This document shows, piece after piece, positions 1 through 33,405 of a DNA stretch of 33,405 nucleotides (within the stretch, counting starts at the first letter, position 1; every line of letters begins with the position of its first letter). Source of the stretch: a virus; IMG/VR virus record IMGVR_UViG_3300046373_000037, positions 1 through 33,405 of that record, one strand, 5' to 3'. The notes beneath the pieces were generated by a model. The model was not told where the DNA came from and made no database searches. It saw nothing but the letters and a program-made list of their open reading frames with translations. The position numbers were made by a program, and so were the translations under genes.

Positions 1-38
1 AAGGCGGGTGCGGCCGGGATCAACGTGGTGTCGGTCAT
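1..38 (-). CDS. 5' end of a gene cut by the left edge
   Basis: An ATG at 36-38 on the minus strand opens a frame (MTDTTLIPAAPA) that runs off the window. The start is supported by AGGAG six bases upstream and by an ATGA overlap with the stop of the preceding 108-residue membrane protein gene, a typical coupled start. Too little is visible to name it. A lysis or accessory gene is a guess from its position only. Confidence 0.55.
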   Translation of the reverse strand, partial: MTDTTLIPAAPA

Positions 39-361
39 GCGGGACTCCTGGGAGAAGTGCCCGCATCGGCGGGCTGGGTGGGTGTATCGAATGATTCGCA
101 GTGACCGGGCTGGATGCGGTCGAGCAGACGGCAGAGCACACAGCCCCAGATCCGCCCTTCCTTGCGCACCCGGTTCGCCCGAGCGCTCAGGTATTCGCCA
201 TCGATGCCGCCGGTCATCGCATTGCCGACGCGGTCGAAGCCGAGGGCGATAGTCCAGGCGCGCGGGGAGCCGACCAGAATGCAGACGAGCATGTACGGCA
301 GTGCGACGGCGGCGCACAGGATGCAGACGATCCAGATGGCGAAGAGGAGAAGGCGTTTCAT
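35..361 (-). CDS. small phage membrane protein, function unknown
   Basis: This is a 108-residue protein with a strongly hydrophobic N-terminal third: residues 3-34 are mostly Leu, Ile, Val, Ala and Cys, giving one or two membrane segments. It is followed by a basic stretch (SARANRVRKEGR) and a Cys-containing motif (CVLCRLLDRIQPGHC) near residues 75-90. I recall proteins with this CRLLDRIQPGHC-like motif as small conserved genes of proteobacterial phages, without a known role. The ATG has GGAG seven bases upstream. The gene sits just past an intrinsic terminator that ends the regulatory operon and is coupled to the next gene by ATGA. A lysis-related role such as holin or spanin is possible but nothing in the sequence proves it. 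Confidence 0.65.
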   Translation of the reverse strand: MKRLLLFAIWIVCILCAAVALPYMLVCILVGSPRAWTIALGFDRVGNAMTGGIDGEYLSARANRVRKEGRIWGCVLCRLLDRIQPGHCESFDTPTQPADAGTSPRSPA

Positions 362-374
362 GGGGCTCCAATAG

Positions 375-398
375 AAAAAGCCCGCGCGAGGGCGGGCT
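375..398 (-). terminator. intrinsic terminator of the antirepressor operon
   Basis: Read on the minus strand, AGCCCGC and GCGGGCT form a 7-bp GC-rich stem with a 6-nt loop, followed by five T. It lies about 30 bases after the stop of the Rha/KilAC gene and just before the ribosome binding site of the 108-residue membrane protein gene, so it should separate regulatory from downstream transcription. Confidence 0.8.
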
Positions 399-425
399 GA
401 ATGAATATCAATTTTGTTGCTGCTG

Positions 426-1199
426 TTACTGGATCATCCCTCCGTGGGGCGACTGCCTCGGCTTTGCAGCCCCGCCTGGCGCGGCAGGCATAAATCCATC
501 GTCCGCAAGCTTCTGCGCCAAGGCTGTCAGCCCGCGCCCGGTAATCCGCACCTGTTCGCTGATCTTGTCATCGCCGGTCACAGAGTCCCGGTAAGGCGTC
601 GACTTGTGGACCAGATGTCCAGACTGGATCCGGTCTTGGTAAGCAAGGTATCCACTCTTCCCTGCGCGGTGATAGATCCACTTGTTCATCACCAGCCAGG
701 CAGTAAGCTTGCTCGGCTGCACCTGTAGCGTCTTTGCGGCATCCCGGATGCAGAGCGTCGAAAGGGATTCAGAAATCCGATCGTGAATTTCTACCTTCGG
801 CGCCTGCTCGGCAACCTTGCCCTCCAGCGCAATGACCTTCTCGCTGTAGGTCAGCAACAGGCCTCGCATGGCGGCGGGGTCGTTCAGGACTGCCATCGGG
901 TCCACTGCTGACGGCGGTGCGGACTCAAGCTCCATCCACCGATCAATGATACGTTTCCTCAGCACAACGCTATACCCCGAAACCAACGTCAGCGTCAGTT
1001 CCTTGTTGAGATTGAAGCAAGGGAGGGCCCGCCCAGTGCTGTCTTTGTACTGAGCCGAGAACTCGGCTGAGTCCAGACCTAGCTGGGAAAGCATGTTTCG
1101 TATGTCGGCCAACACATGGCGATGCTCTTTTTCGCAAAGCACGCCAATTTCTCGACTCGTCATACTCAGCGGGCTGCCGCCAACGATCAGCGCGTTCAT
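426..1199 (-). CDS. Rha-type phage regulatory protein / antirepressor with KilAC domain
   Basis: The 257-residue protein has two parts. Residues about 10-95 match the Rha (pRha) phage regulatory family: an SREIGVLCEKEHRHVLADIR opening, an interior YKDSTGRALPCFNLNKE, and LVSGYSVVLRKRIIDRWMELE. Residues about 140-240 match the KilAC/ANT antirepressor C-terminal domain: IRDAAKTLQVQPSKLTAWL, then WIYHRAG, then VRITGRGLTALAQKL. Proteins of this type usually bind DNA or titrate a prophage repressor. The ATG is preceded by GGAGGGG and overlaps the stop of the upstream 75-residue gene as ATGA. It is the last gene of a four-gene minus-strand operon and is followed by an intrinsic terminator. It is the second candidate antirepressor in this operon. 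Confidence 0.85.
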   Translation of the reverse strand: MNALIVGGSPLSMTSREIGVLCEKEHRHVLADIRNMLSQLGLDSAEFSAQYKDSTGRALPCFNLNKELTLTLVSGYSVVLRKRIIDRWMELESAPPSAVDPMAVLNDPAAMRGLLLTYSEKVIALEGKVAEQAPKVEIHDRISESLSTLCIRDAAKTLQVQPSKLTAWLVMNKWIYHRAGKSGYLAYQDRIQSGHLVHKSTPYRDSVTGDDKISEQVRITGRGLTALAQKLADDGFMPAAPGGAAKPRQSPHGGMIQ

Positions 1200-1423
1200 G
1201 ATCCCCTCCGGCCGGCGACCAGATGAAACACCGGCGCTTTATGGCGCATCAGCACAGGATTCAGTGCGTACAGTTCGACCATCTGGACCGTTGTCTCCTG
1301 GACTTCGTCGTCGGTGTTCCGATGTGCGCGGATCAGGCGCTTCTCTGCATCTGTGAGGACCAGATCCTGCGCTTGTTGCTTACGCGCGGCGAGCCGCACG
1401 ATGTTGTTTGTGCTAGTATCCAT
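1196..1423 (-). CDS. unknown 75-residue protein in the antirepressor operon
   Basis: I do not recognise this family. The start is placed at the ATG at 1423 (MDTSTNNIVRLAARKQQ), which has GAAAG nine bases upstream. A longer frame to 1456 would begin inside an inverted repeat and has no binding site. The protein is polar and probably helical (AARKQQAQDLVLTDAEKRLIR at residues 12-32) with a hydrophobic C-terminal end. It overlaps the Rha/KilAC gene by ATGA, so it is probably made in step with it. A small DNA-binding or repressor-partner protein is possible. Confidence 0.6.
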   Translation of the reverse strand: MDTSTNNIVRLAARKQQAQDLVLTDAEKRLIRAHRNTDDEVQETTVQMVELYALNPVLMRHKAPVFHLVAGRRGS

Positions 1424-1453
1424 TTGCGTTACTTTCAAAAGTAGTTTCGCTCT

Positions 1454-1498
1454 CAAAGCCCCTGATCTCGTCCGCCAAGATTCTGATCAGGGGCTTTG
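1454..1498. terminator. 14-bp perfect inverted repeat, possible terminator or attenuator
   Basis: Bases 1454-1467 and 1485-1498 are exact reverse complements (CAAAGCCCCTGATC against GATCAGGGGCTTTG) with a 17-nt loop. It fills most of the gap between the Arc-like gene and the 75-residue gene. A run of five T follows on the plus strand. On the minus strand, where the neighbouring genes are read, only the CTTTG of the arm follows. It could be a weak terminator that lowers expression of the distal genes, or a protein site. Confidence 0.5.
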
Positions 1499-1503
1499 TC
1501 TTT

Positions 1504-1695
1504 TTAGGCATGCATTTCCTCTTGCGGCCGCGCGATTTCGGCGGATGTGAAGTCCGCATCCCTGGCCTCATCAACGGCCCTGTTCAGCACCCAGTTCACC
1601 GAACGATCCAAGCTTTCTGCTTTGGCTTTGAGCCAGGCGTGGTTCGCTTCCGTCGTGCGAAACTGGATCTGAACGACGTTCCCCGATTTCTTCAT
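1504..1695 (-). CDS. Arc-like ribbon-helix-helix DNA-binding protein
   Basis: The protein is 63 residues. An N-terminal strand (VVQIQFRTTEANHAWL) is followed by helix A (LKAKAESLD), a turn (RS) and helix B (VNWVLNRAVDEA), the pattern of Arc/Mnt/MetJ-type dimeric repressors, with an acidic C-terminal tail. The start is the ATG at 1695, not the earlier in-frame codon, because AAGGAG lies eight bases upstream and the ATG overlaps the stop of the BRO antirepressor gene (ATGA). Coupling to an antirepressor suggests it represses the operon promoter at 2491-2519, as Arc does in P22. That role is inference. Confidence 0.75.
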   Translation of the reverse strand: MKKSGNVVQIQFRTTEANHAWLKAKAESLDRSVNWVLNRAVDEARDADFTSAEIARPQEEMHA

Positions 1696-2456
1696 GCCTC
1701 TTCTCCTTGCTTCAGTAAAGGAAGAACAGTGGCTGCCCATTTGATTTGCTGGATAGGCACGCCGCTGCCATGACGCTTGCCTGTGTCGTAGATCCGAGCG
1801 AAGTCTTTTCCGGTTTCCGTTGCTTCCCAGACTTCGCCCCTTTTCATTTGGAAGCCAGCCTCCGCTAACAGAAGGTTAAGCTTCCGCCCCGACAAGCCAA
1901 TACGCTCACCCAGTTCTGTTGGGGTGAAAAATAATGCGTCTTGGTTTTCGGCCACCATGTGCGTTTGCCCCATCAGAGCCAACACATTTGGCCCGGCCAC
2001 CGCTTGTACGGCTTGATTTGCGCTGACGGCCGCAGACGACTTGTCGCATCCAATCATCCGGGCAATCTGGAAGAACGGACGGAACAACTTGACAGCCTCT
2101 AGTGTTTCAGTAGCTGTTGTTTTCGGCTTTCCGATTGTGTACGTGCCGGTGCGCCTAATCGAGGGCAAAATCTCCTCGAACACTAGTCGCTCAAACTTCT
2201 CTGCGGCCGGGAGTCCACTTTTTACGATGAGGCGCAGTACGTCAGGCTCGCTGATAATCCGGACGTCCTGAGTGCCACCCGAAGTTTGAAGGGGGTAGCG
2301 TTTGGCGACCCCCTTGCAGTGGTTCGATATAGCGTCGGTCGGGTTTGAATACCCAATGGCTTCCGCTACATCCTTTGCTACAAACCATGGCTCGCTGCCA
2401 ATATCAATTACTCGCACAGCGCGGCCATCAAATTGAAACGGGATCAAGTTACTCAA
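1692..2456 (-). CDS. BRO-N family phage antirepressor
   Basis: From the TTG at 2456 the product has 254 residues and begins MSNLIPFQFDGRAVRV, then EPWFVAKDVAEAIGYSNP and ISEPDVLRLIVKSGLPAAEKFE, then FEEILPSIRRTGTY. This is a complete BRO-N domain (about residues 1-105) as in phage and baculovirus antirepressors. The C-terminal half (GERIGLSGRKLNLLLAEAGF, then a WEATETGKDFAR segment) looks like the KilAC-type partner domain. The TTG start is chosen because AAGGAG lies seven bases upstream, BRO proteins commonly begin MSNLIPF-like, and the in-frame ATGs at 2597 and 2510 lie upstream of the predicted transcription start near 2484. First gene of the four-gene minus-strand regulatory operon. Confidence 0.85.
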   Translation of the reverse strand: MSNLIPFQFDGRAVRVIDIGSEPWFVAKDVAEAIGYSNPTDAISNHCKGVAKRYPLQTSGGTQDVRIISEPDVLRLIVKSGLPAAEKFERLVFEEILPSIRRTGTYTIGKPKTTATETLEAVKLFRPFFQIARMIGCDKSSAAVSANQAVQAVAGPNVLALMGQTHMVAENQDALFFTPTELGERIGLSGRKLNLLLAEAGFQMKRGEVWEATETGKDFARIYDTGKRHGSGVPIQQIKWAATVLPLLKQGEEA

Positions 2457-2463
2457 TTTAGCT

Positions 2464-2469
2464 CTCCTT
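2464..2469 (-). promoter_or_regulatory. ribosome binding site that fixes a TTG start
   Basis: AAGGAG on the minus strand, seven bases before the TTG at 2456. It is the only good Shine-Dalgarno sequence between the predicted promoter and the BRO-N domain, so it decides the start of the antirepressor. Confidence 0.75.
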
Positions 2470-2478
2470 ATGCCGACT

Positions 2479-2509
2479 TGGCATGAAGTCACTATATGAC
2501 TACTTGCCA
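2479..2509. promoter_or_regulatory. 31-bp imperfect palindrome over the antirepressor promoter (operator O1)
   Basis: Outer arms TGGCA/TGCCA at the two ends and inner arms AGTCA/TGACT around a CTATA centre form an imperfect palindrome. It covers the -10 box, most of the spacer and the expected start of the minus-strand promoter. A bound dimer or tetramer of an RHH repressor here would block the antirepressor operon. Function is inferred from position. Confidence 0.6.
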
Positions 2510-2519
2510 TTGATGTCAA
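2491..2519 (-). promoter_or_regulatory. strong sigma70-type promoter for the antirepressor operon
   Basis: On the minus strand a perfect TTGACA (2519-2514) is separated by 17 bases from TATAGT (2496-2491). Transcription would start near 2484, leaving a short leader that contains the AAGGAG site of the BRO gene. Such a near-consensus promoter needs tight repression in a lysogen, which fits the two palindromes overlapping it. Confidence 0.8.
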
Positions 2520-2539
2520 CTCGGAATCATTAATAATAT
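2510..2539 (+). promoter_or_regulatory. candidate plus-strand promoter for the RHH repressor gene
   Basis: TTGATG at 2510-2515, an 18-base spacer and TAATAT at 2534-2539 would start transcription near 2546, about 20 bases before the ATG at 2565. It overlaps the -35 region of the opposite promoter and the whole O2 palindrome, so the two promoters probably exclude each other. Confidence 0.5.
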
Positions 2540-2548
2540 TCCGAGTTG
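2517..2548. promoter_or_regulatory. 11-bp-arm palindrome between divergent promoters (operator O2)
   Basis: CAACTCGGAAT (2517-2527) and ATTCCGAGTTG (2538-2548) are exact reverse complements around an AT-only-but-one 10-base centre. The site covers the -35 box of the minus promoter and the -35/-10 region of the plus promoter. It is a natural place for autoregulation by the divergent RHH protein. Confidence 0.65.
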
Positions 2549-2564
2549 GCAGTATCATGCGCGT

Positions 2565-3188
2565 ATGACAACCAAAGCCTATCCCAGCGAACTCCAAGAC
2601 CGTTTCATCGTCCGCCTTCCCGACGGCATGCGCGATGAGATCGCTCGCGCTGCAAAAGCCAACGGTCGCAGCATGAACGCGGAAGTTGTCGCGCGTCTTA
2701 GCGCGCCCAACATGGGCGCCATGGCTTCAGACGTCATTGGCGCAATCACTCTACTTCAACAGCAAGTCGCTCGAGCCGAGGTGGAGGAGGTGCGCTTATG
2801 CGCAGACATGGGGATCGTCGCTCGCTGCTTCCTTATGTGTATTGATGAGCTTCCCAACGATGCTATCGATCCGGACACCAATTTCGCTCGTGACTTGAAA
2901 GAGTGGCGCGCGATGGCGGAACAAAAATATTTGTTAGCGGAAGCGAAAGTCGCAAAAACCGATGTTGTGGCGATGGTGGAGCGCCTTCAAATGTTGTCCG
3001 AGCAGGCTGACAAGATGTTTCCTGATGCTGTTGAGCCAACTGACGCGCCCAACTCCTTCGCAAATCCACCTCCACGCAGAATGAACACTAAGCGCAACAA
3101 GACCCAAACAAAGCCTGAACCTTCGCCCGAGCCAAAACCTGTCCAGCGCAAACTCAAATTCCGCTCGTCCGACCCCACCAAAAAATAA
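2565..3188 (+). CDS. RHH (Arc/Mnt-like) repressor with long C-terminal extension
   Basis: The protein is 207 residues. Residues 11-46 (DRFIVRLPDGMRDEIARAAK followed by ANGRSMNAEVVARLSA) form a clear Arc-type ribbon-helix-helix DNA-binding domain: strand, helix, turn with SMN, helix. Residues about 50-145 are mostly helical and may oligomerise. Residues 150-207 are a disordered, basic Pro/Lys-rich tail (repeated KP/EP). Mnt and Arc of P22 are only 83 and 53 residues, so the extension is unusual. It is transcribed away from the BRO antirepressor across shared operators, the Mnt position in P22. No Shine-Dalgarno sequence precedes the ATG, so translation may be weak or near-leaderless. Repressing the antirepressor operon is the inferred job. 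Confidence 0.8.
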   Translation: MTTKAYPSELQDRFIVRLPDGMRDEIARAAKANGRSMNAEVVARLSAPNMGAMASDVIGAITLLQQQVARAEVEEVRLCADMGIVARCFLMCIDELPNDAIDPDTNFARDLKEWRAMAEQKYLLAEAKVAKTDVVAMVERLQMLSEQADKMFPDAVEPTDAPNSFANPPPRRMNTKRNKTQTKPEPSPEPKPVQRKLKFRSSDPTKK

Positions 3189-3204
3189 AGCCGCTCAAGG
3201 CGGC
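3180..3204 (-). terminator. candidate minus-strand terminator at the end of the late operon
   Basis: On the minus strand GCCGC and GCGGC pair around a 5-nt loop and are followed by TTTATTTTTT. The stem is short. It would stop late transcripts that run past the transglycosylase gene (stop at 3791) before they enter the RHH repressor gene antisense. On the plus strand no U tract follows. Confidence 0.5.
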
Positions 3205-3215
3205 CAAAAATAAAA

Positions 3216-3521
3216 ATGAGACTCCTCAAATCCCTCGTTGCGATTGGAACCACAGGCATTTGCGAAGTCGACACCATCGAGCACGAAGGAAAGTTGTGGC
3301 TGGTGCCAGAGTGGATTGACGGACACCCATCCAAAGGATTTTCCACCCCAGCGCGCGCAATTCGGATTGACTCACTGCCTCGATCCGGGACGCTTGACCG
3401 GCCGGTGTTATATGACCCAATACCACAAGACGTTTTCGATGGGAAAGTAACTGGTCAATTTGAAGTGGTAGAGCTGCCGAACCTGTTCGTGCAGATAGGC
3501 ACTCCGGGCAATTTGCATTGA
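3216..3521 (+). CDS. unknown 101-residue protein
   Basis: Not recognised. It is a soluble-looking protein with a small beta-rich start (LLKSLVAIGTTGICEVDTIE, then GKLWLVPEW) and a Pro-containing middle. It lies 27 bases downstream of the RHH repressor gene on the same strand, so it may share that transcript. Only a distant AAGG precedes the ATG, so the start is uncertain. Base composition is closer to the regulatory island than to the virion genes. A lysogeny-expressed accessory role is an inference from its place only. Confidence 0.6.
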   Translation: MRLLKSLVAIGTTGICEVDTIEHEGKLWLVPEWIDGHPSKGFSTPARAIRIDSLPRSGTLDRPVLYDPIPQDVFDGKVTGQFEVVELPNLFVQIGTPGNLH

Positions 3522-3531
3522 GGGACATGTT

Positions 3532-3560
3532 TTGATCCTGAATTCGCATAAAAATACTAT
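3532..3560 (+). promoter_or_regulatory. candidate promoter for the small membrane protein gene
   Basis: TTGATC (3532-3537), a 17-base spacer and TACTAT (3555-3560) sit in an AT-rich stretch and each match the sigma70 consensus at four of six bases. Transcription would begin near 3567. This would let the downstream membrane protein be made independently of the repressor gene. Confidence 0.4.
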
Positions 3561-3621
3561 TGTCAAAGCTGCAAATGTTGTTTAAGGTTTGCTGGTCGCG
3601 ATGAATGCTAAGGAGCCGCAA

Positions 3622-3789
3622 TTGACTACCGACGACCTCTGGCGTGTTGCTCTTGTTGCTGCCGGCACTGGCGTGTTGACCTTATTCTTTCAGGCGCTAC
3701 GCAGACCCCCGAAGAAGGATGCGCCTATTGCCGAGCCGCCGGCATGGGCTAGGAAACTGTGGGCGCGCATCTCAGGAAGGGAGCGGTAA
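3622..3789 (+). CDS. small single-span membrane protein, candidate exclusion protein
   Basis: A TTG at 3622 has AAGGAG six bases upstream and opens a 55-residue protein (MTTDDLWRVALVAAGTG...). An in-frame ATG at 3601 would add seven residues but has only AAGG 13 bases away. Residues about 6-23 form one membrane segment (VALVAAGTGVLTLFFQAL), followed by a basic tail (RRPPKK) and WARKLWARISGRER at the end. The topology is N-out or N-in single span with a positive cytoplasmic-type tail. The gene is convergent with the transglycosylase gene, one base apart. In P22 the superinfection-exclusion gene sieA lies at this place between gene 16 and mnt; no sequence similarity is claimed. Confidence 0.6.
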   Translation: MTTDDLWRVALVAAGTGVLTLFFQALRRPPKKDAPIAEPPAWARKLWARISGRER

Positions 3790-3790
3790 A

Positions 3791-6586
3791 TCAGGGCTGC
3801 TTACTTCTGCCGATAGCCAGCGCCCGGATTGCGCCCGACATTTCCGGCGCACCAATCAACCCGCCATTTTTAAAGCTACGGAATATCTTGCTGCTGCCGC
3901 CCTGATTGAATGCACTTTGCGCCATCAGGTCATGGACCGGGCTTCCAGTATCAGCGCCTCCCACAGCGATAGCTGGCATTTGATTGAACTGCTGAGCAGC
4001 AGCAATTCGCTCTGGAATCGTGTCCTTGGTCATCATGTAGTTAATCTGATCATGAACCGGGCTCGATGCAGGCAGCAGGCGATTGACTGTCCTTGAATCA
4101 AATGGGGCAGGAACTTCATTCGGCGCGTCCAACCCCGGTGATACATCAAGTCCGGGCGAAACCGCATACGGATCGGGAGCGATGAGGCCGCCGTTGGCGT
4201 ACCCGAGTTCCTGCGTGTCGTAGCCCATTGACTCGAGTCCAAGCCCTTCATTCTGTCGGGTTGTCGCCGCTGCCATCATTACACTTTCAGCGCCCTGCTG
4301 CTGCGCCTGCTGCGCGCTGACCGCCCCTACGTGCTGCGCCTGTGCTGCTGCTTCGTCATCACCAATCATGCCGCCGTCGGCAAAGCCGGGTTGTTTGCCC
4401 TTGCGGTCATTCGGTACGCCAACCATGGCCGGCGCCAGCAGTGGCACTGCCGACGGCGACAGGCGCTTTACAGCATCTGCCATTGGCTGCGCGATGGCGG
4501 GTCGCGCGCTTACCGCGCCATTTAGGAGGGACTGGACCGGGCGGGCGTACAACGCCCCGCCGCCAATCAGGGCCGCCGGGATGGCTGGATTCAACACCCC
4601 GGAAGCGAGCGCACCAGCACCCCACATCATCCGCCCTGCCGTCCCGGAATCGGGAATCTTGTCGCCAAGTACGGTCTGTCCGGCCTTGCTCAAGTCCTGC
4701 ATGAGTGACTGCCCGCGTGCGGTTGCGTTGTCTCTCGCGGAGCCATCGGCCGCTCGTACTGCTTGGTTCAACTGCCCAGGAGTAAACACGCCCTCTTTCT
4801 GAACTCCCCTGTTGGCCGCATTCTCTACGCGGACGAGGTTGGCCCAGCCTTCGTTGATCTTCTTCAGTTGCGGCGCTTCGTTCGGATTGGATCGGGTTAG
4901 TGCGCCACGGAAGGAGTCCAACGCATCGCCCAGTGCGCTGCCCAACTTCTTCTGGTAACCGTCGGTGGCTCCCGAGAAGTTTGTTGCATCATTGCGAAGG
5001 GAGGATTCCAACACCTTGAAGTCCTTGCCTGACATCGTGCCAGTCTGACCGAAGCCATCCAGATGACCCTTGATCAGTGAATTGAACATGTCCGTCTCCT
5101 GCGGGCGCAGGCTGTGACTGGCTGCGATGCGTGACAGATCATTGACCATTTGCTGGTCGGGGCGGAACGTCATCCCGGTCAGCAGGTTGTCATAGGCGCC
5201 GCTGAGCGCCTGGTGCGCGGCATCCACGCCTTCATGCCCAATGCCGTCCACTTTTACGCCGATCGGCGCAGTGGCGCGGTTGATCGCCGCATTATTGAAT
5301 TCATCCCGTGCCTGCCCGCGCGCGCGCCGGATCATGTCGCCCATGATTGGCATTCCCTGCAGTTTTTCCTCGGTGGCGTTGGCCCAACCTCCCAGCGTCT
5401 GCCCGATCGTTGGAGTAACGCCCTCATCTTTGAGCAGTTGCACCCTCGGATTTACCGAAGCATTCGGACTGATCAGGCGCGAGATTGCGCCAGCGGCTAC
5501 GGGGATAGCCCCACCAACGGCGGCACCGGCGCCGACCTGCTGTGCCTTATCGGACCAGAAGTCATCCGATGCGACTGGCGTAAGTGCGCCGGATGCTGCG
5601 CCGGATGCAGCGCCAAGCCCAACGCGCCCGATAGGCGAGGCGGCCTGCGGGACGCGGGATGCGGCAACAACGTTTGCAGGGCTCAGGATGTTTCCGAGTG
5701 CGCGGTAACCGTCGATGCCAGTCTCGCCGTTTGCGGTACGGGCCTGCTCATAGGCCTGCTCGCGCTGCTTGATCTCGTTGGCAATTCCGCCTTCTGGCAT
5801 GCGGGGCAATATTCCGCCAGTCTTGTCGGATGCCCAGTTGGCGACATTGGCGATCGTATTGTTGACCGAGTCCGGTAGTGCCTTCGTTATCAACTGCGAT
5901 GCAGCGGCAATCGGGTCCATCGCGCCATGTAGGAACGATACGGTGCGCTGCGGCAGCGGATTGCCATTGATGTCGGTCGTCACCGACAGGCCGGTAGGCT
6001 TGGCCGCCGTAGGCGCCGCGGCTGGTTCCGATTGTGCGGCTGCTGCTGCCGGCTGCGCGAATGGATCGTGATCGACTTCGGTAAAGGTCGGGCCAGCGTT
6101 CTTCGGGATACGAGCGGCCACCTGCTGGCCATATTGCAGCGTGGTCGGCGCATTCGGATTGCGCGGGTCAGCCACGGCAACACCCTGCCGGGCCTTCTCC
6201 AGTCCGCCCGGGCCACCATAGTAGCCAGCCGCGGTCAGCGCCGGGTCGCCGCCAGCCTTGTCGTACATCTGGCTGATGTAGCGTACGCCGGCCCGGGCAT
6301 TGTGCTCCGGGTTGTTGATGTCCCATCCCTGATCGGCCACGCTCTTGAACGTCGACGGAATCACCTGCATACCGCCGACCGCCCCAGCGTTCGACGTCTT
6401 TGTATTGCGCCCGCTGCCCGACTCCTGCTGGTAGATGCTGCGCGCAATGGCAGCGACCGGCGCTGGCGTGCCTTCTGCAGCAAGGGCGTTGTCCAGCGGC
6501 GAGGTCTTTGCTACCGGCGCACTCCCGCCGGTAGAGGGCGCCGGGGCGGCAAACGGGTCGTGATCAACTTCCGTAAAGGTAGGCAT
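3791..6586 (-). CDS. ejection protein with lytic transglycosylase domain
   Basis: The protein is 931 residues. Residues about 40-130 are an SLT-type lysozyme-like domain: IARSIYQQESGSG with the likely catalytic Glu55, then GAVGGMQVIPSTF, NNPEHNARAGVRYISQMY and a YYGGPGGL end. This domain opens peptidoglycan during DNA entry. It is flanked by two copies of TFTEVDHDPFA (residues 3-13 and 167-177). Residues about 380-650 (DEGVTPTIGQTLGG onward) resemble a helical region common in phage internal virion proteins. A hydrophobic Gly/Ala stretch near 660-690 may insert in membrane. The C-terminal part carries three motifs FADGGMI, YANGGLI and FKNGGLI (residues about 735, 796, 905). The start overlaps the previous stop as TAATG. 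It is the last late gene, analogous in place to P22 gene 16. Confidence 0.85.
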   Translation of the reverse strand: MPTFTEVDHDPFAAPAPSTGGSAPVAKTSPLDNALAAEGTPAPVAAIARSIYQQESGSGRNTKTSNAGAVGGMQVIPSTFKSVADQGWDINNPEHNARAGVRYISQMYDKAGGDPALTAAGYYGGPGGLEKARQGVAVADPRNPNAPTTLQYGQQVAARIPKNAGPTFTEVDHDPFAQPAAAAAQSEPAAAPTAAKPTGLSVTTDINGNPLPQRTVSFLHGAMDPIAAASQLITKALPDSVNNTIANVANWASDKTGGILPRMPEGGIANEIKQREQAYEQARTANGETGIDGYRALGNILSPANVVAASRVPQAASPIGRVGLGAASGAASGALTPVASDDFWSDKAQQVGAGAAVGGAIPVAAGAISRLISPNASVNPRVQLLKDEGVTPTIGQTLGGWANATEEKLQGMPIMGDMIRRARGQARDEFNNAAINRATAPIGVKVDGIGHEGVDAAHQALSGAYDNLLTGMTFRPDQQMVNDLSRIAASHSLRPQETDMFNSLIKGHLDGFGQTGTMSGKDFKVLESSLRNDATNFSGATDGYQKKLGSALGDALDSFRGALTRSNPNEAPQLKKINEGWANLVRVENAANRGVQKEGVFTPGQLNQAVRAADGSARDNATARGQSLMQDLSKAGQTVLGDKIPDSGTAGRMMWGAGALASGVLNPAIPAALIGGGALYARPVQSLLNGAVSARPAIAQPMADAVKRLSPSAVPLLAPAMVGVPNDRKGKQPGFADGGMIGDDEAAAQAQHVGAVSAQQAQQQGAESVMMAAATTRQNEGLGLESMGYDTQELGYANGGLIAPDPYAVSPGLDVSPGLDAPNEVPAPFDSRTVNRLLPASSPVHDQINYMMTKDTIPERIAAAQQFNQMPAIAVGGADTGSPVHDLMAQSAFNQGGSSKIFRSFKNGGLIGAPEMSGAIRALAIGRSKQP

Positions 6587-8517
6587 TATTCTTTCACCAT
6601 GGCGTATTTACCGTTGGGCTGCTTGACGTAGTAATTGCCGTCCGGGGCCAGCTTGGCTTCGGTTTTCGTGCCGTTGAATGGCACGACCTTGACCGCCGGT
6701 TGTTGTGCGCCTGCGGGAGCGCCGCTTGCTGTTGCTGTCCCATCCGACTTCGGCGCAAAGTGCTCGCGCCAGTCCTTGCGCGCTGGGTTCAGGTCGAACG
6801 TGCCGGCCTTCTCCTTCGATGGGTCGAAGATCGGGTTCTTGTCGACGTATTCCTTCCAGTAGCGCTCCGAACCGGCAAGTGTGCGGTTCTGCTCGAGGTA
6901 CGTTTGGCGGAAATTCGCATAGTCTTGCTGCTGCTTGGCGTTCGCAATAATGCCCTTGGCAATGTTCGCGTTGGTTTCCTGTGGCTTGTCCACGCCGATG
7001 GTGGCCCGTCCGAACAGCCGCATGTCGGAGTCGGACGAGCTGCCAGAACCAGCCGGGCGCGCATTCGGCGTGAGCTTGGAGGTGATGGCCTCCATCGTTG
7101 CATAGTCGGGGCTGAATCCTTTTGCCCACCGACCCACTCCGGTTTTATCGATAACGCCGCCGGTGCTGTTTTTCTGGTTCAGTTCGAGGAACTGCTTGGC
7201 GTCCTGCGCCGTAAGGGCCAGCGCCCGCGCCGCATCGCTGTCCTTCTCGACTTCCTTGCCGCCGCGCGCGATCTCGGCCGCCTGGACCTTGTTGGCGTCG
7301 CGCGAATTGGTCTGCCCTGTCCATGGCTTCACTGCCGGCACCGGCACGCCAAGGATCGGCGCAGTTGCCGGCGCATCCGTTTCGGCGACGCCATTGGTGA
7401 CCCGTGCCACGTCGACCTTGCCCTTGTTTTCTTCCTTGACCTTGGCGATCTCAGCGGCGGACTTTGCTGCCATTGGATCGGCCGCATTGACCGCATTCTG
7501 CGTCTGCGCTGCCTGGTACTTGGCAATCGCATCAGGGCCACCGTCAGCGATGTCCCTTGGCACTTCCTGCATATACCCAGATGCCTGCCCGGCAGTGGGG
7601 TTAGGCTGGGCGACAGTCTGCGTCAATCCACGAATCACGCTCACCGGCTGCTGGTCCTGCCCGGCCTGTGCGCTCTGCTGGTTGAACTGCTGCACGTCAT
7701 CTGGCAAGCCCTGCCCGCTCATCAGGCCGGGGCGCAGGTCGGTCGTCGTGCCGTCAGCCCGGTAAGCCTTCGAGCTTTCGGAACCACCGCCGAATGTGGC
7801 AAAGCCGATCCGCGCCTGTGGCTGGCCGCCTGATGGCCCGCCGACATTGAGGAATGAACCGCCGCCGCTATCGGCGGGTTGTGTGATGTCCTGCTGCGGG
7901 CCCATCTTCTGGCGGATGATGTCGCCGATCGGATCGCCTTCACGGTAGGCCTGGTTCTGATTGTTCGTCAGGTTCTGTGCGCGATAGGCGTCGTCGTATT
8001 GCGGCATCAGCGCGGCGATGGGACTCGGCGGATTGACCGACCCACGGCCAGCGCCAGCAGTCGAGTTGCCTGACTGCGCAATCACTGGCACATTCAGCGG
8101 TCCGTTCGCCGTACGGGCAGTCTGCGCCACGTCGGCGATCTTCTGCGGCTGCTGGGCGGCGCTCAAGATGTTGGCGGCCAGGCCATCGTCGCCGATAGAC
8201 GTTTTGAAGTAATCGGGATTAGTAGCGACGCCACCTGTCGCAGCGCCCGTTGCTGCTGCGCCGCCGGCGAGCAGGCCGATTGCGCCAGCGGCCAGACCAG
8301 CCGGCGCCATGCCGGCGGCGCGAGACAGCGGACCAGCGGGCTGTGTCGCAGGAGCGGCCAGCCGGGGCACATCAGCAGGCGCAGCGAGCTGTGGCGCGCT
8401 TTCCGGCGTATAGAACGGCACCTGCTGCGCCGGCAGATTGCCCGAGCCGGCAAGGCGGGCAATAGACCCTGGCCGACGCGATTGCGAAGGATCGGTGAGT
8501 GCGTCGAGAAGTTCCAT
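6586..8517 (-). CDS. putative ejection (internal virion) protein
   Basis: The protein is 643 residues with an Ala/Gln/Pro-rich, low-complexity N-terminal half. Residues about 68-97 are an Ala/Gly-rich hydrophobic segment (GLAAGAIGLLAGGAAATGAA) of the kind seen in proteins that insert into the cell envelope on infection. The middle is rich in NQ and likely flexible. Residues about 480-600 (LTPNARPAGSGSSSDSDMRL, then KQQQDYANFRQTYLEQN and WKEYVDKNPIFDP) resemble a conserved region I recall in podovirus ejection proteins. It is coupled by TAATG to the transglycosylase gene and follows the giant repeat protein by two bases. P22 gp7/gp20 are functional analogues by position; homology cannot be judged here. 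Confidence 0.65.
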   Translation of the reverse strand: MELLDALTDPSQSRRPGSIARLAGSGNLPAQQVPFYTPESAPQLAAPADVPRLAAPATQPAGPLSRAAGMAPAGLAAGAIGLLAGGAAATGAATGGVATNPDYFKTSIGDDGLAANILSAAQQPQKIADVAQTARTANGPLNVPVIAQSGNSTAGAGRGSVNPPSPIAALMPQYDDAYRAQNLTNNQNQAYREGDPIGDIIRQKMGPQQDITQPADSGGGSFLNVGGPSGGQPQARIGFATFGGGSESSKAYRADGTTTDLRPGLMSGQGLPDDVQQFNQQSAQAGQDQQPVSVIRGLTQTVAQPNPTAGQASGYMQEVPRDIADGGPDAIAKYQAAQTQNAVNAADPMAAKSAAEIAKVKEENKGKVDVARVTNGVAETDAPATAPILGVPVPAVKPWTGQTNSRDANKVQAAEIARGGKEVEKDSDAARALALTAQDAKQFLELNQKNSTGGVIDKTGVGRWAKGFSPDYATMEAITSKLTPNARPAGSGSSSDSDMRLFGRATIGVDKPQETNANIAKGIIANAKQQQDYANFRQTYLEQNRTLAGSERYWKEYVDKNPIFDPSKEKAGTFDLNPARKDWREHFAPKSDGTATASGAPAGAQQPAVKVVPFNGTKTEAKLAPDGNYYVKQPNGKYAMVKE

Positions 8518-8519
8518 GC

Positions 8520-11500
8520 CTATGATCCTTTGTGCGTGGTGATGTCGCTGTAGCTGACGCCGAAGCTCGTGCTGCCGGAGTTCGACGCACTGTTGCTGGC
8601 GCTGTTGGTCGCCGCATTGCTGCTGCTGTTGCTTGCCGAATTGCTGCTGTTGTTCGAGGCTGAATTACTGCTGCTGTTGCTCGAATTGTTCGAGGACGAA
8701 TTGCTGCTCGAATTGCTGCTGCTGTTGGAGGATGCATTGCTGCTCGAGTTGCTCGAACTGTTGCTGGACGAGTTCGACACACCCGACGAAATCGACGCAT
8801 GCACTGACCGCGCCGATAGCGCCGCTGCCGCCAGTTGACCGGCGACCTGGCCTGCCGCCCGCAATGACGCCTGCGCCGTTTCGGCCGCGCTCATCGCCAC
8901 CTTCAGGTTCGCCTCGCCCGCCTGCAGCGCCAGTTGCGCCTGCGAGGTGTAGACCGCTGTCGTCGCCTTCACGACCTCGACCTGCGCCTTGGTGTGCTCG
9001 TTCTTCGCGCCTTCGGTCGCTGCATAGGCCTTGACCTTGGTGTCGAACACGCCGACCACCGCGCGCAATCGCTCCGCTTCCGCAGAGACGCCAGCCTGAT
9101 AGGACTGCACCTGCGTCTTGAACGACTCCAGCGGGAATTCGGCCAACTGCTTGAAGTTCAAGTTCGCCTCGCCGAGCTTGGCGGTCACCAGGGTGCCGTA
9201 GGCGTCCACGCGGCTCTTGTAGGCGCCGACCTGCTGACCGAAGGCGTCGAGCTTGATCGACTCGGCCTTGACCCGGGTGCTGTACGCCTCATACTCCGAA
9301 GCCTTCGCCTTCACCAGGCTGTCGAAGCCGAGCAGCTGGTTGCGGTAGATTTCCGACTGCACCAGTTCGGCCTTGACCTGTTGTTCGTAATTATTGAACT
9401 CGGAATCCTTTGCCTTGATCTGCGCATCAAAGCCGGACAACTGCGCCTTATAAACCTCGATTTTATTGAGTTCCGCACGGATGCGCGAGTCATATCCCTG
9501 GTATTCCAACGCTTTCGCACGTACCAGCGATTCGAAGCCGGCAAGCTGGTCCTTGAAGATCTCGGCCTTTTGGGCCTGACCCTTCAACTGCGCGTCGTAG
9601 TTCGCGTATTCCGCTTCCTTCGCTTTGACCTGGCTGTCGAAGCCGAGTAATTCCGCCTTGAACGCCTCGATCTTGTTGAGCTCGTTGCGCGACAGGATGG
9701 CGAAGTTTTCAAACTCCTGGCCCTTGGCTTTGACTTGAGCTTCGAAGCCACTGATTTCGGCCCGGTAAATGTCGGCCTTGACTGCTTCGGCCCGGCTCTG
9801 GGCCTCGTAATTGCTGTATTCCTGACCCTTGGCCTTGACGCTGGAGTCATAACCGAGCAGCTGGGCGCGGAACACCTCGATCTCGTTCAACTGAGTCTTG
9901 CTCAAGGTGGCGAACGCTTCGTACTCGGCCGCCTTGGCACGTACCTGGCTGTCGAAGCCAGCCACTTCGGCCTTGTACAGTTCAGCCTCGATACCTTGGG
10001 CGTCAACCTGTGCCTTGTAGGTCGCCACGTCGCTGTCACGGGCCTTGATCTGCGCTTCATACCCGGCCAGCAGCGCGCGATACACTTCAACCTTGTTCAG
10101 TTCGGCTTTGGTCTGCGCGGTGTAATTCTCAAACTCGGCCGATTTGGCCCGGACAGTCGAATCGAACCCGGCAACCTCGGCCTTGTAAATGTCGGCCTTG
10201 ATGCTCTCGCCCTCGAGCTGGGCCTTGTAATTCTGGTATTCGCTGTCCTTGGCCTTAATCTGGCTTTCATACCCGATCAGTTCGGCCTTGTAGACTTCGA
10301 CCAGATTCAACTGTACCTGCGACAGCGTCTTGTAATTGTCGAACTCGGCGATCTTCGCGCGCACGGTCGAATCGAAGCCGGCCAATGACGCCTTGTAGAT
10401 CTCGGCCATCACGTTCTGTGCATCGACTTGTGCCTTATACGCGGCGAATTCGGCTTCCTTGCCACGAATCTGCGCCTCGTATCCGGCAATCTCGGCCTGG
10501 TACAGCGCAATCTTGCGGGCGTCGACTTGAGATTGTGCGGCATAGTTTTCGTATTCGGCCCGCTTGGCCTCGACCTGCGCCTGAAATCCGGCGATCTGCG
10601 CCTTGAACAGGTCGGCAGAAATGCCCTGAGCCCGGTATTGCGCCTCGTAGTGGGCAAATTCGCTGTCCTTGGCCTTCACCAGCGAATCGAACCCGGCCAG
10701 CGCCGCTCTGAACACTTCCACCTTGTTCAGTTCGGTCTTGCTAACCGTGGCGTAATTGTCATACTCGGCCGACTTGGCGCGCACCAGTGCGTCAAAGCCG
10801 ACCATCTGCGCCTTGTACAGCTCGCCCTTGATGGATTCGCCTTCAATTTGGGCCTTATAGCCCTCGTATTCAGCGGATTTTGCCCTGATCTTGCTGTCCA
10901 CTCCGCCCAGTTGCGCGGTGAATAGTTCGACCTTCGCCAATTCGCCCTTGACGCGGGTCGCATAGCCTTCGAACTCGGTGCTTTTCGCTTTCACCTGCGA
11001 GTCATAGCCCTGCAGCTGGGACCGGAACACTTCAACCTTGCTCATGTCGGCATCGATCCGCACTTTCACGGCTTCGACACGGGTCCGGTAGATTTCGGCC
11101 ATCGATTTGACCGCATCGATCTGCGCGGTGTAGACGGCCACCGCCTGCTGGTTGATCTCGCCGACCAGCTTCTGCCCTTCCAGTTCGGCCTTGTAGATGT
11201 CCAGTTGCGCCAATGCCGCGTCTAGGCGGGTCTTGAACACTTGCGCGCGCACGCCGAATGCCGAGACGTCCGCATTGAACAGCGCGACCCGGGCGTTGAA
11301 GATGTCGACCACGGCCTGGAACGTGAATTTCGCTGCGTCCAGCGCGCGATTCTGAACCTGGTTGAAATGCTCGATCAGGCGCGACTCCAGCTGCATGGCC
11401 AGGTTGAACGCGAACTGGAAATTGCTCTGTTCGAGCTCAGCCTGCTTGATCATCACGTCGCGGGACAGTGCGCCGTCGGCATTCATGCCCTCCTGCATCG

Positions 11501-13337
11501 CCTGCTGGATCAGTCTTGCCAGCGTGCCGCCGGGAATCTTGAACCCTTTGCTGGCGAACAGCCGGGTCGCTTCCTCGACGCCGCGCTGCGTAATAAGTGC
11601 CTGGCGATCGCGGCCGCGGTTCCAGATCGCCGCTTCGACATCCGGGTTCAGGCCGGTGGACGCGCCATTCACGAATTCGACCAGCCGGCCATTCATCGCG
11701 CCCAGCAACGTCGTGTTGTACTCGACCTCGGCCCAGTTGAATGTCGCTTCCGGCGCTGCGGGCGCATTGCCCAACACATCGGTGAAGGCGGGAATGTCAA
11801 TAATCGGTGCGGTCGGCAGGTTCAGGCCGGCCAGCGTCGGCACGCCCGGCAGCGTGAAATCCGGCTCGGTTGGCAGCACGATGTCGGACAGCACCGGCGC
11901 AGCAGGCAGCAGACCATTGAATGCATCCGGTGCGGCGATGTCGGTCAGTGTGGGCGCATCTGGCACGACCACTGACAAGGCCGACGGCACAACCAGCGCG
12001 GTCAGCGTTGGCGCATCCGGTGCAGTAACGGCAAACGCGGACGGGATGGCGACTTCGTTCAGGGTCGGCAGCGTCGGGATGGTGGCGCTCAGTTCGCCCG
12101 GCACTGCGACAACGTTAATGACCGGCGCAGTCGGTACGACAGCGGCCAGCGCACCCGGCACGGTGATGTCGTTGAGCGTCGGTGCGGCCGGCGCCAGTGC
12201 ATCCAGCGCGGTCGGTACGGCCACGACATTCAGTGTCGGCGCTACAGGCGCAGTCACGTTCAGCGCAGCGGGGGCAGTCAGCGGATCAAGCGTCGGCGCG
12301 GTCGGTAGCACGGCAGACAGCGCGCCGGGAATGGCAATCGGCGTCAGCGTCGGCGCAATCGGCGCGGTCACGGCCAGCGGCGAGGGGGCAGCGATGTCGG
12401 CAACGTTCGGGGCACCCGGCAGCGTGGCATTCAGCGCAGTCGGCACCGGCACGGCGTCCAGCGTGGGCGCGAGCGGCGCGGTGGCGGTCAGCGCGCCGGG
12501 CTGCGCAATCGGGATCAGGGTCGGCGCGACAGGCAACGGCGTGTCCAACGCATTCGGTACTGCGATGACGTTGATCAGCGGCGCGGCCGGCGCGGTCACG
12601 TTGAAGGCAGACGGCGCTGCCGGGCTATTCAGTGTCGGTGCGGTCGGCAAGGCTGCGGCCAATGCGCCCGGGACCGCGATGTCGAGGATCGACGGCGCAG
12701 CCGGGAACTGGCCGGAGAACGCTTCCGGCGCCGCCACGTCGGCCAGGGTCGGCGTCGCCGGGAGGGTCGCATTCAGTGGCGATGGCACGGCCACGGCATT
12801 GATCACAGGCGCGGCGGGCAGGACAGCCGCCAGCGGGTCCGGCAGCGGCACGTCAATCAGTAGTGGCGACGCAAGATCAAAGGTTGGCGCGTCGGCAATC
12901 GACAGCGCCGGCAGGCCGCCGATGGTGGGTGCAGTCGGGGCATTCGGGAAGCTTGCGTTGAGCCCGGTCGGCTCAGTCGGCGCGGCGCCCAGTGGATCAA
13001 TGGTCAGCGCCGGGATCGGGATCGACGGCATGTTGACCAGCGGCAGGGCCACGGTGAAATGGCCCAGTTGCGTGATGGCGCTGACGGCAGCTTGCTGCGA
13101 CTGCTGCGCCATGCTGTCGGCGGCTGCCATGTAGGTCGGCACCAGGCCGTCGGCCGCGTTCTGCAGCCACGGGGCCGTTTCTGCGGCGGCCGGCGGTTCG
13201 GCACGCGGCGCGGCGTCGGCTCGTGCCGCATCGGCTACCCGGGCCGCCTCTTTTGCTGGGGCGGCAGGGAACGGGGGTGCTGCTGGCCCTACCGGGGGTA
13301 CAGGGGCCGGCGCACCGATGCTTCCACTTATTGCCAT
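8520..13337 (-). CDS. giant periodic virion protein (Pro repeats, long helical repeats, Ser/Asn tail)
   Basis: The protein is 1605 residues and of no family I can name. In order: residues 1-90 Pro/Ala-rich; 174-515 eighteen contiguous 19-residue repeats of the form PxAPTLxxIAxPxAL; 530-765 a non-repeating, mostly helical part; 767-1361 seventeen contiguous 35-residue repeats (KVEVFRAQLxGFDSxVKAKxxEY type) with alternating A and B forms; 1362-1515 further helix; 1521-1590 SSNS-type tetrads; then SFGVSYSDITTHKGS. Thirty-five is five heptads, so a long coiled coil is likely. AAGGAG lies seven bases before the ATG. Between a propeller-like tail protein and ejection proteins, it should be a tail fibre, whisker or internal rod. 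A tape measure is less likely because no tail tube gene is seen. Confidence 0.8.
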   Translation of the reverse strand: MAISGSIGAPAPVPPVGPAAPPFPAAPAKEAARVADAARADAAPRAEPPAAAETAPWLQNAADGLVPTYMAAADSMAQQSQQAAVSAITQLGHFTVALPLVNMPSIPIPALTIDPLGAAPTEPTGLNASFPNAPTAPTIGGLPALSIADAPTFDLASPLLIDVPLPDPLAAVLPAAPVINAVAVPSPLNATLPATPTLADVAAPEAFSGQFPAAPSILDIAVPGALAAALPTAPTLNSPAAPSAFNVTAPAAPLINVIAVPNALDTPLPVAPTLIPIAQPGALTATAPLAPTLDAVPVPTALNATLPGAPNVADIAAPSPLAVTAPIAPTLTPIAIPGALSAVLPTAPTLDPLTAPAALNVTAPVAPTLNVVAVPTALDALAPAAPTLNDITVPGALAAVVPTAPVINVVAVPGELSATIPTLPTLNEVAIPSAFAVTAPDAPTLTALVVPSALSVVVPDAPTLTDIAAPDAFNGLLPAAPVLSDIVLPTEPDFTLPGVPTLAGLNLPTAPIIDIPAFTDVLGNAPAAPEATFNWAEVEYNTTLLGAMNGRLVEFVNGASTGLNPDVEAAIWNRGRDRQALITQRGVEEATRLFASKGFKIPGGTLARLIQQAMQEGMNADGALSRDVMIKQAELEQSNFQFAFNLAMQLESRLIEHFNQVQNRALDAAKFTFQAVVDIFNARVALFNADVSAFGVRAQVFKTRLDAALAQLDIYKAELEGQKLVGEINQQAVAVYTAQIDAVKSMAEIYRTRVEAVKVRIDADMSKVEVFRSQLQGYDSQVKAKSTEFEGYATRVKGELAKVELFTAQLGGVDSKIRAKSAEYEGYKAQIEGESIKGELYKAQMVGFDALVRAKSAEYDNYATVSKTELNKVEVFRAALAGFDSLVKAKDSEFAHYEAQYRAQGISADLFKAQIAGFQAQVEAKRAEYENYAAQSQVDARKIALYQAEIAGYEAQIRGKEAEFAAYKAQVDAQNVMAEIYKASLAGFDSTVRAKIAEFDNYKTLSQVQLNLVEVYKAELIGYESQIKAKDSEYQNYKAQLEGESIKADIYKAEVAGFDSTVRAKSAEFENYTAQTKAELNKVEVYRALLAGYEAQIKARDSDVATYKAQVDAQGIEAELYKAEVAGFDSQVRAKAAEYEAFATLSKTQLNEIEVFRAQLLGYDSSVKAKGQEYSNYEAQSRAEAVKADIYRAEISGFEAQVKAKGQEFENFAILSRNELNKIEAFKAELLGFDSQVKAKEAEYANYDAQLKGQAQKAEIFKDQLAGFESLVRAKALEYQGYDSRIRAELNKIEVYKAQLSGFDAQIKAKDSEFNNYEQQVKAELVQSEIYRNQLLGFDSLVKAKASEYEAYSTRVKAESIKLDAFGQQVGAYKSRVDAYGTLVTAKLGEANLNFKQLAEFPLESFKTQVQSYQAGVSAEAERLRAVVGVFDTKVKAYAATEGAKNEHTKAQVEVVKATTAVYTSQAQLALQAGEANLKVAMSAAETAQASLRAAGQVAGQLAAAALSARSVHASISSGVSNSSSNSSSNSSSNASSNSSSNSSSNSSSNNSSNSSSNSASNNSSNSASNSSSNAATNSASNSASNSGSTSFGVSYSDITTHKGS
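8568..8777 (-). repeat. Ser/Asn tetrad tail (12-bp coding minisatellite)
   Basis: About 70 residues at the end of the giant protein consist of Ser with Asn at nearly every fourth position (SSNS units, sometimes NSSN or SASN). The DNA therefore repeats roughly every 12 bases. Such a stretch is a flexible linker and can change length by slippage. Confidence 0.85.
9255..11039 (-). repeat. 17 tandem coding repeats of exactly 105 bp (35 residues)
   Basis: Residues 767-1361 of the giant protein divide into 17 units of 35 residues with no insertion or deletion. Conserved positions are a Tyr/Phe near position 5, Gly-Phe/Tyr at 11-12, Ala-Lys at 18-19, Glu-Tyr/Phe at 22-23 and Tyr/Phe at 26. Over most of the array, units ending ELN-like alternate with units ending ESI- or QGI-like, giving a 70-residue (210-bp) higher period. 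Confidence 0.9.
11793..12818 (-). repeat. 18 tandem coding repeats of exactly 57 bp (19 residues)
   Basis: Residues 174-515 of the giant protein divide into 18 units of 19 residues without indels. Each begins Pro-x-Ala-Pro and has a second Pro at position 12, usually followed by x-Ala-Leu. Short hydrophobic strands between prolines suggest an extended or beta-solenoid-like rod. Confidence 0.9.
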
Positions 13338-13385
13338 CTTCTAACTCCTTGGTGATGCGGTGTAAAGCGTCGCCGCGGGCGCCGC

Positions 13386-15035
13386 TTAAACGGCGGACAG
13401 GTCCAACTCAACGCCGGCGTCCTCCTGAATTTTGGTTTGGCGCAGCATGCCGATGACGTAGGAGGCACCGATCACGTTGTGGCCCTCGAGTACCGTGTCG
13501 CTCTGGATACCGATGTTGTGGGGGGCTTCCTCATAGCGCACCAGGAGCCGCCCGTTGTAGAGTTGCTGCCCGCGCGTGGCGACATAGGTTGCCGGATCAG
13601 GGCGCTTGGCAAACGGGTAAAAGAATTCCGGGATCGGAACGCCCAGGCAGTCGACGGCGCTGACGACCCAGGCGCCACTGCCATCGGCCATCAGCACCAC
13701 CACGGCATCGCTGACCGGGTCATACTGGATGCCGCCGTCGTAGTCGGTCCAGACATCGTTCGCCAGGGACTGCATGACTGACATGTCGCGGGTGCCGAAG
13801 CCGCCGTCGACCGTGACGGTTTCCCATGCCGGGTTCGCCGCGCCCGGGTCATAGCGGTACACCACGATGGACGAGATCGGCGGCGTCAGCACCGACTGCA
13901 GCAGCCACAGCGCGCCGCCCTGGTCGCACACGATCTCGACCAGGTACACGTTCTCGGTCGGCGGCAACGGGTAGACCAAACTTTTCCCGGTGGCGATGCC
14001 GATGCGGCGCACGCCGCTGATATGGCTGGCGCCGGTGTCGGTTTCAACGACTATCAGGTCGCCGTCGGGGGTCGGGCAGGCGGCCAGTGCACCGAAGCCG
14101 GCGCCGTAGTTCATGGTCGTGCCCTGCGTCAGCGTCTTGGTATCGATGCCATATAAATCATTGCTGGTCTGGCTGCTGAAATTGGCCAGCAGCAGGCCAT
14201 TGATCGTGCCCGGGCTGATGTCGGTATAGCGCTCGTGGATCGAGACGTTCGGATCAGCCGAGGACGGGAAGGTGACCCGCGCCGGCCCGTTCTTCGCGTC
14301 CCAGTACGTCACGCCGTAGATTGTGTAGCTGTTGACCGCATAGGCACCCTGGCCGTCGAGCAGGAAGAACCGCCCGGTGCCACTATCCCACTGCATGCGT
14401 TGCGTGTAAAGCGGCGGGAACGCCAGCTCGAACGCGCCGCCCTGCGCCAGCGTGTCCGGGTCGTACAAATACATCACGCTCACATGCGTGAATGCCGGGC
14501 CGACATACGGGCCATTGAGCCATCCGCCCATGTAGATCGTGTCCGTGTCGTTGACCATCGGGCCGTAAGTGTGGTGACCGAACAGGGGCGGCGAATAGGC
14601 TTCCTGGTCCGGCTCCCACACGCAGTATTCCCGCGTCAGCGGCCGGTATTCCGGCTCCTTGTGCGACACCGGCGGCTCGAAGGCAAAGCGCGTGCCTTCT
14701 CCCTCGAAGCTGGTCGACGCCGGCAGCGGGATCTCGCGCGGCACCGGCGCCGCTGGCAGCTGGCTCGATGCGGTGATCCGCACCGTGTCATGGCCGTCAT
14801 TCGTCAGCGTCTCGATGCGCGTGCCATCCGGCAGCACCTGGTCGGCGCGGAAGAAGCCGCCCGGCTGCCCTTCGGCGATGCGCTCGTTTACGCCGTGCCG
14901 GATTCTCATGCTGCCGAGGACTTGCCGCGCCTGATCAATATATCCCTTGGCGGCTTCCTCGTCGCCATAGAACTCGGCGCGCAGCCAGCCCGAGGATTGT
15001 GCCTCGTTGAATACCAGGTCGGGCTTGTCGCTCAT
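13386..15035 (-). CDS. tail-associated protein, probable beta-propeller
   Basis: The 549-residue protein has no family I can name. From about residue 130 it is rich in beta strands with repeated aromatic, Gly and Asp turns (VSVMYLYDPDTLAQGGAF, GRFFLLDGQGAYAVNSYTIY, LIVVETDTGASHISGVRRIG, ALWLLQSV), the look of a WD/kelch-like propeller that reads out observed values. It overlaps the upstream 984-residue gene by ATGA, so the two are likely made in fixed ratio. Placed among large fibre-like genes, it is probably part of the tail or host-recognition apparatus. Enzyme residues are not evident. Confidence 0.6.
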   Translation of the reverse strand: MSDKPDLVFNEAQSSGWLRAEFYGDEEAAKGYIDQARQVLGSMRIRHGVNERIAEGQPGGFFRADQVLPDGTRIETLTNDGHDTVRITASSQLPAAPVPREIPLPASTSFEGEGTRFAFEPPVSHKEPEYRPLTREYCVWEPDQEAYSPPLFGHHTYGPMVNDTDTIYMGGWLNGPYVGPAFTHVSVMYLYDPDTLAQGGAFELAFPPLYTQRMQWDSGTGRFFLLDGQGAYAVNSYTIYGVTYWDAKNGPARVTFPSSADPNVSIHERYTDISPGTINGLLLANFSSQTSNDLYGIDTKTLTQGTTMNYGAGFGALAACPTPDGDLIVVETDTGASHISGVRRIGIATGKSLVYPLPPTENVYLVEIVCDQGGALWLLQSVLTPPISSIVVYRYDPGAANPAWETVTVDGGFGTRDMSVMQSLANDVWTDYDGGIQYDPVSDAVVVLMADGSGAWVVSAVDCLGVPIPEFFYPFAKRPDPATYVATRGQQLYNGRLLVRYEEAPHNIGIQSDTVLEGHNVIGASYVIGMLRQTKIQEDAGVELDLSAV

Positions 15036-17986
15036 CCGATTTTCCGGGACAGCGGCTGCACGTCCAGCGACAGGTTATCCAGCGCGAAGTCGGCGCCGTC
15101 CCGGTTCGCCAGCTTCCACTGCCAGTACTTGCCATCGACGCCCCTGCCGAATTTCACGCGGCTGGCGTGGATCTGGTCGAGGCGGCGCGGTTCGAGCTTG
15201 TAGACATACTCGTGGTGCTCGTCGGTGATCATGGTCAGATCGAGCGCGCCAGCGGCACGGTAGCCGACATACCCGGCTAGCACGCGCTTGAACTGCGGTG
15301 CGCCTAGGTCGGACACGCCGCCGGTGACTTCTGCCGTGATCGGGGTGCCCATGTCGGTGTCGCCGGTTAGCGCGACGATGCCCGAAGCGGTGGCCGCCAG
15401 CACCATACCGTTGAACTCTGTGAGGCTGTTGAATCCGAGCCCGTCATAGGTCGACACTGCCCGGGTATGCGTATTGAGCGCGACGCCGACGAAGACCGGG
15501 TCGAGCACGCCGGCAATGCCGGAGGCGTCCATCGACAGTACCGGCAGAGAGATCGTAGCTGTGCCCACCGTGTCCGCAAAGCCCTGCGCATCCACGCGCA
15601 TGAGCGGGACCGTTATGGCAGCGCTGCCCATGTTGCCCGGCTCGCCGGCTGCGTCGACGCTTGCCGGTTCCAGCGTGATGGCGCCGGTCGCAATCGCGCT
15701 CGCAAAGCCGGTGCCGACTGCCGATAGGACGGAAAATTGCAGGTTGCCAGCGGCGATCGTGTCGCTGTACGCCGTCGCGGACGCTGTGACCTGCGCCAAC
15801 GTTGCTGCGCCGCTGGACATCGTGCCGGTCAGGCCTGCGCCTGATGCCTGCAGCGGAGAGAGGGCCGCGTCGCCGTCGCTGGTCGTCGGTGCGCCGCCAA
15901 ACAGCAGCGCGCCCGAAGCCGTCATGGCGGACAGTGCCGCCGCGCCGTCAGAGATGGTTTCGGTCAGGCCGGATGCAGACAGCGTTACGATCGGCAGGGC
16001 CACTGCGCCAGCGCCGAGGTTGCCGGTGATACTGACAGCGCTCACGGTCGGCTGCGCCAGGATTGCCGCGCCGTCGCTGAAGGTGTCCGACCGGCTGGTC
16101 ATGTCTGCGGCCAGCGTGATGGCGGCCAGATCGGCCGCGCCCGTTGCCAGGGTTTCCGCGAAGCCGGCAGCAACCAGGCTCACAGGCTGCACGAACGCTG
16201 CGCCATCGGATACGCTGCCCGCTATGCCGGCGCCACTGGTCATCGCCGCCAGCGGCAGAGTAATGGCACCGTCGCCCGCATTGTCCGGTGGTGGTGCTGT
16301 GGCGATGCCGGCCAAGGTCATCGGCACCAGGGCAAGATTGCCCGCGGCGACCGCACCGGCAAAGCCGGAGGCAATCGCATCCAGCGGCAGCAGTGGCGCA
16401 TCGCCGTCTGCAATGTTGCTGGCAAATGCGCTGCCGCCGGCCTGCATGAGTTCCAGCACGGCCGCGCCATCGGCCACCAGGCCGCGCAGCATGACGCCGG
16501 ATGCATCCAGCCCGGTGATTGCCGCATTGCCCGTTGCCGGCAGTGCGTCCACCGTGGCAGTCGCGTTCAGCGTGATCTTTTCCAGCAGGAGTGTGGCATC
16601 GCCGGCAAGGCCTGCGGTGCCCGAGGCGCCCACCGTCATCGGCAGCAGGCTGGCTGCGCCGGCGGCATCGGTCAACGCCGACACGTCCAGCAGCGGCAGC
16701 AGGACCGCGCCATCGGCTGCCGTACCGGCGATCATGGCACCGTTTGCATCCATCGATGTCGCCTGGCTATCACCGAAGCCGACATTGCCCGCATAGCCAA
16801 TACTCGTCAGGGTCAGCAGCGCCAGCGCGGGCGGCGGCTCAAGACTGCCGGCCAGGGTAGGTGGCAGCAGGGGCACTGCGCCGTCGCTGACCGTGCCCAC
16901 TACACCAAAGCCCGCCATATCCAGCGGCGGCAGCGCCAGCGGGCCTTCCAGCGAGCCCGCAATGTCCGGGCTGGTGATGGATAAATCGCCATTGATTGTC
17001 ACGCCGACAGCAGTCTGGCTTGCTGTGCCGGCAACGCTAAAAAACCCGAGGGAGACGTTGCCGTTGTTGCCGGCTACGACTGGTGCGTTGGTGATGGCCT
17101 GCGCGGCGGTACTGCGGGCGATCGTGTAGGTTTGGTCAGCAGAACCGGACTGTCCGGTTCGCGTATCGGCAACGATCCACGCCAGCGTGGTCGGGTCGTA
17201 GTATTCGAGCGTAAAGTTGCTCGGCATCGCGGCGGCAGATTCCGGCCGGATGTAATAGGTCAGCGCCTCGTACACCTTCCCAGTTGGGAATGTGTAGGTT
17301 AGCGTTGCAGCAGTCACGCCATCCGAGTGCCAGGCAGTGGAGGAATTGTTGTCGTCCGTGGCATAGCTGGCTGGGAATCCCGTAGCAACCGACAATGCCG
17401 AGGACGTGCCGCCATAGTTCGAGTCCATGAACCCGTACAGGCCGTTCCCGCTGCCCAACTGCCAGTCGAGAATGCCGATGTAGGCTGCCCCGTTGTTGCC
17501 GGTGATGTTCAGGCGCCACTGTTCGGACGCCTCGTTGAACAGGCCGGTGTGGGTATCGTAGCCGGTGGCGCCGATGGTGTATTCGCGGGTCTGGAACGCG
17601 GTCCAGCCGGTTTGTGCGGTGCGGGTATCGACAACGACCCAGGCCGTGCCGTTGAAATATTCAAAGGTGAAATCTTTGGGGGAAAACGTCGGGTCAGCGT
17701 CGCCCTTGATGACGAACGAAACAATCCCTTGTGCAGCAGAATAGGTGGCGCTCCAGGCCGAGGCAGTGATGCCAGACGTGGTGCGCCAACCGGTGAAGAC
17801 ATCACCGTCCTTTGCCGCATTGGCATTATGGGAAAAGTCTGCCGCATCATCGGCAGCAAACGACGTGCCGCTCGGGAAATCGGCAGGCACTCCAACCGTT
17901 TGGCGGAACTGGAAGTCCGTTACGCCCAGTTGGGCGCCGCCATTGTTGGCGGTGACGTTGATGCGCCATTGGGTTGAAGTAGCCAT
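15032..17986 (-). CDS. tail fibre-like protein with two discoidin-like domains and repeats of about 22 residues
   Basis: The protein is 984 residues. Two tandem jelly-roll modules open it, about 1-145 and 150-300, each beginning with the same signature (QWRINVTANNGGAQLG and QWRLNITGNNGAAYIG) and containing FxFEYFNGTAW / FTLEYYDPTTLAW and VDTRT/ADTRT strands. They resemble F5/8 type C or other galactose-binding folds and may bind glycans. Residues about 311-829 are degenerate Ala/Gly/Leu repeats of 21-24 residues, often starting DGAA or DGDA. Residues 830-984 (FVGVALNTHTRAVSTYDGLG, GVSDLGAPQFKRV, RVKFGRG, KYWQWKLANRDGADF) form a C-terminal domain that I recall at the end of many phage tail proteins. 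GGAG precedes the ATG by about ten bases. Host recognition or adhesion is the likely role. Confidence 0.7.
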   Translation of the reverse strand: MATSTQWRINVTANNGGAQLGVTDFQFRQTVGVPADFPSGTSFAADDAADFSHNANAAKDGDVFTGWRTTSGITASAWSATYSAAQGIVSFVIKGDADPTFSPKDFTFEYFNGTAWVVVDTRTAQTGWTAFQTREYTIGATGYDTHTGLFNEASEQWRLNITGNNGAAYIGILDWQLGSGNGLYGFMDSNYGGTSSALSVATGFPASYATDDNNSSTAWHSDGVTAATLTYTFPTGKVYEALTYYIRPESAAAMPSNFTLEYYDPTTLAWIVADTRTGQSGSADQTYTIARSTAAQAITNAPVVAGNNGNVSLGFFSVAGTASQTAVGVTINGDLSITSPDIAGSLEGPLALPPLDMAGFGVVGTVSDGAVPLLPPTLAGSLEPPPALALLTLTSIGYAGNVGFGDSQATSMDANGAMIAGTAADGAVLLPLLDVSALTDAAGAASLLPMTVGASGTAGLAGDATLLLEKITLNATATVDALPATGNAAITGLDASGVMLRGLVADGAAVLELMQAGGSAFASNIADGDAPLLPLDAIASGFAGAVAAGNLALVPMTLAGIATAPPPDNAGDGAITLPLAAMTSGAGIAGSVSDGAAFVQPVSLVAAGFAETLATGAADLAAITLAADMTSRSDTFSDGAAILAQPTVSAVSITGNLGAGAVALPIVTLSASGLTETISDGAAALSAMTASGALLFGGAPTTSDGDAALSPLQASGAGLTGTMSSGAATLAQVTASATAYSDTIAAGNLQFSVLSAVGTGFASAIATGAITLEPASVDAAGEPGNMGSAAITVPLMRVDAQGFADTVGTATISLPVLSMDASGIAGVLDPVFVGVALNTHTRAVSTYDGLGFNSLTEFNGMVLAATASGIVALTGDTDMGTPITAEVTGGVSDLGAPQFKRVLAGYVGYRAAGALDLTMITDEHHEYVYKLEPRRLDQIHASRVKFGRGVDGKYWQWKLANRDGADFALDNLSLDVQPLSRKIG
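15500..17056 (-). repeat. degenerate coding repeats of about 22 residues
   Basis: Residues 311-829 of the 984-residue protein are a run of units such as DGAAVLELMQAGGSAFASNIA and DGAAFVQPVSLVAAGFAETLA. Unit length varies between 21 and 24 residues, unlike the strict repeats of the 1605-residue protein. A beta-solenoid or stacked-strand shaft is plausible. Confidence 0.75.
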
Positions 17987-18001
17987 GCGGGTGCGCTCCG
18001 G

Positions 18002-18772
18002 TTACGCGGTCGGCAGGGTGATCGGGAACGACGCGATGGTCTGCGTCGCAGCCGCGGTCACGGCAGTCGAGCTCATATTCAGCTGCGCGCCTGAGGTGGA
18101 GATCGCGCCATCCATGCGGAACTCGGTCTCGGCCGAATCCAGCACGCCCGAGTCAGCGACAGCGCCGACGAAGCGGAACCAGCCCGCGGTGCCAGTCACG
18201 CCGGCGATGCCGGACCAGGCCTGCGTTGCGCTCTTGGCCAGTACGCCGGCAGCGGCGAAGCCGAACTTGAGGCCGTTGACTGCGGTTACGCCGCCGGACA
18301 AGGCCGCGTAGGTGGCGGTCAAGGTGGTCAGTGATCCAGCGACAGCGAGGGTGTTGGCGGTAGCGCCGGCACCACGGTTAGCCTTGATGGTGACGACGGC
18401 GCCCGAAGACGAAGCAGTGTACTCAGGTACGGACTGACTGGAATTTATTGCCGCTGCCACGTCCGCCGCGGTCTGCGTCAGGGTGCTGTTAAACGGCACC
18501 GATGCGTCGAGGATCGCGACGCCGCCGACGGTAACGCCATCGACCGATCCGGCAGAACCAGACAGGGTCATGGTGCCGGTGGCTTGCACTTCAGGCGTAT
18601 GGGTGCCGCCTGCGGCCGTGATCGTGGCCAGCAAGGTGCCGGTAGGCGCGGCATCTGCGGTAGTTGGCTGGGCGCCGGAGTAGATCAGAATCTTGCCGCC
18701 GGTCAGGGCTTCCTTGATGGAACCACCCGACAGGGCGTAATTGCGAATCGCGGTCGATAAGCGAAGGGTCAC
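18002..18772 (-). CDS. virion structural protein with an inserted domain
   Basis: The start is taken as the GTG at 18772 because AGGAG lies seven bases upstream. The in-frame ATG at 18796 sits inside a terminator/hairpin region with no binding site. The product is 256 residues. Residues 27-51 (KILIYSGAQPTTADAAPTG, then LLATI) and about 166-250 (GLKFGFAAAGVLA, GWFRFVGAVADSG, RMDGAISTSGAQLN) match the whole of the 138-residue protein at 32790-33206. Residues about 52-165 are an extra beta-rich module (VTVGGVAI, ADVAAAINSS, AVVTIKANRGAGATANTLAV) of a type common in phage and surface proteins. The gene lies just before the 984-residue fibre gene. A capping, decoration or adaptor role is inference. 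Confidence 0.65.
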   Translation of the reverse strand: MTLRLSTAIRNYALSGGSIKEALTGGKILIYSGAQPTTADAAPTGTLLATITAAGGTHTPEVQATGTMTLSGSAGSVDGVTVGGVAILDASVPFNSTLTQTAADVAAAINSSQSVPEYTASSSGAVVTIKANRGAGATANTLAVAGSLTTLTATYAALSGGVTAVNGLKFGFAAAGVLAKSATQAWSGIAGVTGTAGWFRFVGAVADSGVLDSAETEFRMDGAISTSGAQLNMSSTAVTAAATQTIASFPITLPTA

Positions 18773-18790
18773 GGTAAATCTCCTATAAAA

Positions 18791-18822
18791 CCCCATTCAG
18801 CGGGGCGAAAAAAAAGCCCCGC
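18791..18822 (-). other. alternative hairpins overlapping a terminator (possible attenuator)
   Basis: On the minus strand GCGGGGC and GCCCCGC (18800-18822) form a perfect 7-bp stem with the T tract in its loop. It uses the 3' arm of the terminator stem at 18816-18833, so the two exclude each other. A third small stem (CCCC/GGGG, 18791-18805) is followed by four T. All lie just before the GTG start at 18772. Confidence 0.45.
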
Positions 18823-18833
18823 ATGTGCAGGGC
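18808..18833 (-). terminator. intrinsic terminator after the 402-residue protein gene
   Basis: On the minus strand GCCCTGC and GCGGGGC pair (one G-U) around an ACAT loop and are followed by eight T. It lies 20 bases after the stop at 18854 and only about 35 bases before the next start, leaving no room for a separate promoter. Downstream late genes must therefore rely on read-through. Confidence 0.8.
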
Positions 18834-18853
18834 CGTTCGGGGTACTACGTAAG

Positions 18854-20062
18854 TCAGGACTGCATGAAGAGGAGGTATTGGCGCAAGGCCGATCCTTGCC
18901 GAAATATTGCAGCGCCGGTTGACCCTGCTGCGAAGCGATAACGCTCCGAGGTAAAGTTGACGACCTCACCGCTCTCAGTGCCAAGGTAGATACCCAGCGC
19001 GGTAGCGAAGACAGCGACCTGCTGGCCCGCCATGGATGCATCCCCTGTCACCAGCACGCCTTCCGCGCCCACTGCCGAACGCGCTACGGCCGGCGCACCC
19101 ACGACGACAGTCAGCGCCAGTTCCTCGAGCTTGTCGCCGGCGAGGAAGTAGACGGCCTGCTCGGTGCCGATGTACAGTCCATGCTCAACGCCGATCAGGA
19201 AGCGAATCAGCGAATCGTCTACGGCGATATAGTCTCTGAGGTCGCACAGGCCATAGGACAGCGGCACGGTCGCATACAGGAACGCGCCGGACGCGATGAA
19301 GATGCGGCCACGGTGATAGGTGAGACATTGCCCGGCTGGAGGGGCGTCCATCCACTGCGAATTCAGGGGCAGCGCCAGTTGCGCGCTCAGGATGTCGGCG
19401 TTGCCATTCGCGGCCGGCGCGATGAACGCCTGGTACAACTGCTCGCCGTTCGGCTCCGTGATGTAGATCGCCACTTCTGCAACCGTCGGGTCGGGCGGCG
19501 CATCCCAGGTTACGCGCAGGCCGCCGTTGTCGGGCAGGCTGATGCGCTCCGCCATCCCGGCGCCGGACTCTTCGCCGTCAGTCCGGCGGTAGGTCAACGT
19601 CACCTGGTAGTCGCCGGCAGTGAGCGAACCGGAAATGGCCGCAACGCCCGGCGCTGCCGGTGTCGGCATGCCCCATGGGCGACCACGGCCACCGATCAGG
19701 GCGCCGGACTGCTGCCCATTGCTCCAGTACACATTGCCATTGACCGAGACGTAGTCCACCGGCAGGTCGGGTATCAGCCCGGCCGCCAGTGTGGCGCTTG
19801 TAAAGTCGGCGCGCAGCTGCATCAGGCGGCTGCCCTGCACGAACAAGCACAGGTCACCCGAGGACCATAGCGAATGCGCGGCGCCGGCGACCTGCTGCAC
19901 GGTCCCTGCCCTGCGCGACAGACGGCCGGAGTTGTCGATGTCGACATTCGATGCCGTTACCAGTTCGACCGAAGCGTCGGTCTTGGTCGGCAGCGCACGG
20001 ATGCGCTCGGGCGGCAGGATGTTGTTGATGCCGGCGAAGGCGTTGAAGGTAACGTCAGCCAT
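18854..20062 (-). CDS. tail-associated structural protein
   Basis: The 402-residue protein is mostly beta: short strands with Gly/Asn turns, including SRRAGTVQQVAGAAHSLW, LRADFTSATLAAGLIP, NVYWSNGQQSG, a fibronectin-like middle (GDYQVTLTYRRTDGEESG) and IGVEHGLYIGTEQAVYFLAG. I have seen similar proteins called phage tail or hypothetical structural protein in podovirus-like genomes, but I cannot name a family. By place (after adaptor genes and before fibre genes) it may form the tail nozzle or knob, like P22 gp10. It overlaps the upstream 67-residue gene by a few bases. Confidence 0.55.
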   Translation of the reverse strand: MADVTFNAFAGINNILPPERIRALPTKTDASVELVTASNVDIDNSGRLSRRAGTVQQVAGAAHSLWSSGDLCLFVQGSRLMQLRADFTSATLAAGLIPDLPVDYVSVNGNVYWSNGQQSGALIGGRGRPWGMPTPAAPGVAAISGSLTAGDYQVTLTYRRTDGEESGAGMAERISLPDNGGLRVTWDAPPDPTVAEVAIYITEPNGEQLYQAFIAPAANGNADILSAQLALPLNSQWMDAPPAGQCLTYHRGRIFIASGAFLYATVPLSYGLCDLRDYIAVDDSLIRFLIGVEHGLYIGTEQAVYFLAGDKLEELALTVVVGAPAVARSAVGAEGVLVTGDASMAGQQVAVFATALGIYLGTESGEVVNFTSERYRFAAGSTGAAIFRQGSALRQYLLFMQS

Positions 20063-20258
20063 GGCGGAAGACCCAGAAGGCAGCGCGGATGCGATCCGTC
20101 AGGGAACGCTTCGCCGCCATTTGGGCCGACACTTCACGAGCGGCTCGAAGCGACGCATGCGCTGTCTCGTTACTTGCTTTCGCCCCAAGGTATATCAGTC
20201 GCGCTGCCTCGACCTTTGCGGCATCTTGATATGTCTGCTCGACAAATTGTTTGTCCAT
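20055..20258 (-). CDS. unknown 67-residue helical protein
   Basis: A small, Ala-rich, probably all-helical protein (FVEQTYQDAAKVEAARLIYL, then SLRAAREVSAQMAAKRSLTDRI). It starts at an ATG that overlaps the stop of the Ntn hydrolase gene (TAATG) and ends inside the start of the 402-residue gene, so all three are translationally linked. The family is not recognised. A small virion or partner protein of the hydrolase is possible. Confidence 0.6.
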   Translation of the reverse strand: MDKQFVEQTYQDAAKVEAARLIYLGAKASNETAHASLRAAREVSAQMAAKRSLTDRIRAAFWVFRHG

Positions 20259-20695
20259 TATTTGGGCTCCAAGGTGTCGATTCCCTTCCCGCAGAAAACA
20301 TCAAGCGCGCAAGCAACCTCAACGGCGCGGCGGGCACCATGCCCCAGATAAAGGGCTGCGAGAGCGTAATCTCGTCCAGAGCCCATCGCGATAAATGACT
20401 CCTCGCACGGCTCTGGGTAGGGGCCGCCCGTGCCTGAATACTCGAAAATTTTCCCCTCATTGTTGATGAACAGAATGTCAGCAGTCGACCCCGGGTCGCG
20501 ACTAGCCGGCCAGGTATCCAGATTGCGCCCCGCTTTGATCCAGTCCAATAGCGCCATGCCGTGCGTCGGGCTACCCGCAAAACCAACTAGGCCATCATTG
20601 ACTCGAAATATTTTAGTAACCGCGGTCGCATACCCGGACGAGGTGCATTGCTTGTCGGCGGCCAACGTCTTTCCATCCCATGCGATGACTGTCAT
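20258..20695 (-). CDS. proteasome/HslV-like Ntn hydrolase
   Basis: The 145-residue protein begins MTVIAWDGKTLAADKQ. Removal of Met would expose Thr2 as an N-terminal nucleophile, as in HslV and proteasome beta subunits. Other matching features are Asp14 (LAADKQ), Lys28 (AVTKIF), a VGFAGSPTHG segment like HslV's AGFAGG, and AMGSGRDYALAALYLG with Ser106 in a GSG motif, followed by AVEVACALD and a GKGIDTL end. HslV is about 175 residues, so this is a compact form. Phage copies of this superfamily exist, but their role is poorly known. Placed between the adaptor and tail genes, it could be a virion maturation protease or act on host proteins. The Shine-Dalgarno is weak. Confidence 0.8.
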   Translation of the reverse strand: MTVIAWDGKTLAADKQCTSSGYATAVTKIFRVNDGLVGFAGSPTHGMALLDWIKAGRNLDTWPASRDPGSTADILFINNEGKIFEYSGTGGPYPEPCEESFIAMGSGRDYALAALYLGHGARRAVEVACALDVFCGKGIDTLEPK

Positions 20696-20701
20696 ATATG
20701 G

Positions 20702-21355
20702 CTACCAGTTAATCCGCACAGTAGTGGCTTTATGCGCACGCTGCTTGCGCTGCACATTCGCATCCGGCAAGTAGCCGAACGATGCTTCGAACAGCCCCTG
20801 ATACTCGCCGGCTTTCGCTTTGTCCAGCGTCTCGCTGTCTTGCTTTAGGTAAGCGCAGCGCAGCGCCCAGTCGAGCAGGCGGTAGTGATATTTCGCGTGG
20901 ATCTCGGGCATATCCGTGTCGGTCGCCATGTCGGCAATCGGCAGCCGGAACACGGTCAGCAACAGCGTGTCGGCCATCGGGCTTTGCGGCACCAGGTGGA
21001 TGCGGCCGTTGTCTTCCACGAAATAGCGCGGCTGGCCGGTCATGGACCGCCAGTCCGAATATTCAAGGTCCAGATCCTCCGCCGTGGTGCGGGTCAGCGG
21101 CTTGGGCTGGCTGGCCAGCTTCACGTACTCGACCGTCAGGATAGCCGGGTGCAATGGGTAGTCCACGTCCGTGGTCGTGACCGCAATCTGCGTCACGTCG
21201 GCGGTGGTCGAGTCCTGAATCAGCCGGGCGCGCTGCGCCGCCTCGGCCACAGCTTCGTTCAGGTAGAGCGTGACTTCATCGTCACTCCACAGGAATGGCT
21301 CAGTGGCGTCGTCGGCGCGCGCACGAAAGGCGCTGATCAGGTCGGACAGGGTCAT
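20702..21355 (-). CDS. head-to-tail adaptor protein
   Basis: The 217-residue protein begins MTLSDLISAFRARADDATEP and continues LWSDDEVTLYLNEAVAEAAQRARLI, a helical opening typical of phage adaptor proteins that dock below the portal. The middle is beta-rich (VDYPLHPAILTVEYVKLAS, YFVEDNGRIHLVPQSP), and it ends with a long helical stretch (YHYRLLDWALRCAYLKQDSE, then AGEYQGLFEASFG). This order matches the adaptor family seen with SU10-like and other podoviruses. Its start overlaps the stop of the upstream gene (ATGA). Place after coat and decoration genes supports the call. Confidence 0.7.
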   Translation of the reverse strand: MTLSDLISAFRARADDATEPFLWSDDEVTLYLNEAVAEAAQRARLIQDSTTADVTQIAVTTTDVDYPLHPAILTVEYVKLASQPKPLTRTTAEDLDLEYSDWRSMTGQPRYFVEDNGRIHLVPQSPMADTLLLTVFRLPIADMATDTDMPEIHAKYHYRLLDWALRCAYLKQDSETLDKAKAGEYQGLFEASFGYLPDANVQRKQRAHKATTVRINW

Positions 21356-21699
21356 TTCGTGATCTCAGCCCAGAGTGCATCGCGCTCGGAGCGGTCGACC
21401 GTGAAGCCGGCCTTGGCGCACAGCTTCGTCAAGTTCGGCTTGCCATCGGCCGTAAAATCGCCTTCTTCGGCACCGTCGAGCATGGCATTCATGGCTTCCA
21501 TGACAACCTTGCGGCGGTCGAAGGACTCGCCCTCGGGAACCGGCACTTCTTCTTCGGTGCCGAAAGCGATGCAGCCGTGCGCGATGGCTTCGCGGTGAAA
21601 GCGTGCTTCGAGTTCGCCGAACGTAGTGTCAACGACAGCGGTGTGGCCGCTGGTCAGAGCCAGCAGAACGGGGTGTGCCCCGGGCGCCTTGAATCGCAT
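21352..21699 (-). CDS. small head or connector protein, unknown
   Basis: The 115-residue protein has an N-terminal part (FKAPGAHPVLLALTSGHTAVVD) that looks like the start of several phage head proteins. The C-terminal half (DRRKVVMEAMNAMLDGAEEG, then LTKLCAKAGFTVDRSERDALW) is helical and may form a small HeH-like fold. AGGAG directly after a terminator T tract marks the start. It is coupled to the adaptor gene by ATGA. A head-completion role is likely from context only. Confidence 0.6.
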   Translation of the reverse strand: MRFKAPGAHPVLLALTSGHTAVVDTTFGELEARFHREAIAHGCIAFGTEEEVPVPEGESFDRRKVVMEAMNAMLDGAEEGDFTADGKPNLTKLCAKAGFTVDRSERDALWAEITK

Positions 21700-21710
21700 G
21701 TGGAACTCCT

Positions 21711-21743
21711 AAAAAACCCCCGGCGTGACTGATCAGGCCGAGG
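21711..21743 (-). terminator. intrinsic terminator downstream of the decoration-like gene
   Basis: On the minus strand CCTCGGC and GCCGGGG pair (one G-U) around a 12-nt loop and are followed by GTTTTTT. The T tract runs straight into the AGGAG of the next gene. It lies about 120 bases after the stop at 21863. Confidence 0.65.
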
Positions 21744-21788
21744 AAAAATCGCCGTGCCAGCGAAAGGGTGAATACGTGGTAAGGAATA

Positions 21789-21850
21789 GGTATCCCCCCC
21801 CCTACCCCCCCCTTCAAATTGGGGATAGGGGATACTTGCAGGGGGATACC
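21789..21850 (-). repeat. G-tract and nested inverted repeats
   Basis: The plus strand has C9-TA-C8 at 21794-21812 followed by GGGGATAGGGGATAC (21821-21835) and GGGGGATACC (21841-21850). GGTATCCCCC at 21789-21798 is an exact 10-bp inverted repeat of 21841-21850 and can also pair with 21821-21835. In the minus-strand RNA this gives competing hairpins or a G-quadruplex. No gene lies in 21744-21862. Confidence 0.75.
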
Positions 21851-21862
21851 CTGTTGTGCTAC

Positions 21863-22261
21863 TTAGCCTTGCGAGAATGCAGCGCGACCCTTGACGTAGT
21901 AATGCACGCTCAGGCGAACAGCACCAGCGGTCGGAGCAGCGCCAACACCAACCCAGCGCACTGTGACGGCTGGCTCGGACGAAGTGACCACGTACCCGGT
22001 CGGAATCAGAACGGTACGCCCGGCAACAGCCAGGTTGGCATCGTTCAGGTAGCGGTTTTCATTCGATGCGTCCCCGATGTCCAGCACGTCGGAAGTGCCC
22101 GAGTTGAACGCAGTGGTCACCACAACGTCGCCGCCGGTCACAACTGCGTTGCGCGGCAGGTCCAGAGCGGACAGGTCGACGCCGGAAACGAGGTCGGCAA
22201 AGCCAATGTCCACGGTCGCCACGATCAGTTCTTGGCGGCCGGAGTTTTTCTTGATAGTCAT
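21863..22261 (-). CDS. putative head decoration protein
   Basis: The 132-residue protein has a beta-sandwich look: alternating hydrophobic strands (ELIVATVDIGFADLVSGVDL, NAVVTGGDVVVTTAF, VRLSVHYYVKG) with Asp/Asn/Gly turns. Genes of this type often follow the coat gene and encode head decoration or fibre proteins. AAGGA lies seven bases before the ATG. It is separated from coat by a strong hairpin at 22289-22318 and is followed by a G-rich hairpin region and a terminator. No family name can be given with confidence. Confidence 0.6.
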   Translation of the reverse strand: MTIKKNSGRQELIVATVDIGFADLVSGVDLSALDLPRNAVVTGGDVVVTTAFNSGTSDVLDIGDASNENRYLNDANLAVAGRTVLIPTGYVVTSSEPAVTVRWVGVGAAPTAGAVRLSVHYYVKGRAAFSQG

Positions 22262-22288
22262 GTCAATTCCTTCACATCATCATAGGGA

Positions 22289-22318
22289 ATCGCCAGCCCG
22301 AGGATTCGGGCCGGCGAT
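22289..22318 (-). other. strong 13-bp stem-loop just after the coat gene
   Basis: On the minus strand ATCGCCGGCCCGA and TCGGGCTGGCGAT pair over 13 bp with a single G-U and a 4-nt ATCC loop, eight bases past the coat stop. No U tract follows, so it is not a standard terminator. It may protect the 3' end of coat mRNA or mark a processing site. Confidence 0.75.
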
Positions 22319-22325
22319 GGTGCGA

Positions 22326-23429
22326 TTACTGCGCGAAGTGGTCGATCGACAGGACGCCGAAATCCTCGACCGACTTGTCGTAGATGCTGAAGAACTTCGG
22401 CTTCATGAAGCCCAGCATCTTGTCGACGTTGATGCCCTGCTGCGAACCGTACTGGAACTCTTTCTCGTTCCATTCCGGTGCGCCAAGGTCAGCCATGCCG
22501 AGTGCCTGCGCGCCGCACAGCAGCGTGCGGGAGCCATTGACCGTGCCGCCCGATCCCCACTTCGAGCCGGATGCGGCGCCCTTGGTGGAGTAGACCAGGC
22601 GGTGCTCGTGCAGCACCACGCCGTCGATGGTGACCGTGCCGCCGGTGAACCATGGCGAATCAGTGCCCTGCTTGGTGGCCACGCCGACGACGGCGCGCTG
22701 GTAGTCCGCATCCTTCTTCAGAGCGGCCAGCGTGCCAGGAGCAACCATCATCACGTAGTACTCTTTACCACCGTCCATCAGCGGCTTGACGTAGTGTTCC
22801 TTGGCATAGGCCACGGCGTCCACGATCATTCGGTAGGTCGGCACGTAGGTCGACGCGATGGAGGCCGTGTTCGACACCTGCAGCGACGTGCCATCCCACA
22901 TCAGGGCGCGCTTCGAGGAAGGCGCCGAGACGTCCGCTGCGAACGCGAGGTTCGGGAACGGCGAATCGGTACGGGCCGAACCGTTATTCATCTGGCTGTA
23001 CGAGATGCCGGACAGCGTCAGGAATGCCAGTTGGTCAATGCGGTTGGCGAGCCAGTAGGCCAGGCGATCGCGGCCCATTTCGCGGAATTTGATGACCGTC
23101 TTCTGGTCAGCCAATTTACCCTTGTTACGCACCGAGTGGGTCAGCTGGTCGATGTTGACGATCTGCGTGTAGCTCTGCATCGCCTCCTCGTTGCCTTCGC
23201 GCTCGTTGTCGCCAATCACGCCGTCTGCAACCAGGTCAGCCACCAGCAGCATCAGGACCTGCTCACCCTTTTCGGTCTTGGTGAGTTCGGTGATGCGCTG
23301 GATGACCGAGTTCTGGTCGGTTCCCATGAATTTCTTGATGAACATCTGGTCACGGGCTGCGGACCATACGTCACGAGACCATACGATCTTCTGTTGCGGG
23401 GTCAAGGCCGCAAAATTGGTTAATGCCAT
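22326..23429 (-). CDS. major capsid protein, N4-gp56 family type
   Basis: The 367-residue protein begins MALTNFAALTPQQKIVWSRDV and contains the pattern I associate with N4-gp56 family coat proteins: MFIKKFMGTDQNSVIQRI, MGRDRLAYWLANRIDQLAFL, YYVMMVAPGTLAALKKD, VLHEHRLVYST, LLCGAQALGMADLG and WNEKEFQYGSQQGI. It assembles the icosahedral shell around the scaffold. GGAG precedes the ATG by eight bases. It is set apart: a terminator 148 bases upstream, a long untranslated leader, and a 13-bp hairpin just after the stop, all consistent with separate control of the most abundant virion protein. Confidence 0.85.
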   Translation of the reverse strand: MALTNFAALTPQQKIVWSRDVWSAARDQMFIKKFMGTDQNSVIQRITELTKTEKGEQVLMLLVADLVADGVIGDNEREGNEEAMQSYTQIVNIDQLTHSVRNKGKLADQKTVIKFREMGRDRLAYWLANRIDQLAFLTLSGISYSQMNNGSARTDSPFPNLAFAADVSAPSSKRALMWDGTSLQVSNTASIASTYVPTYRMIVDAVAYAKEHYVKPLMDGGKEYYVMMVAPGTLAALKKDADYQRAVVGVATKQGTDSPWFTGGTVTIDGVVLHEHRLVYSTKGAASGSKWGSGGTVNGSRTLLCGAQALGMADLGAPEWNEKEFQYGSQQGINVDKMLGFMKPKFFSIYDKSVEDFGVLSIDHFAQ

Positions 23430-23576
23430 GTCTTTGCTCCAAATGGAAAATGTGGGAAGTGGATTGCCTGGGCTGTACGCCGCCTCGACTCACGCGAAAG
23501 ACATGGCTCATCAGTGCCAAGAAACTGTCCGGTTTAGCGCCTGGGAAGGCGAGAACGCTGTAGGTAGCGACCCATG

Positions 23577-23603
23577 AAAAAAGCCCGCTGGTTAGGCGGG
23601 CTT
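23577..23603 (-). terminator. intrinsic terminator upstream of the coat gene
   Basis: On the minus strand AAGCCCGC and GCGGGCTT form an 8-bp stem with a 7-nt loop, ending in six T. It lies about 20 bases after the stop of the small membrane protein gene. The region 23430-23576 after it holds no gene; I see no convincing sigma70 promoter there. Confidence 0.85.
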
Positions 23604-23623
23604 CGGTGTTGCAGTGCTGCTCA

Positions 23624-23827
23624 CTACTTACGCCGGCTAGGCCCTGCGATGCCGGTGAGGTACAACACGAACAGTTGGCACGCCACATGCGTGACGCCGC
23701 ACGCCAGTCGGGCGATGCCGAGGATGGCGCAGGTCGTGCCAAGCTCCAGGACTATGACCGGAAACCACAGCGTCCACAGGAAGCAGCGCACCATCGGTGA
23801 TTGAATCTGGATGATGAGCGCGGTCAT
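23624..23827 (-). CDS. small two-span membrane protein
   Basis: The 67-residue protein has two hydrophobic segments, about residues 12-36 (MVRCFLWTLWFPVIVLELG) and 38-60 (LACGVTHVACQLFVLYL), with a basic end (GPSRRK). The ATG has GGAG six bases upstream. It lies between the scaffold/80-residue genes and coat, an odd place for a membrane protein, and just before a terminator. Possible roles are membrane anchoring of prohead assembly, a moron, or a holin-like protein. None is shown by sequence. Confidence 0.55.
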   Translation of the reverse strand: MTALIIQIQSPMVRCFLWTLWFPVIVLELGTTCAILGIARLACGVTHVACQLFVLYLTGIAGPSRRK

Positions 23828-23830
23828 TTG

Positions 23831-24073
23831 CTACTCCAGACTAAACTGCTTGTTCAGCTTTTCGCTCAATTCATCGACTTCTGGACCAACAAAGAAATCG
23901 GCGGTGATAAATACGCCGTTGGATGCGGTGAATTCAACATGAGGTGAGCTTTCATCGTGATTTGCCGCAAACTCGGCAAGCGCCTGCCTTACCAGCGGCG
24001 CAAAGTAGCCATCGCCTATAGCGGGATGCGAGAGCCTAATGTTTGCACCGCGCTCATAAGTTTTAGTGATCAT
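23831..24073 (-). CDS. unknown 80-residue protein
   Basis: A soluble small protein (MITKTYERGANIRLSHPAIG, then FAPLVRQALAEFAANHDESS, then VEFTASNGVFITADFFVGPE) with an acidic helical end (VDELSEKLNKQFS). The start overlaps the scaffold stop (ATGA), and the next gene follows three bases after its stop. The family is not recognised. Position between scaffold and coat suggests a head-assembly accessory. Confidence 0.6.
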   Translation of the reverse strand: MITKTYERGANIRLSHPAIGDGYFAPLVRQALAEFAANHDESSPHVEFTASNGVFITADFFVGPEVDELSEKLNKQFSLE

Positions 24074-24966
24074 GCGTCACCCCGCAGCCGTTTCCGCTCG
24101 GACGCCGGCAGCGCATCGAACTCTTCCTCGCTCATCTTCGCCACGTCATACCGCGCGCGCGATGCACGTTCGCCGACGCCATTGAGCGCCATCGGCTGGG
24201 CGGCCGCGGCCAGTGCGTTGCGCTGCAACGCCTCTTTGCCGCGCGAGTCGGTCTTCGGTTCGGGCTCGGGTTCCTTGCCCTTCGGCGCATACATCGGCAC
24301 GATCTTGGCGACCGCCTTCTGCAGCGCGAGGTCGGGACGCAGGCCCTTGCTGGCGTAGTAATCACGCCACTCCACGACTTCGGCAATGGCCTCCTCGTTG
24401 GCCTGATCACTCTCAGCGTTCAGGAATGGATACTTGGCAATGGACTCATTGGCAACTGCCACTAAGCTGGCATCCGTGTCGCGCTTGTCCATGACGGCAG
24501 ACACGCGGGCAACAGCGGCGGCTTCAGCCTGTTGCTGGATATGCTGATTGATCGCGCCCCGGATCTGCTTGGCTCGTGTGGCGTCGCCATCGCGCAGCGC
24601 CTGCAAATAGGCGTCCTCGGCTGCGTCCAAATCGACCTGTCCGGGCTCTTGCTGGGCAGCCTGTTCCTTCGGCGCCTGCAATGCACGCAATTGCTCTTGC
24701 AGGGCGGCGCGCTCGGTCTCGGCCTGCTTCATGCGGGCGTTGACTTCATCGAAACGTGCCTTCGGAATGCGGGACTCGGCCTTGTCGGCGTGTTCTTCTG
24801 CTGCGGGCGCCTCCTGGGCGACGGCTTTCAGCGCGCCAATGTCCAGCGGCGTTTCTTCAGCGGTTTCGGCGTCGAAATTGTCGCCACGGTCTACTGCTGC
24901 GGATGCGTCAACCTCTGGCTCTGCGTCCAGGGTGATGACTTCTTCCATATCGTTATCTGCTGGCAC
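24070..24966 (-). CDS. scaffolding protein
   Basis: The 298-residue protein starts with GTG at 24966 and AAGGAG seven bases upstream. It is very acidic at the N terminus, then has IPKARFDEVNARMKQAETER and a coiled coil (about residues 75-115), and is Ala/Gln-rich through about 160. It then has KYPFLNAESDQANEEAIAEV and GLRPDLALQKAVAKIVP, followed by a polar, charged C terminus with KMSEEEFDALPASERKRLRG. Acidic, helical proteins with this layout between portal and coat are phage scaffolds, which guide coat assembly and are lost from the mature head. The family resembles those found with N4-gp56 or P22-type heads. Confidence 0.8.
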   Translation of the reverse strand: MPADNDMEEVITLDAEPEVDASAAVDRGDNFDAETAEETPLDIGALKAVAQEAPAAEEHADKAESRIPKARFDEVNARMKQAETERAALQEQLRALQAPKEQAAQQEPGQVDLDAAEDAYLQALRDGDATRAKQIRGAINQHIQQQAEAAAVARVSAVMDKRDTDASLVAVANESIAKYPFLNAESDQANEEAIAEVVEWRDYYASKGLRPDLALQKAVAKIVPMYAPKGKEPEPEPKTDSRGKEALQRNALAAAAQPMALNGVGERASRARYDVAKMSEEEFDALPASERKRLRGDA

Positions 24967-24988
24967 GGTCTAGCTCCTTAGTGTGTGG

Positions 24989-25180
24989 TTATTTCTTGTC
25001 GTCGGCTTCGTCATCCTCGCCGAACACGGTTTCCATATCCTCGATCTTCTTCTTGGCCAGGGCCTGGGCGGCGGCCATGCGCTTCTTGTTCTTGCGGATT
25101 TCCTCGGCACGCACGAGCGTTCTCATGTCATCCTCGGCGCTGTAGTAGTCGTCCATTGCGACGGGCGATGCTTTTGCCAT
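24989..25180 (-). CDS. small charged protein between portal and scaffold
   Basis: The 63-residue protein is rich in Asp, Glu, Lys and Ala (SAEDDMRTLVRAEEIRKNKK, then AAQALAKKKIEDMETVFGED, acidic end) and should be one long helix. Its ATG overlaps the portal stop (TAATG) with AGGAG upstream, so it is coupled to the portal. Small helical genes at this place are common in podovirus head clusters and have no established role. Confidence 0.65.
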   Translation of the reverse strand: MAKASPVAMDDYYSAEDDMRTLVRAEEIRKNKKRMAAAQALAKKKIEDMETVFGEDDEADDKK

Positions 25181-27552
25181 TACTGCTCTCCTGCGTGATT
25201 GACGGGGGTGTGTGTTGCGCGCACCAGGTTGTCGAAAAACTCTTTGCCCAACTTGGCGACGGTATCGGCCGGTATAACGAACTCCCCGGCGCTGACCTTG
25301 ATCGGCTCGCCGGTATCCACCACGACGGCAGGGATTGAATCGCTGGTGCCGGTACCCGGTCCCTCAATGTGGCCGCCATCAGCAAAGGCTGGTGCGCTGT
25401 CCGGTCGCGTTGTCTCGATGCCGTGGCGCTCGCCCATGCCTGGTGTTGCCGGCTTCGGGATCGGCGGCGGCATCAGGGTGGTGGCGCCCGGTACGGCTGG
25501 CGTCGCGCCCGGTGGCATGAAGCCGATGCCGGTTTTCTTGTTGTTCACAGCTTGCACCGTCAATCCAGCAGCTGGATCGCCACCGGCGGGAAACTGCGGA
25601 TCGTCCGCACTGGCCGGCGCCTGGTAGCCCGCCGCCTTCATGAGTTCGTCGGCAATCGGCGCGGTCTGCGGCACGGCTGCGATAACTTCGGCCGCCTGCA
25701 TGGCGCTGAACTGTGTTTCGATGGATTTCTTGATCGCGGCATTGTTGACGTCGCCGATCTCGGCTTCGACCTTCTTCGCCTGAGCTGCGGTCAGTGCCAC
25801 CTTGGCCTCCGTCAGCGGGTCCGGCTGCTTCTGGCCGTCCATGCGCGACAGGATGTCGGCCTTGTCGGTCAGGTTGCTGTGGCGGATGACGACATCATCA
25901 GGGATGGCCACGCCGGACTTGCGCAACTCCAGCGCCTGCTGGAACTGGGTGTCTTCAAACGTTGCCGCCATCGGCTGTTCAGTGATCACGACGTCATACT
26001 CGCCTTCGGTCATGTCATTGTGATACTGGCCGGTCGCCGGGTCCATCTGGTTGATCGCCAGTTCCTTCGTCTCCGGCTTGCCCGTCATCGGGTTCATCTC
26101 GGTGATGCGGAACACCCGGGCGGCAGTGTAGAACTGCTGCATCAGGTCCAGCATGCGCACCGCCAACAGATGCCGGGTATGCGACAAATTGTCCAGCGGC
26201 GTGGCCAGCTGCTGCTGCGACGCGAACTGCTTGGACTGGATCGCAATGCCGGAAACTTCTGCGCTGTTGATGCCGCGCATGGCTTCCGGCACGGTGGCAT
26301 CCTTCAGCGCATTGGTTGCGCGGTCGATCAGGCGGTCTACGCCAGTCGGCACGGCGTTCGGCTGAATCTTGGTCGGCACCTGCGAGCCCACCTTATGCTC
26401 CAGCACCAGGCCAGTTTTTGCGCCTACGGCCTCGAGATCTGACACCTCCATGTTCGTCAGGCTGTTCTCTTCCACGATCCAGCCGGAATTGGCGCTGGTG
26501 TTGATGATGTGGACGAACTGGGACACTGCCTTGTTCAGCGCCTCCTGCGGGCCGATGGCGTTGTCGACCATGCCGCGCGTCTTGCCGCGCCGGAAATAGG
26601 CGAAGTACGGAACGATCGTGAAGTGTTTATACGGGCTCCAGTCGTCATGCAGCAGCATGTCGTAGGTGGAAACGGTCCACTTGATGCGTTTTTGCATGCG
26701 CCTGGACACGATGACGCCTTCGGCCTTCATCTGCGCCAGCACCTCGGGCGAATCATCTTCGATCACGCGAACGTCGCCGGTTTCGGGCCATACGCCCACC
26801 TTGGTCAGCGAATAGACCCAGCGCTGGCGGTCGACCACGCGGACCCGGCGCACTTGTGCATCCGAGTAATAGGAATCGTAGGCGTGGCCCGAGTTGGCAT
26901 CGCCGAACTTGTTGCGCGGCTCATCCTCGCCGAAGTCGCCAAAGTCGCGCTCGTCCGGGTTGTAGTTCTCGACCTCGATTCGCTTATCCTTGCCGAATTG
27001 CTCCTCGATCTGGTCATAGGTCAGCCAGCGGGTCGTGATCACATCCTGCCAGTCATCCGGGTCGTAGCTCTTGCCATCCGGGTCGGGGATCACGTCCAGC
27101 GGGTCCAGCGTGGTAATGCTGATGTCGCCCTGCAGGTTGTCGGCGAAGTCCATGCGGATGTCGAAGTAGCCGCGCTGCTGGATGATGCCATCGCCAAATA
27201 CCTGCGTTTCGAGCCAATGGAGCTTGCAGGCGTCGGCAATCTGCATGGCGATCTTTGAGCGCAGTTCGGCCTGCTCCTGATCGGATTTGCCGCCACGCGG
27301 CTTAAACGCGATGTCCATCCGGTTGTGAATCTGATAGCCGATGGCGCTGTTCACGCTGGGCATGACCTCGTTGAACTCGTAGGCGGGACGGCCCTGCGAC
27401 TTCAGGATAGCCAAGTCGTCGGCGTCCCACTGCTCGCCGCCGCCAAGGAAGAAACGCTCGCAGCGCTGAGCCTGGGCGCAGTAATCCCGGTGTCCGCGGG
27501 TGCGCCCGTACTCATAGCGCATCCAGTTTTCGCGGGCTGCCAGATCACTCAT
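25180..27552 (-). CDS. portal protein, P22 type, with extended C terminus
   Basis: The 790-residue protein belongs to the P22-like portal group by its opening and core: RCERFFLGGGEQWDADDLA, GRPAYEFNEVMPSVNSAIGY, IDPLDVIPDPDG-like TTLDPLDVIPDPDGKSYDP and AIGPQEALNKAVSQFVHIIN. Twelve copies form the DNA channel and bind the terminase. P22 gp1 has 725 residues. The extra C-terminal part here (about 640-790) is Pro/Gly-rich and carries FADGGHIEGPGTGTSDSIPA and SAGEFVIPADTVAKLG at residues 723-768, motifs I otherwise associate with phage internal or tape-measure proteins. AGGGAAT precedes the ATG. It is followed by a coupled small gene and the scaffold. Confidence 0.85.
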   Translation of the reverse strand: MSDLAARENWMRYEYGRTRGHRDYCAQAQRCERFFLGGGEQWDADDLAILKSQGRPAYEFNEVMPSVNSAIGYQIHNRMDIAFKPRGGKSDQEQAELRSKIAMQIADACKLHWLETQVFGDGIIQQRGYFDIRMDFADNLQGDISITTLDPLDVIPDPDGKSYDPDDWQDVITTRWLTYDQIEEQFGKDKRIEVENYNPDERDFGDFGEDEPRNKFGDANSGHAYDSYYSDAQVRRVRVVDRQRWVYSLTKVGVWPETGDVRVIEDDSPEVLAQMKAEGVIVSRRMQKRIKWTVSTYDMLLHDDWSPYKHFTIVPYFAYFRRGKTRGMVDNAIGPQEALNKAVSQFVHIINTSANSGWIVEENSLTNMEVSDLEAVGAKTGLVLEHKVGSQVPTKIQPNAVPTGVDRLIDRATNALKDATVPEAMRGINSAEVSGIAIQSKQFASQQQLATPLDNLSHTRHLLAVRMLDLMQQFYTAARVFRITEMNPMTGKPETKELAINQMDPATGQYHNDMTEGEYDVVITEQPMAATFEDTQFQQALELRKSGVAIPDDVVIRHSNLTDKADILSRMDGQKQPDPLTEAKVALTAAQAKKVEAEIGDVNNAAIKKSIETQFSAMQAAEVIAAVPQTAPIADELMKAAGYQAPASADDPQFPAGGDPAAGLTVQAVNNKKTGIGFMPPGATPAVPGATTLMPPPIPKPATPGMGERHGIETTRPDSAPAFADGGHIEGPGTGTSDSIPAVVVDTGEPIKVSAGEFVIPADTVAKLGKEFFDNLVRATHTPVNHAGEQ

Positions 27553-27560
27553 CGTATTCC

Positions 27561-27752
27561 CTAGTTATCAATTTGTGCGGTGCACTGAAGCGTCCGGCGG
27601 GTGCCGTCGTGCATTTCCAACTCAACCCAGCCGCGGTCAATTTGAAACCACGCGGACTCAACATCATTGAGATTGACGCCGGTCATGCGCAGCTGGTCAA
27701 TCGTTGCCCGAAATTGTTCAGTCGTCAGGCTGTTAGCGTTTTCAAGTTCCAT
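27561..27752 (-). CDS. unknown 63-residue protein between terminase and portal
   Basis: The small protein begins MELENANSLTTEQFRATIDQ, has a helical N-terminal half and a beta-rich end (VESAWFQIDRGWVELEMHDG, then TRRTLQCTAQ). It begins 15 bases after the terminase stop and ends eight bases before the portal start, so it fills the gap exactly. Not recognised. Shine-Dalgarno is weak. Confidence 0.55.
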   Translation of the reverse strand: MELENANSLTTEQFRATIDQLRMTGVNLNDVESAWFQIDRGWVELEMHDGTRRTLQCTAQIDN

Positions 27753-27767
27753 GTCTGCTTACTCTGG

Positions 27768-29297
27768 TTACGCTGCCTGCGCGCTGCCTGAATGACCGGC
27801 GCGGTTTTTGAGTTTGTCGCGCCAGGACACCTTCACGACGTTGCGCGGTGCCACCTTGACGGCGAAGGTCATCGCTAGCGCGTCGGCACTGTCCGGGCTG
27901 CGCAGTCCGCGCCGCTTGGCCTTCTCTTTCGATTCCAGCACCATGCGACGCGAACTGTCGTAGGAGTAGGTCAGGCCAGTCAGGTCGGACTGCAGCGCGT
28001 CGTCGTCGGGCAGTTCGCACGGCAGGTCGTTCAGCCAGTCGCGCATGTTGCCCCACATCTCGGCGCGTTTATTCACGTACTTCGTATCCTCGATCGCCTT
28101 GCCGCCGGCGTGGATACGATAGATGTTCTTGTAGCCCTGCTCGGTCAGGCGCGATTCCACACCAGTGCCGACGCCTGTCACGTCTATCATCACGGCGTCC
28201 GGCTCCCACTGTTCGATGGCGATGGCGACGAGCCCTGCCATTTCCATGGTCGATTTCTTGCTGAATCGCTCGACATGCAGCACCCGGCGGCCGCGGCGCA
28301 CCACAATGACTGACTTGTCGTCGCCATACTCGGCCGGGTCCACGCCGATGCACAGCGCGCCATGGTCGTCGGTCAATTTGGTGTTGCGTGCCAGTTGCAC
28401 TGCTTCCGACGAAATCAGACTGTCCTGGCTGCCGGCCTGGAATGCCATGGCAGCCGTGGCCGGGTATTCCTGGTTGAACAGGCCGACATCGCCGCCAAAG
28501 TCCGACAGCAGTTTCGAGCGGCGCCAGAACATCTGCTCCAACGACAGGTCGAACGCGGCCATGTATTCGGCCTCCGCATCGTCCAGCGCGAAGCCTTCCG
28601 GTACGTCTTTCTTGTAACCCTCGTCCCAGTACCACGGGCAGAAGATGGCGATGTATTCGCCCTCTCCCTCTTCGGCCAGTTGCCACATGGTGTGGAACAT
28701 GTTGCCGATGCCGTAGGCGGTGGACTCCAGCACGATCTCGGTGCCTGGCTGGTCCGGCACGGTTTGCCCGATGCCCGCCATGTGATCGGCCGCATTCGGC
28801 CAGAAGGCGCACTCGGAACCATGGAAATACTGTGCGGTGGCGCTTCGGCCTGTCGACCTGGCGCCGGCTGTCGCCACCTTGTAGCGCGAGTCCAGCTTGT
28901 CGAAGAACAGTTCCTTGGCGTTATCTGCCGCAGTGCTGGGCTTGACCGCGTCCGGGCAGTTCTCCAGATAGCGCTTGGTCATGCCGAACAAATTGTCCGT
29001 GGCGCTCTGCTCGTGCGTCAGGATGAAGACCTGCTTGCCGAACTCGCCCGAGGCTTTCCAGAAGTACCGGCCGCCGAGGTAGGTACTGGCGCCCTGCTGC
29101 CTACCCTTCAGCACAAGCGCACGGACCTTGCCGATGCGCGCCAGTTGCGCTTCCAGTTGCTCATGGATGTGCTTTTGTGCGCGATTCAGTTCGAACGGGA
29201 CGATGGCACCCGGCTTGGTTCTGATCTTGAGGCAGCGCGGCGCGTAGAACTCGAAATCCTCACGCAGCCGGCGCAGTATTTCCTTCGGATCGGTCAT
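27768..29297 (-). CDS. terL: terminase large subunit
   Basis: The 509-residue packaging motor has an ATPase half and a nuclease half. Walker A is LKGRQQGAST at residues 63-72. The Walker B region is near QYFHGSECAFW, with Glu162 as the likely catalytic acid. The RNase H-like nuclease has CIGVDPAEYGDDKSVIVV (Asp320), AVMIDVTGVGTGVESRL (Asp372) and SPDSADALAMTF (Asp472). Motor and nuclease motifs are complete, so it should be functional. It cuts concatemeric DNA and drives it through the portal. The start overlaps the small-terminase stop (ATGA). Confidence 0.92.
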   Translation of the reverse strand: MTDPKEILRRLREDFEFYAPRCLKIRTKPGAIVPFELNRAQKHIHEQLEAQLARIGKVRALVLKGRQQGASTYLGGRYFWKASGEFGKQVFILTHEQSATDNLFGMTKRYLENCPDAVKPSTAADNAKELFFDKLDSRYKVATAGARSTGRSATAQYFHGSECAFWPNAADHMAGIGQTVPDQPGTEIVLESTAYGIGNMFHTMWQLAEEGEGEYIAIFCPWYWDEGYKKDVPEGFALDDAEAEYMAAFDLSLEQMFWRRSKLLSDFGGDVGLFNQEYPATAAMAFQAGSQDSLISSEAVQLARNTKLTDDHGALCIGVDPAEYGDDKSVIVVRRGRRVLHVERFSKKSTMEMAGLVAIAIEQWEPDAVMIDVTGVGTGVESRLTEQGYKNIYRIHAGGKAIEDTKYVNKRAEMWGNMRDWLNDLPCELPDDDALQSDLTGLTYSYDSSRRMVLESKEKAKRRGLRSPDSADALAMTFAVKVAPRNVVKVSWRDKLKNRAGHSGSAQAA

Positions 29298-29893
29298 TGC
29301 CCTGCCAGTTCGCGCAACTGCTGCTCGTATGGCGTCACGCTACCTTTGTCGTCGTCAATGTTGAATGCCTGGCGCTCCATAGCTACCAGCGACTTCAGCG
29401 ATTCGGCCAGCGTCTTCATCGTGCCGGCCCTGCTCGACAGGCTGATTACCTTTGTGAATAGTTCGTTTCGCTTGTCCTGGGACTCGCCGCCGTCCTTGAA
29501 CATCAGCACGGCCAGATCCTTCAGCAGGTCAACGTTCCCGGTCTGCAGTTCCAGTTCCTCGAACAGCGCCATTGTCAGCTTGCGGCCGCGCTGGATGTCT
29601 GTGCGGTGCGCAAGGACGATGTTCGTCTGCACCTCCGCGGTGGCTTCTACTACTTCACGCTCCGACGCCTTTCTCGCGTTCAGTTTGGCGTTCAGGTTCG
29701 CAGCGTTCAGTTTGGATTTGGTCTTTTCCGCAATGACGGCGGTTAGATCACGAGTCCAGTTATTTTCCTCTGCCACTTGGGAAATGCGGGTGCTGCTGAT
29801 GCCGAATTCCTTGGCGAGCAGGCGAAATGACCTCCCGGCGCGGTAGGCGGTTTCGAGTCCCGGCCAGTCAACGTCTTTCTTCTGCCTGGCCAT
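29294..29893 (-). CDS. terS: terminase small subunit
   Basis: The 199-residue protein has an N-terminal helix-turn-helix (VDWPGLETAYRAGRSFRLLA, then KEFGISSTRISQVAEENNW at residues about 8-46) for recognising the packaging site. A helical middle (TDIQRGRKLTMALFEELELQ) for oligomerisation follows, then a polar C terminus that should contact the large subunit. It is coupled to terL by ATGA, the classical order. GAGG precedes the ATG by nine bases. Confidence 0.85.
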   Translation of the reverse strand: MARQKKDVDWPGLETAYRAGRSFRLLAKEFGISSTRISQVAEENNWTRDLTAVIAEKTKSKLNAANLNAKLNARKASEREVVEATAEVQTNIVLAHRTDIQRGRKLTMALFEELELQTGNVDLLKDLAVLMFKDGGESQDKRNELFTKVISLSSRAGTMKTLAESLKSLVAMERQAFNIDDDKGSVTPYEQQLRELAGQ

Positions 29894-29896
29894 TTC

Positions 29897-30220
29897 CTAG
29901 TTCCTCATCCGTGCCTGGCACTCGACAAACCACTCAGCCCGCAACCCCGCGCCCGCATCTGCCACGATGGTCGCCACATAACGCCCACCAGCAGCCAGCG
30001 CCAGCGTATAGGGCAGTGTAGCCCGGTAAATCCCCTTGCTTCCGGCGACGTAGGCCATATTCTTCGGCCACGTCTCGCCGGCCACATCCACGCCAGTACT
30101 GTCCTTCAGCTGCACGGTCACGGCGGCTGCATTCAAATCTGCCCCGGTCAGTTCATTCTTCAGCGCGGCGACTTCCAGCACGCTATCGTTGCCGACATAG
30201 AGTATTGCGATGTTGCTCAT
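29897..30220 (-). CDS. small virion-associated protein, immunoglobulin-like
   Basis: The 107-residue protein is all beta by appearance: IAILYVGNDSVLEVAALKNE, AAVTVQLKDSTGVDVAGETW, KGIYRATLPYTLALAAGGRY, VATIVADAGAGLRAEWFVEC. The ending RAEWFVE-type strand and the overall size recall small Ig-like phage fibre or base proteins. It overlaps the upstream repeat-protein gene by ATGA and ends just before terS. It probably pairs with the fibre proteins encoded before it. Confidence 0.55.
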   Translation of the reverse strand: MSNIAILYVGNDSVLEVAALKNELTGADLNAAAVTVQLKDSTGVDVAGETWPKNMAYVAGSKGIYRATLPYTLALAAGGRYVATIVADAGAGLRAEWFVECQARMRN

Positions 30221-31524
30221 CTCGGCCTCAAGTTTGGTGCGCCGCGCACTGCCGCAGCGAGTTTGCTGTGAGCCATGACGGCAGGATGTATGTCTGGGGT
30301 CCCGCCCAGGAGCGACTGAATCGAGATCCGGGCGGACAGTTCGCCGCGCGCGACGCTGGCAACCGTGATGGCGGCAATCGTCGTCTGCGCCTGGCTAGTT
30401 GCTGCGGTCGAGGCGATGACATCCGATGCGCGGACTTCTGCGCTGGTCGTTTGTCCCTGTCCTGTACTGCTGGCGGCGTCTGCCGCGATCAACCCGGATG
30501 CCGTGCTGCCCTGCCCCTGGGCGGTCTGTGCTGCCGTATCTGCTCTTACTGCGCCAGCCAAGACCGCCGACTGCGCCTGACTCGACGTTGCCAGCGTAGT
30601 CGCGCTCACGCTTGCTGCCGCCTGTGCGCCTTGCGCCTGCCCTGTCGCTGCAGTCGACCCGACAACGGTAATGGCGCCGATCGTGCCGTTGACTACCTGC
30701 CCTTGCGCCGTGGCCGCGGTGCTGTCTGCTGCTATTGCTGTTGACGCCTGCAACGACTGCGTTGCGGTGGTACTGACGGATGCGCTTGCCGACGTCGATG
30801 CCGCTGCGGTGGTTGACTGCGCCTGGCTTGCGGTGACAGTGGCGCTGACGCCATCCGCCGCCGTGACGGCAACTGCCTGTCCCTGACTGGTCTGCGCGAC
30901 TGCGTCAACAGCGATTGCTCCGAATGCCTGTGCGACCTGTCCCTGTGCCGTCGCTATCGACGCATCAGTCGTCGTAACCGCGCCAACCTGCGCCGCGACG
31001 CTCTGGCTTTGTGCTGCTGCTACTGATGCGTCAACGCTGACAGTTGCAGCACTCCCAGCAGACTGTGCCTGCGATGCAGCAGTGGCGGCGCTGCTTCCTG
31101 TGCTGCCAGCTACGCTTCCTGACTGCGCTTGGGCAGTAGCGACCTGTCCAGCCGCGCTAACCGAGCTCGATGCTGCGCCACCTTGCGCTTGCGTCGATGT
31201 AATAGCGGTTGATACGCTAATGCTTCCGCTTGCGCCAGCCGACTGCACCTGAGCTGCGGTCGCCGTTGCGGACGCGGCAATGGTGCCTGCCGCACTCGCC
31301 GATTGGCCTGCTACCACGCTAACCGTCGCATCAGCACTGATACTGGCGGCAGCCGTCGCGCCTTGCGTTTGCGTCGCTGTTACTACCGCGTCAACGCCGA
31401 CACTAGCTGACGCCGCGGCTGTTTGCGCTTGCGATGTCGTGGCCGCAACGCTCACCGCTGCTTGTGCTGCGACTGCTTGTGACCCTAATGGCAGCTCAGA
31501 TACCGCGCCGAATCCGAGTGCCAT
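30217..31524 (-). CDS. fibre-like protein of QxQ repeats
   Basis: The 435-residue protein is almost wholly Ala, Ser, Thr, Val, Gln and Gly. After MALGFGAVSELPLGSQAV come about 18 units of mostly 20 (18-22) residues marked by Gln-x-Gln (for example QAQGGAASSSVSAAGQVATA and QGQVAQAFGAIAVDAVAQTS). Alternating small hydrophobic and polar residues suggest paired short beta strands, as in a solenoid or amyloid-like shaft. The last 45 residues (RGELSARISIQSLLGGTPDI, then HPAVMAHSKLAAAVRG) are not repetitive. GAGGAA precedes the ATG. It lies between a Gly-rich fibre gene and the terminase genes. A trimeric fibre is plausible; function is unproven. Confidence 0.65.
   Translation of the reverse strand: MALGFGAVSELPLGSQAVAAQAAVSVAATTSQAQTAAASASVGVDAVVTATQTQGATAAASISADATVSVVAGQSASAAGTIAASATATAAQVQSAGASGSISVSTAITSTQAQGGAASSSVSAAGQVATAQAQSGSVAGSTGSSAATAASQAQSAGSAATVSVDASVAAAQSQSVAAQVGAVTTTDASIATAQGQVAQAFGAIAVDAVAQTSQGQAVAVTAADGVSATVTASQAQSTTAAASTSASASVSTTATQSLQASTAIAADSTAATAQGQVVNGTIGAITVVGSTAATGQAQGAQAAASVSATTLATSSQAQSAVLAGAVRADTAAQTAQGQGSTASGLIAADAASSTGQGQTTSAEVRASDVIASTAATSQAQTTIAAITVASVARGELSARISIQSLLGGTPDIHPAVMAHSKLAAAVRGAPNLRPR
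30390..31460 (-). repeat. QxQ coding repeats, about 60 bp each
   Basis: Most of the 435-residue protein is built of about 18 units of 18-22 residues, with Gln-x-Gln at the start of nearly every unit. Length is mostly 20 with occasional 22 or 18, so the repeats are related but not locked. Confidence 0.75.
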
Positions 31525-31542
31525 GAATCAGTTCCTCATCGG

Positions 31543-32778
31543 TTAGGCGACAACGACGCCCTTCCAGGCCGATCCCGTATAAATCCACAGCTTCGCACCC
31601 GTGGTATCGAACACCATCGGCACCGTGCCTGTCGGGATCGATGCGGGCACTCCGGTTGGGGTGCCGGCGCAGGTAGGGATGCAGGCAAAGCCGCCGGTAG
31701 CAGTCGTCGCCAGGGCTGCGCCTGTGCCGTTCAGCACGACGTTGCCGGCTGCGCCAGTTCCCGTTGGCGCACCGCCAGCCAGGGAAATATTGCCCCCATT
31801 CTGGTTGGTGCCTAGTCCAGCACCGCCGGCAATCACGACCTTACCCCCGGCGCCCGTACCACCGCCGACCGCGCCGCCCGTTATATTTACGTTTGCCCCC
31901 GCCGCGGCGTTGGAGCTGCCCGGCGCGATGTTAATCGTGCCGCCCGCAGTAATGTTTGTGCCCGCGCCCGTGTAAAGATTTAATGCGCCGACGCTGGATG
32001 AGCTGTCCGCCGTGGTGATGAGGGTCGGTGCGCCTGTGCTCGCCCCGCCAGGGCCCGCCTTTATAGTGACGCCGCCGCCGCCGACCACGCCAGAACTGGC
32101 CGCGCCGCCGGATATGGTGACAGTGCCTGCCTGATTAGTGTTCACGCCGTTGCCAGCTGAAATGACTACGTTGCCGCCATTGCCCGCCCCACCCCCGACT
32201 CCATCTCCTGCTTTTAGGTTCAGCGCCCCACCGGCGCCACCTGCAGCAGGAACGCCGCCCGAGATGGTGACTGCGCCGCCTGCTCCGGAAGTCGAGCCAC
32301 CTGGCCCGCCGCTGACAGTGACCGTGCCGCCGACGCCCGTTGCGCCAGGGGTGCCCCCGGTGACGCTGACCGCACCGCCGGCATTGGCAGAAGTGGAAGA
32401 CCTGCCGCCGACCAAGGAAGCTGTGCCGCCCTGCGTGCCCGAAAGTCCAGTCGGATTGGCGGCAAGCGCGGCGGTAATGTCAATCCAGACCTGGGTCGTA
32501 CCTGTTGCCAGCGTCACGGCGGCGCCCGCATTGCTGGATGCCTGCACCGTCGTTCGGGTTAGCGCATTCGTCGCTGAATAGGTGCCCAGACCGCATTCCC
32601 AGACGCCGGTCGGCACACCCGATCCATCCACCGCCTGCAGCGCGTAATAGCAGGTGTCGCCCACCGCGCAGACGGCCGAGAACGCACGGAACCCTGTGGC
32701 AGCCCCGGCGAGCGTAAGCGCACCTGTACCGGTGGTCGTGGACGTTTCTCGGACCCGATCTGCGACGATGAGTGCCAT
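31543..32778 (-). CDS. tail fibre-like protein with glycine-rich shaft
   Basis: The 411-residue protein has three parts. Residues 1-105 (MALIVADRVRETSTTTGTGA, then AVCAVGDTCYYALQAVDGSG and TYSATNALTRTTV) form an N-terminal domain I recall in many phage tail proteins, ending WIDITAALAANP. Residues about 112-360 are glycine-rich repeats of roughly 17 residues of the form GGxVxIxGGxxxxTGxG. The last 45 residues (IPTGTVPMVFDTTGAKLWIY, then TGSAWKG) match the small tip seen at the end of phage fibres. A host-binding fibre is the likely role. Confidence 0.75.
   Translation of the reverse strand: MALIVADRVRETSTTTGTGALTLAGAATGFRAFSAVCAVGDTCYYALQAVDGSGVPTGVWECGLGTYSATNALTRTTVQASSNAGAAVTLATGTTQVWIDITAALAANPTGLSGTQGGTASLVGGRSSTSANAGGAVSVTGGTPGATGVGGTVTVSGGPGGSTSGAGGAVTISGGVPAAGGAGGALNLKAGDGVGGGAGNGGNVVISAGNGVNTNQAGTVTISGGAASSGVVGGGGVTIKAGPGGASTGAPTLITTADSSSSVGALNLYTGAGTNITAGGTINIAPGSSNAAAGANVNITGGAVGGGTGAGGKVVIAGGAGLGTNQNGGNISLAGGAPTGTGAAGNVVLNGTGAALATTATGGFACIPTCAGTPTGVPASIPTGTVPMVFDTTGAKLWIYTGSAWKGVVVA
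31699..32445 (-). repeat. glycine-rich coding repeats, about 51 bp each
   Basis: Residues about 112-360 of the fibre-like protein repeat GG-x-V-x-I-x-GG with Ser/Thr/Ala/Gly linkers. They could form a polyglycine-II or beta-sheet sandwich shaft. Confidence 0.7.
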
Positions 32779-32789
32779 GCTTTACCTGA

Positions 32790-33206
32790 TCAGAGGCCGG
32801 ACGTGGCTTCGTTCAGGGTATGGACAAACGAGCTGCAGCTGACTGTCTGTCCGGCATTGATGCTGGTGGTCGCAATGTTCATATTCGCGCCAGACGTACC
32901 GATCGAGCCGTCCATCAGCACCGTCGTACCATCCGATTCGAAGGCGCGAAAGAAAGTCGCAGTTCCGGTTGCGGCGGCGTTGGTGTCGCTGGTGATCGCG
33001 TTTGCCGTCAATACCCCGTTGACATTTGCGAAGGCCGTGGCATTAAAGCGCAGCGTGGCGAGCAGCGTATTGCCGGACAGTGCAGCGTTGGCATTCGCCG
33101 GCTGGGTGCCAGTGTAAAGCCGGAGGTAGCCCGAGTTGAACAAGGCAGCCGCTGCCGCAGCTTCTGCGTTGATCATTGTGTTACTGATCTGAGTATTCAA
33201 TGACAT
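32790..33206 (-). CDS. small virion structural protein, short paralogue
   Basis: The 138-residue protein shares its whole length with the two ends of the 256-residue protein at 18002-18772: GYLRLYTGTQPANANAALSG and NTLLATLRF, then TATFFRAFESDG, VLMDGSIGTSGANMNIATTS and a final FVHTL. This C-terminal pattern occurs in many phage structural proteins. It directly precedes the glycine-rich fibre gene, as the long paralogue precedes the 984-residue fibre gene. GAGG lies six bases before the ATG. Role unknown. Confidence 0.65.
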   Translation of the reverse strand: MSLNTQISNTMINAEAAAAAALFNSGYLRLYTGTQPANANAALSGNTLLATLRFNATAFANVNGVLTANAITSDTNAAATGTATFFRAFESDGTTVLMDGSIGTSGANMNIATTSINAGQTVSCSSFVHTLNEATSGL

Positions 33207-33246
33207 GACTGCCTCTTATTTGTGTTTCAAGATAGTTGCGAAATCG

Positions 33247-33405
33247 TTATTTCTTCTTCGGCATCTTCCGCGCCGTAATATGCACATTCCCGACGCAATA
33301 CCCGCGCGCCTTGTCGATGCGCTCCAGCCTCAGCCGGCTACTGCCGCACCCGCGGCGCTTCGAAAAGATCCGCTCGCCCCAGACATACAGCCAGGCCTTG
33401 AACGT
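33247..33405 (-). CDS. C-terminal part of an HNH-endonuclease-like protein, cut by the right edge
   Basis: The last 52 codons of a minus-strand gene are visible, with stop at 33247-33249. The segment SSRLRLERIDKARGYCVGNV resembles the SLDRID-x-x-KGY-x-x-GNV signature near the C terminus of phage HNH endonucleases; the end is basic (TARKMPKKK). Such genes often sit beside terminase and head genes. Only the C-terminal part is seen, so the call is tentative. Confidence 0.45.
   Translation of the reverse strand, partial: TFKAWLYVWGERIFSKRRGCGSSRLRLERIDKARGYCVGNVHITARKMPKKK

Follow-up and report, generated by a model that had tools for sequence, protein, structure and literature searches.

The immI region of phage P22 is a textbook locus that has been treated in print mainly as an oddity of this phage. 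In the P22 reference, the genes next to gene 16 are sieA, orf59a and mnt, which lie on the opposite strand; arc-ant and gene 9 come next, and the antisense RNA sar lies at the end of arc. In the secondary immunity region of phage P1, also called immI, an antirepressor (Ant1/2) is controlled by an antisense RNA (c4); this region is not known to contain a ribbon-helix-helix (RHH) pair. A passage of the 2008 paper that gave the 'ant moron' its name asks whether such an insertion is tolerated at no site other than this one in the late operon, or whether its location reflects a single ancestral event (PMC2629481). The locus described here lies in the viral IMG/VR record IMGVR_UViG_3300046373_000037, of which the 33,405 nucleotides analysed are called the window. 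Judged from its sequence, the island is a real immI-type ant moron that sits as an insertion among the late genes of a temperate podovirus. In the reading we consider likely, it is a secondary immunity module of the P22 kind with one further antirepressor placed before the arc/sar control point.

Positions 426-3188 make up the core of the module, in which a plus-strand Mnt/Arc-type RHH gene diverges from a minus-strand operon of four genes in the order BRO, Arc-like RHH, p75 and Rha/KilAC (Table 1). An earlier note on this DNA had drawn the island at 1196-3789. Domains bear out the RHH, BRO, Arc-like and Rha/KilAC genes that it named, but its interval omits the Rha/KilAC gene itself, and its gene list overlooked both p75 and the 101-aa ORF. 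In the late operon, the island comes directly after the last of the ejection genes, which is where immI stands in P22. Its GC content is 54.7%, against 59.0-67.2% in the 89 other 3.1-kb windows. Two relatives (G001 and G355) are without the island at the corresponding place; in G001 a search for the cassette genes found none, and homologues of both flanking genes are present. One of these flanking genes encodes the plus-strand membrane protein that the note had counted as part of the island. Since its homologue stands at the same place in G001, it belongs to the backbone, and a role as SieA analogue is rejected. A sieA-like gene beside mnt was not found, the ORFs at 3216-3521 and 3601-3789 having no family match at cut-offs; for the former, Pfam, PHROG and NCBIfam-type searches at the thresholds used returned nothing save one chance-level PHROG. 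The profile of the ejection gene matched G001 alone among viral contigs, three of 369 class-level genomes at E ≤1e-10, one of them strongly (G355), and among 210 genomes of the G355 family only G355 itself. The contig stops before the tailspike or fibre position; the next large ORF in G001 (903 aa) is without a PHROG match, and its only Pfam match lies below cut-off.

Table 1. Coordinates of the module, its predicted control elements and its flanks in the window.
Feature	Position	Strand	Evidence or remark
Backbone gene, other flank of insertion	35-361	-	64% identical homologue in G001
Rha/KilAC antirepressor, 257 aa, operon gene 4	426-1199	-	pRha (PF09669) 51.3 bits; ANT (PF03374) 90.2 bits
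p75, small protein (75 aa) between arc and Rha/KilAC	1196-1423	-	70% identical homologue at corresponding place in L004
Candidate extended -10 for sar-like RNA	1411-1419	+	TGCTAGTAT; pattern seen at equivalent gene starts
Candidate sar-like antisense RNA	1434-1505	+	Hairpin 1454-1498 (14-bp stem), then T-run, ending at arc stop codon 1504-1506
Arc-like RHH protein P0003, 63 aa	1504-1695	-	phrog_3180, E 1.5e-6; overlaps BRO gene by 4 nt
BRO-type antirepressor, 254 aa, operon gene 1	1692-2456	-	TTG start behind AAGGAG; Bro-N (PF02498) 74 bits, cut-off 25.6
Operator-like array, four predicted sites	2471-2551		13-bp palindrome TGCCRA-S-TYGGCA, over divergent promoters
O4	2471-2483		Array site
Candidate P_ant, antirepressor operon promoter	2491-2519	-	TTGACA-17-TATAGT, 11/12 consensus matches
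O3	2497-2509		Array site, degenerate
O2	2514-2526		Array site, overlaps P_ant -35
O1	2539-2551		Array site
Mnt-like RHH repressor P0005, 207 aa	2565-3188	+	Pfam Arc (PF03869) 48.9 bits, cut-off 20.4
101-aa ORF 3' of repressor gene	3216-3521	+	Not found in G001
62-aa protein, one hydrophobic stretch	3601-3789	+	Flanking backbone, outside module; 46% identical homologue at same place in cassette-free G001
Ejection-type gene	3791-6586	-	Pfam SLT; PHROG 'DNA ejection protein' match

The repressor P0005 shares 13 identical residues with P22 Mnt in an alignment of 30 (E 7e-7) and matches the repressor of L004, one of the related loci surveyed below, at 40% over its length. For P0003 no Pfam match was obtained, and within family searches the Arc-like assignment comes from PHROG only. 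When nine survey homologues are combined with P0003, the resulting profile hits Arc and Mnt, and the nearest folds of its AlphaFold model (pLDDT 83) are RHH. P22 Arc gave no pairwise BLAST match with P0003, and neither Arc nor Ant of P22 showed pairwise similarity to P0003, P0001 or P0008. The two RHH genes diverge from a common control region, with BRO, as first gene of the operon, between them, and the RHH proteins are predicted to bind DNA, the Mnt-like one at the array located there.

A 14-bp motif is present in this intergenic region in three copies without mismatch, where 0.09 are expected window-wide at up to one mismatch, and none of 100 shuffles reached three copies. Because the motif was derived from the tested sites, its occurrence in other loci is the independent test. 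Built from the window alone and allowing at most two mismatches, it was found at two or more places in 12 of the 60 intergenic regions left after dereplication (0.0 expected, as judged by control stretches taken from these loci) and at one or more places in 15 of them (0.1 expected on the same basis); the other 48 do not have it at two places. None of 300 shuffles gave an inverted repeat with as many matching pairs as the observed one (11). The imperfect palindrome at 2479-2509 was considered as a separate Arc operator and set aside, the comparison across loci favouring O3 plus part of O4. The promoter P_mnt is weak (9/12), and the whole promoter scan returned three promoter-like sites against 1.9 expected.

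Both BRO and Rha/KilAC would function as antirepressors, as suggested by their domains, and the earlier claim of two antirepressor genes holds: Bro-N, pRha and ANT all exceed their Pfam cut-offs, with NCBIfam phage_pRha falling below its own. In a DNA-level search of phages, seven Bordetella phages shared 114 bases, confined to the BRO gene. The operon of the surveyed locus L029 opens with a BRO protein 66% identical to that of the window, and the L004 cassette holds a Rha/KilAC homologue (31% over the alignment). The first 4 nt of the Rha/KilAC gene are at the same time the last 4 nt of the p75 gene. A third member of the p75 family occurs in the L041 cassette. The protein matched no family in the profile libraries searched and no PDB relative, and its predicted structure is helical at low confidence; its profile returned from viral contigs the L004 contig again and nothing else. 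P0002 and P0003 had no match in phages.

At the end of the Arc-like gene, the plus strand carries the candidate sar-like RNA. The fold of 1420-1506 has a z-score of -6.4. Among 60 regions, a hairpin with T-run was found on the antisense strand in 36 and on the sense strand in 8, and covariation of the sar-like hairpin exceeded that of 500/500 shuffles on four of five measures; the set A13 comprises 30 rows picked by eye from the 60 regions. The equivalent -10 pattern occurs at 15 of 34 starts of genes that follow the hairpin, against 11 of 330 background ORF starts, many of the rows being related. Model R1, which was trained without P22 and without the window and gives rough E-values, recovers P22 sar (E 7.8e-8) and matches the window weakly at 1434-1509 (E 0.0032). 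It missed L050 at its arc stop, its match at L026 is not independent because the training set included L054, which has the same sequence type as L026, and in some cassettes it matches behind an operon gene other than arc. The Rfam sar family (RF00262) found no match in positions 1-6000 of the window at E up to 1, and among eight sources its gathering score was passed by P22, L085 and L058. The finder of hairpins and T-runs overlooked the sar of P22 itself, because the T-run of P22 is weak. An Rfam PK-repBA match (1386-1496, minus strand) was rejected as sub-threshold (26.3 bits, cut-off 45), and a mir-932 match in the window was taken as chance.

Both the T-run and the sar match are weaker in the window than in enterobacterial cassettes. 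This could be read as a sign of decay, the island being a remnant mosaic whose regulation no longer works, the more so as related ant morons are frequently degraded according to a section of the naming paper (PMC2629481). However, the reading frames of the repressor and of the four operon genes are all open, two gene junctions show 4-nt overlaps, the promoter retains 11 of 12 consensus positions and three operator sites are without mismatch, and we consider decay the least probable of these readings.

In a functional P22-like module, the Mnt-like protein would occupy the array in the lysogen and keep the operon silent. Upon infection or induction the operon would fire, and the antirepressors would inactivate the main repressor, which would be encoded outside the contig; the Arc-like protein would afterwards shut the operon down. 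The sar-like RNA would repress p75 and Rha/KilAC but not reach BRO, since the latter is placed before arc and the hairpin. Such a reach would place the two antirepressors under split control, BRO through transcription alone and Rha/KilAC through transcription and antisense RNA. The contig contains no main repressor, and the module might instead be chiefly a weapon or switch that targets the repressors of co-resident prophages, with no cognate target in its own phage. Antirepressors acting in trans between prophages are described in part of a published study (PMC3121763), and the free exchange of antirepressor types behind the same head would be odd if they were fitted to one resident repressor. 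In P22, on the other hand, Ant has the C2 repressor of the same phage as its binding partner, and phages deleted for immI show lower lysogeny, as stated in a portion of another report (PMC11016777). We regard such a weapon as unlikely and retain the P22-like immunity module.

The survey covered the best 80 of at least 513 confirmed viral loci, chosen by the Mnt-like N-terminus alone; these are the loci nearest to the window repressor, not a random draw, and their genes come from a simple ORF caller that is error-prone in GC-rich DNA. Within these 80, arc was found in 72, an antirepressor in 61 and both in 60, while 20 lack arc or a recognised antirepressor; 28 carry two or more antirepressors. 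In all 60 loci with both, arc diverges from the Mnt-like gene. Dereplication to 68 loci leaves 60 with arc, 50 with an antirepressor, 49 with both and 19 with two or more. Pfam confirms the antirepressor labels in seven proteins from six loci; in one case ANT fell short of its cut-off. Five loci have the pair BRO followed by Rha/KilAC, two of these on weak Rha/KilAC matches (L066, 5e-5; L092, 2e-5). Such modules thus recur in many phages with different antirepressors, and that of the window is not unique.

The cassettes lie among late genes, and their antirepressor operon runs in the late direction: the longest flanking ORF is on the operon strand in 41 of 46 cases on the left and 38 of 47 on the right. 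These flanking ORFs often match tail or other virion families, as counted in family totals without a verdict per locus; a random placement of the cassette in related phages, named in the earlier note as a possible outcome, was not found. With this arrangement, array-bound RHH protein or the hairpin could act chiefly as a transcriptional gate of the late operon that tunes read-through into the fibre or spike gene, antirepression being secondary, and part of the naming paper (PMC2629481) discusses a role in tailspike level for the ant moron of P22. A gate would not need conserved antirepressor genes, sometimes two of them, and the module is also found at other late positions, such as between the tail assembly chaperone and tape measure genes, which makes this reading very unlikely.

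Similar mnt/arc heads are followed by antirepressors of different types, and together with the island-free relatives this agrees with the modular origin proposed earlier. The convergence proposed beside it is not needed and is rejected as the cause of the likeness to P22, since similar RHH repressors, operator-like arrays and the hairpin recur amid different neighbours; this recurrence fits a family of moving modules. On balance we lean towards a wider view, in which P22 immI belongs to a widespread family of mobile late-operon switches. Its members would share the RHH repressor type, often the array TGCCRA-S-TYGGCA with its second site on the -35 box, and a sar-type RNA at a gene junction, with BRO, Rha/KilAC, ORF6N and P22_AR as exchanged cargo; in the window the antirepressors would flank arc/sar, one escaping this control and one obeying it. 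The survey answers in part the question of the 2008 paper, as the same kind of module is found beside ejection-like genes and at tail-gene positions with other antirepressors. With a shared operator motif and sar-like element, the regulation could be predicted from sequence and tested in laboratory strains, and sar, now a single Rfam family, would be extended to other phages.

The comparison with P22 supports the label 'immI-like', given the anatomy, the like architecture of 60 of the best 80 of at least 513 loci and the sar-like element at the place of P22 sar. As in P22, the island follows the last ejection gene, the repressor gene opposes the late direction, divergent promoters carry (here predicted) RHH operators, arc precedes an antirepressor (here one of two), and an antisense terminator, here a candidate, lies at the arc stop codon. 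In contrast to P22, the antirepressors are BRO and Rha/KilAC and not of the P22 Ant family, the repressor has 207 aa instead of 83, and the operator motif differs; the virion genes of the window showed no pairwise BLAST similarity to P22 portal and gp16. The order 'ant then arc' given in the earlier note applies to BRO, which precedes arc here and in L029, but not to Rha/KilAC, which follows arc as the antirepressor does in P22, with the p75 gene intervening. In Salmonella phage SPN3UB and Paracoccus phage Pyei1, an Arc-like gene diverges from a small RHH gene in cassettes that adjoin tail genes and whose genes are annotated singly, not as a module; SPN3UB has Bro-N/P22_AR_C and ORF6N antirepressors behind arc, and Pyei1 a single Rha/KilAC. 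Closer to the window are L004 (IMGVR_UViG_3300046373_000142), which shares the full-length repressor homologue, arc, p75 and Rha/KilAC but lacks BRO and has an extra 106-aa gene, and L029 (IMGVR_UViG_3300044658_000186), which shares the BRO-first operon and operator array but is without p75 and Rha/KilAC in the stretch read. The module of the window thus looks like a join of an L029-like BRO-first head and an L004-like tail of arc, p75 and Rha/KilAC.

The window spans its IMG/VR record entirely (33,405 bases) and carries its late genes on the minus strand. Recognised genes include those for both terminase subunits (small and large), capsid and head closure, and the portal is of the P22 type (Pfam P22_portal, E 5e-92). 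Upstream of the terminase genes, at 30217-32778, proteins of 435 and 411 aa are encoded that have no PHROG or Pfam match. Behind the ejection-type gene the plus strand encodes a 62-aa protein, a 101-aa ORF and an RHH protein (Mnt-like), and the minus-strand genes for BRO, an Arc-like RHH protein, the 75-aa protein p75 and Rha/KilAC diverge from the RHH gene. The island had been placed from 1196 onwards in the earlier note, which leaves the Rha/KilAC gene outside.

Coordinates of features in the window
Feature	Position	Strand	Location
ejection-type gene	3791-6586	-	
Rha/KilAC gene	426-1199	-	
ATGCCGACTTGGCA	2470-2483	+	intergenic region
ATTCCGAGTTGACA	2514-2527	-	intergenic region
ATTCCGAGTTGGCA	2538-2551	+	intergenic region

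The limits of the island follow from comparison with relatives. G001 is a 62.4-kb phage contig with a portal 80% and an ejection gene 48-51% identical to those of the window. Behind its ejection gene G001 has a homologue of the 62-aa protein (46% identity), then a 136-aa gene, a gene homologous to window 35-361 (64% identity) and a 903-aa ORF. A search of the whole G001 record found no homologue of the cassette antirepressor P0008, and when seven window proteins were compared with four stretches covering all but about 1.2 kb of it, the 62-aa protein was the sole match, with no cassette gene. The 62-aa membrane protein counted earlier as part of the island thus lies outside, since its homologue follows the ejection gene in a contig free of the cassette. 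In G355, a more distant relative, the genes after the ejection gene are also unlike the cassette. The GC content of the cassette is 54.7%, whereas 89 other segments of the same length have 59.0-67.2%. Judged from this deviant composition and from the gene order of both relatives, the cassette is an insertion between two backbone genes. The G355 gene after the ejection gene (L111 3766-4386) resembles, by eye, a pentapeptide-repeat protein and is another candidate cargo of the same slot.

The three tabulated sites lie between the Mnt-like gene and BRO, and no other place in the window matches their motif with one mismatch or fewer. Read by eye they are copies of one palindrome, TGCCRA-S-TYGGCA, present four times (centres 2545, 2520, 2503, the last degenerate, and 2477) with a spacing similar to that in the viral loci L034, L029, L037 and L004. 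A pattern built from the three sites and applied to other loci at up to two mismatches occurs at least twice in 12 and at least once in 15 of 60 dereplicated intergenic regions (from the best 80 of 513 loci), where control stretches within the same loci give expected values of 0.0 and 0.1. The candidate operon promoter (TTGACA-17-TATAGT, 11 of 12 consensus positions) has its -35 box TTGACA inside the second operator-like site. We infer that the Mnt-like protein would bind this array. Loci whose repressors read FNLRFPDGM show GGGCCAASTTGACAT-like sites instead, a lead compatible with a specificity set by the beta-strand.

The sar RNA of P22 starts inside ant and extends to the stop codon of arc. 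The plus strand of the window carries a 14-bp stem (1454-1498) with TCTTTTT behind it, likewise ending at the arc stop; the fold of 1420-1506 reaches -32 kcal/mol (z -6.4), with none of 200 shuffles as good. Across 60 loci (from the best 80 of 513) the same finder, which missed P22's own sar, detected hairpins of this kind on the antisense strand in 36, as opposed to 8 on the sense strand. In an alignment of 30 hairpins, leaving out the window, P22, L004, L046 and L050, 94.2% of cells are paired, and 26 are changed on both sides versus 7.0 in shuffles, although relatedness can inflate such counts. The observed value was reached by none of 500 shuffles on four of five measures and by 27 on the fifth, and pairing breaks when the partner is slid. 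R1, the RNA model built from this alignment and hence without P22 and the window, matches at the arc stop in P22 sar (E 7.8e-8), L034 (1e-6), the window (0.0032), L046 (0.01) and L004 (0.016); it misses L050 there and has no match in L029 or L018. Applied to 33 further loci with a limit of E 1, it matches 15 times, with matches at the arc stop in L033, L037, L051 and L084, at the stop codon of a different gene of the operon in L081, L098, L030, L036, L045 and L069, and elsewhere in L083 and L076. The Rfam sar family, among eight sources, reached P22, L085 and L058 and did not match the window. The distance from the arc stop to the start of the gene after the hairpin is 69-92 nt in the 34 cases, out of 35, for which a start could be located, and the extended -10 sequence ANNNTAGCA, on the opposite strand, accompanies 15 of these 34 starts versus 11 of 330 background starts. 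The element in the window is probably a sar-type antisense RNA. PK-repBA, a plasmid leader under antisense RNA control, gives an Rfam match below threshold at 1386-1496 on the minus strand (26.3 bits, cut-off 45). The sense-strand loop CTTGGCGGA is also found in L004, L046 and L050, with other stems.

Viral contigs were searched with N-terminal RHH domains taken from six repressors of the Mnt-like kind, and out of at least 513 confirmed loci the best 80 were surveyed; profiles built on P22 and seven cassettes served to detect other cassette genes. Among these best 80 of 513, a small RHH gene diverges from the repressor in 72, an antirepressor lies on the strand of that small gene in 61, both occur in 60, and at least two antirepressors in 28; arc is missing from eight, and in 12 others arc is present but no antirepressor was recognised. 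Dereplication at 90% DNA identity leaves 68 loci (arc 60, antirepressor 50, both 49, at least two antirepressors 19). Within the same 80, BRO is combined with ORF6N in 15 and with Rha/KilAC in five (two weak), Rha/KilAC with P22_AR in three and with ORF6N in three, and BRO precedes arc, as in the window, only in L029. Five weaker Arc-domain hits of a first search (L009, L011-L014) lie among same-strand genes without such a module, so an Arc-domain match alone does not always indicate one. The L081 operon (3448-6510) reads arc, BRO, arc, Rha/KilAC, with the R1 match behind Rha/KilAC, and may be a join of two modules; L104 has, around 6001-8900, a series of RHH and antirepressor genes on both strands, which suggests that such modules were inserted there repeatedly. 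No description of the general module family was found by title or abstract in the open-licence literature searched.

For the 49 dereplicated loci with arc and antirepressor (from the best 80 of 513), the longest operon-strand ORF within 4.5 kb was taken on each side, giving 44 left and 45 right flanks, tabulated as family totals without a per-locus verdict. Among the 25 left-flank families matched by most members, tape measure accounts for 21, and tail protein and central fibre J for one each. The right side is more mixed: it includes tape measure, fibre, spike and lytic tail families as well as 'internal virion protein with endolysin domain', and unknown families and one regulator also occur. 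Ten right flanks were in addition scanned one by one: those of L047 and L103 match this internal virion protein and that of L072 an endolysin family, two have no match, and others match unknown families. The window and P22 are thus not the only cases of a podovirus-like ejection gene next to the module.

The BRO protein is 66% identical to that of L029, both being first in their operons, and the remainder of the island resembles L004; for this reason the island appears to be two such modules joined together. p75 (1196-1423) recurs in the cassettes of L004 (70%) and L041 (36%), where it stands in both between arc and the gene that follows. Its core may resemble the helical tail of CI-type repressors.

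In P22, ant is controlled by mnt, arc and sar, and Ant disables the C2 repressor (PMC11016777; PMC2629481). By analogy, the island would work like immI. In a lysogen the operon would be kept silent by the Mnt-like protein, and infection would trigger a short burst of its expression. BRO, encoded ahead of arc and the antisense element, would be free of RNA control and Rha/KilAC, behind p75, would be subject to it. From what is known of antirepressor families, both may inactivate this phage's repressor. The description 'P22 immI-like' in the earlier note holds for most of the anatomy, but neither antirepressor is a P22 Ant and the island has no sieA. Because of these two differences the island is a module of the immI kind and not P22 immI in the strict sense.

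Follow-up and report, generated by a model that had tools for sequence, protein, structure and literature searches.

The 1605-residue protein encoded in the analysed stretch of viral DNA (33,405 bases, here called the window) is probably a tail-fibre subunit built as a two-strand ruler, in which a heptad helix and an extended proline chain of the same polypeptide lie antiparallel to each other; we give this reading a probability of roughly 0.6. Because the helix units are matched unit for unit by proline units, the polypeptide probably doubles back to form a fibre of more than 100 nm. The matching proline array, which the initial annotation had missed, is the main clue to the mechanism.

Genome Context and Protein Architecture

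The minus strand of the window carries a cluster of podovirus late genes. These encode both terminase subunits (small and large), a P22-type portal, a scaffold-like protein, a major head protein, an SU10-type adaptor and Hc3; several tail proteins follow. The gene of the 1605-residue protein comes after that of the head-closure protein Hc3, among the tail genes, as it does in the F116-like family. It belongs to PHROG 10969, a family of unknown function whose architecture it has in common. No tape-measure profile matched the protein, and no tail-tube family was found among the window proteins scanned, in which the P22-like portal, SU10 adaptor and Hc3 were detected. From the N to the C terminus, the parts of the protein are an N-terminal helix, the proline array, a core domain, the heptad helix, a C-terminal motif and a Ser/Asn-rich tail. 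The features are as follows.

8520..13337 (minus strand): gene of the 1605-residue two-array protein (open reading frame; match to PHROG 10969, E = 4.1e-126)
13059..13151 (minus strand): N-terminal amphipathic helix ending in LGxF (N anchor), residues 63–93, aligned across homologues
11730..13067 (minus strand): proline-rich segment, residues 91–536 (P = 446)
11814..12839 (minus strand): 18 indel-free 19-residue units, equal to nine 38-residue units, residues 167–508; Pro at unit positions 8, 11, and 19 in 18/18
11418..11729 (minus strand): conserved helical core domain, about residues 537–640, with motifs TGLxPxVExAxxxRxRxR and GFxxPxGxL
9210..11099 (minus strand): nine 70-residue heptad units counted from the core, residues 747–1376
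9255..11039 (minus strand): 17 units of 35 residues, residues 767–1361
8790..8837 (minus strand): conserved C-terminal motif QLAAAALSARSVHASI (C anchor), residues 1501–1516
8523..8789 (minus strand): Ser/Asn-rich variable C-terminal tail, residues 1517–1605
15032..17986 (minus strand): 984-residue neighbour, with a C-terminal domain related to KPP25 ORF005

The core domain aligns to residues 97–216 of KPP25 ORF003 (PDB 26la chain X, E = 2.6e-14). ORF003 is a short homologue of 318 residues that shares the core with the window protein and differs from it in lacking a proline array and having only a short helix after the core. Both ORF003 and ORF005 are chains of PDB entries 26la and 44nx. The presence of ORF003 in solved structures and the annotation of several homologues as "structural protein" support the designation "virion protein" given in the initial annotation, and the assignment to the virion tail is likewise supported. 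A role as an internal protein that is ejected and lengthens into the envelope, instead of as an external fibre, is the least likely of the alternatives considered: a gene for a predicted transglycosylase/ejection protein (3791–6586) lies close by, but the KPP25 homologue shares its PDB entries with a relative of the tail-cluster neighbour, and electron microscopy (EM) of F116-like phages has revealed external long fibres.

Elsewhere in the window, a gene for an HslV/proteasome-like peptidase (20258–20695, minus strand; PHROG 1040, PF00227) is located amid the virion genes. The end of the record carries antirepressor-type genes (426–1199 and 1692–2597, both minus strand; Rha/KilAC and Bro-N) and a gene for an Arc-like repressor (2565–3188, plus strand).

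Two Indel-Free Arrays

Residues 767–1361 divide into 17 units of 35 residues without a gap. Self-identity of this 595-residue array is 0.38 at lag 35, 0.49 at lag 70, 0.47 at lag 140 and 0.49 at lag 210, against a maximum of 0.12 in 1000 shuffles, so that both the 17 indel-free units and the 70-residue superperiod reported in the initial annotation are borne out. Position 11 of the unit is Gly in all 17 units, while Ala at position 18, Lys at 19 and Glu at 22 each occur in 16/17; positions 5, 12, 23, and 26 are aromatic in 66 of the 68 cells. Neither Pro nor Cys occurs within the 595 residues. The hydrophobic period is 3.50, with a nearly constant phase (spread of about 40 degrees or less) between residues ~671 and ~1405, indicating that the regular helix exceeds the 17 units; upstream of them, weaker 35-residue units continue. 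Since neighbouring helix units share only 51–64% of their DNA sequence, the array appears to be old, and neither a recent expansion nor an assembly artefact. Pfam matches of the array (Fez1, TPPII, and DZIP3) were all weak and below the cut-off and were read as coiled-coil noise; a PDB match to Cag19 (E = 0.001) was taken as noise from heptad composition.

The second array, in residues 91–536, is also free of indels and has a period of 19 residues, with identities of 0.35–0.41 at lags 19–152 compared to a shuffle maximum of 0.20. It comprises at least 18 units, every one of them containing a PxxP motif.

Length Law Across Homologues

The same plan is shared by F116-like phages, Shewanella phage Y11, Pseudoalteromonas phage Y7 and many metagenomic viruses; a scan of genome contigs for relatives gave one weak match only. 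Array lengths were measured with profile anchors, used after regular expressions for the core motifs had failed, P being the distance from the end of the N-terminal helix to the core and H that from the core to the C-terminal motif. In 113 unique complete homologues of PHROG 10969, spanning (P,H) from (38,198) to (636,1314), H = 1.816 P + 135 with r = 0.998. The controls gave r = 0.09 for H versus the N-terminal extension and r = 0.20 for H versus the C-terminal tail. Correction for phylogeny by independent contrasts left r = 0.996 and a slope of 1.81, with 15 length-class changes on the tree. Even very short members (L119, L120, L209, L213, and L214; H 198–249, P 38–68) obey this law. Most homologues stay at H 402–405 and P 141–152 despite deep divergence (identities of ~25–30%).

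Members of the window protein's class have (P,H) of (142,404), (294,684), (370,824), (446,964), or (636,1314). The steps are exact, +38k in P and +70k in H with k = 0, 4, 6, 8, and 13, apart from one off-by-one exception, L010. The window protein thus exceeds the short members of its class by 8 x 38 residues in P and 8 x 70 in H. Other lineages have helix/proline unit pairs of 42/23, 39/21, and 103/55 (the last from L116 and L095), with ratios of 1.83–1.87. Unit length therefore does not drift freely among homologues: it is 35, 39, 42 or 103 according to lineage, but each protein keeps strictly to its own value, and the proline unit matches it. The quantised array length, the constant heptad phase and the conservation of H in most homologues support two further proposals of the initial annotation, namely selection on register and a long heptad rod, whose straightness is presumed.

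The F116-like (Hollowayvirus) "LigA"/structural proteins resemble the window protein end to end, with an N-terminal helix, proline segment, core, heptad helix and C-terminal motif. Unlike it, they have a constant short form (P = 148, H = 402) with few or no recognisable repeats. In phage F116 itself (NC_006552, F116p57; L006 9178–10992), the gene has an apparent frameshift at about residue 273 relative to LKA5, and the rest is in another frame.

The exception, L010 (IMGVR_UViG_3300046615_000334, ORF 6007–11364), has 11 proline units of 38 residues against 10 helix units of 70. Its units are nearly homogenised, with one Pro per helix unit. Collapse during assembly is unlikely, as nucleotide identity does not exceed 0.89 and the longest exact match is 29. 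Pro also recurs in register within the helix arrays of other members, every 103 residues in L095 and L116 and mostly every 42 in L016, compared with every 70 in L010; this pattern suggests periodic kinks, and the helix may be kinked at these places. Both the unit mismatch of L010 and these helix prolines speak against the proposed ruler.

At a helix rise of 0.1485 nm, each residue of the proline chain spans 0.26–0.28 nm in the long forms, which is close to the value for an extended or polyproline II chain wound on a helix. The case for pairing of the two arrays, in length and in unit order, is strong.

Strand Direction and Partner of the Proline Chain

A chain turning at the core would bring together proline and helix units of equal rank, both counted from the core. 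Mantel tests of unit similarity gave 0.59 (p = 0.003) for the antiparallel and 0.26 (p = 0.15) for the parallel order in the window protein (P0001). The corresponding values are 0.55 (p = 0.0005) versus 0.22 in L011 and 0.80 (p = 0.008) versus 0.48 in L012; in L013 alone the signal was not significant. The similarity matrices of the two arrays of L010 likewise correlate in the antiparallel order, and less in the parallel one, and its homogenised blocks, counted from the core, comprise 3/7/1 proline units and 3/6/1 helix units. The mirror order of unit similarity is thus antiparallel. The parallel order, weaker in each protein compared, was rejected; a further point against it is that no linker separates the proline array from the core.

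Hairpins of both strands, the proline chain and the helix each running out and back to form a bundle half as long, would satisfy the length law and the antiparallel order of units equally well; each 70/38 step would then add 35/19 residues per arm. In a low-confidence AlphaFold model of L048 the helix is interrupted at residues 435–475, and hairpin coiled coils are among the nominally best fold matches of this model, none of them significant. Neither array, however, has a turn-like interruption mid-way, the near-identical units of L010 span the would-be tip, and the heptad phase of the window protein is constant through the middle. Such a bundle is predicted to reach 25–37 nm, leaving tails of 66–72 nm unexplained. 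We regard hairpins as unlikely, although as the best of the alternatives.

Slightly less probable still is pairing between chains, in which the subunits would form a multi-chain coiled coil and each proline chain would lie on the helix of its neighbour. The length law would be the same, and the aromatic seam of the heptad helix is compatible with an oligomer. Two tandem paralogues (~775 and ~724 residues) are present in the metagenomic viral contigs L017, L099, L101–L107, L113, and L115, and wherever both are measurable their rods are of equal length, 404 and 405; this equality in some soil phages suggests possible hetero-oligomers. The direct junction of proline array and core, on the other hand, makes the protein's own helix reachable without a linker.

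Proposed Fibre and Its Dimensions

In the two-strand ruler within one chain, the N-terminal proline-rich chain would be extended, probably with polyproline II-like geometry, and would lie antiparallel along the very long heptad helix, the turn being made at the conserved core domain. The two strands would lock together in steps of ~10.4 nm, each made of 38 residues of the proline chain and 70 of the helix, with the aromatic residues of the heptads probably seated against the PxxP motifs, so that both strands together would set the length of the fibre. The core may occupy the tail-proximal end, and the N-terminal helix and the Ser/Asn-rich C terminus the far end. The Ser/Asn-rich tail (8523–8789, minus strand) contains SNSSSNSSSN, varies strongly in length and composition among relatives and is a possible tip.

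AlphaFold models of L048 and L012 were poor (pLDDT 68 and 48; pTM 0.26–0.27), with the helix broken at low-confidence places and the proline chain left as coil. A helix was predicted at residues 60–92 of L012, the place of the N anchor. A Foldseek search with the low-confidence L048 model gave no significant match.

Read as a straight rod, the fibre of the window protein would measure ~133–143 nm and that of F116-like phages ~50–60 nm. The ~90 nm helix of the initial annotation counted only the clearest units and is too short by this estimate. By EM, F116-like phages are podoviruses with a thin 66-nm "tail." Phage phiC725A, of the F116 type, whose member of the family has 630 residues and H of ~402, has a tail of 66 nm and a head of 78 nm, while phage Y11 (H = 570), described as siphoviral, has a tail of 72.2 nm and a head of 57.8 nm (PMC10846135). 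The tail/head ratios of the two phages differ by a factor of 1.48 and their helices by 1.42 (1.50 without the core); this agreement with the prediction supports the proposed fibre, on two phages only and with different head-size calibration. USP_25 (H ~402) has been called a myovirus by EM (PMC7573221). VvAW1 was dropped as a short-tail control, its F116-like genes apparently not being the structural ones. Because phiC725A requires type IV pili, reaching the pili or the host surface is a plausible role of the fibre.

Comparison With Known Systems

Among long helical phage parts whose length matters are tail needles of the P22 gp26 type and tape-measure proteins. The window protein has no sequence match to them and differs in having two matched arrays instead of one helix. 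A search of the literature for KPP25 cryo-EM or for a phage fibre of helix and polyproline II found none.

A close parallel may be antigen I/II (SpaP) of streptococci, whose stalk of more than 50 nm pairs an alanine-rich heptad helix with a proline chain across a globular domain, heptad tyrosines locking into PxxP pockets (PMC7732690). The window protein resembles it in its heptad aromatic residues (positions 5, 12, 23, and 26), a PxxP motif in each unit and matched lengths. No homology to antigen I/II was detected in Pfam at E <= 0.1, and no antigen I/II chain was retrieved in PDB sequence searches. The order of parts is also reversed: antigen I/II runs helix (A), globular (V), proline (P) and carries LPXTG, whereas the window protein runs proline, core, helix and ends in SYSDITTHKGS, without LPXTG. 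It further differs in being a phage virion protein with many more, strictly quantised units. With homology undetectable and the order reversed, the comparison would concern how the two stalks work and not membership in one family.

A further reading, for which we see even odds, is a viral antiparallel helix/polyproline stalk convergent with antigen I/II, extended in 10.4-nm steps by two distant, co-expanding arrays of one gene; some podoviruses would then have fibres of 50–195 nm, which have been taken wrongly for long tails.

If correct, the two-strand ruler would provide a function and a fold for a large family of functionally uncharacterised phage proteins and would explain why EM studies have classed F116-like podoviruses as sipho- or myoviruses. 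Two arrays separated by hundreds of residues within one gene would have to change length together, and the ~15 size changes, with at least one off-by-one exception (L010), make this co-evolution of paired repeats directly testable. The ruler would also suggest that a stalk chemistry of heptad aromatic residues and PxxP motifs arose independently in bacteria and phages.
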